A stretch of 64,000 nt of DNA from Acidobacteriota bacterium (GTDB taxonomy: Bacteria > Acidobacteriota > UBA6911 > RPQK01 > JAJDTT01): NCBI GenBank assembly GCA_028874215.1, contig JAPPLF010000051.1, positions 23,971 through 87,970 of the forward strand. The letters run 5' to 3'. Below are positions 1 to 64,000 of this stretch, in pieces. Below the pieces are notes generated by a model that searched no databases, was not told the DNA's origin, and saw only the letters and a program-made list of their open reading frames with translations. Positions within the stretch are counted from its first letter, which is position 1, and every line of letters starts with the position of its first letter. The translations under genes and the position numbers were made by a program.

Positions 1-1452
1 GACCTGAGAGAATTCGTCCAAGTCCTGGAACGGCAGGGAGAACTCAGACGCATCGACACGCCGGTGGATCCGGTGCTGGAGATCGCGGAGATCGCGGATC
101 GGGTCTCCAAGCGCATGGGGCCCGCGTTGCTCTTCGAGAAGCCCAAAGGGTCGAAACATCCGCTGCTCATCAATGCCCTGGGTTCCTACAACCGGATGAA
201 TCTGGCCCTGGGGGTCGATTCCGTCAATCGGATTGCGGATCGGATCGAGGACCTTCTGGACCTGAAGGCCCCCTCCGGTGCGATGGACAAGCTGAAGCTG
301 CTTCCCAAGCTCACCGAATTGGCGTCCCTGACTCCCAAGATGGTGCGCCGGGGCGTCTGTCAGGAGGTGGTCAAGACGGAAGGCTTCTCCCTGCTCGACT
401 TTCCCATTCTCAAGTGCTGGCCCGGGGACGGCGGCCGCTTCATCACCATGCCCCTGGTCTTCAGCAAGAACCCCGAGTCGGGAAAGCGCAACTGCGGCAT
501 GTACCGCATGCAGGTCTTCGACGAACGGACCACGGCCATGCACTGGCAGACTCACAAGCACGGCGCCCAGCATTTTCGGGAGGCCGTCCGCCTTGGCGGC
601 GCGGAGGCGAGCGGAAGGCGCATGGAAGTGGCTGCCGCCATCGGGGCGGATCCGGCCACCGTCTTCTCCGCCATCGCGCCCTTGCCCGACGACCTGGACG
701 AGATGATGTTCGCCGGGTTCCTGCGGCGTTCCCCGGTGGAGATGACGGCTTGCAAGACCGTCGATCTGGAAGTTCCGGCCAACGCCGAGATCGTCCTGGA
801 AGGGTATGTGAACCTGGACGAACTCCGGACCGAAGGACCCTTCGGGGACCACACCGGGTACTATTCCCTGGCCGACGAGTACCCGGTCTTTCACGTGACC
901 TGCGTCACGCACCGCCGCGATCCCATCTACCAGACCATCATCGTGGGCAAGCCTCCCCAGGAGGATTGCTACATGGGATATGCCGTGGAGCGGATCTTCC
1001 TGCCCCTGATACGAAAGCAGCTCCCGGAGATCCTGGACATGCACCTGCCCTTCGAGGGCATTTTCCACAACCTGGTCCTGGTCCGTATCCGAAAACGGTA
1101 TCCGGGACACGCCCGCAAGGTCATGAGCGCCATCTGGGGATTGGGTCAGCTCATGTTCTCCAAGTGCATCATCGTTCTGGACGAGGACGTCGACCTCAAC
1201 GACTATCCGGAGGTCCTCTTGAGGGCTCTCAACCACATCGATCCCGAGCGTGACATCCAGTTCACGCTGGGCCCCGTCGACTCCCTGGACCACGCCTCCC
1301 GTCTGCCCGACTTCGGTTCCAAGATGGGGATCGACGCCACTCGGAAGTGGCCCGAGGAGGGATTTCAGAGAGATTGGCCCGAAGAGATCGTCATGGATAC
1401 GGACACCCGGGAACGGGTAGACCGGCTCTGGCCTCACTTGGGACTGGACTGA
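1..1452 (+). CDS. UbiD-family (de)carboxylase, 5' end outside the window
   Basis: The open frame runs from the first base, reading DLREFV and then ELRRIDTPVDP, the standard UbiD N-terminus, so only the initiation codon and a few residues are missing. About 483 residues are visible, close to the full family length. UbiD enzymes are prenylated-FMN-dependent reversible decarboxylases acting on aromatic or alpha,beta-unsaturated acids in the cytosol; E. coli UbiD serves ubiquinone synthesis, but many paralogues act in aromatic catabolism. The body keeps family segments such as the EGPFGDHTGYY loop near residue 280. The C-terminus ends normally in the MGIDAT and KWP region. No UbiX partner is visible. 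It converges on the HEAT-repeat gene with a 19-bp gap. The family is certain, the substrate is not. Confidence 0.93.
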   Translation, partial: DLREFVQVLERQGELRRIDTPVDPVLEIAEIADRVSKRMGPALLFEKPKGSKHPLLINALGSYNRMNLALGVDSVNRIADRIEDLLDLKAPSGAMDKLKLLPKLTELASLTPKMVRRGVCQEVVKTEGFSLLDFPILKCWPGDGGRFITMPLVFSKNPESGKRNCGMYRMQVFDERTTAMHWQTHKHGAQHFREAVRLGGAEASGRRMEVAAAIGADPATVFSAIAPLPDDLDEMMFAGFLRRSPVEMTACKTVDLEVPANAEIVLEGYVNLDELRTEGPFGDHTGYYSLADEYPVFHVTCVTHRRDPIYQTIIVGKPPQEDCYMGYAVERIFLPLIRKQLPEILDMHLPFEGIFHNLVLVRIRKRYPGHARKVMSAIWGLGQLMFSKCIIVLDEDVDLNDYPEVLLRALNHIDPERDIQFTLGPVDSLDHASRLPDFGSKMGIDATRKWPEEGFQRDWPEEIVMDTDTRERVDRLWPHLGLD

Positions 1453-1471
1453 ATCTCTTCGCCGTTGCCCG

Positions 1472-2896
1472 TCAATTCACCGGAACGCCAACGCTTTCGC
1501 CGGTGGCGTCAGGGCCCACCATGGAACTCAAGGTCGCACCGGGGTGCCGGCCCTGGAGCCGCCTCAGCGCGACGTTTGCAGAGGAGATCACGTCAGAGTT
1601 TTCGCTCCGGGTCAGGGGTTCCACCACCGCCAGGGAAGAGGTATCGCCGCGCTGACCGATGACGTCCAGGAGACGGACCTGAATACCAGGTTCCTTGGCG
1701 TGGAGCAGGAGATGCGGATGGAGCTTGGAAACCTCCTCCGGTTCCAGTTCCAACAGGTAGAAGTAGACTTGATCGTTGCTGATTCGGTCCACCAGTTCGG
1801 GAAGGTGCGCGTCACCGCCCAGGCGAAAGAGGGCAAAGTTCAGGGCCGAGATCACTTCCGGTTCCTGCTCGCCTTGGAACATGTACGCCAACTTGGGGAT
1901 CAGGCTCGGGTCTCCGATTCTGCCTAAGCCCTCGGCGCCATACCGGCGAAAGGCAGTTCTTTCGTCTGTGATCGCCTCGATGAATATTCCCTGACTGCGA
2001 CGGTCGCCGATATTCGCCAGGGCTTCGAGGGTCTTTCGCCTCAGATCGTCGCTTCGACTCACGGGGACCAGCCCGCCGAGAATCTTCTTCCGCTCCGTAA
2101 CGCCGCTGTTGTATAGCTCCGTGAGCGCCGGGACCGCAGCTTCCACCCTCAGACGCCCCAACGCGAAAATGGCCTCGTCGTGGACCTTCTTGTCGGGGGC
2201 CCAAATCAGGGGAACCAACGTGACGCCGGCTTCGGGGTCCCCGATCTTGTAGATGGCGCGGATCATCTCCACCTTCACGCCGTTTTCCGGTTCTTGCTCC
2301 AGAGCGGCTTGTAGTGTGGGAAGGGCTCGACGGCCGCGCAGTATCCCCAGAGCAAGGGCGGCGTTCCTCCGAACGTCCGCGTCCGAGTCACTCTGCAGAG
2401 TGGCCAGCGTATCGATCGCGTCAGGGCTGACGGAAATGTAAGGTTCCACGACCAGGGGATCGTAGTCGTCGTCCGCTGGATTCATGAAACTGACAACACG
2501 TTTCACCCCGTGAAAGAAGCCGTCGGGAAGGTTCACATAGAGTTTGACCAGCCCTTGAACCGCCACGAGTTGCGTCTGTTTCCTGGAATCGTGGCAGAGC
2601 GTCATCAGAGCCGGAAGAGCCCGGATGTCGCCGATCTTGATCAGAGCCCGGGCCAAAGCGGTCCGGAGAAGGTCATCCGGGTCCTTGACCAGCCTGGACA
2701 ATTCCGGGATGGCCTGCCGAATCCGATGTTTTCCAAGCCCCACGACCGCCGTCTTCCGCCGCTCCAACTCGGGGTGTCTCAGGTCATAGATGAGACCATC
2801 GACCTCCCGCAGTTCTTCTTGCCCTCTCAGGTCAGGCACACCCGCCAGGAGCGATGCTGCAATCAGCGCCACGGTCAGGGTTCGGTTGAAGGACAT
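1472..2896 (-). CDS. Exported HEAT-repeat protein
   Basis: A 474-residue protein. It starts with a Sec-type signal (MSFNRTLTVALIAASLLAGV, cleavage near residue 25) and then consists almost entirely of about 30-residue helical HEAT/PBS-lyase-like repeats of the form 'LRTALARALIKIGD' and 'VRRNAALALGIL'. Such alpha-solenoids are protein-interaction scaffolds; no catalytic motif is seen. The start is supported by GGAGGA seven bases upstream of the ATG. It is divergent from the next gene, which also codes for a repeat-like exported protein, and the two may share the intervening 220 bp as a regulatory region. Its specific role is unknown. Confidence 0.85.
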   Translation of the reverse strand: MSFNRTLTVALIAASLLAGVPDLRGQEELREVDGLIYDLRHPELERRKTAVVGLGKHRIRQAIPELSRLVKDPDDLLRTALARALIKIGDIRALPALMTLCHDSRKQTQLVAVQGLVKLYVNLPDGFFHGVKRVVSFMNPADDDYDPLVVEPYISVSPDAIDTLATLQSDSDADVRRNAALALGILRGRRALPTLQAALEQEPENGVKVEMIRAIYKIGDPEAGVTLVPLIWAPDKKVHDEAIFALGRLRVEAAVPALTELYNSGVTERKKILGGLVPVSRSDDLRRKTLEALANIGDRRSQGIFIEAITDERTAFRRYGAEGLGRIGDPSLIPKLAYMFQGEQEPEVISALNFALFRLGGDAHLPELVDRISNDQVYFYLLELEPEEVSKLHPHLLLHAKEPGIQVRLLDVIGQRGDTSSLAVVEPLTRSENSDVISSANVALRRLQGRHPGATLSSMVGPDATGESVGVPVN

Positions 2897-3120
2897 GGCT
2901 CTTTCCTCCAGAGTTTCAGTCGCGGTTTCGAACCAAATGGTTTCCCCGATAGTCCAACCGACAACTCACCAACCTACGATTTCAAGATAACAAACGACTC
3001 TGACCTGCCGGAGCGGGAAGGAACTGGCCCAAGGCTCAGGAAAAGCGGAATCTGGAGGAGAGTCCTTCATCAGCGAGGTTTGCAGCTTGTTGTTAGAGTG
3101 CCTCTGGCGCGGTAGTGACA

Positions 3121-4029
3121 ATGAGTCATTTGATGCTGGTTCCGATTGAGTCGGTTGCGGTCTTATGGTTGGCAATGTGTACGTCCCTCGGCGCCGCCGC
3201 CGGTCGGCAGGACTCGGCCCAGGTGGAGCGGGCGTTTCTTGCGGCGGAGGCCCAGGCTGAGGACTTCCGGGCAGTGGCCTCCCATCCGGAATTGCTGGAT
3301 CGGCGGCCGGTACAGATAAAGGTGTTCCGGTCCCTGGCCTCCAAGGATCCCGTGATATTCCGGGCGGCCGTGGAACTGTGTCTCGAGGCGCCGCGACTGG
3401 AATCGTTCGCCATGATCCGGAGACGGTTGAGTCTGGCGTTTCGCAGCCGGGACGCCTGGAAGCGCGAGGCGATCCTGCAGTTGGCCGGTCAGGAACCGGG
3501 ACGATTGCAGGATCTCCGATTCGTCAGTCTCCTGAGCGAGGCGTTGAGGGATCCGGATCCCGCCCTGGGCGAGTCGGCGCTGGAACTGGTTCGAAGCCGT
3601 CCCGAACTGCGCGACCTGCCGGCGATCGCGGAGAGCCTGACCCAACTCCCGGGAGAGGGTCCGGCGACGGATCTGACACTCCCCTCGCTCCAATTCTTTC
3701 GGGACCGCGTGCTGCCTCTGCTGGAGAAGTCCGGCGCCGATGACAAGAGCTGCTTCGACTGCCACAAGTCACACGTCATCTTCCGCCTGGAGCCGGCTCA
3801 GGAACGGGCCGGAACGGAAGAGGTGCGGAGTTACTATCGTTCGGCGTTGCGGGTCATTGATCTGAAGCGGCCGCAGGAGAGCCTGCTGTTGCTGAAGCCC
3901 ACCCGGGAGAAGCCTCCCGAAGGGACTCGGGCTTCGGGGTCCGGCCAACACGGCGGAGGCGTTCGATGGAGCCGGGAGTCCTCGTCCTACCGGACGATCC
4001 TGGAATGGGTCCGCACGGGCGGCGGTTGA
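3121..4029 (+). CDS. Exported helical-repeat protein with C-terminal mono-haem cytochrome-like domain
   Basis: About 302 residues. A hydrophobic leader (residues 7-25) is followed by an alpha-helical, HEAT-like region and then a C-terminal segment with one c-type haem motif CFDCH (residues 211-215). The end, reading SLLLLKPT then HGGGVRW and ILEWVRTGG, is the pattern of the planctomycete-type cytochrome c domain found in PSD1-type proteins. It is therefore probably a periplasmic haem protein of unknown partner. The ATG at 3121 is preceded two codons earlier by an in-frame GTG (3115); neither has a clear ribosome site. It converges on the YjbQ-like gene with a 1-bp gap. Confidence 0.7.
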   Translation: MSHLMLVPIESVAVLWLAMCTSLGAAAGRQDSAQVERAFLAAEAQAEDFRAVASHPELLDRRPVQIKVFRSLASKDPVIFRAAVELCLEAPRLESFAMIRRRLSLAFRSRDAWKREAILQLAGQEPGRLQDLRFVSLLSEALRDPDPALGESALELVRSRPELRDLPAIAESLTQLPGEGPATDLTLPSLQFFRDRVLPLLEKSGADDKSCFDCHKSHVIFRLEPAQERAGTEEVRSYYRSALRVIDLKRPQESLLLLKPTREKPPEGTRASGSGQHGGGVRWSRESSSYRTILEWVRTGGG

Positions 4030-4030
4030 T

Positions 4031-5104
4031 TCAATCGAATCGGACCAATGAGATCTCCAGGCGCCGCGTATCCGTTTCCGGGCGGTCCCATTGCACCAGG
4101 ATGGGACTCTGGTAGGTCCCATTGACGATGGAGCCGGGGCCGGTTCCGTTGGCATGGGCGCTGGACACCAGCAGGATCAGCGAACGGTCCATGCCCATGA
4201 AGTGGTCGGCGGGCGCCCGGACGAATCGTTGCAGAAGGCGCTCGAAGACCGATTCGCTCAACCCCAGGGCATCCACGGTCTGATTCAGAATCTGGACCAG
4301 ATCGTATTTGGCGTAATCCCTGGCCCTTCCCGGAATGGCCCTCGGGTTCCCCAGCATCTGCCGGCCGCTCTTGGCCATGAAATGCAGTGGATTTCTCAGC
4401 ACTTTGGCCAGATCGTGTTTCATCAGCAGGGTCTCGTACTCGTTCACGGTGAGACCCGCATTCCGTTCTTCCGGACCCAGGGAGATGTCGATGCGCCCCC
4501 GATCGACCCGATGGGTCCGGATCAGGTCCTGGAGCCGGGAGAAGAAACCCAGATGGGGATCCATCAGGTTGATGGAGTCGATGGGATGCCGGGACACCGG
4601 AACCGGGAGGTCCACGCGAGCCACCACCTGTTCTTCGTTGAAAGCCAGCACCGTGGTCCGGCGCCGGCGCCGGACATCGTTCCAGATGCCGTCCAGGTCC
4701 ACGAAGTAGACGGGCGTATCCGGGCGATTCTCATAGGTCGCGCAATTGGTGAGGCCGGAACTCATGAAGGTGAGGTGGGAGTCGGCGTTTAGAGGCTCCG
4801 TGGCCTTTTGCTCCTGGCTCAACTCGGTGCGCAGATCCAACTGGTCGTGGCGGTACCCGCGCCGGGAAGGGAAGAGGGTCTGGAACACCTGCACGAAGTT
4901 GCGCAGGGCCTCGCCGCTGTGGTTGAGCTGGGCCGAGAGCTTCTCGCCGAAGTAGCCGGCCGTGGTGTGGTAGGAGTAGTAGACCGACTTGGAATACCGG
5001 GACAACCGGGAGCGGATCCGATCGGGAATCCGCTCGCGGACGTTGATCACGTCCACCCGGGATTCGGGCTGGATTTCCAGCGTAACGTCAGTCTCCAGGG
5101 ACAA
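4031..5104 (-). CDS. Protein of two tandem YjbQ/UPF0047-like domains
   Basis: 357 residues. The N-terminal half has the UPF0047 (YjbQ) order: a beta strand with DVINV, the SYHTTAG signature (H46), a helix, YRHDQLDL, a small-residue DSHL segment and a closing RRRTTVLAF strand. The C-terminal half (about 195-357) repeats the layout: RGRIDISLG, GLTVNEYETLL, RDYAKYDL, ADHFMGM, then GTYQSPILVQW and RRLEISL, matching the family's 'GTWQ...EFDGPR.R' close. YjbQ-type proteins are small (about 135 aa) single-domain cytosolic proteins, one of which has thiamine-phosphate synthase activity. A fused, diverged pair of double length is unusual. Family assignment rests on motif order alone; the function is unknown. 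It lies downstream of lysA on the same strand with a 211-bp gap. Confidence 0.55.
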   Translation of the reverse strand: MSLETDVTLEIQPESRVDVINVRERIPDRIRSRLSRYSKSVYYSYHTTAGYFGEKLSAQLNHSGEALRNFVQVFQTLFPSRRGYRHDQLDLRTELSQEQKATEPLNADSHLTFMSSGLTNCATYENRPDTPVYFVDLDGIWNDVRRRRRTTVLAFNEEQVVARVDLPVPVSRHPIDSINLMDPHLGFFSRLQDLIRTHRVDRGRIDISLGPEERNAGLTVNEYETLLMKHDLAKVLRNPLHFMAKSGRQMLGNPRAIPGRARDYAKYDLVQILNQTVDALGLSESVFERLLQRFVRAPADHFMGMDRSLILLVSSAHANGTGPGSIVNGTYQSPILVQWDRPETDTRRLEISLVRFD

Positions 5105-5315
5105 GGCTTGGCTCCTTGCGAACTGCAGTTATCCTGGCGGAAACGCCATCTGACCCAGGATGTTATTCAACCGCCCGCGTTCCAGTCAATCCAACCCCGC
5201 CTGACCGAAACATCCCGGTGCCCGATCCGGAGGCGGGACCGGACCTCGCCTGCTCTTCGGCGTCAATTGGAAACGACTTCAGGACAAGCGCCGCGCCGGC
5301 GTTCGGCGAAGCCCG

Positions 5316-6560
5316 TCAGGGAACGGATTCACGCCGGATCAGGTCGTCGTATGATTCCCTGACCCGGATTGTCCTCCAGCCGTCTCCGTCCACGAGTATC
5401 TCGGCCGCCCGCCTCCTGGAATTATAGTTGGAGGATAGGACAAAACCGTAGGCGCCTGCGCTCATTACGGCCAAGAGGTCTCCCGGGCGTGCGTCGGGAA
5501 CCTGCTGGCCGCGGGCCAGGAAATCGCCGCTCTCGCAAACCGGCCCGACCACGTCGGCATTGATCCGGGGTCGACCGGACCGCACCGGAAGAATCTGGTG
5601 GCGGGCGCCGTAGAGACTGGGGCGCAGCAGGTCGTTCATGGCGGCATCCACCACCAGGAAGACCTTGCCGCGATTGGTCTTCCGATAGAGGACGCGAGTC
5701 AGCAGGACGCCGGCGTTTCCCACCAGATAGCGTCCCGGCTCCATGACGATGCGGTAGCCGTCTCCAGGTTGAGCCAACGCCTCGGCGTACCGTTGGAGAT
5801 CAGGGCCCGTTTCTCCCTGGTAGGAGATTCCCAGGCCGCCGCCCAGATCCAGGTGTTCCAGTGGAAACCCCCGGTCCCGGACCCGGTCCGCCCATTCCCT
5901 GAGCTTGCCGAACGCGTCCAGAAACGGCTGGACATCCAGGATTTGGGAGCCGATGTGGTAACCGAGCCCCACAAGCCGGATTTCGGCGGAATCCTCGACG
6001 ATCTTCAACAGGTCGTCGATCTGACCGGTCTCGACCCCGAATTTATGGCGATGCAGACCGGTGGCGATGTAGGGGTGGGTCCGGGCATCCACGTCCGGAT
6101 TGATTCTGATGGCCACCCGGGCTTCGCGGCCCATCCTCCGGCTGACCCGGGCCAGGGTCTCCAGTTCCTGGCGGGACTCGACGTTGATGCTGAAGAGCCC
6201 CCATTCCAGGGCCATCTCCATCTCCTGGACCGTTTTACCGACGCCGCTGAAGACGATGCGCGCGGGATCGGCGCCGATCTGCCTCAACCGGAAGAGCTCT
6301 CCTCCCGAAACCACGTCGAAACCGCTGCCCTCCTCCTGCAGGACCCGCAGCAGCGAGAGGTTGTCGTTGGCCTTCAGGGAGTAGCAGATCAGGGGGTCCA
6401 CGTCGGCGAAAGCGCTTTCCAGCCGGTGGTAGCGGTCGCGCATGGCGCGCCGGCTGTAGACATAGCACGGCGTCCCCGCCCGCCGGGCGATTCGGGACAG
6501 GGGAGTCCCTTCGCAATTGAGCTCCCCGTTGTCGTAGGGAAAGGCGTCGAATCCGGTCAC
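5316..6560 (-). CDS. lysA: Diaminopimelate decarboxylase
   Basis: 414 residues. It catalyses the last step of lysine synthesis, meso-diaminopimelate to L-lysine, with pyridoxal phosphate in the cytosol. The N-terminal alanine-racemase-like barrel holds the PLP lysine in ICYSLKAN and the conserved FDVVSGGEL; further on are GYHIGSQ, the GGGLG phosphate-binding turn, EPGRYLVG and, in the C-terminal barrel, CESGDFLARG. The frame extends upstream to 6695, but that portion is proline/serine-rich, unlike LysA, and would run over the start of the divergent FG-GAP gene. I therefore chose the GTG at 6560, where homology begins (VTGFDAFPY). No strong ribosome site precedes it. Confidence 0.93.
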   Translation of the reverse strand: MTGFDAFPYDNGELNCEGTPLSRIARRAGTPCYVYSRRAMRDRYHRLESAFADVDPLICYSLKANDNLSLLRVLQEEGSGFDVVSGGELFRLRQIGADPARIVFSGVGKTVQEMEMALEWGLFSINVESRQELETLARVSRRMGREARVAIRINPDVDARTHPYIATGLHRHKFGVETGQIDDLLKIVEDSAEIRLVGLGYHIGSQILDVQPFLDAFGKLREWADRVRDRGFPLEHLDLGGGLGISYQGETGPDLQRYAEALAQPGDGYRIVMEPGRYLVGNAGVLLTRVLYRKTNRGKVFLVVDAAMNDLLRPSLYGARHQILPVRSGRPRINADVVGPVCESGDFLARGQQVPDARPGDLLAVMSAGAYGFVLSSNYNSRRRAAEILVDGDGWRTIRVRESYDDLIRRESVP

Positions 6561-6649
6561 GCCGGGATAGTAGCAGAAAGGCGGAAGAGGAAATGAGCGA
6601 ATAGAAAAGTGAAAATGGGGGATGATAGGAGGCAGGAGGGAAAGGAAGA

Positions 6650-9430
6650 ATGAAGCTGAAGCTTGGTTGGCGGCTCTGGGCGGCAATGGTGGCAACGGTG
6701 CTTCTCGCCGGGGAGGACGCCGGCGGCGGGCTTTGGGCCCAAGTGTGGCGTCACGAGGGATTTCAAGCCTTTTCCCGGGGGAAGTTCGAGGACTCCGGCT
6801 CCAACATCTACGTTTCCCGGCGCGGCAGGATCCAACTGATCAACCGTTTGGATCTGAACCGGGACGGTCATATCGATCTGTTCGTGGCCAACGGACACGG
6901 ACACAGTGAAGACGAGGACGCTTTCGTCTATCTGAACAACGGCGAGACCATCGATCCTCTCCGGAGGATCGCTTTGCCTACGGATGGGGCCGTCGAGGGG
7001 CTGGTGGCGGACCTGAACCGGGACGGCATCAGCGACGTGGTGGTGGTCAACGGAACGGGCGGAACGACCAACAAATCCGACAGCTTCATCTACTACGGGT
7101 CCGCGGGACGGTTTCCAGTGTCCGAGCGCCGGCGACTGAGGTCCTGGTCCGGAAGGGAAGCCGCCGTCGGGGACTGGAACCGGGATGGATGGCCGGATCT
7201 GGCCATTGCCTGCGCCAATCCGGGGAGAGGCGGGCAATCGGTCCACTCGGCCGTCTACTGGAATTCGGCCCATGGCTTCGATCCCCATCGCCGGACCCCG
7301 CTGGCCGGTCCGGGATCTGCGGTCCTGGTTGCCGATCTGGCCGGAGACAACGCGCTCGATCTGGTGCTGGCCGCCGGGTCCCGTGTCTTCGTCTATGCCG
7401 CCGGGGAGGAGGGGTTGGACCTGGAGAAACCCCTCGTCCTGGATCTGGAGGCACGGCATCTGGGCGCCGGGGACCTGGACCGGGACGGACGGATCGAGCT
7501 GGTCGTTGCCGTCGAATCGGGGGTCCAGGTTCTGGCGGCGGCTTCGGGCCGGTTTCAGGTCCGGCAGCGGCTTCAGGTGGAGAACCCCTGGCAGTTGGCG
7601 GTCCGGGACCTCGATCGGGACGGGCTGCCGGATCTGGCCGTGACCTCTTCCGACCGCGCCGGGAACGGTTACACCGACTCCCTGATCTTCTGGAACCGCG
7701 GCGGACGGTTGTCCGAGACCGATCCAACTCCCCTGGCCACGGTCCACGCCCGGGGAATCAGCGCCGGAGACCTGGACGGGGACGGTTGGCCCGAGCTGGT
7801 GGTGAGCAACCACCACTCCTTCAACGACCTGAACGTCCAGTCCTTCGTTTTCTGGAACCGGGAAGGGAAGTTCTTCCCCGGTCACAAGTCCATGCTGGAC
7901 ACGCGGAGCGCCCATGGCAACGGCATCGGCGACGTGAACAACGACGGGCGCCCGGACGTGATCTTCTTCAACCTGGAAGGGGGACTTAGGACCGGCTACA
8001 ACCCCAACTTCATCTACTGGGGCGACGGGACCCGAAACTACTCGACCCGGCGCCGCAGCCAACTCTGGGCCGGCTATACGGTGGGAACCGCCCAGGCCGA
8101 TCTGGACGACGACGGCTGGGTGGACCTGGTGTCGGCCGAGGCCCGCTACGCACTGGACCGTCCGGTGACCCTCAACGGGGTCTATGTCTGGTATGGAGGA
8201 GCCGACGGCTACGAGCCCCGCCGCCGGGCCGTCCTCTCGACGGAGGACCCGGAAATGGGGGCCGTCACCGCCGACCTGAACCGGGACGGTTACCTGGATC
8301 TGGTGATCGGCGCCGCCGAGGGCGACGCCCACGGCCGCCGCGGTTACGTCATCCTCTACGGTGGGAAATCCGGTTTCGCCCCTCTTCGGCGCGAGGTGAT
8401 TCCCGTCGGCGGATTGGGGTTTCCCCCGGTGGTGGCCGATTGGAACCGCGACGGGTATCTGGACCTGGCGGGGGGCTCCGCCAAGGACGGACTGCACCTG
8501 GTCTATGGTTCGGAGGAAGGATTTGGAGGGAAACACCACCGGTTGATCGAAAAGGGACGGGTCCCCTATCTGGAGGCCGCGGACTTCGACTCGGACGGTT
8601 GGCTGGATCTGGTGGCGCCGGTCAACGACTATCCCCGGAACAAAGAAGGGGAGGTCCGGATCTACTACGGTTCCGCGGACGGTTTCCGTTTGAGAGAGGG
8701 CCGGCCGCTGCCGCACATGTCGGCCCTGGACCCCAGTGTGGCCGACTTCGACCGGGACGGATTCCTGGACCTGTTCGTGCCCAACTACTCCAGCAACACC
8801 GCCCGGAGCGTCCCCTGCTTTCTCTATTGGGGAAGCGCCTCCGGATTCGATCCGGACCGCCGCCTGAACCTGCCGGGGGACTCGGGGACCGCCTCCCTGG
8901 CCGCCGATTTCGACGGCGACGGCTGGACCGACATCTTTCTGCTCAACCACAAGCGGGACGGAAGCGTCGATCGCCCCGGAGAACCCATCCGGCACACGAC
9001 ACCGTCGGTCCTCTATTGGAACGGAACCGAAGGCTTTTCCCTTGGGGACAGGACCTGGCTTCCCACCGTGGGCCCGCACGGCCAGATCCTCCGCGACCCG
9101 GGGAACATCTACACACGTCAGTTGGCTGAGACCTATGTCTCACCGCCGCACCGGTTCGAACCCGGCGTGCGGCCAGTCTCCATCGGGTGGGAGGCGGAGA
9201 CCCCCTTGGGAACTACGATCGCGCTCCAGATTCGAACCGCCGGGAGCGAGGAGTCCCTGCGGCAGGCGGCCTGGAGAGGCTCCCCGGGGTCCGGAAGCTG
9301 GATCCTGCAGCCGGGTCCCGTTTCCGGCGGCGAGCCGTCCGATTCCTGGCTTCAGTACCGCGCCCGGCTCGCGACTCCCAACGGCGGAGCCAGCCCCGTT
9401 CTGACCCGGGTCGAGGTCAGGTTCCGGTAG
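6650..9430 (+). CDS. Secreted FG-GAP/VCBS repeat protein
   Basis: 926 residues with an N-terminal signal peptide (cleavage near residue 31 after LWAQ). At least fourteen Ca-binding-like units of the type DLNRDGHIDLFV, DWNRDGWPDLAI, DVNNDGRPDVIF or DFDGDGWTDIFL are spaced through residues 60-780, with tyrosine-rich strands (FVYLNNG, FIYYG, FIYWGDG) between them. This gives one or two integrin-like beta-propellers stabilised by calcium. A C-terminal beta-sandwich-like segment (about 800-926, SIGWEAETPLGTTIALQIR) follows and may mediate attachment. Such proteins are extracellular adhesion or binding proteins; no enzymatic motif is seen. AAGGA lies just ahead of the ATG. The ligand is unknown. 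Confidence 0.88.
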   Translation: MKLKLGWRLWAAMVATVLLAGEDAGGGLWAQVWRHEGFQAFSRGKFEDSGSNIYVSRRGRIQLINRLDLNRDGHIDLFVANGHGHSEDEDAFVYLNNGETIDPLRRIALPTDGAVEGLVADLNRDGISDVVVVNGTGGTTNKSDSFIYYGSAGRFPVSERRRLRSWSGREAAVGDWNRDGWPDLAIACANPGRGGQSVHSAVYWNSAHGFDPHRRTPLAGPGSAVLVADLAGDNALDLVLAAGSRVFVYAAGEEGLDLEKPLVLDLEARHLGAGDLDRDGRIELVVAVESGVQVLAAASGRFQVRQRLQVENPWQLAVRDLDRDGLPDLAVTSSDRAGNGYTDSLIFWNRGGRLSETDPTPLATVHARGISAGDLDGDGWPELVVSNHHSFNDLNVQSFVFWNREGKFFPGHKSMLDTRSAHGNGIGDVNNDGRPDVIFFNLEGGLRTGYNPNFIYWGDGTRNYSTRRRSQLWAGYTVGTAQADLDDDGWVDLVSAEARYALDRPVTLNGVYVWYGGADGYEPRRRAVLSTEDPEMGAVTADLNRDGYLDLVIGAAEGDAHGRRGYVILYGGKSGFAPLRREVIPVGGLGFPPVVADWNRDGYLDLAGGSAKDGLHLVYGSEEGFGGKHHRLIEKGRVPYLEAADFDSDGWLDLVAPVNDYPRNKEGEVRIYYGSADGFRLREGRPLPHMSALDPSVADFDRDGFLDLFVPNYSSNTARSVPCFLYWGSASGFDPDRRLNLPGDSGTASLAADFDGDGWTDIFLLNHKRDGSVDRPGEPIRHTTPSVLYWNGTEGFSLGDRTWLPTVGPHGQILRDPGNIYTRQLAETYVSPPHRFEPGVRPVSIGWEAETPLGTTIALQIRTAGSEESLRQAAWRGSPGSGSWILQPGPVSGGEPSDSWLQYRARLATPNGGASPVLTRVEVRFR

Positions 9431-9520
9431 TGGCGGATGTTGCGGACGGGAAGCCGGAGTCGTAATCTCTCCCGCAGACAGCGGAAGCCGGCTTCGGGAA
9501 ACACTTCGGCGAACGGTGTA

Positions 9521-10771
9521 ATGGCATCGGTAAAGCAGCACATTTCCAGTCAGATTCAGGCACGTTGGATTCCCTGGTGCGCCGCCGCGTCCATCGTAGC
9601 GTCTCTCATCTCCATCGCGGCGGCATACATTTTCGCCGGGGTTGCCCTGCTCCTCTGGATCGTCGATACGCTGCGGCGGCGGCGCCTTCACCTCCGTTGG
9701 CCTCCTTTCACGCTGCCGCTCCTCCTCTTTGTCATTTCCATCGGGATCGCCGTGCTCTTCTCGGCAGACCCCGGGACCAGTTCCGGCTCGCTCAAGAAAC
9801 TGGTGCGCTTCCTCTTCGTCCCCCTGATGTTCACCTGGCTCGGAATAGTTCACGTGAAGTGGACCGTGAGGCGCATCTATTGGGTTGTCGGCGCCAGCGC
9901 CATTTTCGCCTTGGCGCAGTACTACTGGCTGATGGAGCCGGATCTTCAGCATCGGATCACCGGTTTCATGAGCCATTGGATGACCTTTTCCGGCCAGCTC
10001 ATGATGGGGGCCGTCTCGCTGGGGGTCTTTCTCTGCCGGGAGCGTTTCGCGGCGGCCGGCTCCGCGACGGCGAAACGGGAGGAGATGGGACGCCGGCGCC
10101 TGCCAGTCCTCGGATTGCTCCTTTTGATCCTCCTGAGCTGGTGCCTGCTGGTGACCTTCACCCGGAACGCCTGGCTGGGAGCGGCCGCGGGCGGTCTTCT
10201 GTTGGTGGTCTTGACGAAGAGGACCCGGGTGCTGCTGTTGCTGCTGGCGCTGATGGCTCTGTTGATCGTGGTGCCGACGCCGTTTCGGGACCGCCTCCTG
10301 TCAGGTGTGGACTTGAGCGACACGACGACCCAGGTCCGTCTGGAGATGGTCCGGTCCGGATCCCGCCTCATTGCCGAACATCCCTGGACGGGAGTCGGAC
10401 CCGGCATGGTCTACCGCGAGGTTCTCAAGTATCGGTCGCACCAGGAATACCCCGATTGGGCCTATCAACACCTGCACAACAATTTCCTCCAGGTGGCCGC
10501 CGAGACCGGCCTCGTGGGACTGGCGTTCTGGCTGGCGCTCTGGATCGTCCTGATCCGGGACCTGATCCGGATGTGGCTCCGGTCTGAATCGGAGTGGGTC
10601 CGCTTCCTGAGCCTGAACGGCCTCTGCATCACGGCGGCGTTTCACGTGGCGGGCTGCCTGGAGTACAACTTCGGCGACTCGGAGGTGCTGATCCTGCTGC
10701 TGTTCTTCCTGACGGCCCCTTATGCGGTGCAGAGGCGGGAATTTTCGCCGACGGGATCTGAAGAAGGATAG
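9521..10771 (+). CDS. O-antigen ligase / Wzy-polymerase-like membrane protein
   Basis: About 416 residues and strongly hydrophobic, with roughly ten to twelve transmembrane helices. The large periplasmic loop contains the Wzy_C-type features: an arginine-rich start (VRLEMVRSGSRLI), AEHPWTGVGPGM, then HNNFLQVAAETGLVGLAFW. The motif 'HNxxLxxxxExGxxG' is the hallmark of the O-antigen ligase/polymerase superfamily (PF04932), which joins polysaccharide to lipid A-core or to other acceptors at the periplasmic face. An upstream in-frame ATG at 9437 would add 28 basic residues; I prefer 9521 because the membrane portion begins just after it. It follows the FG-GAP gene closely. A glycosyltransferase lies 1.4 kb downstream. 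Confidence 0.85.
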   Translation: MASVKQHISSQIQARWIPWCAAASIVASLISIAAAYIFAGVALLLWIVDTLRRRRLHLRWPPFTLPLLLFVISIGIAVLFSADPGTSSGSLKKLVRFLFVPLMFTWLGIVHVKWTVRRIYWVVGASAIFALAQYYWLMEPDLQHRITGFMSHWMTFSGQLMMGAVSLGVFLCRERFAAAGSATAKREEMGRRRLPVLGLLLLILLSWCLLVTFTRNAWLGAAAGGLLLVVLTKRTRVLLLLLALMALLIVVPTPFRDRLLSGVDLSDTTTQVRLEMVRSGSRLIAEHPWTGVGPGMVYREVLKYRSHQEYPDWAYQHLHNNFLQVAAETGLVGLAFWLALWIVLIRDLIRMWLRSESEWVRFLSLNGLCITAAFHVAGCLEYNFGDSEVLILLLFFLTAPYAVQRREFSPTGSEEG

Positions 10772-10887
10772 CCGGTCCAGCCGGCGGAACGCCGAGACGT
10801 TCCTTCATCCACCACCGGGCCTGTCCTGGTCAGGGAAGTTCCGATCCTCCGGATCGGCTTCGTCCAGGTCGCAGTGACTCGCAAGAC

Positions 10888-10935
10888 TTGATTCCCGCGC
10901 AAAAAATGTGTATAATCCACTTGATTTATACACAT
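10888..10935 (+). promoter_or_regulatory. Sigma70-type promoter with overlapping palindromic operator of vapBC
   Basis: TTGATT (10888-10893) and a perfect TATAAT (10911-10916) are separated by 17 bp. A perfect 10-bp inverted repeat, ATGTGTATAA (10906-10915) and TTATACACAT (10926-10935) with a 10-bp spacer, covers the -10 box and the expected start of transcription. This is the classic place for a VapB or VapBC autorepressor site. The vapB ATG lies 20 bp beyond the right arm. Confidence 0.8.
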
Positions 10936-10954
10936 AGTCCGGCAGGGCCTCCAA

Positions 10955-11149
10955 ATGCGAACGAATATTGTCATTGACGACGACCTCCTGCAACGAGCCA
11001 TGCGCGCCACCGGGGCCAAGACCAAACGTGAGGTCGTGGAATTGGGTCTGGCCTCGTTGATTCGTTTGAAGGAACAGGAAGAAATCCGAGGATTGCGCGG
11101 CAAACTTCGTTGGACGGGTGATTTGGAAAAGATGAGGCGAGACCGATGA
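10955..11149 (+). CDS. vapB: VapB-type antitoxin
   Basis: 64 residues. The MRTNIVIDDDLLQRAM start and KTKREVVELGLASLI segment are the ribbon-helix-helix of the type II VapB antitoxins of the MRTNI/DUF2191 type; the charged C-terminal tail (residues 45-64) should be the toxin-neutralising part. It overlaps vapC by 4 bp (ATGA), so the pair is translationally coupled. The palindrome over its promoter suggests autorepression. The small size, the position and the adjacent PIN toxin make the call firm. Confidence 0.9.
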   Translation: MRTNIVIDDDLLQRAMRATGAKTKREVVELGLASLIRLKEQEEIRGLRGKLRWTGDLEKMRRDR

Positions 11150-11547
11150 TTCTGGTCGATTCCAGTGTTTGGATCGACTATTTCAACGGCATCCCAACAC
11201 AGGAGACCCATCGTCTCAATGATCTTTTGGGACAGGACGTGGCGGCAACCGGCGACCTGATTCTGGTGGAAGTTCTCCAGGGATTCCGAAACGACTCGGA
11301 TTTCAGAGCAGCAGAGAGAGCACTGGCGAAGCTTCCGTCCTTCGACCTGCTCGGCCGCGAGCGGACACAACGGGCTGCCATGCGCTACCGGGAGTTGCGC
11401 AGGACGGGGATCACGATCCGCAATACCGTCGATGTTGTCATCGCCTCTTTCTGTATCGACGAAGGCTTCCCGTTGCTGTTCTCCGACCGTGACTTCCTGC
11501 CCATGGTCAAATTTCTGGGATTGAAGCCGGTCGTATATCTCCACTGA
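11146..11547 (+). CDS. vapC: VapC-type PIN-domain ribonuclease toxin
   Basis: 133 residues forming a complete PIN domain. Acidic metal-binding residues are visible in MILVDSSVWIDYF (D5), LVEVLQGF (E), and the C-terminal NTVDVVIASFC followed by LLFSDRDF. VapC toxins are Mg-dependent endoribonucleases that cut tRNA or rRNA when freed from VapB. It is coupled to the upstream vapB through an ATGA overlap. All acidic positions appear present, so it should be active. Confidence 0.92.
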   Translation: MILVDSSVWIDYFNGIPTQETHRLNDLLGQDVAATGDLILVEVLQGFRNDSDFRAAERALAKLPSFDLLGRERTQRAAMRYRELRRTGITIRNTVDVVIASFCIDEGFPLLFSDRDFLPMVKFLGLKPVVYLH

Positions 11548-11574
11548 ACCCTTTGGAGGGGGGACACTCCTGTT

Positions 11575-11997
11575 TCAATACTCGGAGGCCGCCGGTTTAC
11601 GCCGCATTTGCTTGGTCCGGCTGCGACGTGCCTTGTCTTCCAGACGCCGCACTCTGGAGCGGGCCGGAATCCGGGTTTCGTAGCGCCGCTTCCGCTTCTC
11701 CAGGGCCGACGCCAGCAGGTGGCGGAAGCGTTCCAGAGTCTCCTGCCGGTTCCTCCATTGGCTCCGGTGCCGTTGAGAAACCACCCGCAGCTCGCCTCGG
11801 CGGTTGAGGTGACCGGCGAGGCGCCGTCGCAGTTCGGCCTTCTGCCTGGGGGTCAGGCTGCCGGAACTCATCAGGTCGAAGACGAGGGTGACCCGGGTGT
11901 CCACCTTGTTGACGTTCTGCCCGCCCGGCCCGCCGCTGCGGGAGAAGACGAAGCGGAACTCGTTCTCCTTGATGTCGACGCCGTCCCGGATATGCAC
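11575..11997 (-). CDS. arfB: Alternative ribosome-rescue factor ArfB (peptidyl-tRNA hydrolase)
   Basis: 140 residues. It has the class I release-factor catalytic loop with GGQ (residues 25-27) in the context SRSGGPGGQNVNKVDT, and a basic tail (KRKRRYETRIPARSRVRRLEDKARRSRTKQMRR) that in ArfB/YaeJ enters the empty mRNA channel of stalled ribosomes. It hydrolyses peptidyl-tRNA on non-stop complexes. A GTG start at 11997 is preceded by AGGGAG nine bases upstream. It is convergent with vapC; the 27-bp gap carries only part of a degraded hairpin repeat. Confidence 0.93.
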   Translation of the reverse strand: MHIRDGVDIKENEFRFVFSRSGGPGGQNVNKVDTRVTLVFDLMSSGSLTPRQKAELRRRLAGHLNRRGELRVVSQRHRSQWRNRQETLERFRHLLASALEKRKRRYETRIPARSRVRRLEDKARRSRTKQMRRKPAASEY

Positions 11998-12184
11998 CGT
12001 CGTTCGCTCCCTGGGAGGTCCATTCTAGCAGTCGGAATTCCGGGGGAGCGGAAGCCGAACCGGAGGAACCAGGGCGGGAGTCCGGGAGCTTCGGGAGGGA
12101 TATCTTCGCGCAGGGACACGACCGGATCGCTCTGGTTCGACGGCATAGTGGTGGTAATCTCTGGTCCGGAAGGGGAAATGGCCT

Positions 12185-13285
12185 ATGGGGATCAAGGTCG
12201 GCATCCTGGGCACTCGCGGGATTCCCGCCAACTACGGCGGGTTCGAGACCTTTGCCGAGGAGCTGGCCGTCCGTCTGGTCCGCCGGGGACACCGGGTCAC
12301 GGTCTACGGACGGAGCCACTTCGTAGATCCGAAGCTCTCCACCTACAGGGGAGTCCGCATTCGGGTCCTGCCCTCGATCCGGCAGAAATACCTGGAGACG
12401 GTTTCCCATACTTCCCTGTCCGTTTTGCGCGCCTGTTTCCGGGGCTACGACGTCTGCCTGGTGTGCAATGCGGCTAACGCCTTTCTCTGCTGGCTCCCGC
12501 GGCTGGCGGGCCAGAGGGTGGTCCTCAACGTGGACGGCATCGAACGGAAGAGGAAAAAGTGGAACTGGTTGGGCCGGTCATTCCATCGAATGGGCGAGTC
12601 TCTGGCTGTCCGCTTTCCCGATTGCTTCGTGACCGACGCCCGGACCACTCAGGACTACTATCTCAGCCGTTACCGGAGGAAGTCTCCGTTCATTCCCTAT
12701 GGAGCCCCGGTGGGGCGGCTGGAGAGCCGGGAGGTCTTGCGGAAGCTGGGTCTGGAGGCGAATCGGTATCTGCTGTTCGTGAGCCGGCTGGAGCCGGAGA
12801 ACAACGCCCATCGGGTGATCCGCGCCTACCGGCAGTCGGGTGTGGACCTCCCCCTGGTGGTGGTGGGCGACGCTCCCTACAACCGACCGTACATCGACCA
12901 TCTGCGGCGACTGGCCCGCGGGATCAACGTGCTGTTGCCGGGAGCCATCTACGGGCAGGGGTACCGGGAGCTGCTCTCCCACAGCCGCTGCTACGTCTAC
13001 GGGGGGGAGATCGGAGGGATCCATCCCGGTCTGCTGGAAGCCATGGGAGCCGGCTGCCTGGTGCTGGTCAACGATATCCCGGAAAACCGGGAAGCCGTGG
13101 CCGACGCCGGACTCTTCTATCCCTTCAACCAGGAGGCGCGGCTGGCCCGGCTCATGGCCAGAGTCTGCGAGAGCCCCGAGGATTACCGGGAACTGGGGAA
13201 GGCGGCTCAGGATCGGGTTCGCCGCCGTTTCGACTGGGAACGAATCACGGAACAGTACGAAGAATTGTTCTACGGGCTGCTGTAG
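12185..13285 (+). CDS. DUF1972-type glycosyltransferase (GT4-like)
   Basis: 366 residues. The N-terminal GT-B fold begins KVGILGTRGIPANYGGFE, the signature of DUF1972 rhamnosyl/glycosyltransferases; the C-terminal half has FVSRLEPENN, the loop VLLPGAIYGQGY and GGEIGGIHPGLLEAMGAGCLVL with the nucleotide-sugar-binding glutamates. These retaining enzymes transfer a sugar from a nucleotide donor to a lipid-linked saccharide at the inner face of the membrane, in capsule or O-antigen assembly. The O-antigen ligase-like gene 1.4 kb upstream supports a surface-polysaccharide role. It converges on the oxidoreductase gene with an 18-bp gap. Confidence 0.9.
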   Translation: MGIKVGILGTRGIPANYGGFETFAEELAVRLVRRGHRVTVYGRSHFVDPKLSTYRGVRIRVLPSIRQKYLETVSHTSLSVLRACFRGYDVCLVCNAANAFLCWLPRLAGQRVVLNVDGIERKRKKWNWLGRSFHRMGESLAVRFPDCFVTDARTTQDYYLSRYRRKSPFIPYGAPVGRLESREVLRKLGLEANRYLLFVSRLEPENNAHRVIRAYRQSGVDLPLVVVGDAPYNRPYIDHLRRLARGINVLLPGAIYGQGYRELLSHSRCYVYGGEIGGIHPGLLEAMGAGCLVLVNDIPENREAVADAGLFYPFNQEARLARLMARVCESPEDYRELGKAAQDRVRRRFDWERITEQYEELFYGLL

Positions 13286-13303
13286 GTACGCCGCAACGTC
13301 ACC

Positions 13304-14572
13304 TTACGCTTCGACCATCTCCTGTTTCCTGTAATCCCAGGTCATGAGCTTTCTTCGAGCCCAGGACTCGTTGCACATGACCACGGCGACGACTCCGCGC
13401 AGTCCCAACTCGGCCGGGCAGGCCAGAGCCTTGCCGTCCCGAATAGCCGCCTGCAGGTTGCGATGGTGGAGCGCCATGTCCTCGGCGCCCGTTTTTCTGT
13501 GGGTTTCCACGACCTTTCCGGATCTCTGATCCAGGATCTTCCAGCCTCGCCTGGTGAAGACCAGCGTGGCCTTGTGTCCCCGGATACAGTGCTCGACACC
13601 ATGCTTGTTCGCCATGGTGCCCAGCATGTGGAGAGTCATCCCATTGGTGATTCCCTCGACTGCCGGGTATTCGGCGATCATCTCCAGGTTGTCGGGCACG
13701 TCGCGGCCGTCGTCCCAGATGTAGATCCCCCCCAACCCGGCAACCGAATTCGGGTAGGTCAGTTCGCAGGCTTTCAGCACGCGGGTGAGGCGGTGAATGA
13801 ACAGGTCCGTGGAGATCCCTCCCGAATAGTCCCTGTAGTTTCTCCATTCGAAGAAACGGTGGGGAGACCAGGGACGCCTGGGCGCCGGCCCCAACCAGCG
13901 GTTCCAGTCCAGGTCGGACGGCTTGGGCGCGTCCGACCGGATGCCCCTGCGCCAGGGGCCCTTGTGGAGGGGGTGATTGCGGACATATTCCATCTGGGCT
14001 TCCACCACCGTACCCAGCTTGCCGGCCCGGATGGCCCGATTGGCGCTGGAGTAGCTGTCGTCGCTCATCCCCTGAACGCCGACCTGCAGCTTGAGACCCG
14101 TCTCCCGGACCTTCCGAACCACCTCCTGGGCTTCGGGGATGGTGTGGGTCATGGGCTTTTCGCAGTAGACGTGCTTGCCCGCATCCAGCGCGTCGAGTGT
14201 CTGCCGGTGATGCCAGTGTTCCGGGGTGGCGATGACGACATAGTCCACGTCCTTCATCTCCAGCAGGTCCTGATGGAAGAGCTTCTCGATGGCCATCCCA
14301 CCCGCCTTCGAAATCCGATCCTGAAACTTTTTCGCCCGCGACCGGTAAACGTCCGACACGGCCACGACCTCGACGTTGGCGCTCTCGGACATCTTCAGGA
14401 GCTTGGGCAGGTGGTGGCTCCCGGCAATCTTTCCGCAACCGATGATGCCGATGCGAAGCCGGTGATTGGCCCCCCGGACCCGCCCGTAGCTGCGCGCCGA
14501 GAGAGCGGCGGCGGCCAACCCGCTTCTCCGGAAAAATCCTCGTCGATCGAGCTCTGATTTGTTGGTTGCCAT
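13304..14572 (-). CDS. Gfo/Idh/MocA-family oxidoreductase with Tat leader
   Basis: About 422 residues. A Tat-like leader (DRRGFFRRSGLAAAALSA) is followed by an NAD(P)-binding fold beginning RIGIIGCGKIAGSH, the family EKP motif in YCEKPMTHT, and a C-terminal alpha/beta domain. Members reduce or oxidise sugars and inositols; Tat-exported versions are abundant in Acidobacteriota and Planctomycetota and some act as glycosidases. The frame continues upstream to 14743, but the ATG at 14572 gives the leader directly at the N-terminus. The substrate cannot be told from sequence. It is preceded by a non-coding patch of GC-rich hairpins. Confidence 0.88.
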   Translation of the reverse strand: MATNKSELDRRGFFRRSGLAAAALSARSYGRVRGANHRLRIGIIGCGKIAGSHHLPKLLKMSESANVEVVAVSDVYRSRAKKFQDRISKAGGMAIEKLFHQDLLEMKDVDYVVIATPEHWHHRQTLDALDAGKHVYCEKPMTHTIPEAQEVVRKVRETGLKLQVGVQGMSDDSYSSANRAIRAGKLGTVVEAQMEYVRNHPLHKGPWRRGIRSDAPKPSDLDWNRWLGPAPRRPWSPHRFFEWRNYRDYSGGISTDLFIHRLTRVLKACELTYPNSVAGLGGIYIWDDGRDVPDNLEMIAEYPAVEGITNGMTLHMLGTMANKHGVEHCIRGHKATLVFTRRGWKILDQRSGKVVETHRKTGAEDMALHHRNLQAAIRDGKALACPAELGLRGVVAVVMCNESWARRKLMTWDYRKQEMVEA

Positions 14573-14622
14573 AACCCGGCCACTATAGTCCCGGGCGCCG
14601 ACAAAAGGGAAGGAATGGGAGC

Positions 14623-14729
14623 GGGGACATTCCTGTCCCCGATTCAGGGGGGCAGGGGGGACGGAGTCCCCACTCCGCGTAGCGTCTTCCAATTGGGCGA
14701 ACCGAAGAATTGGCGACAAGAAAGTCGCC
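14623..14729. repeat. Intergenic hairpin cluster of a dispersed repeat family
   Basis: Two perfect hairpins lie between the Gfo/Idh/MocA and SDR genes. The first is GGGGACA-ttcc-TGTCCCC (14623-14640) and the second GGCGAC-aagaaa-GTCGCC (14712-14729). The same designs recur at 57705-57724 and 62325-62462. They could terminate transcription, but the recurrence with shared loops suggests a REP-like element. Confidence 0.6.
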
Positions 14730-14744
14730 CTTCCACGCGGCAAA

Positions 14745-15515
14745 CTACCCGAACACCCGCCCGCCGCAGACGTTGATGCACTGGCCGTTGATGCCCCGCG
14801 CTTCGTCCCGAGCCAGTTGCACGGCCAGGACCGACACCTCTTCCGGTTCCAGGCGGCGTCCCAGCGGAGTGGATTCCCTCTCCAGTTGTTCGAAGCTGAC
14901 CCCCAGCCTCCGGGAGTCGTACTCCAGCCGCCGGTCGTTGAGGCGGGAGCGGGTCACGCCGGGGCACACGGCGTTGGCGGTGATGCCGTGAGCGGCTGCC
15001 TCGACAGCCGTGCTGCGGGTCAGCCCCAACAGACCGTGCTTGCTCACGCCGTATGCGGCGCCGTGCTCACCCCCGATTCTGCCGGCGATGGACGAGATGT
15101 TGATGATCCGTCCCCATCCCCGTTCCATCATGGAAGGGAGGACCAGCTTGGTGAGGAGGTAGGGCGCGGTCAGGTTGACCATGAGCGTCAGGTCCCAGAA
15201 GTCGTCGTCGAATTCCACCAGAGGCTTGGGGTTCTGACTGCTTCCGACACCGGCGTTGTTGACCAGGATCTCAATGGGACCCCAGGTGTCGGCAACGGTC
15301 CGCACGATGCGGTGCGGAGCCGACCGGTCCGACAGGTCGTCCGGGACCACCAGCGCCTCTCCACCTCCGGCTCTCACCTCACGGGCCAGGTTCTCCAGTT
15401 CGTCCACGCTGCGTGCGGTGACGGCGACAGGCGCGCCTTCGGCGGCGAGCCCGGTGGCGATGGCGCGTCCGATGCCGCGGCCGGCGCCGGTCACAAGGGC
15501 GATTCGATTCTCCAC
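14745..15515 (-). CDS. Short-chain dehydrogenase/reductase
   Basis: 256 residues, a complete classical SDR. It has the TGAGRGIGRA cofactor loop (residues 10-19), NNAG, the serine of NISSIAGRIG and the YGVSKHG Tyr-Lys pair. The C-terminal GINGQCINVCGG is as in 3-oxoacyl-ACP reductase-like members. It uses NAD(P)H to interconvert a ketone and an alcohol; the substrate is unknown. GTG start at 15515. It lies 36 bp downstream of the glycosidase-like lipoprotein gene on the same strand, perhaps in one transcript. Confidence 0.9.
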   Translation of the reverse strand: MENRIALVTGAGRGIGRAIATGLAAEGAPVAVTARSVDELENLAREVRAGGGEALVVPDDLSDRSAPHRIVRTVADTWGPIEILVNNAGVGSSQNPKPLVEFDDDFWDLTLMVNLTAPYLLTKLVLPSMMERGWGRIINISSIAGRIGGEHGAAYGVSKHGLLGLTRSTAVEAAAHGITANAVCPGVTRSRLNDRRLEYDSRRLGVSFEQLERESTPLGRRLEPEEVSVLAVQLARDEARGINGQCINVCGGRVFG

Positions 15516-15551
15516 GGGATCAGTCCCCCAGCTTGACTCTGCGGTTCGGGT

Positions 15552-17498
15552 TCACTCGGGAAAGAAGCTCAGGTCCCAGTCTCCCAGTTTGCGCAAGCGG
15601 GAGAAGGGCAGTTCCTCCGCCGGCTGTCCCGCCTTCAGCCAGGCGGCGATCTCTTCGGCGTGTCCCAGGCGGCGCAGCGCCAGGGACGAGGCGCTGCCTT
15701 GGATGACCGTGTCCCAGAAGGCCAGATACTCCACGCCGGCGCCATAGAGGGTATTTGCCTTGCGCCTGTATTCGGCCACCGGCAGGTTGCGGGGCATGAC
15801 GTTCAGGGCGAGCTTGGTTCCCGTCCCCCGGGTCAGCGACACCCACGCGGCCACGTCCCGAGGGTCTTCCCACGACGGCTGCCAACTGAAGAGGTGCTTG
15901 GCCGACGAGTAGGGGATCAGGGTGTCCACCAGCCGCTCCCGCACCCAGAGTTCGGGATCCAATCCGAATTCCAGGTTCTCCTGCAGGTTGCCGAAGACCC
16001 AGGCCGTGATCTCGAAGGGCTCGTCCCGGCCCTGCTCCCGGGCCGATTCTTCCAGTGTCTCGCGAAGGTCCCTCATGAACCGGGTGGTGGCCCGGCTCCG
16101 GTAGGCCAACCATTCCCGCCACTCCGGGTCCTGCTCGTCCAGCTCCCTGGGGTCCTTGCCGGACTCCGCTCGGAAACCCTCCACCAGCGGCGCTTCGTAC
16201 CCGACGTACGGGGGTTGGCGATTGTAGAGGATGGCGATGCCGTCGACGGGATAGGCGGCCATCTCCTTCACGAAACTCAGCATGTAGTCTCGAACTCCGG
16301 GAAAGGCAAAGGACATGGCGGTGCCGGGCGTCCCGTCCCGGCGCACGGTTCGCCACTCGGGATGCCGGTCCGCGAAACCTCCCCGGTTGAAGGCTTCCCA
16401 GGGCGGCGGCCAGTAGAAGGGGCCCCAGCCCAGCCGGTAGTTGACGTGGAACTCGAGACCCATCTCGTGGGCGGCGTCGGCTGCCACCCGGAGGGGATCG
16501 ATCCCTTTCTCCACGTACTCGGTCCAGGACTGGATCAGGAGCCGGTCGCCCTTCCTGACGAAATCCTCCAGCGGGAAGTGTTCCCGGGTCCACATCTTTC
16601 CGATCCGGGTGAAGTAGTTGCAGACTTCCCCACTGATCCCGTCCCAGTAGATCCGGCGGAAGTCGGTGTTGCGGTAGGGCTCCAGGTGAGACCGGACGAA
16701 TTCCGCCGAGGGCGGTTCCGCACGTCCCCAGGCCACGGCCCACGAGTCGTTGTAGCCGAAAAGCCGGCGGGTGTCGGATCGCGCCCGATCCTGCTTCAGG
16801 ACTTCCACCTCTTCCGGATTCAGCGGCACCAGCTTCACGTAGGCGACCCACACCTTTTCGCAGAAGTTGCCGTACTCCTGGTCCGGCGGGACGACCCGCT
16901 GGCACGGTTGCCGGATGATGAGGTCCTGTCCGCTCAGGTCGGCGGTCTTGTAATAGACCTCCTGAATCCGGGGGCCCCGGACAGTGTCGTCCTCGGGCAC
17001 ACCCGAGGGCAGACCCTCCGGCGCCGGCAGGAACAGTGTCGAAAATGCCGGGTCGCCGCTCAGCTTGGCCTGCACGCGCATATTCTGGTAGGGCCTCCAG
17101 GCGGTGTTGAACATGCCGACGTACACGTCGTGGACGCCAGCCGTGTCCAAGCCCAGAGTCAGGTCGGGAGCTTCGGCCTCCTCCCCCGCAAAGACCAGCG
17201 ATCCCTTGAAGTCCTCGGTCTCGTAGTCGATGAGCCTCCAGGCGAAGCGTTTCTCCCGCCGGGTCAGGGCCGACTCCGGTTGTGCCCGGCTCAGATCGGT
17301 GAAATAGATGGGAGTCCCGGTCCGGTGGAAGATGGGGAACCGGCCGTCCTCCCCGGTTTCGACCGGAGCCGGCTGAGTACAGCCGGGGGATAGAACGGCG
17401 GCGGTCAGGACCATGAAGAACAGGGTTCGGGAGCCGGGTCCGCAGCCGGTCGAAGCGGCGGCGAGCTGCATCCGATCGGGCCCGATTTCCGGGTTCAT
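15552..17498 (-). CDS. Lipoprotein with glycosidase-like TIM-barrel region
   Basis: 648 residues. A lipobox LSPGC places the acylated Cys at residue 40, so it should be membrane-anchored at the cell surface or periplasm. After a beta-rich part (about 45-230) comes a region with barrel-like elements such as FHVNYRLGWGPFYW, VRDYMLSFVKEMAAYPVDGIAI and FEITAWVFGNLQENLEFGLD, followed by a YGAGVEYLAFWDT strand. This resembles 'hypothetical glycosyl hydrolase' (GHL-type, DUF4015/GH10-like) proteins of Bacteroidota and Acidobacteriota. I do not recognise the exact family, and catalytic acids cannot be assigned. It is flanked on the same strand by the SDR and the cytochrome bc genes. Confidence 0.6.
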   Translation of the reverse strand: MNPEIGPDRMQLAAASTGCGPGSRTLFFMVLTAAVLSPGCTQPAPVETGEDGRFPIFHRTGTPIYFTDLSRAQPESALTRREKRFAWRLIDYETEDFKGSLVFAGEEAEAPDLTLGLDTAGVHDVYVGMFNTAWRPYQNMRVQAKLSGDPAFSTLFLPAPEGLPSGVPEDDTVRGPRIQEVYYKTADLSGQDLIIRQPCQRVVPPDQEYGNFCEKVWVAYVKLVPLNPEEVEVLKQDRARSDTRRLFGYNDSWAVAWGRAEPPSAEFVRSHLEPYRNTDFRRIYWDGISGEVCNYFTRIGKMWTREHFPLEDFVRKGDRLLIQSWTEYVEKGIDPLRVAADAAHEMGLEFHVNYRLGWGPFYWPPPWEAFNRGGFADRHPEWRTVRRDGTPGTAMSFAFPGVRDYMLSFVKEMAAYPVDGIAILYNRQPPYVGYEAPLVEGFRAESGKDPRELDEQDPEWREWLAYRSRATTRFMRDLRETLEESAREQGRDEPFEITAWVFGNLQENLEFGLDPELWVRERLVDTLIPYSSAKHLFSWQPSWEDPRDVAAWVSLTRGTGTKLALNVMPRNLPVAEYRRKANTLYGAGVEYLAFWDTVIQGSASSLALRRLGHAEEIAAWLKAGQPAEELPFSRLRKLGDWDLSFFPE

Positions 17499-17510
17499 GG
17501 TCGCTGTCCC

Positions 17511-19328
17511 CTACTTTCCGGTTGGGTTCTCCGCCAGGATCCAGTCGGTGAGGAGTTGGAGCTCCTGGTTGCGGAGCCGATGGGCGAATTTGGGCATCCC
17601 GGAGTTCTGGCTGCCGTAGAAACGGGGCTGGGAAGAATCCATGATGATTCCGCCCAGCCACTCCGGTGAACCATATCCGGTCAGGTCCGGCCCCAGAGCC
17701 ATTCCCGCCCCCGACACCTCCGGGTGGTCGAGTTGATGGCACAGGACGCAGCCTTGGGCCCCTTCCGAAGTTCCCGACGAGAAAACGCGCGCTCCGAGCG
17801 CCATGAGTTCCGGGTCCGCCACCGCTGGTTCGGGATCGCCGGTGTGGTGGATGACGAACGCCGACACGGCTTCGATCTCTCGCCCGGTCATGAGAGGAAT
17901 GTTCTTCCGGGACCACTGGACCATGGTCCCCTCCCGGTGGCGGGTCTTCCCGAAGAAGCGCTCCGACGACGGATCCCTCAAGAATTCGGCGACCCATTGC
18001 GGAGTGCCGAATCCGGCCAGATCGCTGGCGCTCGCCGCGACCGCCACGGACTCTCCATTCCGGACCTCCGTCACCTGGGCCCCGGTACCGTCATGGCCGT
18101 CCCAGCGGTGGCAGGCGGAGCAGTTGTCTCGAAACAACGGCGGACCCTGAGTCTGCGGGTCCCGGTGCAGCATCGCCAGGGCCCCGCCGGGAGGAATCCC
18201 GTTTTCGCTGGCCAGTTCCAGGACACGCCGGGCCTTCTTTTCCGCTTCCGCCAGTCCCGCCTGGTACATGGGCCGGGTCTGGTCCTCCCGCACGGCCGTC
18301 ACCGTCAGCAGCAGCGCGCCGGTGAGCGTGGCGACGGTGATCCCGACGCACAGCGCGTGCCCCCGGCGGATGCGGCCCAGAAAGGGGAAACACAACATGA
18401 CCCCAACCACCACCGAGGGAATCACCACCGCGCCGATCACCTCGGTCCGTCCCGGGAAATACTTCAGGAACTGGTACAGAAAGAGCAGGTACCATTCGGG
18501 GCGCGCCGAAGGGGAAGGCCGGGAAGGATCGGCCGGCGCATCCAGGGGTGCTCCGCCTTCGGGTCCGAATACGAAGCCCCGCTCCCATCCGCCCCAACCG
18601 GCCAGCGCTGCCAACACGACCATTACGGCCAAGCACGCGATTCCGTCAAGCAACGCCTGCCGGGGCCAGAAATAGTCCTCTCCTTTGGCATTCCGGGGAT
18701 GGGTCACGCCGTGGCGGCGGAACAGGACGACGTGCAACACCGTGGCCAGCACCAGCAGAGCCGGCAGAATGCCGGCGTGCAAAGCGAAGAAACGTGTGAG
18801 CGTGTGGTGTCCGTAAGTCGGTCCGCCCAGCAGCAGGCGTTCCAGGGTCGGTCCCATCAGGGGGACGATTCCCAGGATCTTGGTGGTCACCTGGGTGGCC
18901 CAGTATCCCCGTTCGTCCCACGGCAACAGGTACCCGGTGAGGGCCGTTCCCAGCACCAGCCCCAGCAGCAGCATGCCGAACCACCAGTTGATCTCGCGCG
19001 GAGAACGGTAAGCCCCGGCGATGACCACCTGCACCAGATGAAAGACCAGCAGCACGATCATGGCGTGGGAGGCGTAGTGATGAAGTCCCCGGATGAACCA
19101 GCCCAACTCCATCTGGTGTTGAATGAAGTAAACGCTCTCCCAGGCCGACCGGATCGAGGGACTGTAGGCGGTCCATAGGAGGAATCCGGTCAGGATCTGG
19201 AGCAGGAAAGTGAAGATCAGCGTGCTGCCCCAGACGTAGCGCCATCTGGCGCCGCCCGGGATCGACTCGTACAGCAGCCAGGAGACGAGTCGCCGGTAGC
19301 CCGTCCTGCGATCCAACCAGTCGCTCAC
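17511..19328 (-). CDS. Cytochrome b fused to a di-haem cytochrome c domain
   Basis: About 605 residues. Residues 1-370 form a full cytochrome b: four N-terminal helices with the b-haem histidines in HHYASHAMIVLLVFHLVQV and in FFALHAGIL plus ATVLHVVLF, and a C-terminal part with the PEWY quinol-site motif. It continues into two c-type domains with CSACH (403-407) and CVLCH (527-531). Together with the Rieske protein upstream it would form a bc-type quinol:cytochrome c oxidoreductase in which cytochrome b and the c1 equivalent are one chain. The GTG start overlaps the Rieske stop by 4 bp (GTGA); a longer upstream frame lies entirely inside the Rieske gene and is rejected. Confidence 0.9.
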   Translation of the reverse strand: MSDWLDRRTGYRRLVSWLLYESIPGGARWRYVWGSTLIFTFLLQILTGFLLWTAYSPSIRSAWESVYFIQHQMELGWFIRGLHHYASHAMIVLLVFHLVQVVIAGAYRSPREINWWFGMLLLGLVLGTALTGYLLPWDERGYWATQVTTKILGIVPLMGPTLERLLLGGPTYGHHTLTRFFALHAGILPALLVLATVLHVVLFRRHGVTHPRNAKGEDYFWPRQALLDGIACLAVMVVLAALAGWGGWERGFVFGPEGGAPLDAPADPSRPSPSARPEWYLLFLYQFLKYFPGRTEVIGAVVIPSVVVGVMLCFPFLGRIRRGHALCVGITVATLTGALLLTVTAVREDQTRPMYQAGLAEAEKKARRVLELASENGIPPGGALAMLHRDPQTQGPPLFRDNCSACHRWDGHDGTGAQVTEVRNGESVAVAASASDLAGFGTPQWVAEFLRDPSSERFFGKTRHREGTMVQWSRKNIPLMTGREIEAVSAFVIHHTGDPEPAVADPELMALGARVFSSGTSEGAQGCVLCHQLDHPEVSGAGMALGPDLTGYGSPEWLGGIIMDSSQPRFYGSQNSGMPKFAHRLRNQELQLLTDWILAENPTGK

Positions 19329-19837
19329 GAGACGGCGATCCTCTCGCCGATACCCGGTCGAAACTCCTGGTAACGAACCAGGACCTCGCCCTTCTCGATC
19401 TTGACCTCCAGCTCGTCCAGACCCCGGGGAGAGGGGCTGCCGGGATCGGCGACGGCGCCGTCCAGCCCGAAGGAGCTGTCGTGACAGGGGCAAAGGAACC
19501 GCCGCTTGTCCGTTTCATATCCGACGAAGCATCCGGCATGGGGACAGATCACCTGGAAGGCCCGGATGCCGGTCTCCTGACGGACCAGGTAAACGGCCCC
19601 CAGCGGGACCTGGGCGCCCACTTCCCAGGCGTCCCGGCGCTGGCCACGGACCATGAAGTGCCGGGGGACGCCCATCGGAAGGCTTTCAACGGACGCCACG
19701 CGGCTGAAGCCGTGCTGCCCGGCACGGCGGCGGAGGGGGTTGAGGAGGAAGACCAGACCCGCTCCCAATGGAACGACCAACAGGCCGATTCCAACGAGTC
19801 CCCCCACCAATTTCCGAAACCACTCGCGTCGTCGCAT
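19325..19837 (-). CDS. Rieske iron-sulfur protein of a bc-type complex
   Basis: About 170 residues. An N-terminal twin-arginine and membrane anchor (MRRREWFRKLVGGLVGIG onward) precedes the Rieske fold, whose 2Fe-2S ligands lie in CPHAGC and CPCHDS with FGLDG following. It shuttles electrons from quinol to the c-type domains of the complex. The frame continues to a TTG at 19885, but that adds only a non-homologous 16 residues without a ribosome site, so I use the ATG at 19837. It is translationally coupled to the cytochrome b-cc fusion gene. Confidence 0.92.
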   Translation of the reverse strand: MRRREWFRKLVGGLVGIGLLVVPLGAGLVFLLNPLRRRAGQHGFSRVASVESLPMGVPRHFMVRGQRRDAWEVGAQVPLGAVYLVRQETGIRAFQVICPHAGCFVGYETDKRRFLCPCHDSSFGLDGAVADPGSPSPRGLDELEVKIEKGEVLVRYQEFRPGIGERIAVS

Positions 19838-19975
19838 GATCTCTGGATCGCCGGCGCCGTCCGTCCGAGCCGTAAGCGGGGACAAGAATACCGCAATCCG
19901 GTGGCGGAAGTCGGACTGAAAAACTACGATTTAATGTATTCCGATTCGGGATGCAACAAACGCGCCGGGGCTTTT

Positions 19976-21280
19976 TCAGCTCTTGCCCGGAACCGGAATC
20001 CCGTAGCGGTGCAGCGTGTTCTCCAGGGTGGGACGCCCCAGCCGTATCCTCCCGTCATTGAGCAGGTAGGAAAACAGATACCCGGCTCCCAGCATGAGGA
20101 TGCCGATGAGAAAACAGTACATGACGGCCCGGTCGGGGTAGGTGTCCTTCAGATATCCCATGTAGAGCGGCCCGCAGATGCCGGCGGCGGCCCACGCCGT
20201 GAGAATCACGCCATAGATGGTGGACATCTTCCTGCTGCCGAAGACGTCGAGCACGAAGGGGGGCATGGTGGCGAACCCGCCGCCAAAGCAAAGGAGCACG
20301 TAGCAGACCAGTATCGAGAAGATCCAGGGGTTGGTCTCGGTCATGAGAACCCCGAAGACCACCATTTGGCTGGCCAGCAGGATGCGGAAGACCGCGGCCC
20401 GGCCCAGACGGTCGGAGAGGAGTCCCCAGAAGAGGCGTCCCACACCGTTGCAGAGCGAACTGACGGCAATGAGCGTCGCGCCGTATGCGGCCAGCATGGT
20501 GGGCTCGATGGACGGATCGGAGAGACCCCAGATCTCCTGAAGAAGTTCCGATTGGAAGCTGATCACGGAAATCCCGGCGGCGATATTGAAAAAGAAGACG
20601 ATCCACATGATGACGAACTGGGTGGTGCCCAAATAGGTCCGGGCCGATCGCGGTGCGGCGGCATCCTGCCGGATGCTTTGGTTTCCCCGGGTCTGGGCGG
20701 CAGGAGCGGGGGGATTGCTCAGGAGGAGGCTGCAGGGAATCAGGATGCAGGCGAAGATGATTCCGAGCCAGAAGAAGACCATGGGGAGCGTTCCCGCCGT
20801 CCGGACGATCAGGAGTGGCGCCAGTCCCTTGCTCAGAAGGAACGCGCCGACTCCGAAGCCCATCACCACGATGCCGGTGGCGAGCCCCTTGTGGTCCGGA
20901 AACCACTTGGCGACCGTCGCGACCGGCGTCACGTAACCGAATCCGATCCCGGCGCCGCCGATCACGCCGTATCCCAAATAGAAAAGAGGGACCAGATCGA
21001 GTTGCAGCGCGACGCCCGCGATCAGGTATCCGCCGGAGAACATGATGCTGCCGGCCAGGGCCAGTATCCGGGGGCCCAGCCGGGGAAGCATGCTCCCCGC
21101 CCAGGCCGCCGAAACGCCCAGCGAGAAGATGGTGATGCTGAAGGCCCAGGCGGTTTGGGTATGGGTCCAGCCGACCTGCCGAACCAGCATCGTCTGAAAG
21201 AAGCTCCACGCATAGACGGTGCCGAAGCAGATTTGAAGAGTGGTGCAAATGAGAGCTATGCCGCTTCGCGGTATGCGCAC
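19976..21280 (-). CDS. MFS transporter, oxalate/formate antiporter (OFA) type
   Basis: 434 residues with twelve predicted transmembrane helices. The first helix with ICFGTVYAWSFF and the fourth-fifth helix region GYGVIGGAGIGFGYVTPVATVAKWFPDHKGLATGIVVMGFGVGA are hallmarks of the OFA branch of the major facilitator superfamily, which exchanges oxalate for formate or carries other monocarboxylates across the inner membrane. A GTG start has AGGAGG nine bases upstream. It is 14 bp downstream of a HAMP sensor gene and a binding-protein gene on the same strand, and they probably form one operon. The substrate is not predictable. Confidence 0.9.
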   Translation of the reverse strand: MRIPRSGIALICTTLQICFGTVYAWSFFQTMLVRQVGWTHTQTAWAFSITIFSLGVSAAWAGSMLPRLGPRILALAGSIMFSGGYLIAGVALQLDLVPLFYLGYGVIGGAGIGFGYVTPVATVAKWFPDHKGLATGIVVMGFGVGAFLLSKGLAPLLIVRTAGTLPMVFFWLGIIFACILIPCSLLLSNPPAPAAQTRGNQSIRQDAAAPRSARTYLGTTQFVIMWIVFFFNIAAGISVISFQSELLQEIWGLSDPSIEPTMLAAYGATLIAVSSLCNGVGRLFWGLLSDRLGRAAVFRILLASQMVVFGVLMTETNPWIFSILVCYVLLCFGGGFATMPPFVLDVFGSRKMSTIYGVILTAWAAAGICGPLYMGYLKDTYPDRAVMYCFLIGILMLGAGYLFSYLLNDGRIRLGRPTLENTLHRYGIPVPGKS

Positions 21281-21294
21281 CGCTCGAATTCCTC

Positions 21295-22038
21295 CTACCC
21301 GGGCTGTCCCGGCGAGGTCCCGGACGACTCCGAACCGGACCCGCGGTCGGACACGTAACGGAAGAGGCGGGCCAAGTCGCCGACTTCGTCGTCGCGCGCC
21401 AGCAGTTCGTCGTCTCTCGCCTCGTCCGTATCCCGGTTGCCCGCCAGGTCGACGGCATAAGCCAGGAGTCCACCCAGCGGCTTTGCCGCCAGGTTCACGA
21501 ACCAGATCGACGCCAGAATACCGACCACGAGAAAGATGCAGATCAGGATGACCTGCTGGCCGATGGCCCGCTGGATCTTAAGGGCAACCAGGTCCAGATC
21601 CATCCCCACGTGGACGGTGCCGGCGACCCCGGCCAGGATGGGGCTGCCCACTTCAACGAAGTCGCCCATTCCGGGAATGCTGCGTTCCACCGGCTCGGTG
21701 CTGGACGGATCACTGGCCAGGACCTGCTCGGGAATCCCCGGGACGAAGGTGTGGGCCAGGTATTCCCCCGACTCGCTCGTGATGTAGATGTAGCGGATTC
21801 CCTGGATCTCCACGAACTGATCGATCATCGACTGCAACGTCGCCAGATTCCGGTTCAGCAGGATGTCCACGCTGGCATCGGCGATGGTCTTGGCGATATT
21901 CCTGGTATTGGTCTCGTATTCGGCCGACAACTGGGTGTCGACGGTGTAGATGCACAGAATCGACGTCGACAGGACGATCAGTCCGAAGAGGGCGAAAATG
22001 CCGAAGCGGGTTTTCTGGAAAAGTTTCTGTATCTTCAT
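21295..22038 (-). CDS. Membrane sensor protein with periplasmic domain and HAMP, no output domain
   Basis: 247 residues. The first transmembrane segment (about 13-32) and a second (about 160-182) bracket a periplasmic domain of about 125 residues, with QFVEIQGIRYIYITSESGEYLAHTF resembling a dCACHE/PAS-like sensor fold. A short HAMP-like stretch follows (NLAAKPLGGLLAYAVDLAGN, then DDEVGDLARLFRYV). The chain then ends in a Ser/Gly tail, with no kinase, cyclase or methyl-accepting domain. The start lies one base after the stop of the binding-protein gene, which implies coupled expression. It may partner a kinase outside the window, or be a natural short sensor. Domain naming is by eye. Confidence 0.7.
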   Translation of the reverse strand: MKIQKLFQKTRFGIFALFGLIVLSTSILCIYTVDTQLSAEYETNTRNIAKTIADASVDILLNRNLATLQSMIDQFVEIQGIRYIYITSESGEYLAHTFVPGIPEQVLASDPSSTEPVERSIPGMGDFVEVGSPILAGVAGTVHVGMDLDLVALKIQRAIGQQVILICIFLVVGILASIWFVNLAAKPLGGLLAYAVDLAGNRDTDEARDDELLARDDEVGDLARLFRYVSDRGSGSESSGTSPGQPG

Positions 22039-22039
22039 T

Positions 22040-23377
22040 TCAGGAAACCCAACCTTGCCAATCGTCCAGGGTCACGAAGCGGCCGCCCTCGACGACGGTG
22101 TAATAGACCATCTGAAGCCCCTGCCGGCGGTCGGGGCCGAACGAGACCGGTTCCCCGATTCCGAGATCGTAGTTCCGCACCGAGAAGACCGCCTTCTCCA
22201 GTTTCGTTCGATCGTGCCCGCCCCCCATGCGCCGAAGAATCTCCGCCATCAGTTTGGCGTCCAGGAATCCCTCCAGACTGACAAAGCTCTGGGGGAACGG
22301 ACTGTATGGTTCCTTGACCAGTTCCTCGGGAACGGCGGGGTCGTAACGCTCCATCAATTGCCGGTACTCCCGCACCGCCGGAATGGAGGTGTTCTCATAG
22401 CTGGGTACAACCTGCGAGTTGACCAGAAACCGGGTGTATCTCTCTGCGTCGTCGCGGCCCTCGGTGAGCAGTTGGAGGAGGTTCTCGCTCCCCACGAAAG
22501 AGAGGTTGGCGATGGGAATCTGAAGCCCCAGGTCCACGGCGTCGCGCGCGAACGCGGCGCACGCGGCGTACGAACCGATGCAGATCACGGCGTCGGGAGA
22601 AGCCGCCTGGAGAATTTCGACCTGTGCCCTCATGGTGCCGGTGAACCGTTGCCCGCGGCGGTACGTGGCCTCGCCGGCCAGTCTCTCGCCGTGGGCCGCC
22701 AGGGCCGCGCGGACGCCCGCCCAGCCGCTCCTGCCATAGGCGTCGGCCTGGTAGAACACGGCGATGCGCTTCTTGCCGACGCGAAGAAAGTTGTCGACCA
22801 GGCCGGCGGTCTCCTGCCGGTAGGACGCCCGGAGGTTGAAGGCGAAGTCGCCGTAGGGCGGTTCCCTCTGGGGCTGGGCTCCGGTGAAGGGAAAGAAGAG
22901 AAAGACCTTCTCGTCCTGAAACTTCTTGAGCAGGGGCAGCACCCGCGTCACCGTCGGTGTCCCCACGTAGCCGAACAGGAGGAAGACCCGGTCCTCCAAC
23001 ATGAGCTTCATGGTGTTCCTGACGCACGGGTCCGGCTGATAGCCGTCGTCGTAGAGCTTCAGGAGGATCCGGCAGCCGTTGACGCCGCCATTTTCGTTGA
23101 CGTGGTTGAAATAGGCCTTGGCTCCCCGGTAGAGCTCGCTGCCCAATCCTCGGGAGGGGCCGGAAAAGGCGGCGGACATGCCCAGCACGATCTCCTTCCG
23201 AGGTGGGCCGGAATGTGAATCCGGATGCGTCCGTTGGGCGGCCGCGGCCGGGTTGGACAATTGTACGGGTGTGGCCCCGGCCCTCCGTCGACTGGTCCAC
23301 GCCGTCGCCGCAATACCCGCGAGCCCGCGAGTCAGCAGCGATCGCCGTGTCATGACCGGAGTACGTCGTCCCTGCAT
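22040..23377 (-). CDS. Periplasmic amino-acid-type (LivJ-like) substrate-binding protein
   Basis: About 445 residues. A Tat-like leader (TRRSLLTRGLAGIAATAW) is followed by a type I periplasmic binding fold beginning KEIVLGMSAAFSGPSRGLGSELYRGAKAYFNHVNENGGVNGCRI, the standard Leu/Ile/Val-family opening. Further on VFLLFGYVGTPT and KKRIAVFYQADAYGRSGW are the usual sub-domain strands. No ABC permease or ATPase is in the neighbourhood; instead it is followed at 1 bp by a HAMP sensor and then by an OFA transporter, which hints at a sensing rather than uptake role. I chose the ATG at 23377 because the frame further upstream overlaps the alcohol dehydrogenase end. Confidence 0.85.
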   Translation of the reverse strand: MQGRRTPVMTRRSLLTRGLAGIAATAWTSRRRAGATPVQLSNPAAAAQRTHPDSHSGPPRKEIVLGMSAAFSGPSRGLGSELYRGAKAYFNHVNENGGVNGCRILLKLYDDGYQPDPCVRNTMKLMLEDRVFLLFGYVGTPTVTRVLPLLKKFQDEKVFLFFPFTGAQPQREPPYGDFAFNLRASYRQETAGLVDNFLRVGKKRIAVFYQADAYGRSGWAGVRAALAAHGERLAGEATYRRGQRFTGTMRAQVEILQAASPDAVICIGSYAACAAFARDAVDLGLQIPIANLSFVGSENLLQLLTEGRDDAERYTRFLVNSQVVPSYENTSIPAVREYRQLMERYDPAVPEELVKEPYSPFPQSFVSLEGFLDAKLMAEILRRMGGGHDRTKLEKAVFSVRNYDLGIGEPVSFGPDRRQGLQMVYYTVVEGGRFVTLDDWQGWVS

Positions 23378-23451
23378 GGGATTGTCGCTCTCTGGTTCCA
23401 GGATACCTGCTTTTCGCCTTTTTCGTCGTATCGGAATGGAGCGGGGAAAGA

Positions 23452-24480
23452 TCACTGGCAGAGGTGGACCTTGATGGAACCGGAGGATTTGTCCGCGGCC
23501 ACGCGAAAGGCCTCTTCGACGGCTTCCAAAGGAAACCGGTGGGTGACGAGACGGGTCGCATCCACCCGGCCGCTGGCCATCAGGTCGATGGCCGCGCCGA
23601 AGTCGGTGTCCAATCCGGTTGAAGCGTAACAGTGGGACCCGGTCACGACCGCCTCGGATTCCAGAACCCGGCCCAGGTCCACCTGGACCGGTTCCGGATA
23701 GCCGGCCACCAGGACCACGGTGCCGCGGGGCCGGACAATCCGAAGGGCGAGGTCAAAATTGCCGCCTCCTCCCACCGTTTCGATCACCGCGTCCGGCCGC
23801 GGACCCTGGTCCAGGCCGCTCACCCAGTCCTCAAGGTTGTTCTCACCCAGCACGAACACGTGGTCGGCGCCCAGATCCTGGGCCATCCGGGCCTGTTGCG
23901 GGTACTTGACGGTGATCCAGGTCTCCCGCACGTTGGCCGCCCTGGCTGCCGCCACGCAGACCTGGCCGATGGTTCCACCGCCCAGGATCACGACCCGATC
24001 CCGCCAGGTCGCGCCGGCCTGGCCCACCGCCCGGCAACCGACCGCCAGGGGTTCGACCAGGGCCCCTTCTTCGAAGCTCAGGCTCGCAGGGAGACGGAAG
24101 AGAGCCGAGGCGTGAGCGGTCGTGAACTCGGCAAAACCTCCGTGCGAATCCTGCGAAACCCACTGGCGCTCCCGGCAGTGGTTGTAGTGGCCGCTCCGGC
24201 AGTAGCGGCAGCGGCCGCAGTGCGAGAAGCACTCGATGGCGACCCGGTCTCCCGGCTCGAATCCCGTGACCCCCTCCCCCAGCTCAACCACGACGCCGGA
24301 GGTCTCGTGCCCCAACGCCAAAGCCTTGGGCTGGGGCCAGTGGCCGCGGTAGGCGTGAAGGTCGCTTCCGCAGATGCCGGTCTGCCGGGTATCGATGGTG
24401 ACGAATCCGGGTGGGGGCGGAAGCCGCTCCACTTGCTGCAGACCGATTCGCCCGATTCCCCGATAGATGGCGGCTTTCAT
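23452..24480 (-). CDS. Zinc-dependent alcohol dehydrogenase (MDR family)
   Basis: 342 residues. Catalytic zinc ligands are in GICGSDLH and LGHETSG, and the structural zinc loop is CGRCRYCRSGHYNHC with four cysteines in the usual spacing. The nucleotide fold carries VVILGGGTIGQVCVAAA. This is the threonine/sorbitol/galactitol dehydrogenase-like branch, oxidising a secondary alcohol with NAD(P). It lies 58 bp downstream of the DUF1501 gene and 74 bp upstream of the binding-protein gene, on the same strand. The substrate is unknown. Confidence 0.92.
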   Translation of the reverse strand: MKAAIYRGIGRIGLQQVERLPPPPGFVTIDTRQTGICGSDLHAYRGHWPQPKALALGHETSGVVVELGEGVTGFEPGDRVAIECFSHCGRCRYCRSGHYNHCRERQWVSQDSHGGFAEFTTAHASALFRLPASLSFEEGALVEPLAVGCRAVGQAGATWRDRVVILGGGTIGQVCVAAARAANVRETWITVKYPQQARMAQDLGADHVFVLGENNLEDWVSGLDQGPRPDAVIETVGGGGNFDLALRIVRPRGTVVLVAGYPEPVQVDLGRVLESEAVVTGSHCYASTGLDTDFGAAIDLMASGRVDATRLVTHRFPLEAVEEAFRVAADKSSGSIKVHLCQ

Positions 24481-24538
24481 GACCTCGGTGGAGCGGCCGG
24501 AGCCGGTGAAGACGGGGATGACAAAAGGTGAGTCCTGT

Positions 24539-25995
<1,457 letters not shown>

Positions 25996-25999
<4 letters not shown>

Positions 26000-28509
26000 T
26001 CCCGGGTGATGAATTCGTCCAGGTTCAGGAGCACGCTGGAGAGGAGGGTCCAGGCCGCGAGTTCCTTCGGATCCTCGTCCTCGGAATCAAGCGAAAGCAA
26101 GGATCGGGCCTCCTGCGGGTGCTGTGCCAGGTCGTTCCTCTGGCGATCCAGAAACCGCTTCAATTGAGTGGTCTCCTCCGCGCTGGGGGGCCTCGACAGG
26201 CACACGCGGAAGGTGTAGCCGATGCGCTCCGAGTCCTGGTCCGGACCCTCCCGGAGCACCCGGCGGGCGAGACCCTGGGCGAACTCGAAAAAGGCCTCGT
26301 CGTTGAGCAGGGTCAATGCCTGCAAAGGCGACGTGGAGCGGCTACGCCGGGTGCAGGTGGTGATCCCGTTGGGGCTGTCGAAGACCATCAGGGCCGGGTG
26401 GGGTGTGGAGCGCCAGAAATGGGTATAGAGGCCCCGGCGGTATCGATCTTCACCCTGGCTGGCGACCCACTCTCGTTTGGAATGTCCCAGGCGGCTGCTC
26501 CCCTGAGGTTGGGGAGGAAAGACGGGTGGCCCGCCGATGGCCCGGTTCCAGAGTCCGCTGGCAGACAGGCAGACGTCTCGCACCACCTCCGACTCCAGCC
26601 GCAGACGGTGCTGCCGCGCCAGCATCCGGTTGTCCGGGTCCACCTTGGAGGCGTCCGCTCGATGGCGGGACGACTGCCGGTAGGTGGCGGAGGTGACGAT
26701 CAGGCGGTGCATCGCCTTCAGGCTCCAGCGCTGGCGTATCAACTCGGAGGCCAGCCAGTCCAGAAGCGCCGGATGGGACGGCTGGGCGCCCTGGATTCCG
26801 AAGTCGTTCTCGGTCTCCACCAGTCCGGCGCCGAAGTACCGTTGCCAAATCCGGTTCACGGTGACTCTGGCCGTGAGGGGATGATCCGGTTCCACCAGCC
26901 ATCGAGCCAGGTCCAGGCGGTCGGGCCGGGACCGGGCGTCCAGCGGAGGCAGGACGGCGGGCACGTCCGGGCGGACCGGATCTCCCCGGCGGGTGAACTC
27001 GCCGCCCAGATGGACGTAGGCCTCCCGGGGCTCCGGCAATTCCTTCATCACCAGGGTGCTGGGGAGCTTCGGTTCAGCCTGCTTCAGAGAGTCGATGCCG
27101 GCCTTTCGGGTGGAGAAGCCGAGATCCTGCTCCTTGTAGAGCAGATGCAGGGTCTTGAGCTGGATCTCGTTCCGCTCGTCGGCCGGAAGCGCCAGTATCT
27201 TCTGAACTTCGAGAGGAAACTCCCGCCGCCGCTCCGGTTCCAGCTCCTTTTCCCATTGCGGCAAGCGGTCCAGGAGTCCTTTCTCGTAGGATTTCAACTC
27301 CTCCTCCAGCAGCGCCAACTGGCTCCGGATGATGTCTCGCCGGGCGAACTCCCGGTCGGTCCCGAACTCCAGAAAGGGCCAGTGCCGCGGCCGGTCCGTC
27401 TTTTCCAGTTCGGGGCTCCTCTCCTCGGCGTTGTTGAAGAAGGAGTAGAGCTGGAAGAACTCCTTCTGGGAAACGGGATCGTACTTGTGATCATGGCAGC
27501 GGGCGCAACCGACGGTCAGGCCCAGAAAGGCGGCCCCGGTGGTTTCGACCCGGTCCACGACCCGCTCGACCCGGTACTGCTCCACGTCAATGCCCCCCTC
27601 CTGGTTCAGGAGGGTGTTGCGGTGGAATCCGGTGGCGACGATCTGTTCCTTGGACGCATCCGGAACCAGGTCGCCCGCCAACTGCTGGATGGCGAAACGG
27701 TCGAACGGGAGGTCATGATTCAGGGAGCGGACCACCCAGTCCCGGTACATCCAGATCTGGCGGGGTCCGTCGGAGAACCCGTCAGAATCGGCGTAACGGG
27801 CCACGTCCAGCCAATGCCGGCCCCAGCGTTCTCCGTAGTGGGGCGAAGCCAGCAGGCGCTCCACGGCGCGCTCGTAGGCGCCGGGGCGGGTGTCCGCCAG
27901 GAAACGGCCGACGGCGTCCGGAGAAGGCGGAAGGCCCAGAAGATCCAGGCTGAGACGGCGCAGCAGCGTGATCCGGGAGGCTTCGGGTGACGGTTGCAGT
28001 CCCTCCTCCTCCAATCGCTGCAAGATGAAATTGTCGACCGGTGTGCGGATCCACGCCGCGTCGGAAACCTGAGGCGGCGCGGGACGCCGGACGGGTTGAA
28101 ACGACCAGTGACCGCCGGTGTGGGAATCGCCCGACTCGTCCCAGGGAGCCCCCAATGCCACCCATTGTTCCAGGGCTTGGATTTCCGCATCCGGCAGCTT
28201 GCCTCCGGGAGGCATATTCAGATCGGACGAATGGGCCAGTGCGTGGATCAGACGGCTCTGTTCCGAGTCTCCCGGCAGAACGGCTGGACCCCGAGTTCCG
28301 CCGCTGAGGAGTCCGTCCCGGCTCTCCAGCGAGAGGCCGCTGCTTCGAACCTTCTGGTTGTGGCAGGCCAGGCAACGGTTCTGGAGTATCGGCTGGACGG
28401 TTTCACGAAAGAGCAGCGGCCCGTCGTCCGTGGCGCCTTCCCCAATTTGGCCCATCAGTGGACAGGCGGCCAGGATCAGGAAAAGGACGGTTCCGAATCG
28501 AACATTCAT
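25996..28509 (-). CDS. PSD1-type cytochrome c protein (DUF1549/DUF1553)
   Basis: About 837 residues: signal peptide (MNVRFGTVLFLILAACPLMG), an N-terminal cytochrome-like domain with CLACH (46-50), DUF1549 with HWLDVARYADSDGF, FDRFAIQQLAGDLVP and a second haem-type motif CARCHDHKYDP (from residue 335), then DUF1553 with VNRIWQRYFGAGLVETENDFG and the conserved end LLNLDEFITRE. These large periplasmic proteins of unknown function are thought to serve polysaccharide or organic-matter use. The ATG at 28509 gives the best signal peptide; 13 extra codons upstream are possible. It is translationally coupled to DUF1501. Confidence 0.92.
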
Positions 28510-28576
28510 GGTGGGACCCAGCGCCATTTTGGGCCAAGGCGGTGTCATCTGGCAAGAATCAGCGACACAAGTGCTG

Positions 28577-28625
28577 TTGACGCCGAGGACAGGACCAGGG
28601 TAGAAACATTTAGCGGTTTTCTACC
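28577..28625 (+). promoter_or_regulatory. Promoter and operator of the second vapBC
   Basis: TTGACG (28577-28582) and TAGAAA (28601-28606) are separated by 18 bp. An 8-bp perfect inverted repeat, GGTAGAAA (28599-28606) and TTTCTACC (28618-28625), overlaps the -10 box. This matches the architecture of the vapBC promoter at 10888, with a different operator sequence. Confidence 0.65.
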
Positions 28626-28647
28626 ATCTTCTATCAAAGGGAGTTCC

Positions 28648-28905
28648 ATGGGTCTCAACATCAAGAACGAGGAAACCTGCCGATTGGCCCGCAAACTTGC
28701 CCGCCTGACCGGCGAAACCATGACGGGGGCAATCACTATTGCGCTGCGCGAGCGGCTCGACAGGGAAAACCACCGGCACAGTTCCGAGACCCTGGCTCGA
28801 GAACTTCACGCCATCGGACAACGCTGCTCTCGTTTAATTGCGGCGGGACCCTCGGCTACGGATCATGGTGAGCTGCTCTACGATGATAGAGGCTTGCCCA
28901 AATGA
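28648..28905 (+). CDS. vapB: VapB-type antitoxin (Rv0623/PSK family)
   Basis: 85 residues. MGLNIKNEETCRLARKLARLTGETMTGAITIALRERLDR is the canonical start of the PF07704 Rv0623-like antitoxins. The acidic/aromatic tail ending HGELLYDDRGLPK should bind the toxin. The same frame is open for 218 codons upstream, but those lie antisense to the PSD1 gene and are rejected. It overlaps vapC by 4 bp (ATGA) and has an operator-like palindrome 22 bp ahead. Confidence 0.92.
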   Translation: MGLNIKNEETCRLARKLARLTGETMTGAITIALRERLDRENHRHSSETLARELHAIGQRCSRLIAAGPSATDHGELLYDDRGLPK

Positions 28906-29288
28906 TCATCGATACTTCCGCAATTCTGGCCGTTTTGTTCGGTGAACCCGACGCTCGCCGGTATGAGCAAGCGATCGCCTCGGCTTGGCCCCGCCGCATG
29001 TCGGCGGTCGGATTGCTGGAGGCGGCGATTGTCGTCGAGAGCAGGGGCGGGACGACGGCCGGACACGAACTCGACCGGCTTCTGACCAGAGCCGAAATCG
29101 AGTTGGTGCCGGTAACGCGTGAACATGCCGACGCGGCTCGCCGGGCTTGGCGCCGTTTCGGCAAGGGCAATCATCCGGCGGGGTTGAATTTCGGAGACTG
29201 CTTCGCCTATGCGCTCGCCGAGTTGAGCGGCGAGCCGCTGCTTTTCAAAGGCGCGGACTTTTCCCGGACAGACGTCCTGGTCGCTTGA
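28902..29288 (+). CDS. vapC: VapC-type PIN-domain toxin
   Basis: 128 residues, complete. PIN signature residues are MIIDTSAILAVLFGEPDA (D4), GLLEAAIVVE, and the C-terminal GLNFGDCFAYALAE, then LLFKGADFSRTD. It belongs to the branch always found with Rv0623-type antitoxins and should act as an endoribonuclease. Translation is coupled to vapB. It converges on the cyclopropane synthase gene with a 24-bp gap. Confidence 0.93.
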   Translation: MIIDTSAILAVLFGEPDARRYEQAIASAWPRRMSAVGLLEAAIVVESRGGTTAGHELDRLLTRAEIELVPVTREHADAARRAWRRFGKGNHPAGLNFGDCFAYALAELSGEPLLFKGADFSRTDVLVA

Positions 29289-29312
29289 TCCTGCGAATCC
29301 CCCAAGACGGCG

Positions 29313-30494
29313 TCAGGACGCGTGTTTTTCCAGCACCAGCCGGTAGCACTGCAACCGGTTGCGCAGGAAGCAGTGCGCCGATCCCCACAGGTAGAGTCGA
29401 AAACGCCGGTATTCGGCCTCGCCAAAATTTTCGACGATGAAGTCCCGGTTGGAGTCAAGGCGCTCGGCCCAGCCGACGCAAGTCCGGTAGTAGCTGATCC
29501 GGTCGTCCCAGACGCCCTTCAAATCGAACGGGAAAGAGGTCATCGACTTCAAGAAATCGTGGAGTATGAGAAACGAATTGTTTCCCGGGTAGATCTGCTG
29601 AGAAATGAACGACGACATCTCGTACTTCCGGTCACAGGCGCCGGCATCGATAAAGACCCGGCCACCCGGCTTCAGCACCCGGTCAAGACGCGCCAAGACC
29701 CGCGGGTAGTCGGGCATATGCTCCATGATTCCCAGCACCACGACGGCGTCGAATTGTTTCTCCGGCTCGAACTCCAGGAAGTCGCGCAGCAGGGTGGTGA
29801 TGGGCAGACCCTCCCGGGCGGTGAGCCGATCCATGAATTCGAGCGACTTCGTGGAAATCGTGACGCCCGTCACCTCGATCCCCTGACGCGCCGCGTACGC
29901 CGCGAATGCGCCCCAGCCGGGGCCGACCTCCAGCACCCGGCTCCCGGGAGCCAGCCGGCACTCTTCGACGACGTGATCCATCTTGCGGCGAAACGCCACC
30001 TCCAGATCCTCATCCGGCGACAGGAAGACGCCCTGGGTGTAGCAATGGAAACTCTCGTCCAGAAAGGTCAGGAAGAACTCCGCATCCCGTTCGTAGTGCC
30101 GCCTGATGGACGACTTGTTGACCGCGATCTGCCCCATCAACAGGGGTGCGGCGAACCGCCAGAGCCGATGGAACGGGTGCCGGTCGTGCAATTGTTCACG
30201 GAGGTCGAAGATCTTGATGAAATCGCCGTCGACGTCGAACCAGCCGTCCACATAGGCCCGTGCAATGGTCCCCTCGTCGAGTGAGGCGATCGCCTTCAGC
30301 GCCGACGGATGCGTGATATTCACCCTGAAGCTGGCGGGGCCGGCGCCGAAACGGCGGGTATTTCCGTCAAGCGCCGTCATCTCGAACCCGATGGCGCTGT
30401 CTTGCAACCGTCTTTGGAGGTAGTTCAACAACCAGGCACTTCTGCGAGATCCGGCGAGTGGCGCCGCGCCTGCCGCTGATACGTCCGTTGTCAT
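29313..30494 (-). CDS. Cyclopropane-fatty-acyl-phospholipid synthase family methyltransferase
   Basis: 393 residues. An N-terminal lipid-binding part (about 30-110, GPASFRVNITHPSALKAI and LDEGTIARAYVDGWFDVDGD) precedes the SAM-binding domain with VLEVGPGWGAFA and VVVLGIMEHMPDY; FFLTFLDESFHCYTQGVF matches the family's active-site entry. Such enzymes add a methylene or methyl group to unsaturated acyl chains of membrane lipids. It is slightly diverged from classical Cfa, so methylation chemistry other than cyclopropanation is possible. It sits between a VapBC and a MazEF module, with the mazF end 9 bp upstream. Confidence 0.88.
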   Translation of the reverse strand: MTTDVSAAGAAPLAGSRRSAWLLNYLQRRLQDSAIGFEMTALDGNTRRFGAGPASFRVNITHPSALKAIASLDEGTIARAYVDGWFDVDGDFIKIFDLREQLHDRHPFHRLWRFAAPLLMGQIAVNKSSIRRHYERDAEFFLTFLDESFHCYTQGVFLSPDEDLEVAFRRKMDHVVEECRLAPGSRVLEVGPGWGAFAAYAARQGIEVTGVTISTKSLEFMDRLTAREGLPITTLLRDFLEFEPEKQFDAVVVLGIMEHMPDYPRVLARLDRVLKPGGRVFIDAGACDRKYEMSSFISQQIYPGNNSFLILHDFLKSMTSFPFDLKGVWDDRISYYRTCVGWAERLDSNRDFIVENFGEAEYRRFRLYLWGSAHCFLRNRLQCYRLVLEKHAS

Positions 30495-30503
30495 ATTGAA
30501 CCT

Positions 30504-30836
30504 CTACTCTCCGTACATCTCGGTGATCATACGCCGGAGCCGGGCCGCCCCGTCGGCGGACAGCCGGTCAAGCTTGTTCCCCAGTCGTTGCTTGCTGATG
30601 GCGCGAATCTGGTCGACTGCAATCTCAGCCCTCTTTCCCGCACATTGAATCTGGAGGCGGCTCCGCCACTGGGGATGCAGGGTGGAAGTCAGAGGACACA
30701 CGATAATCGTATCCAGAAACTGATTCATCTGATTCTGACTGACCACCACGACGGGCCGCACCTTGCGGATCCCGCCACCTGATGTGGGATTGAGATCAGC
30801 GAAGAAGATAGCGTATCGCCTGGGAAAGCTCGCCAT
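30504..30836 (-). CDS. mazF: MazF/PemK-type endoribonuclease toxin
   Basis: 110 residues. The start RYAIFFADLNPTSGGGIRKVRPVVVVSQNQMNQ and the following TIIVCPLTST are the hallmarks of MazF/PemK mRNA interferases, with the catalytic Arg/Thr in the RPVVVVS and PLTS strands; the end QIRAISKQRLG is also typical. I use the ATG at 30836, which overlaps the antitoxin stop as TGATG; a further in-frame start at 30878 would lie inside the antitoxin gene. The toxin is downstream of the antitoxin, in the normal MazEF order. Confidence 0.92.
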   Translation of the reverse strand: MASFPRRYAIFFADLNPTSGGGIRKVRPVVVVSQNQMNQFLDTIIVCPLTSTLHPQWRSRLQIQCAGKRAEIAVDQIRAISKQRLGNKLDRLSADGAARLRRMITEMYGE

Positions 30837-31090
30837 CAATCCAGACCGTCGGCGACGGTCGAGTCCAGGTCGCTCCAAACTTCGTTTTCGCGGGCCATGG
30901 CGCGATAGGTGTCCTCCCAGGACAACTGATCCCCTTCCTTGCCGTGCAGCACGATGCGGTCCTCCCTCTCCTCCAGGACGAGCGAGCCGCTCCAGCCATA
31001 TTTTCGCAACAGTATCTTCGGAAGGCGGATGCCCTGGGAGTTGCCGATGGCGATCAGTTTCACCTCTCTGGCGACCGCTTTCCTGCTCAA
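30836..31090 (-). CDS. mazE: MazE-type AbrB-fold antitoxin
   Basis: 84 residues from a TTG start. VKLIAIGNSQGIRLPKILLRKYGW is the swapped-hairpin AbrB/MazE DNA-binding motif; the acidic tail ENEVWSDLDSTVADGLD should neutralise MazF. The frame also has ATGs at 31144 and 31156, but these fall inside a TTGACA-plus-palindrome promoter region, while the TTG at 31090 has a strong GGGAGG eight bases upstream and gives the usual length of about 80 residues. Start choice is an inference; the family is clear. Confidence 0.85.
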   Translation of the reverse strand: MSRKAVAREVKLIAIGNSQGIRLPKILLRKYGWSGSLVLEEREDRIVLHGKEGDQLSWEDTYRAMARENEVWSDLDSTVADGLD

Positions 31091-31120
31091 TTTCGTGACC
31101 TCCCGCGAGTCGTTGGGAAT

Positions 31121-31156
31121 GGTAATTACAGTAATTACCCGCATGAATTCTGTCAA
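31121..31156 (-). promoter_or_regulatory. Likely mazEF promoter and operator
   Basis: On the minus strand TTGACA (31156-31151) is followed 11 bp later by a perfect inverted repeat GGTAATTAC-t-GTAATTACC (31139-31121). The palindrome covers the expected -10 region and lies 30 bp upstream of the TTG start. AbrB-type antitoxins bind such palindromes to autorepress. Confidence 0.6.
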
Positions 31157-31198
31157 ACCTCCGGGTTGCCGGCAGGCACCACCCGATGGCGAAACATT

Positions 31199-31633
31199 TT
31201 ACTCCCTTGTCGCGAGGAAGCTGTCCACCACTTGACGAGGAGTTGCGACGACGGCGGTGGCCGGAGGGTTCTCAAGCAACAGCCGGTCACCGGTAACGAG
31301 CCGGCTACCCGGCCAGGAAGAGAGCAATGCCCACAAATGGTCGCCGCCGGATTCTGGAGCGGGAGGACCGGAGGAAGGGTGGCGCCAGACGGCGTTTGCC
31401 GTCAATTCGGTGAGCAGCCGGTCCAACTCGTCGTCTGCTCGGCCGTGCAATCGGGCGATTCGGGGACGCCGCAAACCGGCTGAGTATTCCGCCAGCAGAT
31501 CGCTGGACATCAGATACAGAAGATCTCCATCCAACATGGCGTCCAGGATGCGTGCGGGGGGGCTGATCGCGTCGGCAACGATAAGCCCGGACACGATGAC
31601 GTTGGTGTCCACGACGAAGAGGTGCCGGGTCAT
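31199..31633 (-). CDS. PIN-domain toxin (COG1569 type)
   Basis: 144 residues. It starts RHLFVVDTNVIVSGLIV with the first metal aspartate, has LLYLMSSDLLAEYSAGLRRP typical of the 'putative toxin-antitoxin system toxin component, PIN family' group, and ends GDHLWALLSSWPGSRLVTGDRLLLE with the last acidic residues. Predicted endoribonuclease. It lies 46 bp downstream of a ribbon-helix-helix-like gene that is the obvious antitoxin. All acidic residues are present. Confidence 0.87.
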   Translation of the reverse strand: MTRHLFVVDTNVIVSGLIVADAISPPARILDAMLDGDLLYLMSSDLLAEYSAGLRRPRIARLHGRADDELDRLLTELTANAVWRHPSSGPPAPESGGDHLWALLSSWPGSRLVTGDRLLLENPPATAVVATPRQVVDSFLATRE

Positions 31634-31679
31634 CGGATCCGTTGTTCCCCCCAGCGCCCGGCAGCATGCGCCGGTCGCT

Positions 31680-31919
31680 CTATCGTCCTTCGCGGTGGAG
31701 TTGAGTCTCCTTCACGGCCACGGCCATCGCGTCCTCATCATTCAGTCTGGAATGAGCCCGCGCCTTGGCGACGATCTCCCTGGCGGTGTCATAAGTCTGA
31801 AGACCTCGAAGTACGAGGCTTTCTTCAATGATTGAACCCATGGATCGGTGTTGGCGCGCGGCGGCTTCCTTCAACGCGCGGTGGGTGCGGTCGGTCAGGC
31901 TGATGGTCAGGCGGGGCAT
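31680..31919 (-). CDS. Ribbon-helix-helix antitoxin, partner of the PIN toxin
   Basis: 79 residues. PRLTISLTDRTHRALKEAAARQHRSMGSIIEESLVLRGL is a standard ribbon-helix-helix DNA-binding motif of CopG/ParD type, followed by a charged tail (DTAREIVAKARAHSRLNDEDAMAVAVKETQ). I start at the ATG at 31919, where homology begins. Two direct copies of TAACACC (31952-31958, 31968-31974) upstream may be half-sites for it. The adjacent downstream PIN toxin defines the role. Confidence 0.82.
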   Translation of the reverse strand: MPRLTISLTDRTHRALKEAAARQHRSMGSIIEESLVLRGLQTYDTAREIVAKARAHSRLNDEDAMAVAVKETQLHREGR

Positions 31920-32059
31920 GACTCGGTCTCCGTTTTCTCGAACCGGTGATTTAACACCGTCACACAATAACACCAACTCACCATACCAGCAACATTCATG
32001 GTGACATCCCGACTGAGGACACCCGGATCTGCGAGAATGCTCCAGTCTGGAGGAAATAT

Positions 32060-33562
32060 ATGAGGAAAAGACCGATATTCATCATTTTCGCCGCTCTCGT
32101 GTTCGGTTCAACGGCGGCGCTGGCCGGCAGCGCCCACAAGTCGACGACCGAACCCATCGAAATCGGCTCCCGCCTGGAACCCTTCGTCGACGATTACCTG
32201 ATCGAAAGCATGAGCGGCGGCCTCTCCCTGCGCATGCACCGGCCCCGGCTCACCGATCCGGTGCTCAAGTTCGACGCTCCCTGGGAAGGGCCCGGCAATC
32301 ACTACATCACCGTCTTCAAGGACGGGGACCTCTACCGCATGTACTACCGGTGCGTGCGGGCCGGGGACATGCCGGCCAGCGGCAAGGGGTGGCCCATGAA
32401 CACGTGTTACGCCGAGAGCCGCGACGGCACGAATTGGACCCGGCCCAAGCTGGGCCTCATCGAATTCGAAGGGAGCAAGGAGAACAACATCATCCTCACC
32501 GGACCCCCAGGGGACTGGGGGAGCCCCACCAGCAATTTCTTCGCCTTTCGGGACAGCAATCCCCAGGTGGCGCCGGAGGAACAATACAAGGGAGTGGGGG
32601 GCATCAACCGCGGGCTCTACCTCCTCGTATCCGCCGACGGAATCCACTGGAAGGCCAAGGGCAGCGAGCCCTACATGAAGCACGGCATGTCCACGGTCCC
32701 CATGATCAACGGCTTCGACAGCCACAACGTGATCTTCTGGGACGCCGGACGGGAGCGCTACCAGGCCTATATTCGGGACATGTACCTGTCGCCGGGACTC
32801 GGCGAAAGGACCCGGAGCGTCCGGGTAGCGACGTCCGAAGATTTTGCCAACTGGAGCTACCCCGATTGGATCGACATGGGAGAAGCTCCGCCGGATCAGC
32901 TCTACACCTTCTCCGCGACGCCCTATTTCAGGGCGCCGCACATCTACGTGGCTTTTCCCAAGAGACTGTTGAAGTACCGGAACTCCGGGCTGCCGGAGAA
33001 ATACGACTCCCTTCGTGGAATCGGCCTCTCCGACTCGGTCTTCATGTTCAGCCGCGACGGCGCGAACTGGGACCGGCGTTACCTGGAGGCCTTCGTCCGC
33101 CCCGGGTCGGATCCCCTCGACTGGACCGACCGGAGCAACTACGTGGCGGCCGGCCTGGTGCCGACCGGGCCCGATGAGATGTCGGTCTATGTGCTGAGGC
33201 ACTTTCGGCTCCCCAGCATCAATCTGCGCCGGGGAGTCCTGCGCGCCGACGGTTTCGTCTCCGTCAACGCCACCTACGGGGGCGGGGAACTGGTGACCCG
33301 GCCCCTGATCTTCCAGGGCAAGAACCTGGTCATGAACTACGCCACGTCGGCGGCGGGAAGCGTGCGGGTGGAGATTCAGGACGAAGACGGCAATCCGTTG
33401 CCGGGATACGGCCTGATGCAGGCGGTGGAGCATTTCGGCAACAGCATCGAGCAGGTCGTCACCTGGGACCGGGGCTCGGATCTGTCCCATCTGGCCGGCC
33501 AGGCCGTGCGCCTACGTATGCTGGTCCGGGACGGCGACCTCTATTCGATCCGGTTCCAATGA
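32060..33562 (+). CDS. Exported beta-propeller protein, glycosidase-like
   Basis: 500 residues with a clear signal peptide (MRKRPIFIIFAALVFGSTAALAG). The mature start EIGSRLEPFVDDYLIESM and repeated strands CYAESRDGTNWTRPKLG, LLVSADGIHWKAKG, RVATSEDFANWSYPDW and MFSRDGANWDRRYLE give the blade pattern 'S.DG..W' of a five-bladed propeller like those of GH32/43/117-type enzymes. A C-terminal sandwich follows (about 400-500). Proteins of this type are frequent but uncharacterised in Planctomycetota, Verrucomicrobiota and Acidobacteriota. It lies 76 bp upstream of a PSD1/DUF1501 pair on the same strand, suggesting a common substrate. Confidence 0.72.
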   Translation: MRKRPIFIIFAALVFGSTAALAGSAHKSTTEPIEIGSRLEPFVDDYLIESMSGGLSLRMHRPRLTDPVLKFDAPWEGPGNHYITVFKDGDLYRMYYRCVRAGDMPASGKGWPMNTCYAESRDGTNWTRPKLGLIEFEGSKENNIILTGPPGDWGSPTSNFFAFRDSNPQVAPEEQYKGVGGINRGLYLLVSADGIHWKAKGSEPYMKHGMSTVPMINGFDSHNVIFWDAGRERYQAYIRDMYLSPGLGERTRSVRVATSEDFANWSYPDWIDMGEAPPDQLYTFSATPYFRAPHIYVAFPKRLLKYRNSGLPEKYDSLRGIGLSDSVFMFSRDGANWDRRYLEAFVRPGSDPLDWTDRSNYVAAGLVPTGPDEMSVYVLRHFRLPSINLRRGVLRADGFVSVNATYGGGELVTRPLIFQGKNLVMNYATSAAGSVRVEIQDEDGNPLPGYGLMQAVEHFGNSIEQVVTWDRGSDLSHLAGQAVRLRMLVRDGDLYSIRFQ

Positions 33563-33638
33563 CGCCATGAAGGCCTTGCCGCGGTTGACTTTTGACGCTG
33601 ATTCCATGTAGGAACTAGCCCAGTCCGGGAAGAATCTC

Positions 33639-36239
33639 TTGAAGCCTTTCAACCTCGTAAGCCTGACCATTTGCCTGTTGTCGGCCGGCTTGGCCGCACC
33701 GCTGCCGGAGGAGTCGTCCGACCTGCCGCCGCCGGCCGGGAAGACCGTCGATTTCTCGAGGGACGTGGCGCCGTTGCTGGAGAGCCGCTGCTACCTCTGT
33801 CACGGCCCGCAGCAGCAGATGAAGGGCCTGCGGCTCGACCGGGCCGAAGACGCGTTGCGGGGAGGAGAGTCGGGCGCCGTGATTCGGCCCGGGGACAGCT
33901 CTCGAAGCCGGCTCATCCAACTCGTCGCCGGTGTGATCCCGGATCAGGTCATGCCGCCTGGCGGGAAGGGGCTCTCTTCAGATGAGGTCGGGCTCCTGCG
34001 CGCCTGGATCGACCAGGGCGCCCGCTGGCCGGAGCTCGACGCGGACGCGGGTCCTGAAAAGGCGCGAACCGAGTCTTCGCACTGGGCTTTCCGGTCCCTC
34101 ATCCGCCCCGTTCCGCCTGCGGTGAAGGAGGCGTCCTGGGTCCGGAACCCGGTGGATCGGTTCGTTCTGGCCAAATTGGAGGCCGAGGGGGTCGGGCCTT
34201 CTCCCGAAGCGGACAAGTCGACTCTCATCAGGCGTCTCAGCCTGGATCTGACCGGGCTCCCCCCCACGCTGGCCGAGGTGGATGCGTTTCTTGATGAGGT
34301 GACCGATAGCGCCTACGAGAATGCCGTGGACCGCCTTCTGGAGTCGTCCCACTTTGGGGAGAAGTGGGCCCGCCACTGGTTGGATCTGGCCCGGTATTCC
34401 GACAGCGACGGCTACCGCCAGGACGATTTCCGGCGCCACGCCTGGCGCTATCGGCACTGGGTCATCCAGGCCCTGAACCGGGATATGCCCTTCGATCGGT
34501 TCACCGTGGAGCAGATCGCCGGAGACCTGCTCCCGGACGGCGGAATCGAGGCCAGGGTGGCCACCGGGTTCCACCGCAATACCCCCAGCAACCGCGAGGG
34601 CGGGACCAACATGGTGCAGTTCCGCTTCGAGCAGGTGATCAACCGGATCAACACGGTGGGGACGGTCTGGCTGGGACTCACGGTGGGCTGCGCCCAGTGC
34701 CACGATCACAAGTACGATCCCTTGAGCCAGAAGGACTACTACCGGCTTTTCTCCTTCTTCAATGACGCGGAGGAGGTGAACATCGACGCTCCTTTGCCGG
34801 GGGAAATAGGGCCCTACTTGCGGGAGGTGGCCTCCTATCGGAAAAAGCGAGCCGAGTTGTTGGCCGAATACCGGGTGCCCGAACTCCAGCCGGCGTGGGA
34901 GGCCAAGCTGATGGAGGCCATGGCCAATCCGGGCCGGTGGCAGAACTGGGACAAGGCGGTGGGGACGGTCCGGGTCGGCGACATGCACCCCGTGTACGGG
35001 ATGGGGGAGAAGATCCTCCGGAAGGACCCGTCGGAACGGAGTGAGAAGGAATCCAAGATCCTCACCGAGCATTTCGTCCGGTACTCCAGTCAAGTGGTGC
35101 CCAAGAAGGTCTACGAGGAAAAGCTCAAGTTTGGGGAGCTGCTGAAGAAGCTCAAAGAGTTGGAGGCCGGGTTCCCGGCTCTGAGCCAGGCACAGACCAT
35201 CGCCACCGAGGCGGACGGCCGTTCCACCCATATTCACGTCCGTGGCGAGTTCAACCGCATGGGGGATCCCGTGGAGCCGGGCGTGCCCGGATTTCTGCAC
35301 CCGGAGGTGGACGATTCGTCTCCTCCCAGGAAGCGTCTGGCCGATTGGATCGTCAGTCCAGAGAATCCCCTCACGGCGAGAGTGACGGTCAACCGCCTGT
35401 GGCAGGAGCTGTTCGGACGCGGCCTCGTCTTCACCACGGAGAATTTCGGGCTCCAGGGAGAAGAACCGTCTCATCCCCAACTTCTGGACTGGCTGGCCAG
35501 CGAATTCCGCGAGAACGGCTGGAGCATGAAGGACGCCATCAAGACCATGGTGATGTCCGCCGCCTATCGTCAATCCTCTGCGGTCCGGCCGGAACTGCAG
35601 TCCAGCGACCCGGACAACGTCCTGCTGGCTCGGCAGACGCGGATGCGGTTGCCGGCGGAGTTGATCCGCGATTCGGCATTGGCGGTGAGCGGGCTGTTGA
35701 ATCCCTCCGTTGGGGGGAAGAGCGTTCGACCTCCCCAACCCGGGGGAAAAATGCAACGGAGAAAGTGGGTGGCGAGCGAGGGTCAGGACCGGTATCGCCG
35801 CGGTCTCTACATCCAGTACCAACGCATGTTCCCGTACCCCTTTCTGGCCAATTTCGACATGCCGGGCGGTTATGATGCCGTTTGCCGCCGGGGCCGGTCC
35901 AACTCTCCTCTGCAGGCTCTGAATCTGCTCAACGACGAGGTTTTCTTCGAAGCCGCCCAGGCGCTGGCGGTCCGGATTCTCGCGGAAGGACCCGCCGACC
36001 CCCGGGAACGCCTTGAGCACGCTTTCCGGATCTGTCTCGCCCGGCCGCCGGCGCCTGACGAACTGGAGTGGATGGAGACGGCCATGCGCCGCCAATCGGA
36101 GATTCTGGAGCAGGAACAGGAATTGGCGCAGTTGACCCTTCCCGTGGAGATTCCCGGAATCGCTCCGTCGGAGGCGGCCTCCTGGGTCGGCGCCAGCCGG
36201 ATCCTCTTGAACCTGGACGAGTTCATCACGCGGGAGTAG
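33639..36239 (+). CDS. PSD1-type cytochrome c protein (DUF1549/DUF1553)
   Basis: 866 residues from a TTG start with GGGAAG upstream. Signal peptide (VSLTICLLSAGLAAP), first haem motif CYLCH (51-55), DUF1549 with HWLDLARYSDSDGY and FDRFTVEQIAGDLLP, second haem motif CAQCHDHKYDP (from residue 351), DUF1553 with VNRLWQELFGRGLVFTTENFG, RGRSNSPLQALNLLNDEVFFE and the terminal LLNLDEFITRE. It is a clear paralogue of the product of 25996-28509. The DUF1501 partner starts 4 bp after its stop. Predicted periplasmic; function not established. Confidence 0.93.
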   Translation: MKPFNLVSLTICLLSAGLAAPLPEESSDLPPPAGKTVDFSRDVAPLLESRCYLCHGPQQQMKGLRLDRAEDALRGGESGAVIRPGDSSRSRLIQLVAGVIPDQVMPPGGKGLSSDEVGLLRAWIDQGARWPELDADAGPEKARTESSHWAFRSLIRPVPPAVKEASWVRNPVDRFVLAKLEAEGVGPSPEADKSTLIRRLSLDLTGLPPTLAEVDAFLDEVTDSAYENAVDRLLESSHFGEKWARHWLDLARYSDSDGYRQDDFRRHAWRYRHWVIQALNRDMPFDRFTVEQIAGDLLPDGGIEARVATGFHRNTPSNREGGTNMVQFRFEQVINRINTVGTVWLGLTVGCAQCHDHKYDPLSQKDYYRLFSFFNDAEEVNIDAPLPGEIGPYLREVASYRKKRAELLAEYRVPELQPAWEAKLMEAMANPGRWQNWDKAVGTVRVGDMHPVYGMGEKILRKDPSERSEKESKILTEHFVRYSSQVVPKKVYEEKLKFGELLKKLKELEAGFPALSQAQTIATEADGRSTHIHVRGEFNRMGDPVEPGVPGFLHPEVDDSSPPRKRLADWIVSPENPLTARVTVNRLWQELFGRGLVFTTENFGLQGEEPSHPQLLDWLASEFRENGWSMKDAIKTMVMSAAYRQSSAVRPELQSSDPDNVLLARQTRMRLPAELIRDSALAVSGLLNPSVGGKSVRPPQPGGKMQRRKWVASEGQDRYRRGLYIQYQRMFPYPFLANFDMPGGYDAVCRRGRSNSPLQALNLLNDEVFFEAAQALAVRILAEGPADPRERLEHAFRICLARPPAPDELEWMETAMRRQSEILEQEQELAQLTLPVEIPGIAPSEAASWVGASRILLNLDEFITRE

Positions 36240-36243
36240 TCCC

Positions 36244-37695
36244 ATGAGCCCTGACCACTTTGGACCTCTGTCAAATCGGCGCCTGTTCCTGGAGCGGACG
36301 GCGGCCGGCTTCGGATCCCTCGCCTTGGCCCACCTCATGGCCAGCGAAGGACTGACCGCGGCCGTGCCCAATGGGAACGGAATAACGAATCCCCTGGAGC
36401 CCAAGGGACCTCATTTCCCGGCTACGGCCAAGCACGTGATTTTCCTCTACATGTCGGGAGGACCCAGTCAGGTCGATCTCTTTGACCCCAAACCGGCCCT
36501 GAAGAAGTGGCACGGACAGCAGTTGCCCGTTTCCCTGAGAAAAAACCTGAAGCAGGCTTTCCTGAAGCCCACGGCCACCCTCATGGGCAGCCCCCGGGAA
36601 TTCAAGGCCCATGGGCAATGCGGCACCGAGTTTTCCGACTACCTTCCCTATACGGGGGCCCACGCTGACGACATCTGCCTGATTCGCACCATGCAGACCG
36701 ACGCGGTGAACCACGACCCGGGCGAGCTGCTCCTCAACGCGGGCACCAGCATCCTGGGGCATCCCACCATGGGATCATGGGTGACCTACGGCCTGGGAAG
36801 CGAGTCGCAGGATCTTCCGGGCTACGTGGTGTTGAGCACGGGCAGCCGGCCCAGCGCGGGTGAGAACAACTGGTCCAACGGCTTCCTGCCTTCCATCTAC
36901 CAGGGGACCCCGTTCATGAGCACCGGGGATCCCATCCTCTACCTGTCGGATCCGCCCGGCGTCAATTCCAGCATTCAGCGAGTCCACCTGGATGCGCTCC
37001 GGCTCCTGAATGAGAAACGGTTCCGGGAAACCGGCGACGCCGAGATCGGCGCCCGCATCGCCTCGTACGAACTGGCCTTCCGGATGCAGATGGCGGCCCC
37101 GGAACTGCTGGATTTCTCACAGGAGTCTCCGAAGCTGCTGGAGGAGTACGGCGTCAACCGGGAAGGCAAGCGGGCCAAGTCGTACGCGGTCAACTGCCTC
37201 CTGGCCCGAAGGCTGGTGGAGCGGGGGGTCCGGTTCGTCATGCTCAACCACGCCAACTGGGACTTCCACCACCAGATCGACAAGAGGCTGAGGGACTATT
37301 GCCACGATACGGACCAGCCCACGGCCGCGCTCCTGAAGGATCTGAAACAGCGGGGACTGCTGGAGGACACCCTGGTGTTGTGGGGCGGCGAGTTCGGCCG
37401 CACGCCCATGGGAGAGCCGGAGATCCACGGCGGAGATCCGGGACGCGACCACCATCCCACCTGCTTCAGCATGTGGATGGCCGGCGGCGGCATCCGCGGC
37501 GGACAGGTGGTGGGCCGATCCGACGAGCTGGGCCTGTATCCGGTGGAGGACCCGGTGCATGTCCACGATCTCCAGGCCACGCTCCTGCACTGCCTGGGAC
37601 TGGATCACACCCGCCTCACCTACCATCACATGGGCCGCGACTTCCGGCTGACGGACGTGGGCGGCAACGTGGTGAACAAGCTGCTGAACGCCTGA
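36244..37695 (+). CDS. DUF1501 protein (sulfatase-like fold)
   Basis: 483 residues. A hydrophobic leader (NRRLFLERTAAGFGSLALAHLM) resembles a Tat signal. Body motifs are [96 protein letters not shown] and LHCLGLDHTRLTYHHMGRDFRLTD. It shares all conserved blocks with the DUF1501 proteins at 24539 and 60782. It is translated directly after the PSD1 gene. Confidence 0.93.
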   Translation: MSPDHFGPLSNRRLFLERTAAGFGSLALAHLMASEGLTAAVPNGNGITNPLEPKGPHFPATAKHVIFLYMSGGPSQVDLFDPKPALKKWHGQQLPVSLRKNLKQAFLKPTATLMGSPREFKAHGQCGTEFSDYLPYTGAHADDICLIRTMQTDAVNHDPGELLLNAGTSILGHPTMGSWVTYGLGSESQDLPGYVVLSTGSRPSAGENNWSNGFLPSIYQGTPFMSTGDPILYLSDPPGVNSSIQRVHLDALRLLNEKRFRETGDAEIGARIASYELAFRMQMAAPELLDFSQESPKLLEEYGVNREGKRAKSYAVNCLLARRLVERGVRFVMLNHANWDFHHQIDKRLRDYCHDTDQPTAALLKDLKQRGLLEDTLVLWGGEFGRTPMGEPEIHGGDPGRDHHPTCFSMWMAGGGIRGGQVVGRSDELGLYPVEDPVHVHDLQATLLHCLGLDHTRLTYHHMGRDFRLTDVGGNVVNKLLNA

Positions 37696-37735
37696 ATCCA
37701 AAAGATTTCACGAGTCCGATCAGGGGGAAACGAAC

Positions 37736-38173
37736 ATGGGAGAGTTGAAGCTCGCGTACAAAGCCAGAAGCTACAGCACCGGAACCCTGGGCCGGGCCAT
37801 CTGCAGCGCCCGGAGCCACCATTTCGTGGCCGACGACCTGGGCGGGGAAGAGGTGGGAGCCGGCGAACTCTTCTTCTCCGGCGTCGCCGCCTGCGCCGTC
37901 AACATGGTGGAGCGAATCGCCGCGGCCGACGAGACCCCGCTGGAGTGGATGGACGTCTCGGTGGAGGCCTACCGCGACCCCGATCAGGAACCCGGTGAAT
38001 TGACCCTCTACGATTCGGTCCGGGTCCGGATCGAAATGTGGGGGGTGAGCGACGACGACGCCGAAGTGCTGACGGCGCTCTGGAAGGCGCGCTGTCCCCT
38101 CTACGGCACGGTCGCCGCCGCGACTCCCGACACCACCGTCTCTTTGGCATCCCACACCGGGTCCCGGCGCTGA
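37736..38173 (+). CDS. OsmC-family protein
   Basis: 145 residues. OsmC/Ohr proteins are thiol peroxidases that reduce organic hydroperoxides with two cysteines. The first is seen in FFSGVAACAVNMVERIA, the helix normally carrying the nucleophile, and the second in LWKARCPLYGTVAAATPDTTV. This matches the OsmC fold (beta strand LAYKARSYSTGTL, GGEEVGAGELFFSG). GGGGAAA precedes the ATG. It lies 40 bp after the DUF1501 gene and may be read with it. Confidence 0.85.
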   Translation: MGELKLAYKARSYSTGTLGRAICSARSHHFVADDLGGEEVGAGELFFSGVAACAVNMVERIAAADETPLEWMDVSVEAYRDPDQEPGELTLYDSVRVRIEMWGVSDDDAEVLTALWKARCPLYGTVAAATPDTTVSLASHTGSRR

Positions 38174-38248
38174 CTGTTCGGCGCTGAGAAGACCGGTTCT
38201 AAATCGGAATTGCCTGTCCGGTAACGGGTTGCCTTTGCTGTTGAGTGG

Positions 38249-38821
38249 ATGTTTCCCCAGGAATCCTTCACTATCAATCCGTACCTGAACCAAAAGGACG
38301 GCCAACTCTTTAGCGCCGGAGAGAGGCTATTCCCTTCCCCACGAAATAATGAACGCTTCAGCACTGAGTTGATTTTCTCCATGGCACAGGCCCTGGAGGA
38401 GAAGATCGCCGGTCGTCTGACGCCGCCGCTTGCGCGACTCGTGGAAACGGTTGAGGGACTCCGCCAGGATCGATCGACCGATGCCAGCCAGATGATCGAG
38501 CGGGTGCTCGGACGATTCGCCGACGCCATGCAGGAACGGACCGGATCTCAATTCGACGAGATGGCATCGATCGTCACGGACCTGAACCGCACCTTGAAGA
38601 ACGCGGCCGAAAGCATGGCCCAGAGTCAGCAGGATGTCCGCGCGGCGCTGGATTCGGACATGACCACGGTCAGGAAATCGATGGACGCCGGAGCCGCCTC
38701 GATGACCGAAACGCTCCAGCAGTCGCTTGGCGATGTGACCCGTGTGCTTGCAAGGAACGTTCGTCTGATCGATCGCCATCAACTGCATCTTCTTCGGTCG
38801 TTTCTCCACCAAGACCACTAA
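38249..38821 (+). pseudogene. Coiled-coil fragment resembling the tail of ZorA (MotA/TolQ-like defence protein)
   Basis: 190 residues without a visible ribosome site. Residues 45-175 are heptad-like and Ala/Asp/Met-rich: LARLVETVEGL, ASQMIERVLGRFADAMQ, FDEMASIVTDLNRTLKNAAESMAQSQQ, MTETLQQSLGDVTRVLA. This style is what I associate with the long cytoplasmic helical tail of ZorA, the MotA-like motor component of Zorya antiphage systems. There is no transmembrane part and no ZorB nearby. The last 20 residues (DRHQLHLLRSFLHQDH) do not fit and look like readthrough. I therefore read it as a decayed remnant; a free-standing small coiled-coil protein is the alternative. The family link is from memory of pattern only. 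Confidence 0.35.
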
Positions 38822-39093
38822 AGCTCTTCTCCCCAGACTGCCGAGCGGTGGCGAAGACGGTCCACCACGCTGTAGCCATTGAGTTGGTGAATGAGGGATC
38901 TTTTATTGAGACCCCACGTGTATGCCAAGGGTCCCTTGGGAAGAACGCCTTGGCGGACGGGAAGAATTGGGTGCTGGCCTTCGTCGTTGAACAACTTACC
39001 CGGCGGACCTTCTGCCGTTTGTTGTGAGGGCAAGGCAGATGCTTCCTCAAGCCCGAAGGCACATCGCTTCGCGCGAGAAATCCAACGGCAGGC
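38822..39093. other. Non-coding stretch between gene remnant and toxin gene
   Basis: No convincing gene is seen. One plus-strand frame from about 38830 to 39030 reads protein-like (for example VHHAVAIELVNEGSFIETPRV) and then stops. This could be a further piece of decayed coding sequence, but I cannot name it. Confidence 0.3.
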
Positions 39094-39123
39094 TTGCCAC
39101 ATCTGTATCCTGTGGGATACAAT
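39094..39123 (+). promoter_or_regulatory. Promoter with overlapping palindrome ahead of the RelE/Gp49-type toxin
   Basis: TTGCCA (39094-39099) and TACAAT (39118-39123) have an 18-bp spacer. Perfect hairpin arms TGTATCC (39104-39110) and GGATACA (39115-39121) cover the spacer end and -10 box. The toxin GTG at 39130 lies where transcription would be expected to start, so the message may be leaderless. Confidence 0.5.
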
Positions 39124-39129
39124 GGTCCA

Positions 39130-39420
39130 GTGTTCGAGATTCGACAAACCGAAGCCTACGCTCGATGGTTTGAGAGGCTATCGGATCGGCGGGCTCGAGC
39201 TCGCATCGACGCCCGAATCAGGCGGCTTTCGCTGGGAAATCCCGGCGACGTGAGGCCAGTTGGGAAGGGTGTTTCGGAACTGCGAGTTCACTACGGCCCA
39301 GGTTACCGCGTGTATTTTGTACGGCGGGAACGGACAGTGGTGATCCTGCTGGCAGGCGGCGAAAAGACGACCCAGGAACGAGATATAAGGAAGGCGTACG
39401 CCTTGGCGCATCAACTATAG
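39130..39420 (+). CDS. RelE/HigB-like (Gp49 family) toxin
   Basis: 96 residues. VFEIRQTEAYARWFERLSDRRARARIDARIRRL, GNPGDVRPVGKGVSELRVHYGPGYRVYFV and VVILLAGGEKTTQERDIRKAYALA are the consecutive blocks of the PF05973 'addiction module killer protein', a RelE-fold ribosome-associated mRNase. I start at the GTG at 39130, where homology begins; twelve further codons upstream run through the palindrome. The toxin precedes the antitoxin, as in HigBA. Catalytic basic residues (RVHYGPGYR, KTTQERDI) are present. Confidence 0.88.
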   Translation: MFEIRQTEAYARWFERLSDRRARARIDARIRRLSLGNPGDVRPVGKGVSELRVHYGPGYRVYFVRRERTVVILLAGGEKTTQERDIRKAYALAHQL

Positions 39421-39433
39421 GGGAGAGATAGTC

Positions 39434-39739
39434 ATGGCAACGATAAAGACCCGTCCATGGGATGCGGCCGAACATCTCGAGACCGAAGAGGACATGGCCG
39501 CATATTTGGAAGCGGCGCTCGAAGATGGCGATCCTGGGTTGATATTTGCTGTATTGGGCGACATCGCGCGGGCCAAGGGAATGACCACAATCGCCCGAAA
39601 CGCGGGTCTGGGGCGGGAGAGTCTTTACAAGGCGCTATCTCCTGACGGCAATCCGAGATTCTCCACCGTGCTCAAGGTCGTCCAAACGCTGGGACTCCAG
39701 CTTCACGCGGCGCCGGCTCGAGGTTCGGCCAATCGGTGA
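39434..39739 (+). CDS. HTH antitoxin (addiction module antidote, COG3636 type)
   Basis: 101 residues. KTRPWDAAEHLETEEDMAAYLEAALEDGDPGLIFAVLGDIARAKGMTTIARNAGLGRESLYKALSPDGNPRFSTVLKVVQTLGLQL comprises the toxin-binding start and the Xre-like helix-turn-helix (about 50-90) of the antidote always paired with Gp49-type killers. It begins 13 bp after the toxin stop with GGGGAGA upstream. It probably represses the promoter at 39094. Confidence 0.9.
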   Translation: MATIKTRPWDAAEHLETEEDMAAYLEAALEDGDPGLIFAVLGDIARAKGMTTIARNAGLGRESLYKALSPDGNPRFSTVLKVVQTLGLQLHAAPARGSANR

Positions 39740-39845
39740 CGGTGTGGTGCGTCCTGCCGCGCGCCCGTGCAAGACCCGTTCAATCACAATGGAGAACCGG
39801 CGCGACAACCCTCATTCCTGGTTCAGCATGACGCCGGCCGCCAGC

Positions 39846-40280
39846 TTACTTGTCGCACCGTAGCAGACACATGCCCATCGCGCCCAGGAGCGGGGGCAGT
39901 GCTGCGTCGATGAAGCCCCAGACCAGCGTGACGGTGTCGTCTCCCACCGCGGTAAAGCCGGGGCTCACGTAGTTGAACCAGTTCCAGAAGAACAGGATTC
40001 CTACGAAGATGAATCCGTAGAATAGTGTGTTGGCTGCCAGATAGTAGCGAGTGACGGGAGCATCGTCGCCCTCGGCGTCGGCCCGCCGCTTGCAGCCGTA
40101 GCTCAATATCAGGCTCAGCGCGACGGCAATCGCCATCAGCGGGTTGATGTAGCTCCAGTTCGGTGTGTAGGGATGGGCTTCGGTGGAGGTGTAATACAGC
40201 GGCTCGATGATCGTATGGACCGCAACGATGACCGCAACCGCGATCAGATAGATGCCGATGATCCTTTTGAGAGCTTCCAT
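39846..40280 (-). CDS. Small integral membrane protein, function unknown
   Basis: 144 residues with four hydrophobic segments at about 7-24, 47-65, 84-105 and 122-139. The N-terminus begins MEALKRIIGIYLIAVAVIVAVH; aromatic residues are frequent in the loops (YTSTEAHPYTPNWSYINP, FFWNWFNYVSPGF), and a short charged loop (CKRRADAEGDDAP) separates helices two and three. No family is recognised. It lies alone between two toxin-antitoxin modules on the minus strand. Confidence 0.65.
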   Translation of the reverse strand: MEALKRIIGIYLIAVAVIVAVHTIIEPLYYTSTEAHPYTPNWSYINPLMAIAVALSLILSYGCKRRADAEGDDAPVTRYYLAANTLFYGFIFVGILFFWNWFNYVSPGFTAVGDDTVTLVWGFIDAALPPLLGAMGMCLLRCDK

Positions 40281-40463
40281 TGGATTCTGCCTCCTGTTCC
40301 GCTTCTTCGATCATGTATCTTCTGTTCCAGCCACGTCAAAGGAACGCCCGCACGGAAGGGTTCCGGCGGCATTGAAATGACCGGAAGATCTTCAACGGCG
40401 CACGACTGCCGCCGGGACCATCAATAGCGTTGGACAGGCCAACGGCTGGGAATTTCGGGCGAA

Positions 40464-40871
40464 TCAAGGAACGACCTCAAAGCCCATCCGCCGGAAGTGA
40501 TGGTCCAACGTCAGGACCCTCCGAATTCGCAGTTCTCGCATGACCACGAAGCTGCAGCAGTTGGTGAAGGAGAAGTCCTTGTCACGGTAGCCGAAAAACA
40601 GCGATCGTGCGCGCTCTCTTCGTGCTTCACCGACCGACTCGATGCGACGCCGGGTCGACCCTTCTATCTGCCGCCACCAGGCTTCCGCGGCGTCGAGGCC
40701 GAGGCGGAACCGGATCGTGGTCAGCGTCTCGTCGACCACGTAGTCGGTCGTCACCAGGATGCCGCCCTCCGAAAGCCATCGATCCCGAGCTTCCCGCACG
40801 GACGGGCCTGAGATATCGGCACTGTCAGCGGCAGCAATCCATGCGGCCGTATCCACGAAGATGGACTTCAT
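40464..40871 (-). CDS. vapC: VapC-type PIN-domain toxin
   Basis: 135 residues. MKSIFVDTAAWIAAADSAD supplies the first aspartate, VTTDYVVDETLTTIRFRLG the glutamate, and YRDKDFSFTNCCSFVVMRE with VLTLDHHFRRMGFEVVP the last acidic residues; this is the PIN group with the 'D.dfs.tD' end, here with N in place of the usual D (FTNC). That change may weaken metal binding. It overlaps the upstream Phd-like antitoxin by 4 bp. Confidence 0.88.
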   Translation of the reverse strand: MKSIFVDTAAWIAAADSADISGPSVREARDRWLSEGGILVTTDYVVDETLTTIRFRLGLDAAEAWWRQIEGSTRRRIESVGEARRERARSLFFGYRDKDFSFTNCCSFVVMRELRIRRVLTLDHHFRRMGFEVVP

Positions 40872-41113
40872 CGATACAACAAGTCGTCGTGCTTCACGGC
40901 GGCGTCTCCCGAGCCCGAAGATCCGACGGGCGCGGCCCGGTAAAGGGAATCCGATTCCAAGGGCACGCTTTCGACAGAGGGAGTGCCTACCGGGACGATA
41001 TCGAATGCCGGGCGGCTCCGGTACAGAACGGTAAACTTGTCCCCATGTCTCACCCTCTCGACGACCTCCTTCAATTTCTCCCGGAGCTGCTTGGCGTTTA
41101 GAACCTCATGCAT
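40868..41113 (-). CDS. Phd/YefM-type antitoxin
   Basis: 81 residues. HEVLNAKQLREKLKEVVERVRHGDKFTVLYRSRPAFDIVPV is the Phd/YefM fold (DNA-binding dimer), and the long disordered tail ending DAAVKHDDLLYR is the toxin-binding part. It is the first gene of a pair with a PIN toxin (ATGA overlap). A 10-bp palindrome 25 bp upstream is a candidate operator. Confidence 0.85.
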   Translation of the reverse strand: MHEVLNAKQLREKLKEVVERVRHGDKFTVLYRSRPAFDIVPVGTPSVESVPLESDSLYRAAPVGSSGSGDAAVKHDDLLYR

Positions 41114-41137
41114 CGGAGTGCTCTCGTCAAAAAGTTC

Positions 41138-41147
41138 AACTTAAGTT
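41138..41147. promoter_or_regulatory. Palindrome AACTTAAGTT upstream of the Phd-VapC pair
   Basis: A perfect 10-bp palindrome in an AT-rich patch just ahead of the antitoxin ATG (41113, minus strand). It is a likely Phd binding site by position. A TTGCCT/TAACTT pair with 17-bp spacing on the minus strand is a weak promoter candidate. Confidence 0.4.
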
Positions 41148-41445
41148 AATCTTTTCTGAGAATTGAGGCAAGTGTGCCGCGCCCAATCGTGCTGGTATCG
41201 GCGGTGCAACCTGGGAGGGTTTGTTGTGAGGACGAGGCGAGCATCGGTATCATGGGAGTGGTTTGCTCGTAACGATTGAAGGGGATTGCATTTCGATGTG
41301 TTCTTATCGCCGTCGCCAAACCGGCGGTATTCTCCTGTTTTCCAGGTGACGCGGTCGGGCCGTCGCGCCGGGTCGGACTCCCGCTCAGATCCTTGAGCCA
41401 TTTCCCTCAGTGATTGAAGTCGCGAGACGATGACCGGAGAGAAAC
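41148..41445. other. Intergenic region before the polyketide synthase
   Basis: About 300 bp without a convincing gene; it must hold the promoter of the polyketide synthase. I see no strong -35/-10 pair on the plus strand. GGAGAG lies six bases before the synthase ATG. Confidence 0.4.
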
Positions 41446-44400
41446 ATGAGTTCCCATAGTCGCGAAGACGCCGTTGCGATCGTCGGTTACGCCTACCGCA
41501 TGCCGGGTGGAATCCGGACCGACGACGACTTCTGGAGCTTGCTCAGCGAACGCGAGATCGTTCGGGAACCGATCACCGAACGTTACGGAAGGGGCTACCG
41601 GCCCATCGGAGAGTTCTCCGGGCCGGGCCGGTTTGCCAGCGCATACGAAGGGCTGATCCGCGAGGAAGGGGAGAAGCTCTTCGATCGCAGCCTTTTCGGA
41701 ATGTCGCACCACGAAATGCTGTCCGCCGACCCGCACGTGCGGATGCTGTTGACGTGCACCTGGGAGACCTGCGAGCAAGCGGGATGGGACTTGCAGTCGT
41801 TGCACAACAGCCGCACCGGCGTGTTCGTCGGCGCACAGGTGCCGGCCACCTCCAACTGGCGCAGGCCGCTCGGTGCAACCGAGTTCTCCATCGCCAGCAT
41901 CAGCGTGGCCATGCTGGCCAACCGGATCTCCTATCACTTCAACCTGATGGGGCCGTCGCTCGCTTGTTGCACCGCTTGCTCCGCCAGCTTGACCGCATTG
42001 CACACGGCGTTGAACGCGCTCCGCTCCGGCGACTGCGAACAAGCCTTCGTCGGGTCGGCCAACTACCTGGGGTCCGCTCGCCTCAGCACCGGGTTCAATG
42101 CCTTGGGCGTCATCAGTCCGGACGGGAGATGCCACTCCTTCGACGCGGAAGCCAACGGATACATGCGCTCGGAAGGCGCGTTCGTCTTCGCCGTCAAACC
42201 CTTGGCGGCGGCCGAACGGGACGGGGACCCCATCCACGCCGTGGTGGAGTCGACAGCGATCAATGCGGCCGGCGCGGCCGATGGCGCCGTCGGAATGGCG
42301 GCGGGGCGGTACATCACCGCACCCACCCGGCATGCGCAGGTGGAGTTGATGCGCACGGCGTGCGCCCGGGCCGGCCGCGCACCGCAGGACTTCGACTATA
42401 TCGAAGCCCACGCCACCGGCACCGTGGTGGGCGACCGCATCGAAGGCAACGCCATCGGCGAAGCGTTCGGCGGCGGGCGCACGGCGCCCCTGCGGGTTGC
42501 AAGCGTGAAGAGCAACGTGGGGCACATGGAAGCGGCGGCTTTCACGTGCGCCCTGCTCAAGGTCGTGTTGATGATGCGGCGCCGGACCTTCGCGCCGGTG
42601 TCGAAAAACTACCTGGTTCCGAATCCGGAGATCGACTTCGAAAGTTGTCCGATGCAGGTGCAGACCGGCTGCGAGCCGTTCCCCGACCACCCGGTGGTGG
42701 TCGGTATCAACTCGTTCGGTTTCGGCGGTTCCAACGGGCACTGCGTGGTCCGGGAATACCGGCCCGAGCACCGTCCCATCTGGTCGGTGCCGCTGGCGCG
42801 GGAAGCAGGATTCATGATCCCCCTGTCGGCGCGGACGCCGGGGGCGCTGAAACAGAGCGCGCGCAAGCTGCGGGAAGCGCTCGACGATCGGGAGATGGAC
42901 CTGTATACCTTGGCAGGCAATCTCAGCCGCCGCCGCACCCATTTTGCCGCGCGAACCTCATTTGCGGCACGCACCCGGAAGGAATTGATCGAGGCATTGA
43001 AGGGCTTTGAGAGTGATCCCGTTCCCATCAGCACGGTCGACGACGGAGAGCGCCGAATCGCCATGGTGTTCTCCGGTCAGGGAACACAGTGGGCGGGTTG
43101 CGGCCGCGCGCTGTACGAGTCCGACCCTGTTTTTCGCCGCGTCATCGATGCCATCGAGGAACACTGGCGGGAACACTCCGATATCTCGTTGCGCGACGCC
43201 TGTTTCTCCGCTCCGCAAGAAGCACTCAACGAAGTCCAGTTGGCCCAGCCCGCCATATTCATGCTTCAGTGCGCGTTGGTGGAACTGTTCAAGACCTGGG
43301 GCGTCTACCCCGACTGTGTGGCCGGACACAGCTCCGGCGAGGTGGCTGCGGCCTATGCCTGTGGGGCGCTGTCTTTGGCGGAGGCGACGCGCCTCGTGTT
43401 CCATCGCGCCAGGTTGCAGCAGCGCACGGCCGGGTCGGGCCGCATGCTGGCCATCGGCCTGGATCGGCCGGGCGTCGAGGAACTGCTCGAGACCTTGCGT
43501 GTGGCCTTGCAGCCCGGGGCAGGTGGGGCGGCGCACGTCGAGATCGCTTGCGAGAACGCACCGGCCAGCACGGTCATCTGCGGCAAGGAGGCCATTTTGC
43601 GCCCCATCATGGAAGAGTTGGACCGCCGCCACCTGCAGAATCGCCTGATTCCGGGCAACATCGCCTTTCATTCCAGTGCCATGGAGCCGATCCACGAGAA
43701 CGCACTCTCGGCTCTGACCTTCCTGAACGACTGCGCGTTCGACTCTGACCTGCCCATGGTTTCCTCAGTGACCGGCGTCGAGACGAAGAAGCTGGACAAC
43801 GACTACTGGTGGTCGAACATACGGCGGCCCGTAAGGTTCTCGGCGGCGATGGAGACCATGGTGCGGAATCACCGGCCCGATGTCTTTCTGGAAATCGCAC
43901 CGCACAGCGCCTTGCAGCCCACCATCGTGCAGTGCCTGGAAGGCAATGCCGAGGGGCCGGCCTGCATTCCGACGCTGATTCGCGACACCGACGTCTGCCT
44001 CGGATTTCAGGAAGCTCTCGGAGCCCTGTTCCGGGCCGGCGTGGACCTGGACTTCGCCGTCCAATTCCCTCGCCCCGAGCCGATCGCCCACCTGCTGCCA
44101 GGGTATCCCCGCGACGATCAGGGGGCATCCGACGAGATGAGCGACGATGAAATGTTCCTCGATCTGGGCGAGTATGCCCACGGTCCACTGATCGGCCATC
44201 GGGTCCCGTGCGAACATCTACTGTTCGAAGCCCGGCTCTCGGAGCGGGACTTTCCCTGGTTGGCGGAGCATCGGGTGCACCATGCTTCGATCATGCCGGC
44301 AGCCGGCTACATCGAACTGCTCCTGCAGGCGTTCGGTGGGCATCCGTTGCACGTGGAAACACTGGAATTCCTGCAGCCGTGTCCCATCGGCAAGACGCCG

Positions 44401-47400
44401 GTTCGGCTGCACACGGAACTCCTTCCGGTGGCCAATGCGCCGGACGAATTCACCTTCACCATCTCGTCCCGTTCCTACGAAATCGACGCGCAAAGTGAAA
44501 TGCACTCCCGCGGAAAGTTACGTTTGGTGGACAGCGAGTTCCCGGTGAACGTTCCGTTGCGCCTGGCGGATATCGATACGACCGGTTTCGAGCCCTACTA
44601 CTTCGTGGGCGAGAGCGATTTCTACGAGCGCATCGACGCCAGCCTCGGCGAGACATTCCAGTACGGTCCGTACTTCCGGAACATCAAACGTGTTCTGTGG
44701 GAAGGCAATTCGGCCGACTACCTGTTCGACGTCGAAATGGATGAGCAGTTATGGACGACCGGCCGCCAGGAAGGGTATGTCGCGAACCCGGCGCTGCTCG
44801 ACGGAGGACTTCAAATCTTTCTCTATCATTTGCTCCGCGCGACGGACATCTTCGCCATGCCGCGGCGCGCTCAAGGAGTGACGTTCCTGCGTCCGCCGAC
44901 CGGTCCGCGTTTGACCTGTTATGTGAAGAAGGAGAAAGACTGGGCGGACGTGAACGAACTGGGGCAGTTCACGGAACGGCGCGGCGAGCGATCCGGGGGC
45001 AGCATCCGATTCTACGACGGAGACACCGGCGGCCTGGTTGCGTGTATCGACGCGTACGTCTCGTTCAACTCCAACCCGCGCTGGAATGACCTGCCCCGCA
45101 GCAAGCACGTGGTCTCGTGGCAGCCCAAGTTCGTGGAAGAAGCGCAGTCTTTGTTGAACGTCCCGCCGGGCGGCGAGATCGAGGCCGCGGCGGTGATCGC
45201 CGCCCTGGAGCAGCCTGCCGGCTCCCCCCGTGCTTGTCACGTCATGGAGGTCGCGGGCGGGCGGACCCCGGAGCAGGCCATCCTCAATCAATGTCTCGAC
45301 TACATGGCCGGCGGCAACGCTCAAACCGAGTACTGGCTGGTGGGCGCCACACAGGAGCAGGTCCATGCCCACTACGACGCGTTTCATGGCCAGGATTCCG
45401 CCGTGCGCTTCGCCCGCCTCGATCTCGCATCAGAGAAGGCGCCGGAGTTGGACGCCGGCCTGATACGGCCGCATGCCGCCGAGCTCCTGATGCTCCATGA
45501 TGACGCTGCCACGTTCGGACCGGAACAATGGCGCCTGCTGCGCCGTTTGGCGGTCCCCGGCGGCTTGGCGCTGGTGGTCCACGGCAATGGATCATCGATT
45601 GAGCCGGACGCCGGCTGGACCACGGTGCGGGCCGGCCGGAGGACGACTCTGCTGCAGGCGCCGGAGCTGGACGCAAACCCGCCCGAACCGCGCCGGCTCG
45701 CCGGGCCGCGTTGGGTCATCGGCGAACCGGACAGCCTGGCGGCCGAGTGGTTGGGTTTCCTCGATGCGTCTCAGGCGGTCCCCATTTCCTACTCGGAATT
45801 GGAGGCCGGCCGCGTCGGCGCCCTCGCCGACCGGCCTGGAGCGGCCGACCTGGAAGCGATCGACATCATCTGCGGCGCCGATCCGGAAGACCCGACCGGA
45901 CAACAGTTGGTGACGCGCCTGGTCTCCTTCGTCAAGGCGGTGATCCCCTTCCGCGTGGAGCACGCTCGCCGCCCCTGCCGCCTGACCGTGGTGACCCGCC
46001 GCGCCGTATTGGACGTGACGGAACCGCGTGCAGGCGCCGTGTGGGGAGCGTTTCGCAGCATCAGCCAGGAGATCGCCGCGGACGTGGGCGCGGAAGCCGC
46101 CATCGATTTTCGGCTGGTGGATCTGGGCGCCGCCGAGGATCTGAAGACGCTGGCCTGGCTCGGCGAGTGCGACCTGCGCGAGCGGGAGCTGGCGGTACGC
46201 GGCAACCGGGTGTGGGCGCCGCGCCTGATCCACGTTCGGGAGCGGTCTCCTCTGGTGCCGGCAGGCGAGAATTCGACCTACCGGCTGACCCTGGACAATC
46301 CAGGCCAGATCGGCGGTCTGCAGATGAAGACCTGTGAACCCGTCCCGCTGGGGCGGTACGATGTGGAGGTCGACGTGGCGGCGGCGCTCAACTTCCGCGA
46401 CGTCATGGTGACGCTGGGGTTGCTTCCGGCACTCTCCTACGAGCGATCGGCCCTGGGGCGCTCGGTGGGGATTGAGGCGAGCGGTGTCGTTCGCCGCGTC
46501 GGCCCCGCCGTGCGCACCTGCAGCGTCGGCGATGCCGTGGCCTTTACCCAGGGCGGCTGCATCACCAATCGAGCCGTGGTCAAGGACTACCTGGTATTCG
46601 TCAAACCTCCGTCTCTGAGCATGGAGGAGGCCGCTTCGGTGCTTTCGGTCTACGTCACCGCCTACTATTCCCTGGTGTATCTCGCACGCCTGCGAAAGGG
46701 CCGGCGCGTGCTGATCCACTCCGCCATGGGCGGCGTCGGCCAGGCGGCGATCGCCCTGGCGAAGCACGCGGGGGCGGAGATCTACGCCACGGCCGGAAGC
46801 GAGGGCAAACGCGAACAACTGCGCGGGATGGGCGTGCGGGCGGCATTCGATTCCCACAGTTTCGACTGGTACGAAGGGGTCATGGAGGCCACTGCCGGTG
46901 AGGGAGTGGACGTGGTCCTGAATTCCCTGTCGGGACGTCATATCGCCCTCTGCCTGGAGGCTTTGCGGCCGGGTGGATGGCACTGCGAGATCGGCAAGGT
47001 GGACATCTATGCCGACAACGCCCTCAGCCTGAGCGTCTTCCGCAAGAACCTGCGCTTCGCGGCCATCGACATCGACCGCCTGATGAACGACGACCCGGAG
47101 TTGGCGCGCGAGCTTTCCCAGGAGTGCGTGAATCTGCTGGATCAGGGGGCCGTGCCGCCCTTGCCGGTCACGTGCTTCGAATATGGCGACTATGCCCAGG
47201 CGCTACGCCTGATGACCACCGGCCGGCACACGGGAAAACTGGTTCTGAAAGCTCCGCCGGAGCCCGGTGCGGAACGTTTCCCCATCGTCGATCTGCGCCC
47301 GTATCTCGACCCGGAAGCAACCTATCTGGTCTCAGGCGCGCTTGGCGGATTCGGCCGGCTGTTGCTGCCGTATCTGGCGGCCGCCGGAGCACGCCACGTC

Positions 47401-48507
47401 ACTCTTATGGACCGCGACCCGCGTCGCCGGCGCACCGCCGACTGGGTCCGGAAGACCAGCGCCTTGTGGTACCTCACCGAGGAGATGGAGATCGAAATCG
47501 TCCCGGGAAACGTCGCCCGCGAGGCGGACGTCCGGCGGTGTGTGGACGAGTTGGATCGACCGCTCAAGGGCGTGTTCCACCTCGCGGGCGCGTTGGACGA
47601 CTGCCTGTTGGCCGACCTGACGCCTGAGTCGCTGGCCAAGGTATTCGCGCCGAAAGCGCGCGGCGCCCTCAATCTCCACAACGCGACAGCCGACTGCCCC
47701 CTGGACCACTTCGTGCTGTTCTCCTCCGTCGCCTCGACCTTCGGCAACCCGGGACAGATCAACTATAGCGCCGCCAATGGGTTCCTGGACAGCTTGGCCG
47801 CCTTCCGCCGCCGCGAAGGGCGGCCCGCGCTCAGCTACAACCTGGCCGCGGTCGCCGAGGCGGGCATGGCTTCGCGCAATCTGCAAGTCCTTCGCCTCAC
47901 GCGGTCGTCGGGCATGCCGCCGGTCAGCGCCGATTTCTCAGTCAGCAATCTGGACTACGCCATGCGCAGTACGGCAGACCGGGATCACCTCATCACCGCC
48001 GTCTTCTCCCGTCCGCCAATGACGGTCGACTCGCCCGACTACATGCGCACCGGACGGTTGCTCAGCAACCCGGACGCATTCTCGGTGGATGTGGGCGGCC
48101 AACTGACGCTCGACACCGTCGTGACGCAGATCGCGGGCAAGGTGGCCGAATTGTGCGGCCACGACGAGGGCGGCCCGGAAGAAACGTTGTCCAGCTTCGG
48201 CCTGACCTCCATCTCGGTCGCCGAGCTCGGAGCGTTCATCCGGATGCAGTTCAACTATCAGGTCAGCGCGCTGGAACTGATGACCACCGCCTCCTCTCTC
48301 TCGCTGGCCCAGGACATCATCCATGGAAAGCACGATGTCGAGGAGGACGAGACCGGAACGGCAGCGGCCGGACGCGACGATGCCGTCCGCGCTGCCGGAC
48401 AGCACGTCCGCCGTGCGCCCTCGGCTTTCGCCAACCGGCTCGAAGACCACTTCCCGCAGGATCCCGGCGTCGAACCGGGCTTCCTGGCGGAACTCGCAAC
48501 TCGCTGA
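41446..48507 (+). CDS. Single-module highly reducing type I polyketide synthase
   Basis: 2353 residues, cytosolic. Domain order is KS about 8-435 (C178 in TACSAS, H322 in EAHATGT, H360 in KSNVGH); AT 535-860 (Ser629 in GHSSGE; AFHS at 740-743 suggests malonyl-CoA); DH 905-1210 (H942, D1119); a degenerate methyltransferase-like part 1260-1385 without a SAM glycine loop; a structural KR-like part 1420-1600; ER 1610-1935 (HSAMGGVGQ); KR 1955-2180 (SGALGGFG, Y2107, LDD motif); and ACP 2220-2295 with the pantetheine serine S2255 in GLTSIS. There is no thioesterase. All reducing domains look intact, so it should build a saturated acyl chain iteratively. The thioester reductase gene 45 bp downstream is the probable release enzyme. 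It is related in layout to the mono-modular PKS/FAS-like enzymes of sponge symbionts and to fungal-type reducing PKS. Confidence 0.93.
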   Translation: MSSHSREDAVAIVGYAYRMPGGIRTDDDFWSLLSEREIVREPITERYGRGYRPIGEFSGPGRFASAYEGLIREEGEKLFDRSLFGMSHHEMLSADPHVRMLLTCTWETCEQAGWDLQSLHNSRTGVFVGAQVPATSNWRRPLGATEFSIASISVAMLANRISYHFNLMGPSLACCTACSASLTALHTALNALRSGDCEQAFVGSANYLGSARLSTGFNALGVISPDGRCHSFDAEANGYMRSEGAFVFAVKPLAAAERDGDPIHAVVESTAINAAGAADGAVGMAAGRYITAPTRHAQVELMRTACARAGRAPQDFDYIEAHATGTVVGDRIEGNAIGEAFGGGRTAPLRVASVKSNVGHMEAAAFTCALLKVVLMMRRRTFAPVSKNYLVPNPEIDFESCPMQVQTGCEPFPDHPVVVGINSFGFGGSNGHCVVREYRPEHRPIWSVPLAREAGFMIPLSARTPGALKQSARKLREALDDREMDLYTLAGNLSRRRTHFAARTSFAARTRKELIEALKGFESDPVPISTVDDGERRIAMVFSGQGTQWAGCGRALYESDPVFRRVIDAIEEHWREHSDISLRDACFSAPQEALNEVQLAQPAIFMLQCALVELFKTWGVYPDCVAGHSSGEVAAAYACGALSLAEATRLVFHRARLQQRTAGSGRMLAIGLDRPGVEELLETLRVALQPGAGGAAHVEIACENAPASTVICGKEAILRPIMEELDRRHLQNRLIPGNIAFHSSAMEPIHENALSALTFLNDCAFDSDLPMVSSVTGVETKKLDNDYWWSNIRRPVRFSAAMETMVRNHRPDVFLEIAPHSALQPTIVQCLEGNAEGPACIPTLIRDTDVCLGFQEALGALFRAGVDLDFAVQFPRPEPIAHLLPGYPRDDQGASDEMSDDEMFLDLGEYAHGPLIGHRVPCEHLLFEARLSERDFPWLAEHRVHHASIMPAAGYIELLLQAFGGHPLHVETLEFLQPCPIGKTPVRLHTELLPVANAPDEFTFTISSRSYEIDAQSEMHSRGKLRLVDSEFPVNVPLRLADIDTTGFEPYYFVGESDFYERIDASLGETFQYGPYFRNIKRVLWEGNSADYLFDVEMDEQLWTTGRQEGYVANPALLDGGLQIFLYHLLRATDIFAMPRRAQGVTFLRPPTGPRLTCYVKKEKDWADVNELGQFTERRGERSGGSIRFYDGDTGGLVACIDAYVSFNSNPRWNDLPRSKHVVSWQPKFVEEAQSLLNVPPGGEIEAAAVIAALEQPAGSPRACHVMEVAGGRTPEQAILNQCLDYMAGGNAQTEYWLVGATQEQVHAHYDAFHGQDSAVRFARLDLASEKAPELDAGLIRPHAAELLMLHDDAATFGPEQWRLLRRLAVPGGLALVVHGNGSSIEPDAGWTTVRAGRRTTLLQAPELDANPPEPRRLAGPRWVIGEPDSLAAEWLGFLDASQAVPISYSELEAGRVGALADRPGAADLEAIDIICGADPEDPTGQQLVTRLVSFVKAVIPFRVEHARRPCRLTVVTRRAVLDVTEPRAGAVWGAFRSISQEIAADVGAEAAIDFRLVDLGAAEDLKTLAWLGECDLRERELAVRGNRVWAPRLIHVRERSPLVPAGENSTYRLTLDNPGQIGGLQMKTCEPVPLGRYDVEVDVAAALNFRDVMVTLGLLPALSYERSALGRSVGIEASGVVRRVGPAVRTCSVGDAVAFTQGGCITNRAVVKDYLVFVKPPSLSMEEAASVLSVYVTAYYSLVYLARLRKGRRVLIHSAMGGVGQAAIALAKHAGAEIYATAGSEGKREQLRGMGVRAAFDSHSFDWYEGVMEATAGEGVDVVLNSLSGRHIALCLEALRPGGWHCEIGKVDIYADNALSLSVFRKNLRFAAIDIDRLMNDDPELARELSQECVNLLDQGAVPPLPVTCFEYGDYAQALRLMTTGRHTGKLVLKAPPEPGAERFPIVDLRPYLDPEATYLVSGALGGFGRLLLPYLAAAGARHVTLMDRDPRRRRTADWVRKTSALWYLTEEMEIEIVPGNVAREADVRRCVDELDRPLKGVFHLAGALDDCLLADLTPESLAKVFAPKARGALNLHNATADCPLDHFVLFSSVASTFGNPGQINYSAANGFLDSLAAFRRREGRPALSYNLAAVAEAGMASRNLQVLRLTRSSGMPPVSADFSVSNLDYAMRSTADRDHLITAVFSRPPMTVDSPDYMRTGRLLSNPDAFSVDVGGQLTLDTVVTQIAGKVAELCGHDEGGPEETLSSFGLTSISVAELGAFIRMQFNYQVSALELMTTASSLSLAQDIIHGKHDVEEDETGTAAAGRDDAVRAAGQHVRRAPSAFANRLEDHFPQDPGVEPGFLAELATR

Positions 48508-48552
48508 AGCCGACAGGCCGGTTCGGAATCCACACCACTTGAGGAACAAGAC

Positions 48553-50619
48553 GTGACTGAATTCTCCTCGCCCGACACCAAAATACCGCCGCTCGTCGGG
48601 ACGCTGCCGCCGCAGTGTCAGAAGGACGTCGAGATCATGCGCCGGTCCATCCGCGCCGCGATCAGACAGGAGCCGCCGGCCGACCCGGTGTCCCCGGCCG
48701 ATTTCCGAGAGGTCTTGCTGACGGGCGCGACCGGCTTCATCGGCCGGTTCTTTCTGCGCGACCTCCTGCAACAGAATCTCCGCCTGGTCGTGCACTGCCT
48801 GGTCCGGGCCGAAAGTGAGGAGCATGGATTCGAGCGCCTGCGCACCGCCCTGCAAGAGGCGGACCTCTGGGAGGACACGTTCGCTCCACGGATTCGCGCG
48901 GTGGCCGGGGACATGGGCCAAGTCCGATTCGGTCTGAGCCAAGCGGATTTCGATGGCTACTGCCGGCGGATCGACGCCGTCTATCATCTTGCAGCCGATA
49001 TCAATCTCTCTTCCTCATACATGGCGATCCGGGAACTCAATACACTCAGTGTCGGCAATTTGATGGAACTCTGTCTGCGCAGGCGCTTCAAGCACCTGTT
49101 CCATGCCTCGACCATGGGCGTGTTTCCGCAGTATTTCTATTCCTTCGCACGCGAATTCAAAGACAGCCCCATCGGCCACCAGGCGCAACCGGATCTCGAC
49201 ATGATGAAGCGAGAGTTTCCGATTGGGTTTTTGGGCTATTCATGGAGCAAGCTGGCATCCGAGCAGGTCCTTCTGTTTGCGCAGCAGGCCGGATTGCCGT
49301 TGGCGATATTCCGGCTGCCGCATGTCAATATCTCCAGTACCGGTTACGTCCGGGCCAACGACCTGGCGGTGAAGATGTTTGCTGCCGCGCTGGAGGCCGA
49401 AACCATACCGGAAGGGCTCACCTTTCGATCCGGCCACGAGGCGGTCGATACGCTGAGCCGGGCCTGCACGGCCATCTCCTTGAATCCCGAACGGCGTTTC
49501 ACCATCTACCATTGCTGCAACCCCCAACTGGATTATTACGACCTCGAATTCGCCGATTTCGGGACCTATTTGCCGCAGGTTTCCTACGAGTCGTTCAAGC
49601 GCGCCTGCCAGGCCATGGAGAACTCGGCCCTTCACGGACAATGGGCGGTGCTCGATCATTTTGCGAAGTATTGGTTCAGCCAGGACAAACCGCAGCACAG
49701 GTTGCCCATTTCGGACCGTGCGCTCCGGGAGGACTGTCCGCACCGGATCCAATGGCCGGGGGTGATGACCAAGCTTCGGCACTCCTACCAGTGGGTCATG
49801 GACCACCAATCGCAATGGCCCCATCCCATTTCACAGGGCCGCCTGGACTTCGACGGCCTGATCTCACGGGCGGAGCGCTACGCCGAGGACAACGGAGTCT
49901 CTTTCGATCAGGCGTATCCCCCCTGGATGTGTCGAAACCTGGAGCAATTGGTACGCGCTGTGCGAACTTCCGAGGTCAGACTGCTGGAGGACAAGCTTCC
50001 TGGGCTGGTCTTCGACTTCGGCCGTCTCTTGCGAAACAACGCCGCGTTTGCCCGGGAACGGATGCAGTACCCGGAAATCGAAAGGGAGGGGATCACGCGG
50101 CCGGTGTTCATCGTCGGGATCAACCGAACCGGCACCACCTACCTGCATCGCCTCATGGCGCGGGACCCGAGATTCTGGTCGTTGCGGGGTTATGAGTACG
50201 CCGAGCCGGTCTTGTCAAAGGAGGAATACGCCACGATCGGGGGTACAGGGGACGACCCCCGCCGGGCGCGGGTCGAGGAAATGCTCGAATCGTCCCGGGT
50301 GGTCGAAGTCTTCAAAGGGGTTCACGACTTCGACGTCGACGAACCGGCAGAGGACTTCCCGATCTTGAACATGGCCTTCGGCGCATGGACCTCCACCGTT
50401 CGATTTCATATTCCCGAATTCGGCCGGTGGCTGGCCGCCACCGGTTCGCGGCACGCCTATGCCCACCACCACCGATATCATGCAGCACTACAATTGGCAG
50501 CGTCGCCAACGACAGCCTGGCCACCACGGCCAATGGTTGTTCAAGATGCCCTTTCACCTCATGGAGCTGGAGACCCTGGTCGAGACCTATCCGGACGCCC
50601 TGTTCATCCAGACGCATAG
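48553..50619 (+). CDS. Thioester reductase fused to sulfotransferase, frame disrupted near the end
   Basis: The GTG start has GAGGA upstream. Residues 50-350 are a Male-sterility/thioester-reductase-type SDR (PF07993): LLTGATGFIG (56-64), AAD in YHLAADINL, HASTMGVF and the YSWSK catalytic pair (Y229, K233). Such domains reductively release carrier-bound acyl chains as aldehydes or alcohols. A linker (about 350-515) leads to a sulfotransferase (PF13469 type) with the PAPS-binding RPVFIVGINRTGTTYLHRL (516-533). After AYAHHHR the frame leaves homology: the continuation is found in the next frame from about 50473, and the residues after that point here (to 50619) are spurious. One extra base near 50473-50478 would explain it. 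The gene follows the PKS by 45 bp. Confidence 0.82.
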   Translation: MTEFSSPDTKIPPLVGTLPPQCQKDVEIMRRSIRAAIRQEPPADPVSPADFREVLLTGATGFIGRFFLRDLLQQNLRLVVHCLVRAESEEHGFERLRTALQEADLWEDTFAPRIRAVAGDMGQVRFGLSQADFDGYCRRIDAVYHLAADINLSSSYMAIRELNTLSVGNLMELCLRRRFKHLFHASTMGVFPQYFYSFAREFKDSPIGHQAQPDLDMMKREFPIGFLGYSWSKLASEQVLLFAQQAGLPLAIFRLPHVNISSTGYVRANDLAVKMFAAALEAETIPEGLTFRSGHEAVDTLSRACTAISLNPERRFTIYHCCNPQLDYYDLEFADFGTYLPQVSYESFKRACQAMENSALHGQWAVLDHFAKYWFSQDKPQHRLPISDRALREDCPHRIQWPGVMTKLRHSYQWVMDHQSQWPHPISQGRLDFDGLISRAERYAEDNGVSFDQAYPPWMCRNLEQLVRAVRTSEVRLLEDKLPGLVFDFGRLLRNNAAFARERMQYPEIEREGITRPVFIVGINRTGTTYLHRLMARDPRFWSLRGYEYAEPVLSKEEYATIGGTGDDPRRARVEEMLESSRVVEVFKGVHDFDVDEPAEDFPILNMAFGAWTSTVRFHIPEFGRWLAATGSRHAYAHHHRYHAALQLAASPTTAWPPRPMVVQDALSPHGAGDPGRDLSGRPVHPDA

Positions 50620-51058
50620 AAGCCCCAGCCAGTTCATGGGGTCCTGGAGCAGCTTTGTGGAAAAGGCCCGCTCACTATCCGTCCATCCGCAGCCGCGGGA
50701 AAGCCTCGGTCCGGAGTTATTGGCATTTATGAGCGGAATGATGGAAAGGGGCGTGAATTTCCGGGAAGCCCATCCCGAACTGGAACATCGCTGGATGGAC
50801 GTGAACTACGTCGATCTGGTGGAGGATCCGCTGGCCGTGGTGCACAGCATCTACGAGCGGTTCAACTGGCCATTGAAACAGTCGGTCCTGAACACCATGG
50901 ACGATTGGCTTTTCCAGCAAGCGCAGTATCGCCGCAATCAGCCGAAACACCGCTACGATCTGGCGGACTACGGCTTGACGTCCGAGGAGGTCAACGCTGC
51001 TTTTTCGGGATACTGGGACTTTCTCACGCGCAGGGGAATTCGCAAACCCGATGCGTGA
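50459..51058 (+). CDS. C-terminal part of the sulfotransferase, in the shifted frame
   Basis: This frame completes the sulfotransferase: IMQHYNWQRRQR, QWLFKMPFHLMELETLVETYPDALFIQTHRSPSQFMGSWSSF (the 3'-phosphate-binding HR.P..S block) and HRWMDVNYVDLVEDPLAVVHSIYERF are normal downstream blocks of PF13469 enzymes. The ATG at 50459 has no ribosome site and lies inside the conserved domain, so this is not an independent gene. Joined to the preceding frame by removing one base around 50476, it gives a protein of about 830 residues ending normally at 51058. Confidence 0.75.
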   Translation: MPTTTDIMQHYNWQRRQRQPGHHGQWLFKMPFHLMELETLVETYPDALFIQTHRSPSQFMGSWSSFVEKARSLSVHPQPRESLGPELLAFMSGMMERGVNFREAHPELEHRWMDVNYVDLVEDPLAVVHSIYERFNWPLKQSVLNTMDDWLFQQAQYRRNQPKHRYDLADYGLTSEEVNAAFSGYWDFLTRRGIRKPDA

Positions 51059-51123
51059 TCCGGAGGCGCAAGCGCCGTTCCACGGCGTTTCAAATCACTT
51101 CGGCGCGACCGGCAGCGTTGCCG

Positions 51124-51771
51124 TTAGTCCGTCTTTGCGATGACCTCGTCCAACGCCTTCTCAGCCGAGCTGAACATCTCCTCAAGAATCTTTTGGCGCC
51201 GGGTCCTCAAACGCTCGACGAACCGCCACAGGGCATTCGTAATTCCGGCGATCGCCGCCTCCCGTGCCTGGAGGGAGAGGGTTCGGTCGTGCTTGTATTC
51301 GTATTTTTCGATCGTGAAATTGGCAATATCCCGGATGTTCTCTCCGACGATATCGAAGTTGACCGAGCGCTTCGTTGGGATGGTGCTGGCCGCCTGAGTT
51401 GCCGCCCGGTCGCTTTCGAAGCCGGTCACCCCCGTGATGGCTTCGATTGCCGCCCCCTGAGATTCGTGAAGCGGGATAATCTGATCAAAGCCGCTGACGG
51501 TGACGATGTCGCGGATCGAACTGGAGAGGTTGCAGATGCCGAAGGCCTTTCCCGGTTCGTTGAACTTCTTGGCAATGACCAGGCAGACGCGAAGTCCCGC
51601 GCTGCTGATGTAGCCCAATCGTGCAAAATCCAGAATCAGGGCGCCCTCTTCGGGATCGATACCGGACTCCAGGATGTTTTGGCATTCGAGATAGTTGGTT
51701 CCGTCAATGCGTCCGACCGGCATCGCGATCAGAATTCCTGATCTCCGGCTCCATTTGATTAATGGTGGCAT
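51124..51771 (-). CDS. STAS-domain protein (anti-sigma-factor-antagonist-like) with C-terminal extension
   Basis: 215 residues. The first 110 form a STAS domain, ILIAMPVGRIDGTNYLECQNIL and ALILDFARLGYISSAGLRVCLVIAKKF, with the SSAG serines at the usual phosphorylation site of SpoIIAA-type antagonists. Residues 125-215 are a helical extension (NFDIVGENIRDIANFTIEKYEY, RRQKILEEMFSSAEKALDEVI) not typical of the family. AAGGAG six bases upstream of the ATG at 51771 decides the start. It may act in a partner-switch regulatory circuit. It is convergent with the sulfotransferase gene and divergent from the PhyH gene. Confidence 0.85.
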   Translation of the reverse strand: MPPLIKWSRRSGILIAMPVGRIDGTNYLECQNILESGIDPEEGALILDFARLGYISSAGLRVCLVIAKKFNEPGKAFGICNLSSSIRDIVTVSGFDQIIPLHESQGAAIEAITGVTGFESDRAATQAASTIPTKRSVNFDIVGENIRDIANFTIEKYEYKHDRTLSLQAREAAIAGITNALWRFVERLRTRRQKILEEMFSSAEKALDEVIAKTD

Positions 51772-51979
51772 GGTTTTCTCCTTGAAGTCTTCGGGGTTAG
51801 ATACGATCACATCATAGCACCTGCCCCGGCCGACTCATACCCACAATCGAGCCCGACGCCAAGCGGAATCCGCAGCGCTTGTCTGCCGTGTCCGGTTCTG
51901 ATATCGAATGGATGTCCGGCACGAGAGTCATTTCCTTCGATGTGCCACGGGCGCGCGAGTCGCCGGGGAGTTGGACAGA

Positions 51980-52825
51980 GTGGAACCCAGTTGTCTCGAC
52001 TATCGCCTCACCGCGAAGGAACGACGAAAGTTCGAACAGGAGGGTTATTTCATCGTTCCCGATGCCCTGCCGGCGTCGTTGGTCGGCGATCTGGCGGCGG
52101 TAGTCGACCGGCTCGATTGCCGGCATCGCCAGACAAACGGCATTGATGCCGGAGAGATGATCCATATCCTGGATTTCATCGGACGCGACGACCTGTTCCT
52201 CCGGTTGCTGGATTGGCCCCTGACGTTTCCCAAGGTGTGGGGGATCCTCGGCTGGAACATCCAGCTCTACCACACCGACATGGTCATTACCCCGCCCGGA
52301 AGGGTTCGACCGCCCGGGAAGAAACGGCTGGAGTGGCACCAGGACAGCGGCCGCCTGAACCTGGAATTGGAAGGTGACCCGCGGCCCAGGGTTTCGCTGA
52401 AGATCGGCTTCTTCCTCACGGACACGTCGCAACCCGGTTGCGGCAACTTCACCATCGTGCCCGGAAGCCACCGCCGCAACCGATTGCCCCTGCCTGACGA
52501 CGGTGTCTCCGACCCGCCCGATGCCCTGACCGTCTGCGTCCCGCCGGGGACTGCGGTCTTCTTCGACCGGCGGCTCTGGCACTCGGGTAGTCCCAACGAT
52601 TCGGACTGGACGCGGAAAGTCCTGTTCTACGGTTACAGCTACCGCTGGCTCAGGCCGCGGGACGACATGACCGTGGATCACCTGATGGATCGCTGCGGCC
52701 CCATTCGCCGGCAGCTCCTGGGCGCCGGCACCGGCGGCATGGGTTACACCTCGCCCGGACCCGAGGATGTTCCCCTCAAGGCCTGGATGGAACGGCATCT
52801 GCCGCCGGAGGCCGTGCCCGATTAG
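51980..52825 (+). CDS. Phytanoyl-CoA dioxygenase (PhyH) family oxygenase
   Basis: 281 residues from a GTG with GGGGAG nine bases upstream (an ATG at 51908 would add 24 unrelated residues). EQEGYFIVPDALP is the family start; the 2-His-1-Asp iron ligands are in EWHQDSG (H120, D122) and LWHSGSPN (H201), and the 2-oxoglutarate-binding part is nearby. These Fe(II)/2-oxoglutarate enzymes hydroxylate or halogenate small molecules and acyl chains. Its position beside the PKS-reductase-sulfotransferase genes makes tailoring of that product plausible, but PhyH genes are also numerous in such genomes. Confidence 0.87.
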   Translation: MEPSCLDYRLTAKERRKFEQEGYFIVPDALPASLVGDLAAVVDRLDCRHRQTNGIDAGEMIHILDFIGRDDLFLRLLDWPLTFPKVWGILGWNIQLYHTDMVITPPGRVRPPGKKRLEWHQDSGRLNLELEGDPRPRVSLKIGFFLTDTSQPGCGNFTIVPGSHRRNRLPLPDDGVSDPPDALTVCVPPGTAVFFDRRLWHSGSPNDSDWTRKVLFYGYSYRWLRPRDDMTVDHLMDRCGPIRRQLLGAGTGGMGYTSPGPEDVPLKAWMERHLPPEAVPD

Positions 52826-52872
52826 CTGTTGCCCGGCCGCGGGACGCTGGCGAAGGTCGTAGTGAAAGGGTA

Positions 52873-53129
52873 GGGGATTATAAAGACAGTTTGACGTCCC
52901 TGATAGTGACGCCCCCATGGGGTATACTGTCCGCGGAGTAATTGGCACTATTCAGTTCCTGGGGCATGAAGGCGGATGAGAAGATGGATTTTGCTTCGCC
53001 AGTTCCGCCAGTCCCGAAACGAAACACACACGGCCGGGGATATTGCCGTGGGCGGCAGAACGTGGGGCGTTGGCCCGAGCGTGCCGCCGGAACTGTAGAG
53101 GCTGGGGTCAACCAGTCTTTATAATCCCC
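52873..53129. mobile_element. 257-bp MITE-like element with perfect 8-bp target duplication
   Basis: The ends are 15-bp perfect inverted repeats GGGGATTATAAAGAC (52873-52887) and its complement (53115-53129), with partial identity continuing to about 24 bp (TTGAC). Immediately outside lie identical AAAGGGTA octamers (52865-52872 and 53130-53137), a target-site duplication. No transposase is encoded. An 8-bp duplication occurs in several IS groups (for example IS66, ISL3, IS1595, some IS256), so the parental family cannot be named. Confidence 0.8.
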
Positions 53130-53234
53130 AAAGGGTATACTGTCGGTTATCGTGTCGACGGCGCTGCTCGTGCCCGAGTAACGTGATCCGTCGGACCGCG
53201 TGAAGGCAAAGGACGTTTTCTCCGGGGATTGACC

Positions 53235-54578
53235 ATGTTGCAAAATCGTCGATCATTTCTGAGGGCCGCCGGGGTGGGCCTGGCTCTCCCGTGGCTGGAG
53301 TCGATTCCCGGCGTGGTGGCCGCGCCGGCGGGAGACGTTGCGGCCGGAGTCCCAATCCGGTTCCTGGCGACTTTCTTTCCCCTGGGCGTCAATACACATG
53401 AATGGGGCGCCTCCGGAGAGGGTTCGACCCTCGCCCTCAAGCCGACCCTGGAGCCCCTCCGGCCGATCCAGCACAAGGTCAACATCCTGCAGGATCTTTC
53501 CCATCCCCACTTGAAGAAGCTGAGGGGACACGCCGGGAAGGTGGCCTCCTTGTACACCGGCGAGCCGGGCGGACGGGACCACAGCCGTGCCGGGATCTCC
53601 ATCGATCAGCACATCGCCAAACGGATCGGGCACCAGACCGAGTTTCCGTCTATGGCGCTGGGCATCGCACCCTCCAGAAACCGCCGCGGGTTCTACGACT
53701 CCGCCGTTTCCTGGGTGAGCGCCGACAAGCCCTTGGCCAAGGAGATCGATCCGGCCATGACCTTCGACGCCCTCTTCGGCGACAAGTCGTGGCTGAAGCG
53801 GGACCGGAGCGTTCTGGATCTGGTCCTGGATCAGGCCAAGACTCTGGAGCAGCGTCTGAGCGCCCAGGACAGCCAGACCCTGTCGGAGTACTTCCAGGGC
53901 ATTCGGGAGTTGGAGCAGCGCATCGCCCGCCTCGACCGGGACAAGGCCGATTGGCAGCGACAGCAGCAGTCGGAAGCCGGCTCAATCTCCCGCCGCTTTC
54001 ATCCGGAAGATCCCCGGGGGGCGGGGGAGACGCCCGACTTCGCCCTCTATCAGCCGGAGAACTTCCGTGAGCACACCCGGCTCATGCTGGACCTGATCGT
54101 GCTGGCGCTACGGATGGACAAGACCCGGGTCGTGAGCTTCATGTTCGACAGCTACGGACCCAAGTACAGCGACTTCAGCTTCATTCCCGGAGTGCGGGGA
54201 GAATGGCACGCCCTGAGCCACCACAAGGAGACCCCCAGCTCTCTGCACCAGTACCACCTCATCAACCGCTGGCATGTCTCCGAGTACACCTATCTGCTCC
54301 AAAAGATGGACGAGGTGAGGGAAGGGGAGGGAACCCTGCTGGATCATTCCATGGTCATGATCGGCTCCGGCATGTGGGACGGGAACCGCCACACCTGCGA
54401 ACAGTATCCGATCCTGTTGGGCGGCAGCGCGGGCGGCCGGATCAAGACCGGCCGAGCCATCGATTTCCAGGGCGGATCCATGTCCGGACTCTTCCTGTCG
54501 CTGGCCGAGAACATGGGAGCGCCCATGGACCGGTTCAAGGAAGCCACCGAGTCTCTCGGTTCCACGCTTTCCGGTTGA
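53235..54578 (+). CDS. DUF1552 protein
   Basis: About 447 residues. A leader (RRSFLRAAGVGLALPWLESI) of Tat type precedes the DUF1552 body: RFLATFFPLGVNTHEWGASGEG, LSHPHLKKLRGHAGKVASLYTG, AGISIDQHIAKRIG and GEWHALSHHKETPSSLHQYHLINRWHVSEYTYLLQKMDE, then LLDHSMVMIGSGMWDGNRHT. Like DUF1501 it is related to the alkaline-phosphatase/sulfatase fold, with unknown activity. It is the usual partner of the DUF1592 gene that starts 10 bp downstream. The MITE ends about 100 bp upstream, in its presumed promoter region. Confidence 0.92.
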   Translation: MLQNRRSFLRAAGVGLALPWLESIPGVVAAPAGDVAAGVPIRFLATFFPLGVNTHEWGASGEGSTLALKPTLEPLRPIQHKVNILQDLSHPHLKKLRGHAGKVASLYTGEPGGRDHSRAGISIDQHIAKRIGHQTEFPSMALGIAPSRNRRGFYDSAVSWVSADKPLAKEIDPAMTFDALFGDKSWLKRDRSVLDLVLDQAKTLEQRLSAQDSQTLSEYFQGIRELEQRIARLDRDKADWQRQQQSEAGSISRRFHPEDPRGAGETPDFALYQPENFREHTRLMLDLIVLALRMDKTRVVSFMFDSYGPKYSDFSFIPGVRGEWHALSHHKETPSSLHQYHLINRWHVSEYTYLLQKMDEVREGEGTLLDHSMVMIGSGMWDGNRHTCEQYPILLGGSAGGRIKTGRAIDFQGGSMSGLFLSLAENMGAPMDRFKEATESLGSTLSG

Positions 54579-54588
54579 GGAGGCCGTC

Positions 54589-56934
54589 ATGACGTCCGTC
54601 TCCGGACGTTGCTCATCCCGCATCCGAATCCTCGGAATCCTGTGGGTTCTGCTCATGGGCGTGGCGGGACCGGCCGCGCTGGGCCGGCAGGCTCCGCCGC
54701 CGGGGGATTGGGACGCCAAGATCCACAGCCTCTTCAGCCGTTACTGCCAGAGCTGCCACGGCGAGAATAATCCGCAAGGCGGGCTGCGCCTGGACCGGTT
54801 CGAGAACGCCCTCCGGGGCAGCGACAGCGGCCGGGTGATGGTTGCCGGAAATTCAGCCGGGAGCCGTCTGATCCGGCGTCTCAGCCTGCCTCCGGACCAT
54901 CCCGAGACCATGCCTCCCCAAGGCCTTCCCCGGCCCACGGCTGAGCAGATTGCCATGCTGGCCGACTGGATCGACCGAGCGTCCTCCTGGCCGGAACCGG
55001 CGGACCTATCGGCGGAGAAAGCCTCCGAGCCGGAAATTCCCTATGCCGAGCTTCAGGGACCCGCATCGGAGTTGAAGTTTGCCGAGCACATCCACCCCTT
55101 CCTGAAGCACTACTGCTACGGCTGTCACGACAATGCGACGCGGGAAGGGGGGCTCGACCTGCAGGAAAGCGTCGAACAACGGTTCGACGACGAACTGCGG
55201 AAGTGGCACAAGACCTGGGGCGGCGTGGCGCGGGCCCTCACCACCGGCTCCATGCCTCATCCCGCCCAGAAGCACCAGCCGTCGGAACAGGAGCGGGAAC
55301 TGTTCGCCATCTGGTACGAGCGGGCTTTGGAAGAGCGGGTGACCCCCGAATCTTCCCGGCCCAGCAATGCCCGCCTGCGGCAGTTGACTCCCTTCGAGTA
55401 CGACAACACGGTTCGCGACCTGACGGGGCTCGACCTGGACCTGAGCCGGCTCACTCAGCCGGGGGGCGTGGCCAGCGATGGCGGTTTCGCCAATCGGGGT
55501 CACGAGATGCAGTTGTCACCCACCAAGCTGGCGCGTTACATGAAGGCGGCGGACAGGATCGCGTCCCACGCCGTTCTGGACCCGGACCAGGGCCTCCGAT
55601 TCGGGCCGCCGGCTGCTTCCGAATCGCCGGAGCCGCTTCCCGCGGACGAATGGCGGATCCGGGCCCTCCACCACCTGCTGGCCTTCGCCGAGCGCGCCTG
55701 GCGCCGGCCGTTGCGAGAGGACGAAGCCGGGCGTCTGACCACTTTTCTGGACGGCCGGATCCGTGAAGGAATGGACCGCCAGGCGGCTGTGAGGAAGGGG
55801 ATTCAGGGGATACTGTCCTCTCCCCAGTTCGTCTATCTGGCCGAAGTGCACGGTTGGGAGAGGAAGATCATCAACTGGAGCGACAAGAAACGAAAGCCGT
55901 CGAAGGCCACCGGGCCTCTGCTCCATCATGCGGTGGCGTCGCGCTTGTCCTACTTCCTCTGGTCGGGTCCGCCCGACTGGGAGTTGATCCGGCTGGCGTT
56001 GGAGGAACGGCTTCACGACAGTCAGGTCCTCGAGACGCAGGTGAAGCGCATGCTGCGCGATCCCCGGGCGGCGGCTCTGGCCACCCAGTTCGCGGGCCAG
56101 TGGCTCAAGTTCAACAAGGTGAAGGACCACCTGGACGTCTCTCGGGAGGAGTTCCCCCGCTTCTCCGAGACCCTTCAGGCTTCCATGTACGGGGAGATTC
56201 GCAGTTTCGTCGAAGAGATCATTCGGCAGGACCTGAGCATCCTGAATCTCCTGGACTCCGATTTCACCTTCGTCAACGCCGAGCTCGCCGATTTCTACGG
56301 CATGAAGGGGATCGAAGGGGACTCTTTCCGGAAGGTCTCGTTGTCCGAGAGCGACGGCCGCGGCGGCCTGCTGGGCATGGCGGGCATCCTGAGCCTCACC
56401 TCCCACCCGAATCGCCGGAGCGCCATCGAGCGCGGCGCCTACATTCTGGACGAGGTCCTGGGGACACCCACGCTGCCGCCTCCGGTGGAGACGGGCAAGC
56501 TGGAGGACTCGCAAAACGGGAACGCGGCCGAGATGAGCTTGCGCGAAGTGATGGCGGCCCACCGGCAGGACACGCGCTGCGCCGGATGTCACAACCGTAT
56601 CGATCCACTGGGGTTGGCGCTGGAGGAGTTCGACGCCATCGGACGCCGCAGCCGGGAACCGGTGGAAGACCCGGACCCGTTGCCCGACGGCACCGTCGTT
56701 CGCGGATTGAAGGATCTGAAGCAGTACCTGCTCCAGGAACATCGGAGGCGGACCTTCGTCCGGAACTTCGCCGAGAACCTGGTCGTATACGCCTTGACGC
56801 GGGAGCTCCAGTCCGGCGACTTCTATGCCGTGCTGTCGGCCCGCCGCGCGCTGGAAGAGAGTGACTACCGGATCTCCGCCGCGGTCACGGCGATCGCGAC
56901 GAGCGACGTTTTCCTGCGGCGGTCCGAAGAATAG
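54589..56934 (+). CDS. DUF1592/DUF1588-type tri-haem cytochrome-like protein
   Basis: 781 residues. A signal peptide (about 1-33) is followed by a cytochrome domain CQSCH (53-57), a second CYGCH (176-180), DUF1587/DUF1595 segments (LTPFEYDNTVRDLTGLDL, RRPLREDEAGRL), DUF1592 (VASRLSYFLWSGPPDWEL, FAGQWLKFNKV, DFTFVNAELADFYG), DUF1588 (GGLLGMAGILSLTSHPNRRSAIERGAYILDEVLG) with CAGCH (from C664), and DUF1585 at the end. These periplasmic proteins always pair with DUF1552. The function is not established; the haems imply electron transfer. Confidence 0.93.
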   Translation: MTSVSGRCSSRIRILGILWVLLMGVAGPAALGRQAPPPGDWDAKIHSLFSRYCQSCHGENNPQGGLRLDRFENALRGSDSGRVMVAGNSAGSRLIRRLSLPPDHPETMPPQGLPRPTAEQIAMLADWIDRASSWPEPADLSAEKASEPEIPYAELQGPASELKFAEHIHPFLKHYCYGCHDNATREGGLDLQESVEQRFDDELRKWHKTWGGVARALTTGSMPHPAQKHQPSEQERELFAIWYERALEERVTPESSRPSNARLRQLTPFEYDNTVRDLTGLDLDLSRLTQPGGVASDGGFANRGHEMQLSPTKLARYMKAADRIASHAVLDPDQGLRFGPPAASESPEPLPADEWRIRALHHLLAFAERAWRRPLREDEAGRLTTFLDGRIREGMDRQAAVRKGIQGILSSPQFVYLAEVHGWERKIINWSDKKRKPSKATGPLLHHAVASRLSYFLWSGPPDWELIRLALEERLHDSQVLETQVKRMLRDPRAAALATQFAGQWLKFNKVKDHLDVSREEFPRFSETLQASMYGEIRSFVEEIIRQDLSILNLLDSDFTFVNAELADFYGMKGIEGDSFRKVSLSESDGRGGLLGMAGILSLTSHPNRRSAIERGAYILDEVLGTPTLPPPVETGKLEDSQNGNAAEMSLREVMAAHRQDTRCAGCHNRIDPLGLALEEFDAIGRRSREPVEDPDPLPDGTVVRGLKDLKQYLLQEHRRRTFVRNFAENLVVYALTRELQSGDFYAVLSARRALEESDYRISAAVTAIATSDVFLRRSEE

Positions 56935-56995
56935 GCGGAGGGTTGGAGACTGCATCGCCGGTGCCGGTTAGGCACGGCGGCAGGCGGGAGAGAAT

Positions 56996-57652
56996 ATGGT
57001 CTTTTGGGACTTTTCCAGCAAGCTCAGAATGCCGAAACCGGAGGATGCGCTCCCCGGCCGGAATGCTTCCATGCCGGTTCCCGCCCGGCATTTTGTCTTG
57101 GACACGCCCCTGCTCCCTCCGTTCCCGCGCAGGATGGAATCGGCTCTCTTCGGACTGGGGTGCTTCTGGGGTGCGGAGCGGAAGTTCTGGGAGGCTTCAG
57201 GGGTCTTTTCCACATCCGTGGGCTATGCGGGGGGCTTCACGCCCAACCCCACCTACCAGGAGGTGTGCAGCGGACTGACCGGTCACAACGAGGTGGTCCG
57301 GGTCGTCTTCGATCCCACGCGGACCAGCTTTGGAGAGATGCTCCGCATCTTCTGGGAGAATCACGATCCGACCCAGGGCATGCGCCAGGGCAACGACATG
57401 GGGACCCAGTACCGTTCCGGAATCTACACCGGTTCGAATCGCCAGAATGACTTGGCCGCGGCCTCCAGGGACGCCTTCCAGCAGGAACTGACCGCCGCCG
57501 GATACGGTCCGGTCACCACCGAGATCCTGCCGGCTCCCGATTTCTACTACGCCGAGGACTACCACCAGCAGTACCTGGCCAAGAACCCTGCCGGCTACTG
57601 CGGTCTGGGAGGAACGGGGGTCCGCTGTCCCGCCGCCGTGGAGCGGGTGTAG
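56996..57652 (+). CDS. msrA: Peptide methionine-S-sulfoxide reductase
   Basis: 218 residues. The catalytic loop [14 protein letters not shown] holds the nucleophilic Cys; [55 protein letters not shown] and [11 protein letters not shown] are all MsrA blocks, and resolving cysteines are in [16 protein letters not shown]. It repairs methionine-S-sulfoxide. An N-terminal stretch of about 50 residues before the domain is unusual but supported by GGGAGA before the ATG at 56996. It carries no signal peptide, so it is probably cytosolic. Confidence 0.95.
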
Positions 57653-57704
57653 AAGGGGGGGACTTCAATCGCCCATGCGCCGCATTGGACGATGTTCCAA
57701 GAAT

Positions 57705-57724
57705 CGGCGGTTAGGAAACCGCCG
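57705..57724. repeat. Hairpin of the dispersed intergenic repeat family
   Basis: CGGCGGTT-agga-AACCGCCG is a perfect 8-bp stem with a 4-nt loop, placed between the convergent msrA and aldolase genes. The same stem and loop type occurs at 62439-62462. It could serve as a bidirectional terminator. Confidence 0.6.
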
Positions 57725-57732
57725 CCCCGCTC

Positions 57733-58575
57733 CTATCCTTGCCTGATGTTCGCCCGGTAGTCGTCCAATAGCGCGGCGGCTCCGGTCCGGATGAACCCCA
57801 ACTCCGACTCCGCTTCGAAGAACGTAGCCCCCTTGCGGGCCCACTCGCCCGCGGCGGCTCCTCCGGAGGGCGTGGTGCCGAAGGCCACGCCGTACTTCTT
57901 GCAGAGCGCCAGCACCGCCTCCATGGGGCCCCGCACCGCGGGATGGTCGTAGTCGCCCGGATGTCCGAACTCGATGGAGGTGTCTCCGGGGCCCACGTAG
58001 CACATGTCGACGCCGGGCAGGCTCAAAATCTCCTCGGCGTTCTCATATCCGCGTACCGTTTCCAGGTGGACCACCACCGCGGTCTCCCGGTCCTGCTCGT
58101 CCATCCAGCCCTGCCAGTCGGTGACTTCCCGGTAGCCGCTGTTGCCCCATCCCGGCGCCACGGCCCTGGTTCCCGCCGGTGGGAATTTGAGGTAGCTCAG
58201 CAGCCGTTGGACCTGCTCCCGGGTCTCGGTCCGGGGCAACTGGATGCCCACCACTCCCGCTTCCAGGAGTTTCGAGACCTCCTGCCGCTCCAGTTGGGGC
58301 GTCTTGGCGATGGGGGGCAGACCGTTGTCGCGGGCGGCCAGGATGGTGTCGGCCAAGTCCTGCAGGTCGAAGAGGCTGTGCTCGTACTCGATGTAGACGA
58401 AGTCGAAACCCGCGTGCCGGAAGAGCTTGATGAGGGACGGATGGGCGTACGCCTCCAGCATGGGGCCGATCAGCACGTCACCCCGCTTGAGCCGGGCCTT
58501 GAGGTGCCGCCCCGGCCCTCCCTCCGGGTACCAGGGGTTGTCGATTCCGTTGCTGGTCTTGCGATGTTCAGCCAT
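57733..58575 (-). CDS. HpcH/HpaI aldolase family protein
   Basis: 280 residues. The family cleaves or forms C-C bonds of 2-keto-3-deoxy-sugar-acid or hydroxy-ketoacid type using a divalent metal. Visible blocks: LIGPMLEAYAHPSLIKLFRHAGFDFVYIEYEHS, LEAGVVGIQLPRTETREQVQRLLSYLKFPPAGTRAVAP, AVVVHLETVRGYENAEEIL (metal-binding Glu) and GVDMCYVGPGDTSIEFGHPGDYDHP (metal-binding Asp). GGGAGG precedes the ATG. The physiological substrate is not predictable. It is 21 bp... upstream of a VapC gene on the same strand reading order, but probably not functionally linked. Confidence 0.9.
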   Translation of the reverse strand: MAEHRKTSNGIDNPWYPEGGPGRHLKARLKRGDVLIGPMLEAYAHPSLIKLFRHAGFDFVYIEYEHSLFDLQDLADTILAARDNGLPPIAKTPQLERQEVSKLLEAGVVGIQLPRTETREQVQRLLSYLKFPPAGTRAVAPGWGNSGYREVTDWQGWMDEQDRETAVVVHLETVRGYENAEEILSLPGVDMCYVGPGDTSIEFGHPGDYDHPAVRGPMEAVLALCKKYGVAFGTTPSGGAAAGEWARKGATFFEAESELGFIRTGAAALLDDYRANIRQG

Positions 58576-58596
58576 TCGCCCTCCCTGTAGCGTGTA

Positions 58597-59007
58597 TTAC
58601 GCGATCCAGTTTTCGATCTTGAGGCCGGGCACTCTGGCGAAGTGCTTCCGATTTTTGGTGACCAAAACACAGCCGATGCTCAGAGCGTGCGCGGCGATCA
58701 TGGCGTCATTGCGGCCGATCGGTTTCCCGATCTTCAACAACTCTGCCTGGAGCACAGCAAATTCTTCCGCTGCCGTTGCATCCCATGCCATGATGCGGTT
58801 CAGTCGATCGCAGAACAACCGGATAGCGAGTCGATACCTGTTGGGCCGTCGGGTTCGTTCAGCACCCAGTCTCAATTCAGCATATGAGATGGCGGATATG
58901 GAGATTTCCGCGCCCGAATGCGCCTTTGCCTGAAGGGTCCCCAAGAGCCGGGGGTTTCTGACTCGAATAACATAACTGCAGATGTCGGTATCCAACATAT
59001 ACCGCAT
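58597..59007 (-). CDS. vapC: VapC-type PIN-domain toxin
   Basis: 136 residues. MRYMLDTDICSYVIRVRNPRLL with the first aspartates, ISAISYAELRLGAERT (Glu), and GRNDAMIAAHALSIGCVLVTKNRKHFARVPGLKIENWI are the complete set for the VapC type paired with SpoVT/AbrB-fold VapB. The ATG at 59007 overlaps the antitoxin stop as TGATG; a longer upstream frame lies antisense-free but without homology and inside the antitoxin region, so it is rejected. Confidence 0.94.
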   Translation of the reverse strand: MRYMLDTDICSYVIRVRNPRLLGTLQAKAHSGAEISISAISYAELRLGAERTRRPNRYRLAIRLFCDRLNRIMAWDATAAEEFAVLQAELLKIGKPIGRNDAMIAAHALSIGCVLVTKNRKHFARVPGLKIENWIA

Positions 59008-59240
59008 CAAAACTTGACTCGTCGACCATCCATCAGTTCGGGTCTTTCCGCCATGAATTCGTCGCCCACGGAAGGTGCTTCTTCCGCGTAGGATTGCCAG
59101 GTCTTGCGGATGGGCACGAGAATCAGGGCCTCCCCCTCCTTCCGCATGATCACCTGATCGACTCCCTCGAAACGAAACGCTTTGGGGATCCGAACGGCCT
59201 GACTGCGACCGTTCCGAAACAGCTTGGCAGTGATTTCCAC
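59007..59240 (-). CDS. vapB: VapB-type AbrB-fold antitoxin
   Basis: 77 residues from a GTG start with GAGG seven bases upstream. EITAKLFRNGRSQAVRIPKAFRFEGVDQVIMRKEGEALILVP is the swapped-hairpin VapB DNA-binding domain; the rest (WQSYAEEAPSVGDEFMAERPELMDGRRVKF) is the toxin-binding tail. It is coupled to vapC. I see no obvious palindrome upstream. Confidence 0.92.
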   Translation of the reverse strand: MEITAKLFRNGRSQAVRIPKAFRFEGVDQVIMRKEGEALILVPIRKTWQSYAEEAPSVGDEFMAERPELMDGRRVKF

Positions 59241-59595
59241 AGCGATACCTCGACTTAGGGCCTACATTGTCTCCAACCAAGTGTGGTATATCACGGGCAT
59301 ATTCTAAGCGGCAAGGACAGTCCTTCAGGAGCGCTTGCGGTCCGCAGGATCTGATGGGGTACGCAACATCCACAACAACCTCAAACGTTTGCGCCAAGAG
59401 AAACATTGAATCACGGAATTGATTGCAATCGGGTTCAACTGGTGAGATCGCTCCGTAAACGGACGCCTGATTTCGAACCGTCACGCCTTCCGTCCGCGAC
59501 GCTTTCCGGTTCGCGTCGCCACGTCTGATTTTCGCTGCCGGCTGCTATACTGGCGCCTCTCACACCACCACAGAATCCAAAGGGGAGCAGACTCC
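59241..59595. other. Intergenic region between vapBC and the sialidase-like gene
   Basis: About 355 bp with divergent genes on both sides, so it must carry two promoters. I see no clear gene, palindrome or repeat. GGGGAG lies eight bases before the ATG at 59596. Confidence 0.4.
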
Positions 59596-60717
59596 ATGAA
59601 TCGAAGGGAAGCACTTCAAGCCGGTGCGGCCTCACTGGTCCTGCCGGCGCTGACTCCTCACCTTTCCGCACATACCGACGGGGGGCCGTCCGTCAGTCGA
59701 GTGCGGACGGCTATCCAGAAGGTCTGCGCCTGGCCCAACCTGAAGCGGCTGGAAGACGGAACCCTGGTGGCTTTCATTTACAACCAGCCCTGCCATGGCC
59801 TCTGGGAGGGGGACCTCGACTGTTGGGCCAGCGAGGATGACGGCCGCACCTGGCGCTTTCGCAGCCGGCCTGCCGTGCATGAGCCGACCACGGCCCGGAT
59901 GAACTGCGCCGCCGGGTTCGCCGCCAACGGCGATCTGATCGTCCTCTGCAGCGGTTGGGCGGACCGGGCACCCCAGGGGGTCCTCAGCGGGCCTCACCGG
60001 CGAGTCGTTCGAGCCTGGGTTTGCCGCTCCTCCGACGGAGGCCGGACCTGGGAGGTGAGCCACGACTTTCCCGCACCACCGGACTCGCCGGCCGGCCGGG
60101 ACAATGAGTTCATCCCGTTCGGCAATATTCGCATCGCGGACGACGGATCTCTGTGCGCGGCGGTCTACCTCCGGCGGGACAACCTGCGTGAATCCTACCT
60201 GCTTCGCAGCCGCGACGACGGTTGGACCTGGGGCGAACACGTGCCCTTGAATCCCGTGGGGAACGAGACTGACATTATGCATCTGGGGGGAGGGCGCTGG
60301 TTGGCCGCATCACGAGAATTCAAAGAGAGCCGCGACGTTCATTTGGAACTGTTCGTCTCCAGCGACAACGCGCGCACCTGGCAGCGAAAGATGCCGCTGA
60401 GTCTGCCCATGCAGGTGACGGGCAACCTGGCCGTTCTCTCAGGCGGCCGCGTTCTCCTCAGCTACGGGAACCGCTGTTGGAACAACTTCGGCGTGGACGT
60501 CCGGCTCAGCGAGGACCACGGAAAGACCTGGAGCCCGCCCATTCGCATCGCGGATTGTCCCCGGCGCGACTGCGGGTATCCCAGCACTGTCCAGCTCTCC
60601 GACGGCCGGGCGGTCACCGCCTACTACACGCAGGTCTCGGAAGACTTCCACTACGAGATGCGCGTCGCCACGTGGCGACCCGGGGACTACACGGCGTCGG
60701 GTCGGCCGCGTTCGTAG
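59596..60717 (+). CDS. Exported sialidase-like (BNR/Asp-box) beta-propeller protein
   Basis: 373 residues. A short leader (MNRREALQAGAASLVLPALT) is Tat-like. Five Asp-box repeats, ASEDDGRTWRF, RSSDGGRTWEV, RSRDDGWTWGE, SSDNARTWQR and SEDHGKTWSPP, mark a six-bladed propeller as in GH33 exo-sialidases. An early Arg (NLKRLEDGTLVAF) and C-terminal GYPSTVQLSDGRAVTAYY are compatible with the fold, but the full sialidase arginine triad cannot be confirmed, so a related hydrolase or binding role is possible. It converges on the lone DUF1501 gene. Confidence 0.85.
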   Translation: MNRREALQAGAASLVLPALTPHLSAHTDGGPSVSRVRTAIQKVCAWPNLKRLEDGTLVAFIYNQPCHGLWEGDLDCWASEDDGRTWRFRSRPAVHEPTTARMNCAAGFAANGDLIVLCSGWADRAPQGVLSGPHRRVVRAWVCRSSDGGRTWEVSHDFPAPPDSPAGRDNEFIPFGNIRIADDGSLCAAVYLRRDNLRESYLLRSRDDGWTWGEHVPLNPVGNETDIMHLGGGRWLAASREFKESRDVHLELFVSSDNARTWQRKMPLSLPMQVTGNLAVLSGGRVLLSYGNRCWNNFGVDVRLSEDHGKTWSPPIRIADCPRRDCGYPSTVQLSDGRAVTAYYTQVSEDFHYEMRVATWRPGDYTASGRPRS

Positions 60718-60781
60718 GCAAACCGGGAAGCCGGCGAGCTGCCGGCAGGGGGACCCTGCTCACCCGGGCTCGTCGCCTGCT

Positions 60782-62242
60782 TCAGGCCAGGAAGTCCTCC
60801 ACCACCCTTCCGTGGATGTCGGTCAGCCGGTGGTGCCGGCCCTGGAACTTGAAGGTGAGCCGGGTGTGGTCGATGCCCAATGCATGGAGAACGGTGGCCT
60901 GGAAGTCGTGGACGTGCACCGGGTCCCGGGCCACGTTGTAGCCGAAGTCGTCGGTCTCCCCGTAGACGGCGCCGGCCTTCATGCCGCCGCCGGCCATCCA
61001 CATGGTGAAGCACCGGGGGTGATGGTCGCGGCCGTAGTTGTCCTCGGTGAGCTGGCCTTGGCAGTAGACCGTCCTTCCGAACTCGCCGCCCCAGATCACC
61101 AGGGTCTCCTCCAGCAGTCCCCGTTGCTTCAGGTCCGTGACCAGCGCGGCGCTGGCCTGATCGGTGGCGGCGCACTGCTCCCGGATGGCGCTGGGGAGGT
61201 CGAGATGCTGATCCCATCCCCGGTGGAAGAGTTGCACGAAGCTCACCCCCTTCTCGCTGAGGCGGCGGGCCAGCAGGCAGTTGGCGGCATAGGTCCCGGG
61301 TGTCCGGGAGTCGGGACCGTAGAGATCGAAGGTGCGCTCCGGTTCCTGGGAAAGGTCGGTCAACTCGGGGACCGAGGCCTGCATCCGAAAGGCCATTTCG
61401 TACTGGGAGATCCGGGCGGCGATCTCGGGATCGCCCAGGGAATCCATCCGGATTCGGTTCAGCTCTCCGATACCGTCCATCATCCGGCGCCGGGTTGCCG
61501 GGTTGATCCCCGGAGGGTTGGAGAGATAGAGCACCGGATCGCCGCCGCCCCGAAACTTGACGCCCTGGTGGCTGGAGGGGAGGAAAGCGCTTCCCCACAT
61601 CCGGGACATGATGGGCTGCATGGCCCGGTTCTCCCCCTTGGAGACCAGGACCACGAAACTGGGCAGGCTTTCGTTCTCGCTGCCCAGTCCGTAGCTCAGC
61701 CAGGCGCCCATGCTGGGCCGGCCCGGCTGCTGGCTCCCGGTCTGAATGAAGGTCATGGCCGGATCATGGTTGATGGCTTCGGTATGGACCGTCTTCACCA
61801 CCAGCAGGTCATCCACGACTCGGGCCGTGTGAGGCAGCAGTTCGCTGACCCAGGTCCCGGATTGGCCGTGTTGGGCGAACCGGAAAAGGGAGGGGACCAC
61901 CGGGAGCTGAGCCTGCTGAGACGTCATTCCGGTGATGCGCTGTCCCATCCGGATGGACGCGGGCAGCTCGGTGCCTCTCAACTCGTGGAGTCCCGGTTTG
62001 TAGTCGAAGAGGTCCAACTGGGAGGGTCCGCCCGACTGGAAGAGAAAGATCGCGCGCTTGGCGCGGGGAGCGAAGTGGGGCAGGCCGGGCAGTCCCCGTT
62101 GCCCCGAGCCGGTGTCCCCGGAGCCGGCCGCCAGTCCTGGGCGGAGCAGGGTGGCCAGCGCCGCCGTTCCCACACCGAGGGTAGTACGGGAGAAGAAATG
62201 CCGCCGCGTCCACTGCGGATGAAGCGTTAGATTAAAGTTCAC
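60782..62242 (-). CDS. DUF1501 protein without adjacent PSD1 partner
   Basis: 486 residues from a GTG with AGGAA seven bases upstream. Leader [23 protein letters not shown] (Tat type), then [105 protein letters not shown] and [25 protein letters not shown]. All conserved blocks match the DUF1501 products at 24539 and 36244. Unlike those, it has no PSD1 gene beside it: its upstream neighbour is a transporter. Confidence 0.93.
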
Positions 62243-62324
62243 CGGCCGTTTCCTGGTGAGGCCATGGAATGATCTGTACAGGTCGAGTCTATTCGTGGAC
62301 GCGGGTGCCGGTCAACGACAGGAG

Positions 62325-62462
62325 GGGGGACAGTCTTGTCCCCCGTGTTCTTCTTCTTGGTTTCTGTGCGATTCGGCGGCTGGAAAGGGTAGAGTCCGGA
62401 AATCGTAGAGGAGGGACTGCCGTCCCCCCTACCCCCCAACCGGCGGTAGGAAAACCGCCGGT
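62325..62462. repeat. Intergenic hairpin cluster, dispersed repeat family
   Basis: Three hairpins lie between the DUF1501 and AtoE genes: GGGGGACA-gtct-TGTCCCCC (62325-62344, minus a shared base), GGGAC-tgcc-GTCCC (62413-62426) and ACCGGCGGT-aggaaa-ACCGCCGGT (62439-62462). The first matches the hairpin at 14623 and the last that at 57705, both in stem core and loop. Confidence 0.6.
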
Positions 62463-62488
62463 CCTGGCGACAGGAAACCGCCGCTTCC

Positions 62489-63868
62489 CTAGAGCCGGAT
62501 GGGGATCAGCAACATGGCGATAAGGCTGAAGCAGAAACAAACCAGGCCCACCAGCGAGGAATACCCCACAACGTCCCCGAAACGCATCCGCATCAGCGAC
62601 AGGATCGGGATGGCCCAGAAGGGCTGGATCAGGTTCGTCGTGGTGTCGCCGTAGGAATACGACAGCAGAATCGTGGTCACGGACACGCCAAGCTCCTCGC
62701 CGGCGGGAATGAGGAATGGGGCCTCGATCATCCACTTGGAACCTCCCGAGGGGACGAAGAGATTCATGAAGCCGGAGTAGACATAGATCACGATGGGATA
62801 GGTGTCGGCGCTGGCCAGCCTGGCGAACAAGTCGCCCAGCCAGGCGCCCAGCGTGGTGTTGTTCATCACTCCGAAGATGCCGGCATAGAACGGGAACTGC
62901 AGGATGATGCCCCAGGTTGCGCCGGCGCCCTTGCGGCAGGCCTGGACGAACGAATCGGGACGCCCGTGCAGCAGCAGGGCCGCTCCCAGAAAGAGCATGT
63001 TGTAGCCGTTGATGGTCCAAGCCGTCCCGAATCCGCGGGTCACGATCGTATGGCCCAGGGGATAGAGGATCAGGACGACCGCCAGCGCGATCCAACCCCT
63101 GAAACGTTCCAGAGTCCCCGCCGGCGTCGAGATCCTTTCCGGAAGCAGGGGAGGCTGCGGCAGGATGGCCTCCACCCGTTCGCGGGTGAGCGTGACCCGC
63201 CCTCGCTTGGGATGCAGCAGCAGGAGTGTCGCCAGGCCGACGGTGGCAATGCCGAACATGTAGACCAGGTTGAAGGGGTTGAACAGGGTCTGGGTGACTG
63301 GAAACAGGCGATCGACGACCGGCTGGCCCGTGGCCGGTTCCAGCAGTGGGTTCCCAGGAGTTGCCATGATGAGGGGCGCCGAAGCGGACAGTCCGCAGTG
63401 CCACACCGTCCCCATTCCCAGGTAGGCGCCGACGACGAGAATCCGGACGTCCGCGTTGGGATTGTGACGGCAGAGGAAGGGAATGAAGAGGGCCCCGGCG
63501 ACAATGCAGAAGGCCCAGTTGAGGTATCCGGTGACCAGTGAGAAAAGGCCCGCAAGGAACACGGCCTGAAGCGGCCGCGCGGGATCCGGAATCCGGGCGA
63601 TGCGGTCCAGCAGACGGTAGGCCGGCCGCGACGACACGCAGGCGTGGGAGGCCACCATGGCGATGGCGAATTGCATCGCCAGCTCCAGCAGGGTCCACAT
63701 GCCCGTCCCCCAGGCCAGGACCGCCGCCTCCACGCCCACACCGGCTCCGGCTACCGCCAGCAGCAGGGCCGCGGCCGTCAGAAACATGCAGATGACCCAT
63801 GAATCGGGCACCCAGCGTTCGGTGAAGCGGGAGAGCGAAGCGCCGAGATGTCGGAACCATTCGATCAT
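62489..63868 (-). CDS. Short-chain fatty acid transporter, AtoE family
   Basis: 459 residues with about twelve transmembrane helices. VPDSWVICMFLTAAALLLAVAG, QFAIAMVASHACVSSRPAYRLLDRIA, GYLNWAFCIVAGALFIPFLCR, GYLGMGTVWHCGLSASAPLIMATPGNP and NLFVPSGGSKWMIEAPFLIPAGEELG with SYSYGDTTTNLIQPFWAIPIL are the characteristic blocks of the TIGR00366 short-chain fatty acid transporters (acetoacetate/butyrate uptake) of the inner membrane. The gene stands alone on the minus strand with no thiolase or CoA-transferase in view. Confidence 0.93.
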   Translation of the reverse strand: MIEWFRHLGASLSRFTERWVPDSWVICMFLTAAALLLAVAGAGVGVEAAVLAWGTGMWTLLELAMQFAIAMVASHACVSSRPAYRLLDRIARIPDPARPLQAVFLAGLFSLVTGYLNWAFCIVAGALFIPFLCRHNPNADVRILVVGAYLGMGTVWHCGLSASAPLIMATPGNPLLEPATGQPVVDRLFPVTQTLFNPFNLVYMFGIATVGLATLLLLHPKRGRVTLTRERVEAILPQPPLLPERISTPAGTLERFRGWIALAVVLILYPLGHTIVTRGFGTAWTINGYNMLFLGAALLLHGRPDSFVQACRKGAGATWGIILQFPFYAGIFGVMNNTTLGAWLGDLFARLASADTYPIVIYVYSGFMNLFVPSGGSKWMIEAPFLIPAGEELGVSVTTILLSYSYGDTTTNLIQPFWAIPILSLMRMRFGDVVGYSSLVGLVCFCFSLIAMLLIPIRL

Positions 63869-64000
63869 GAACTGAAGTCTGACCGATTTCGCTGAGTGAC
63901 GGCGCCGCAGGCCATGGCAGCGCGTCAGGCGTTCCCGGCCGGCGCGGGGCCGCGGTGCCGGGGGCCCGGCCCCGGCCGGGGGGGTTAGTGAACGAAGTAG
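63869..64000. other. GC-rich end of the window
   Basis: No gene is seen. Between about 63938 and 63984 the sequence is nearly pure G/C with overlapping GGCC/CCGG palindromes that could form stable hairpins. It may be the promoter-proximal spacer of the transporter gene or the edge of a further repeat. Confidence 0.4.

Follow-up and report, generated by a model that had tools for sequence, protein, structure and literature searches.

A new member of the swf cluster family in an Acidobacteriota genome, with an alkyl sulfate as the most likely product

Introduction

A one-module synthase followed closely by a gene that joins a thioester reductase to a sulfotransferase raises two questions, what such a pair would make and whether it has been described before. 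We examined one such locus in an Acidobacteriota genome, within a 64,000-nucleotide stretch of DNA (hereafter the window), for which a sequence-only reading had proposed a reduced, sulfated lipid or an alkene-like product, had named the sup and swf genes as nearest comparison, and had known of no described pathway with this fusion. The comparison was right, the claim of novelty was mistaken. The swf cluster was published by Della Sala et al. in 2013 from sponge symbionts (PMC3908369; fosmids PS11G3 and PSA11D7, genes POR_0547-0550), and its swfB is exactly such a fusion, defined in that description as an N-terminal reductase (R) and a C-terminal sulfotransferase (ST) in 832–839 aa. The window copy is a new swf member of a kind already described, whose product is unsolved; our literature search on swf genes found no report of one.

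Results and discussion

Identity of the locus

The PKS of the window contains the motifs DPHVR, HATGT, FSGQGTQW, QCALVEL, GHSSGE and IAFH. These agree with the Swf signatures printed in PMC3908369, where the KS motif DPQQR has I or V for its second Q, HGTGT reads HATGT, and the four AT motifs are those given above, and because of this match the window pair is, on sequence grounds, a swf cluster (swfA + swfB; Table 1). Identity was judged by printed motifs, domain order and lengths, with PS11G3, PSA11D7 and the POR genes compared via their published description, which shares with the window the domain order of SwfA (2349 and 2361 aa there, 2353 aa here), the R-ST fusion of SwfB (839 and 832 aa there, 834 aa in a near-identical relative of the window protein) and, in PSA11D7, adjacent swfA and swfB without swfC. 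The window departs from the published loci in three respects: its genome has swfC on a different contig, its swfB frame is broken, and downstream, in reverse orientation, there is a STAS protein of the fused form. In PS11G3 as described, swfA is immediately preceded by an anti-anti-sigma ORF and an ORF like POR_0546, and the fused form (ORF15) is further off. The sup genes (symbiont ubiquitous PKS) are likewise described as coding for a small PKS of one module in sponge symbionts (PMC4245539, PMC3908369); compared by description, they are set apart by the Swf KS and AT signatures that the window PKS carries. No second swfA or swfB was found elsewhere in the window's genome. Two candidates were rejected, a PKS on contig C68 that is just 33–38% identical, and a strong PF07993 protein on contig C66 that is an ElbD-like enzyme. 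For rpoB, the best segment is 69% identical to an Acidobacteria-titled MAG, against 53–65% for the best segments of 13 other genomes, which is no more than suggestive of the host phylum.

Table 1 Features of the swf locus and its neighbours (positions in the window)
Feature	Position	Strand	Description and basis
swfA	41446..48507	+	2353 aa; KS-AT-DH-[degenerate MT + pseudo-KR]-ER-KR-ACP, the bracketed region from a model; single-module PKS/FAS-like synthase; Pfam, Swf motifs, locus comparison
KS domain	41467..42939	+	aa 8-498; DPHVR, HATGT; Pfam, motifs
AT domain	43066..44046	+	aa 541-867; FSGQGTQW, QCALVEL, GHSSGE, IAFH; Pfam, motifs
DH domain	44185..44931	+	aa 914-1162; His and Asp 53/53; Pfam
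DH-ER linker	44938..46245	+	aa 1165-1600; fold like that of a methyltransferase, SAM motif altered, followed by pseudo-KR; model
ER domain	46366..47250	+	aa 1641-1935; Pfam
KR domain	47317..47856	+	aa 1958-2137; Tyr 53/53; Pfam
ACP domain	48127..48300	+	aa 2228-2285; Ser in FGLTS, 53/53; Pfam
swfB, open part	48553..50619	+	thioester reductase and start of sulfotransferase; 688 aa, early stop
Sulfotransferase remainder, other frame	50459..51058	+	199-aa ORF; residues 642-834 of P0001 align at 97%
STAS (anti-anti-sigma type) protein	51124..51810	-	C-terminal helical-looking module; putative swf-associated partner; Pfam/NCBIfam, locus counts
PhyH-family oxygenase	51908..52825	+	HxD motif is HQD; neighbour only, outside swf; Pfam, sequence, 0/80 loci

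The SwfA synthase

Every domain of the KS-AT-DH-ER-KR-ACP module first described for this gene was recovered, and no thioesterase (TE) matched the window PKS in Pfam at E ≤ 1e-3. The window swfA frame is fully open with its active sites intact. Across 53 full-length rows (the window and 52 loci, the remaining 20 SwfA loci having no ORF of 2200–2500 aa), the KS Cys and the AT Ser are each kept in 52 and the DH, KR and ACP residues in all; the V or I position of the DPHVR-type motif is present in 40 rows and HATGT in 52.

The sequence-only reading had been silent on a stretch of ~475 aa that separates DH from ER. Its predicted model (pLDDT 78.7) resembles a methyltransferase followed by a pseudo-KR, the top folds being LovB, insect and mammalian FAS and the CurJ MT, at low TM-scores, and the stretch carries no canonical SAM motif. 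Animal-type FAS I shares this domain order, with a degenerate methyltransferase and a pseudo-KR likewise placed after the DH and before the ER (fold matches 2vz8, 6fn6, 4piv), but differs from swf, where no thioesterase was found and release would fall to a separate R-ST protein. The model thus points to a degenerate methyltransferase and pseudo-KR region within SwfA that resembles that of animal FAS, an addition to the swf picture.

The SwfB fusion and its interruption

The next ORF, 45 bp after swfA, carries PF07993 and PF13469 in one reading frame (Pfam), as had been read from the sequence. Of 7995 scored candidates, 712 hit the fusion at E ≤ 1e-3, and all 120 relatives listed of these contain both R and ST domains. 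Most of those listed are ~834 aa long, against 688 aa for the open frame in the window, where a stop at 50619 falls within the sulfotransferase, upstream of the invariant Arg689 and Ser697, and the rest continues in another frame; the advice to search with a corrected frame was therefore apt. In 30 aligned SwfB (of the 120 listed) SDR Ser186 and Lys233 and ST Arg689 and Ser697 are invariant, and we take these to be functional residues. A long helical segment separates the two domains. Sequence and fold searches place the R domain closest to the MxaA terminal reductase (4u7w/4w4t; 50 fold matches listed) and the ST closest to Stf1 (2zq5) and Stf9 (2z6v) among the matches listed; neither the 14 sequence matches nor the 50 fold matches listed include a CurM or olefin-synthase entry.

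Taken as sequenced, the interruption would abolish sulfation, provided that it is not a fault of the assembly. The lineage of the window may be losing swf altogether, with swfB a pseudogene and the locus making no sulfated product anymore. Besides the 688-aa open frame, this is suggested by the congeners: G002 is collinear with the window but lacks 41233-50249 (~9 kb), so that of swf a sulfotransferase remnant is all it retains, G003 has no match, and among 396 genomes sampled from the phylum the fusion was detected at E ≤ 1e-60 in just two, the window's own and the congener G001. Set against this are the open, intact swfA and a known 834-aa copy (P0001), 98% identical to the window fusion over 93% of the query, which belongs to a cluster of 16 sequences with a 6.08-Mb contig. 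Both parts of the window swfB align to P0001 at 97–99%, a closeness that fits a break of recent date or a fault in the assembly. We regard decay as possible but doubtful. Between G001 and the window species SwfA is 90% identical and SwfB 66%, which shows that the two genes need not diverge in step.

Distribution of swf loci

We compared 80 related loci, in 73 of which the upstream sequence was not cut off and adjacency to swfA was testable. The fusion lies beside a PKS in 72 of these 73, and these PKS share 59–82% identity with the window SwfA (best-scoring segment). Because the 120 listed relatives carry both domains and the PKS is adjacent in 72 of 73, the association is not chance. The exception, L055, has swfB with 10 kb of upstream sequence and no PKS.

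By record title the loci span seven phyla, of which Pseudomonadota, Gemmatimonadota, Chloroflexota and Rhodothermota are added here to the phyla given in PMC9426513 (below). Codes that could be traced to sponge studies are carried by 34 of the 80 loci, 30 with the jk18x prefix of Ircinia MAGs (PMC9531527) and four with the accession prefixes of Aplysina bins (PMC5649159). Swf-like families in sponge MAGs were described by Loureiro et al. in 2022 (PMC9426513) as spread independently of taxon, in Nitrospirota, Latescibacterota and Acidobacteriota, with clusters from all three sponge species of that study. In our SwfA tree phyla interleave (14 changes, against a least possible 6 and a shuffled mean of 27.3), this being a quick tree of bins that may contain stray contigs, with one poor row (L081).

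Genes around swf

The radical SAM gene swfC is not at the window locus; a homologue lies on another contig (G000:C102:24498-26201; 578 aa, B12/radical SAM, 63% identical to the SwfC of L028), and an APS kinase is likewise present in the genome on another contig. A GTPase plus APS-kinase (CysN/C-type, PAPS-making) gene occurs within 10 kb at 7 of 80 swf loci (two are fragments), and none was found at the other 73 within the stretch covered. In all four Nitrospirota-titled loci having downstream sequence it lies ~0.6 kb behind swfB.

A convergent STAS gene followed by a PhyH gene had been read correctly downstream of the pair. STAS homologues occur at 32 of 80 related loci, and the C-terminal helical module of the protein appears by sequence to be largely confined to swf loci (13 of 14 matches, 18 genomes). 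The protein is predicted to regulate the pathway or otherwise serve it. A survey of conserved neighbours by ORF clusters carried heavy antisense noise, and besides radical SAM and STAS six clusters were annotated. Besides the CysN/C-type gene, these are an MFS transporter (8 loci, five Acidobacteriota and three Latescibacterota), an amidase (9 loci), a HlyD-like protein (8 loci), an epimerase-like SDR (9 loci, Gemmatimonadota group) and an SDR gene (6 Pseudomonadota loci).

Proposed pathway

From gene content, order, conservation, motifs and predicted folds we infer the enzymatic steps as follows. SwfA would be used iteratively with malonyl-CoA, as PMC3908369 argues from the IAFH motif, to build a saturated acyl chain. 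The R domain of SwfB would likely release this chain by reducing it to a primary alcohol rather than an aldehyde (its sequence fits a two- or four-electron reduction), and the ST would sulfate that same hydroxyl in a PAPS-dependent step, giving an alkyl sulfate lipid. Any methylation would be the work of SwfC, since the methyltransferase-like region of SwfA is without a canonical SAM motif. We put the probability of this pathway at roughly 0.6. It draws on the Swf signature motifs, the swfA-swfB adjacency, the conserved catalytic residues, the nearest relatives of R and ST, the APS kinase and swfC homologue in the genome, and the CysN/C-type gene at 7 loci; on the other side stand the interrupted swfB of the window, L055 without a PKS, the mismatch in A/B divergence, the off-contig position of the APS kinase, the 73 loci where no such gene was found within the stretch covered, and the SDR reductases that adjoin swf in some lineages. 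An alkyl sulfate, the half of the earlier proposal that stands, is the most likely product and was already suggested in PMC3908369, an account in which heterologous expression of a complete swf cluster in E. coli BAP1 yielded no metabolite that was new.

Alternatively, R may release an aldehyde for another enzyme while ST sulfates a different hydroxyl, in the chain or on another lipid. As PMC3908369 points out, reduction by many R domains ends with the aldehyde; swfB occurs away from swfA in L055 and differs from it in divergence, and a long helical segment sets the R and ST domains apart. SDR-type reductases adjoin swf in some lineages, so SwfB need not perform the whole reduction, but these neighbours are restricted to single groups, and the covalent fusion is kept in the 30 aligned SwfB, with both domains in all 120 listed. 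We consider this reading rather unlikely.

In CurM and olefin synthase (Ols) chemistry, a beta-hydroxyl is made a leaving group by the sulfotransferase, and an alkene results. Such a role for ST, with the reductase minor or redox-inactive, has its precedent in the sulfotransferases serving PKS that PMC3908369 discusses, but at the swf locus no TE follows the ST and none was found in either protein, the ST sits behind a reductase in a protein of its own that follows the ACP, and the closest solved sulfotransferases among the matches listed are Stf1 and Stf9. Since the motifs of DH, ER and KR are all conserved, a beta-hydroxyl would probably be removed. The alkene half of the earlier proposal is thus very improbable. 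Finally, a pathway of three genes, with PhyH hydroxylating what the PKS makes, has in its favour that PhyH lies ~0.85 kb past the sulfotransferase end and has an HxD motif, but we reject it as scarcely credible, since none of the 80 related loci has a PhyH at E < 1e-10 and G002 keeps its PhyH (83% identical) and STAS genes despite the loss of swfA.

Significance

To the known swf cluster this analysis adds the candidate methyltransferase/pseudo-KR region of SwfA, the STAS module, the PAPS gene, the ~9 kb deletion and the apparent A/B divergence mismatch. Function could be approached through the STAS module largely confined to swf, through the PAPS-making gene that is linked to swf in some lineages, and through the deletion within the genus. 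According to PMC3908369, an alkyl sulfate would escape standard lipid analysis by saponification and methylation. As a speculation, swf may be a modular lipid-sulfate pathway, of an animal-FAS-like SwfA, SwfB, the B12 radical SAM SwfC and sometimes its own PAPS enzyme, with a dedicated STAS/helical switch, that is swapped independently between unrelated phyla across the sponge holobiont and lends many bacteria the same alkyl-sulfate surface chemistry. If swf does make alkyl sulfates, one host would harbour unrelated bacteria that have a surfactant-like lipid in common.

Identity and layout of the locus

The layout proposed by the sequence-only reading holds: a PKS gene is followed after 45 bp by a reductase-sulfotransferase fusion gene, and then by STAS and PhyH genes, all present in the window. 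No thioesterase was found in the locus at E <= 1e-3. That reading knew of no described pathway with such a fusion; one has been published, the swf cluster of sponge symbionts, with swfA (PKS/FAS, KS-AT-DH-ER-KR-ACP), swfB (reductase and sulphotransferase) and swfC (radical SAM), the last absent from one of three published examples (PMC3908369). The window SwfA has every signature printed there, namely DPHVR (in the KS, with V in place of the second Q of DPQQR), HATGT, FSGQGTQW, QCALVEL, GHSSGE and IAFH, so by its sequence the gene pair is swfA-swfB. A primary sulphate or alkyl sulphate is the proposed product, and expression in E. coli BAP1 is reported to have yielded no new metabolite (PMC3908369); we found no reported product in the literature on swfA or swfB/swfC. 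Clusters like swf are known from Nitrospirota, Latescibacterota and Acidobacteriota MAGs and were called independent of taxonomy (PMC9426513).

The open frame of the window swfB stops at 688 aa, within the sulfotransferase, and the rest of that domain lies in the frame of a second ORF. The closest database protein, P0001 (834 aa, 98% identity), matches the first frame over residues 327-641 (99%) and the second over residues 642-834 (97%). Blocks of planctomycete-type genes flank the locus on both sides.

Features of the window and of related or additional loci
Feature	Position	Strand	Remarks
Cytochrome c/DUF1549/1553/1501 and DUF1552/DUF1592-family gene blocks	window 33639-37695, 53229-56934		planctomycete-type
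PIN-domain ORF	window 40464-40871	-	upstream of swfA
swfA, PKS ORF	window 41446-48507	+	2353 aa
swfB, reductase PF07993 + sulfotransferase PF13469	window 48553-50619	+	GTG start
Second swfB frame	window 50459-51058
STAS gene	window 51124-51810	-
PhyH gene	window 51908-52825	+
SwfB sulfotransferase leftover ORF	L114:10821-11648 (congener G002, C36)		275 aa; remains after loss of swfA and reductase
CysN/C-type gene	L028:13109-14914
CysN/C-type gene	L039:4221-5990
CysN/C-type gene	L040:12925-14679
MFS transporter gene	L031:13439-15067
MFS transporter gene	L033:12541-13998
SwfB without SwfA	L055:10001-12400		uncultured Bryobacterales
Second reducing PKS	L130:1708-12098 (window's genome, C68)	-	2841-aa KS-AT-DH-MT-ER-KR-ACP ORF
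ElbD-like protein	L116:6591-11036 (window's genome, C66)	-	1481 aa

Related loci and distribution

An alignment of 30 SwfB proteins (30 of 120 listed) was used to scan 84,980 species genomes, yielding 124 relatives, the best 80 of which form the locus set. The pairing of PKS and fusion recurred in these: SwfA precedes SwfB in the same orientation in 72 (leaving out an antisense fragment matched in L076). In seven of the eight loci lacking SwfA the contig runs out within some 2.1 kb; L055, where swfB adjoins a DNA gyrase A gene, is the only one with 10 kb upstream and no PKS. SwfC homologues occur within 56/80 loci, 34 between A and B (including nine loci cut in or before swfA, assigned to this class by hand from coordinates), 18 downstream of B and four upstream of A. 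PhyH, which had been counted as a cluster gene, was found in none of the 80 at E < 1e-10. Further reductase genes do neighbour swf in related loci. Eight loci, five of Acidobacteriota and three of Latescibacterota, have an MFS transporter gene, a possible exporter, behind swfB or behind STAS.

Record titles place 79 of the 80 loci in Pseudomonadota (31, one of which, L067, appears as Gemmatimonadetes in PMC5649159), Gemmatimonadota (20), Acidobacteriota (15), Nitrospirota (5), Latescibacterota (5), Chloroflexota (2) and Rhodothermota (1). Phyla interleave when 53 full-length SwfA are placed on a quick tree: it has 14 changes, against a minimum of 6 and a mean of 27.3 after shuffling, with the caveat that bins may hold stray contigs. 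The codes p16x (14), SB06xx (12) and RHO/IRC/COS/CO36 (16) presumably mark further sponge projects, besides the following two. Thirty of the 80 loci carry jk18x codes, a prefix used for Ircinia sponge MAGs (PMC9531527), and four have accession prefixes given for Aplysina aerophoba bins (PMC5649159).

A STAS homologue lies within 32/80 loci at E < 1e-6 (one weak, 30% identity), 25 upstream on the same strand, six downstream reversed and one downstream on the same strand. The C-terminal module of the STAS protein was present in 13 of 18 genomes drawn from the 80 loci and absent from five, and 13 of its 14 matches fall inside swf locus ranges; the other four STAS matches in the window's genome cover the STAS part only. 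In PS11G3 an anti-anti-sigma ORF and a POR_0546-like ORF directly precede swfA (PMC3908369 Table 1), but the paper's text states no likeness among the three published clusters beyond swfA-C. The STAS protein is predicted to have a regulatory role.

Dynamics within the genome and genus

A single swfA and a single swfB were found in the window's genome, with swfC unlinked on contig C102, adjoining DUF1501/DUF1549 genes in a block resembling those that flank the window locus. Among 396 genomes sampled in the phylum, the fusion was found at E <= 1e-60 in two, the window's own and the congener G001. In a second congener, G002 (8% contamination), both flanks are collinear with those of the window (82-89% DNA identity), but window 41233-50249 and a smaller stretch, 38174-39415, are missing. 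STAS, PhyH and a sulfotransferase remnant are retained, so swfAB was most likely once present in G002 and later deleted. No swf match was found in a third, G003. In G001 the order is A-C-B. Its SwfA is 90% identical to that of the window, but its SwfB, which a contig end truncates at residue 529, is only 66% identical to P0001. Across the 46 rows with both proteins, P0001 standing for the window, the correlation of A with B identity is 0.75, and L077/L087 (A 90, B 63) are among the further outliers. This suggests that modules may have been exchanged.

The window's genome also holds a second, unrelated reducing PKS, whose ORF has a further KS match and is followed by a separate KS/AT ORF, and a protein with PF07993 reductase, Sterile, AMP-binding, ACP and PlsC-type acyltransferase domains, an ElbD-like ether-lipid architecture widespread in sponge symbionts (PMC9426513).

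Synthase, release enzyme and sulfate supply

SwfA domains are given as KS-AT-DH-ER-KR-ACP only in the available text of PMC3908369. Active sites are kept in nearly all 53 full-length proteins (window and 52 loci): KS Cys and AT Ser in 52 each, DH His, DH Asp, KR Tyr and ACP Ser in all. An AlphaFold model of the 476-aa DH-ER stretch (mean pLDDT 78.7) had as top PDB matches LovB, the insect FAS modifying region, mammalian FAS and the CurJ methyltransferase, while the psi/KR tri-domain of human FAS ranked 27th; because whole-query TM-scores were low (best 0.34), the assignment leans on E-values and the identity of the matching proteins. The sequence profile matched PKS structures only at the C-terminal, pseudo-KR end. 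Pfam detected no methyltransferase in the stretch, and a clear one (PF08242, 2.5e-16) in another PKS of this genome. The canonical SAM motif is glycine-rich, E-x-G-x-G; here it reads E-x-A-G (E and A 53/53, G 51/53). The methyltransferase-like region is probably inactive, like that of animal FAS.

By sequence and fold, the N-terminal half of P0001 (model pLDDT 75.4; reductase residues 187-258 below 50) is nearest the terminal reductase of MxaA, which makes alcohols, and the C-terminal half is nearest mycobacterial Stf1 and Stf9. SwfB would reduce first and then sulfate the same hydroxyl.

The APS kinase gene of the window's genome is on contig C3. Within the stretches examined, a GTPase + APS-kinase (CysN/C-type) gene occurs in seven of the 80 loci, L028, L036 (a fragment), L039, L040, L068, L103 and L107 (cut by the stretch end), where a rough reckoning from one or few per genome expects fewer than a couple by chance; the other 73 have none nearby. 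It lies about 0.6 kb behind swfB in L028, L036, L039 and L040, all Nitrospirota by title, and the fifth such locus, L089, ends within swfB. This linkage supports PAPS use by swf.

The window locus is a genuine but unexceptional representative of the published swf cluster, with swfB interrupted in this copy. This analysis adds a wider view of where swf occurs, the degenerate methyltransferase of SwfA, the STAS module, a PAPS-making gene linked to swf in some lineages and the dynamics within the genus.
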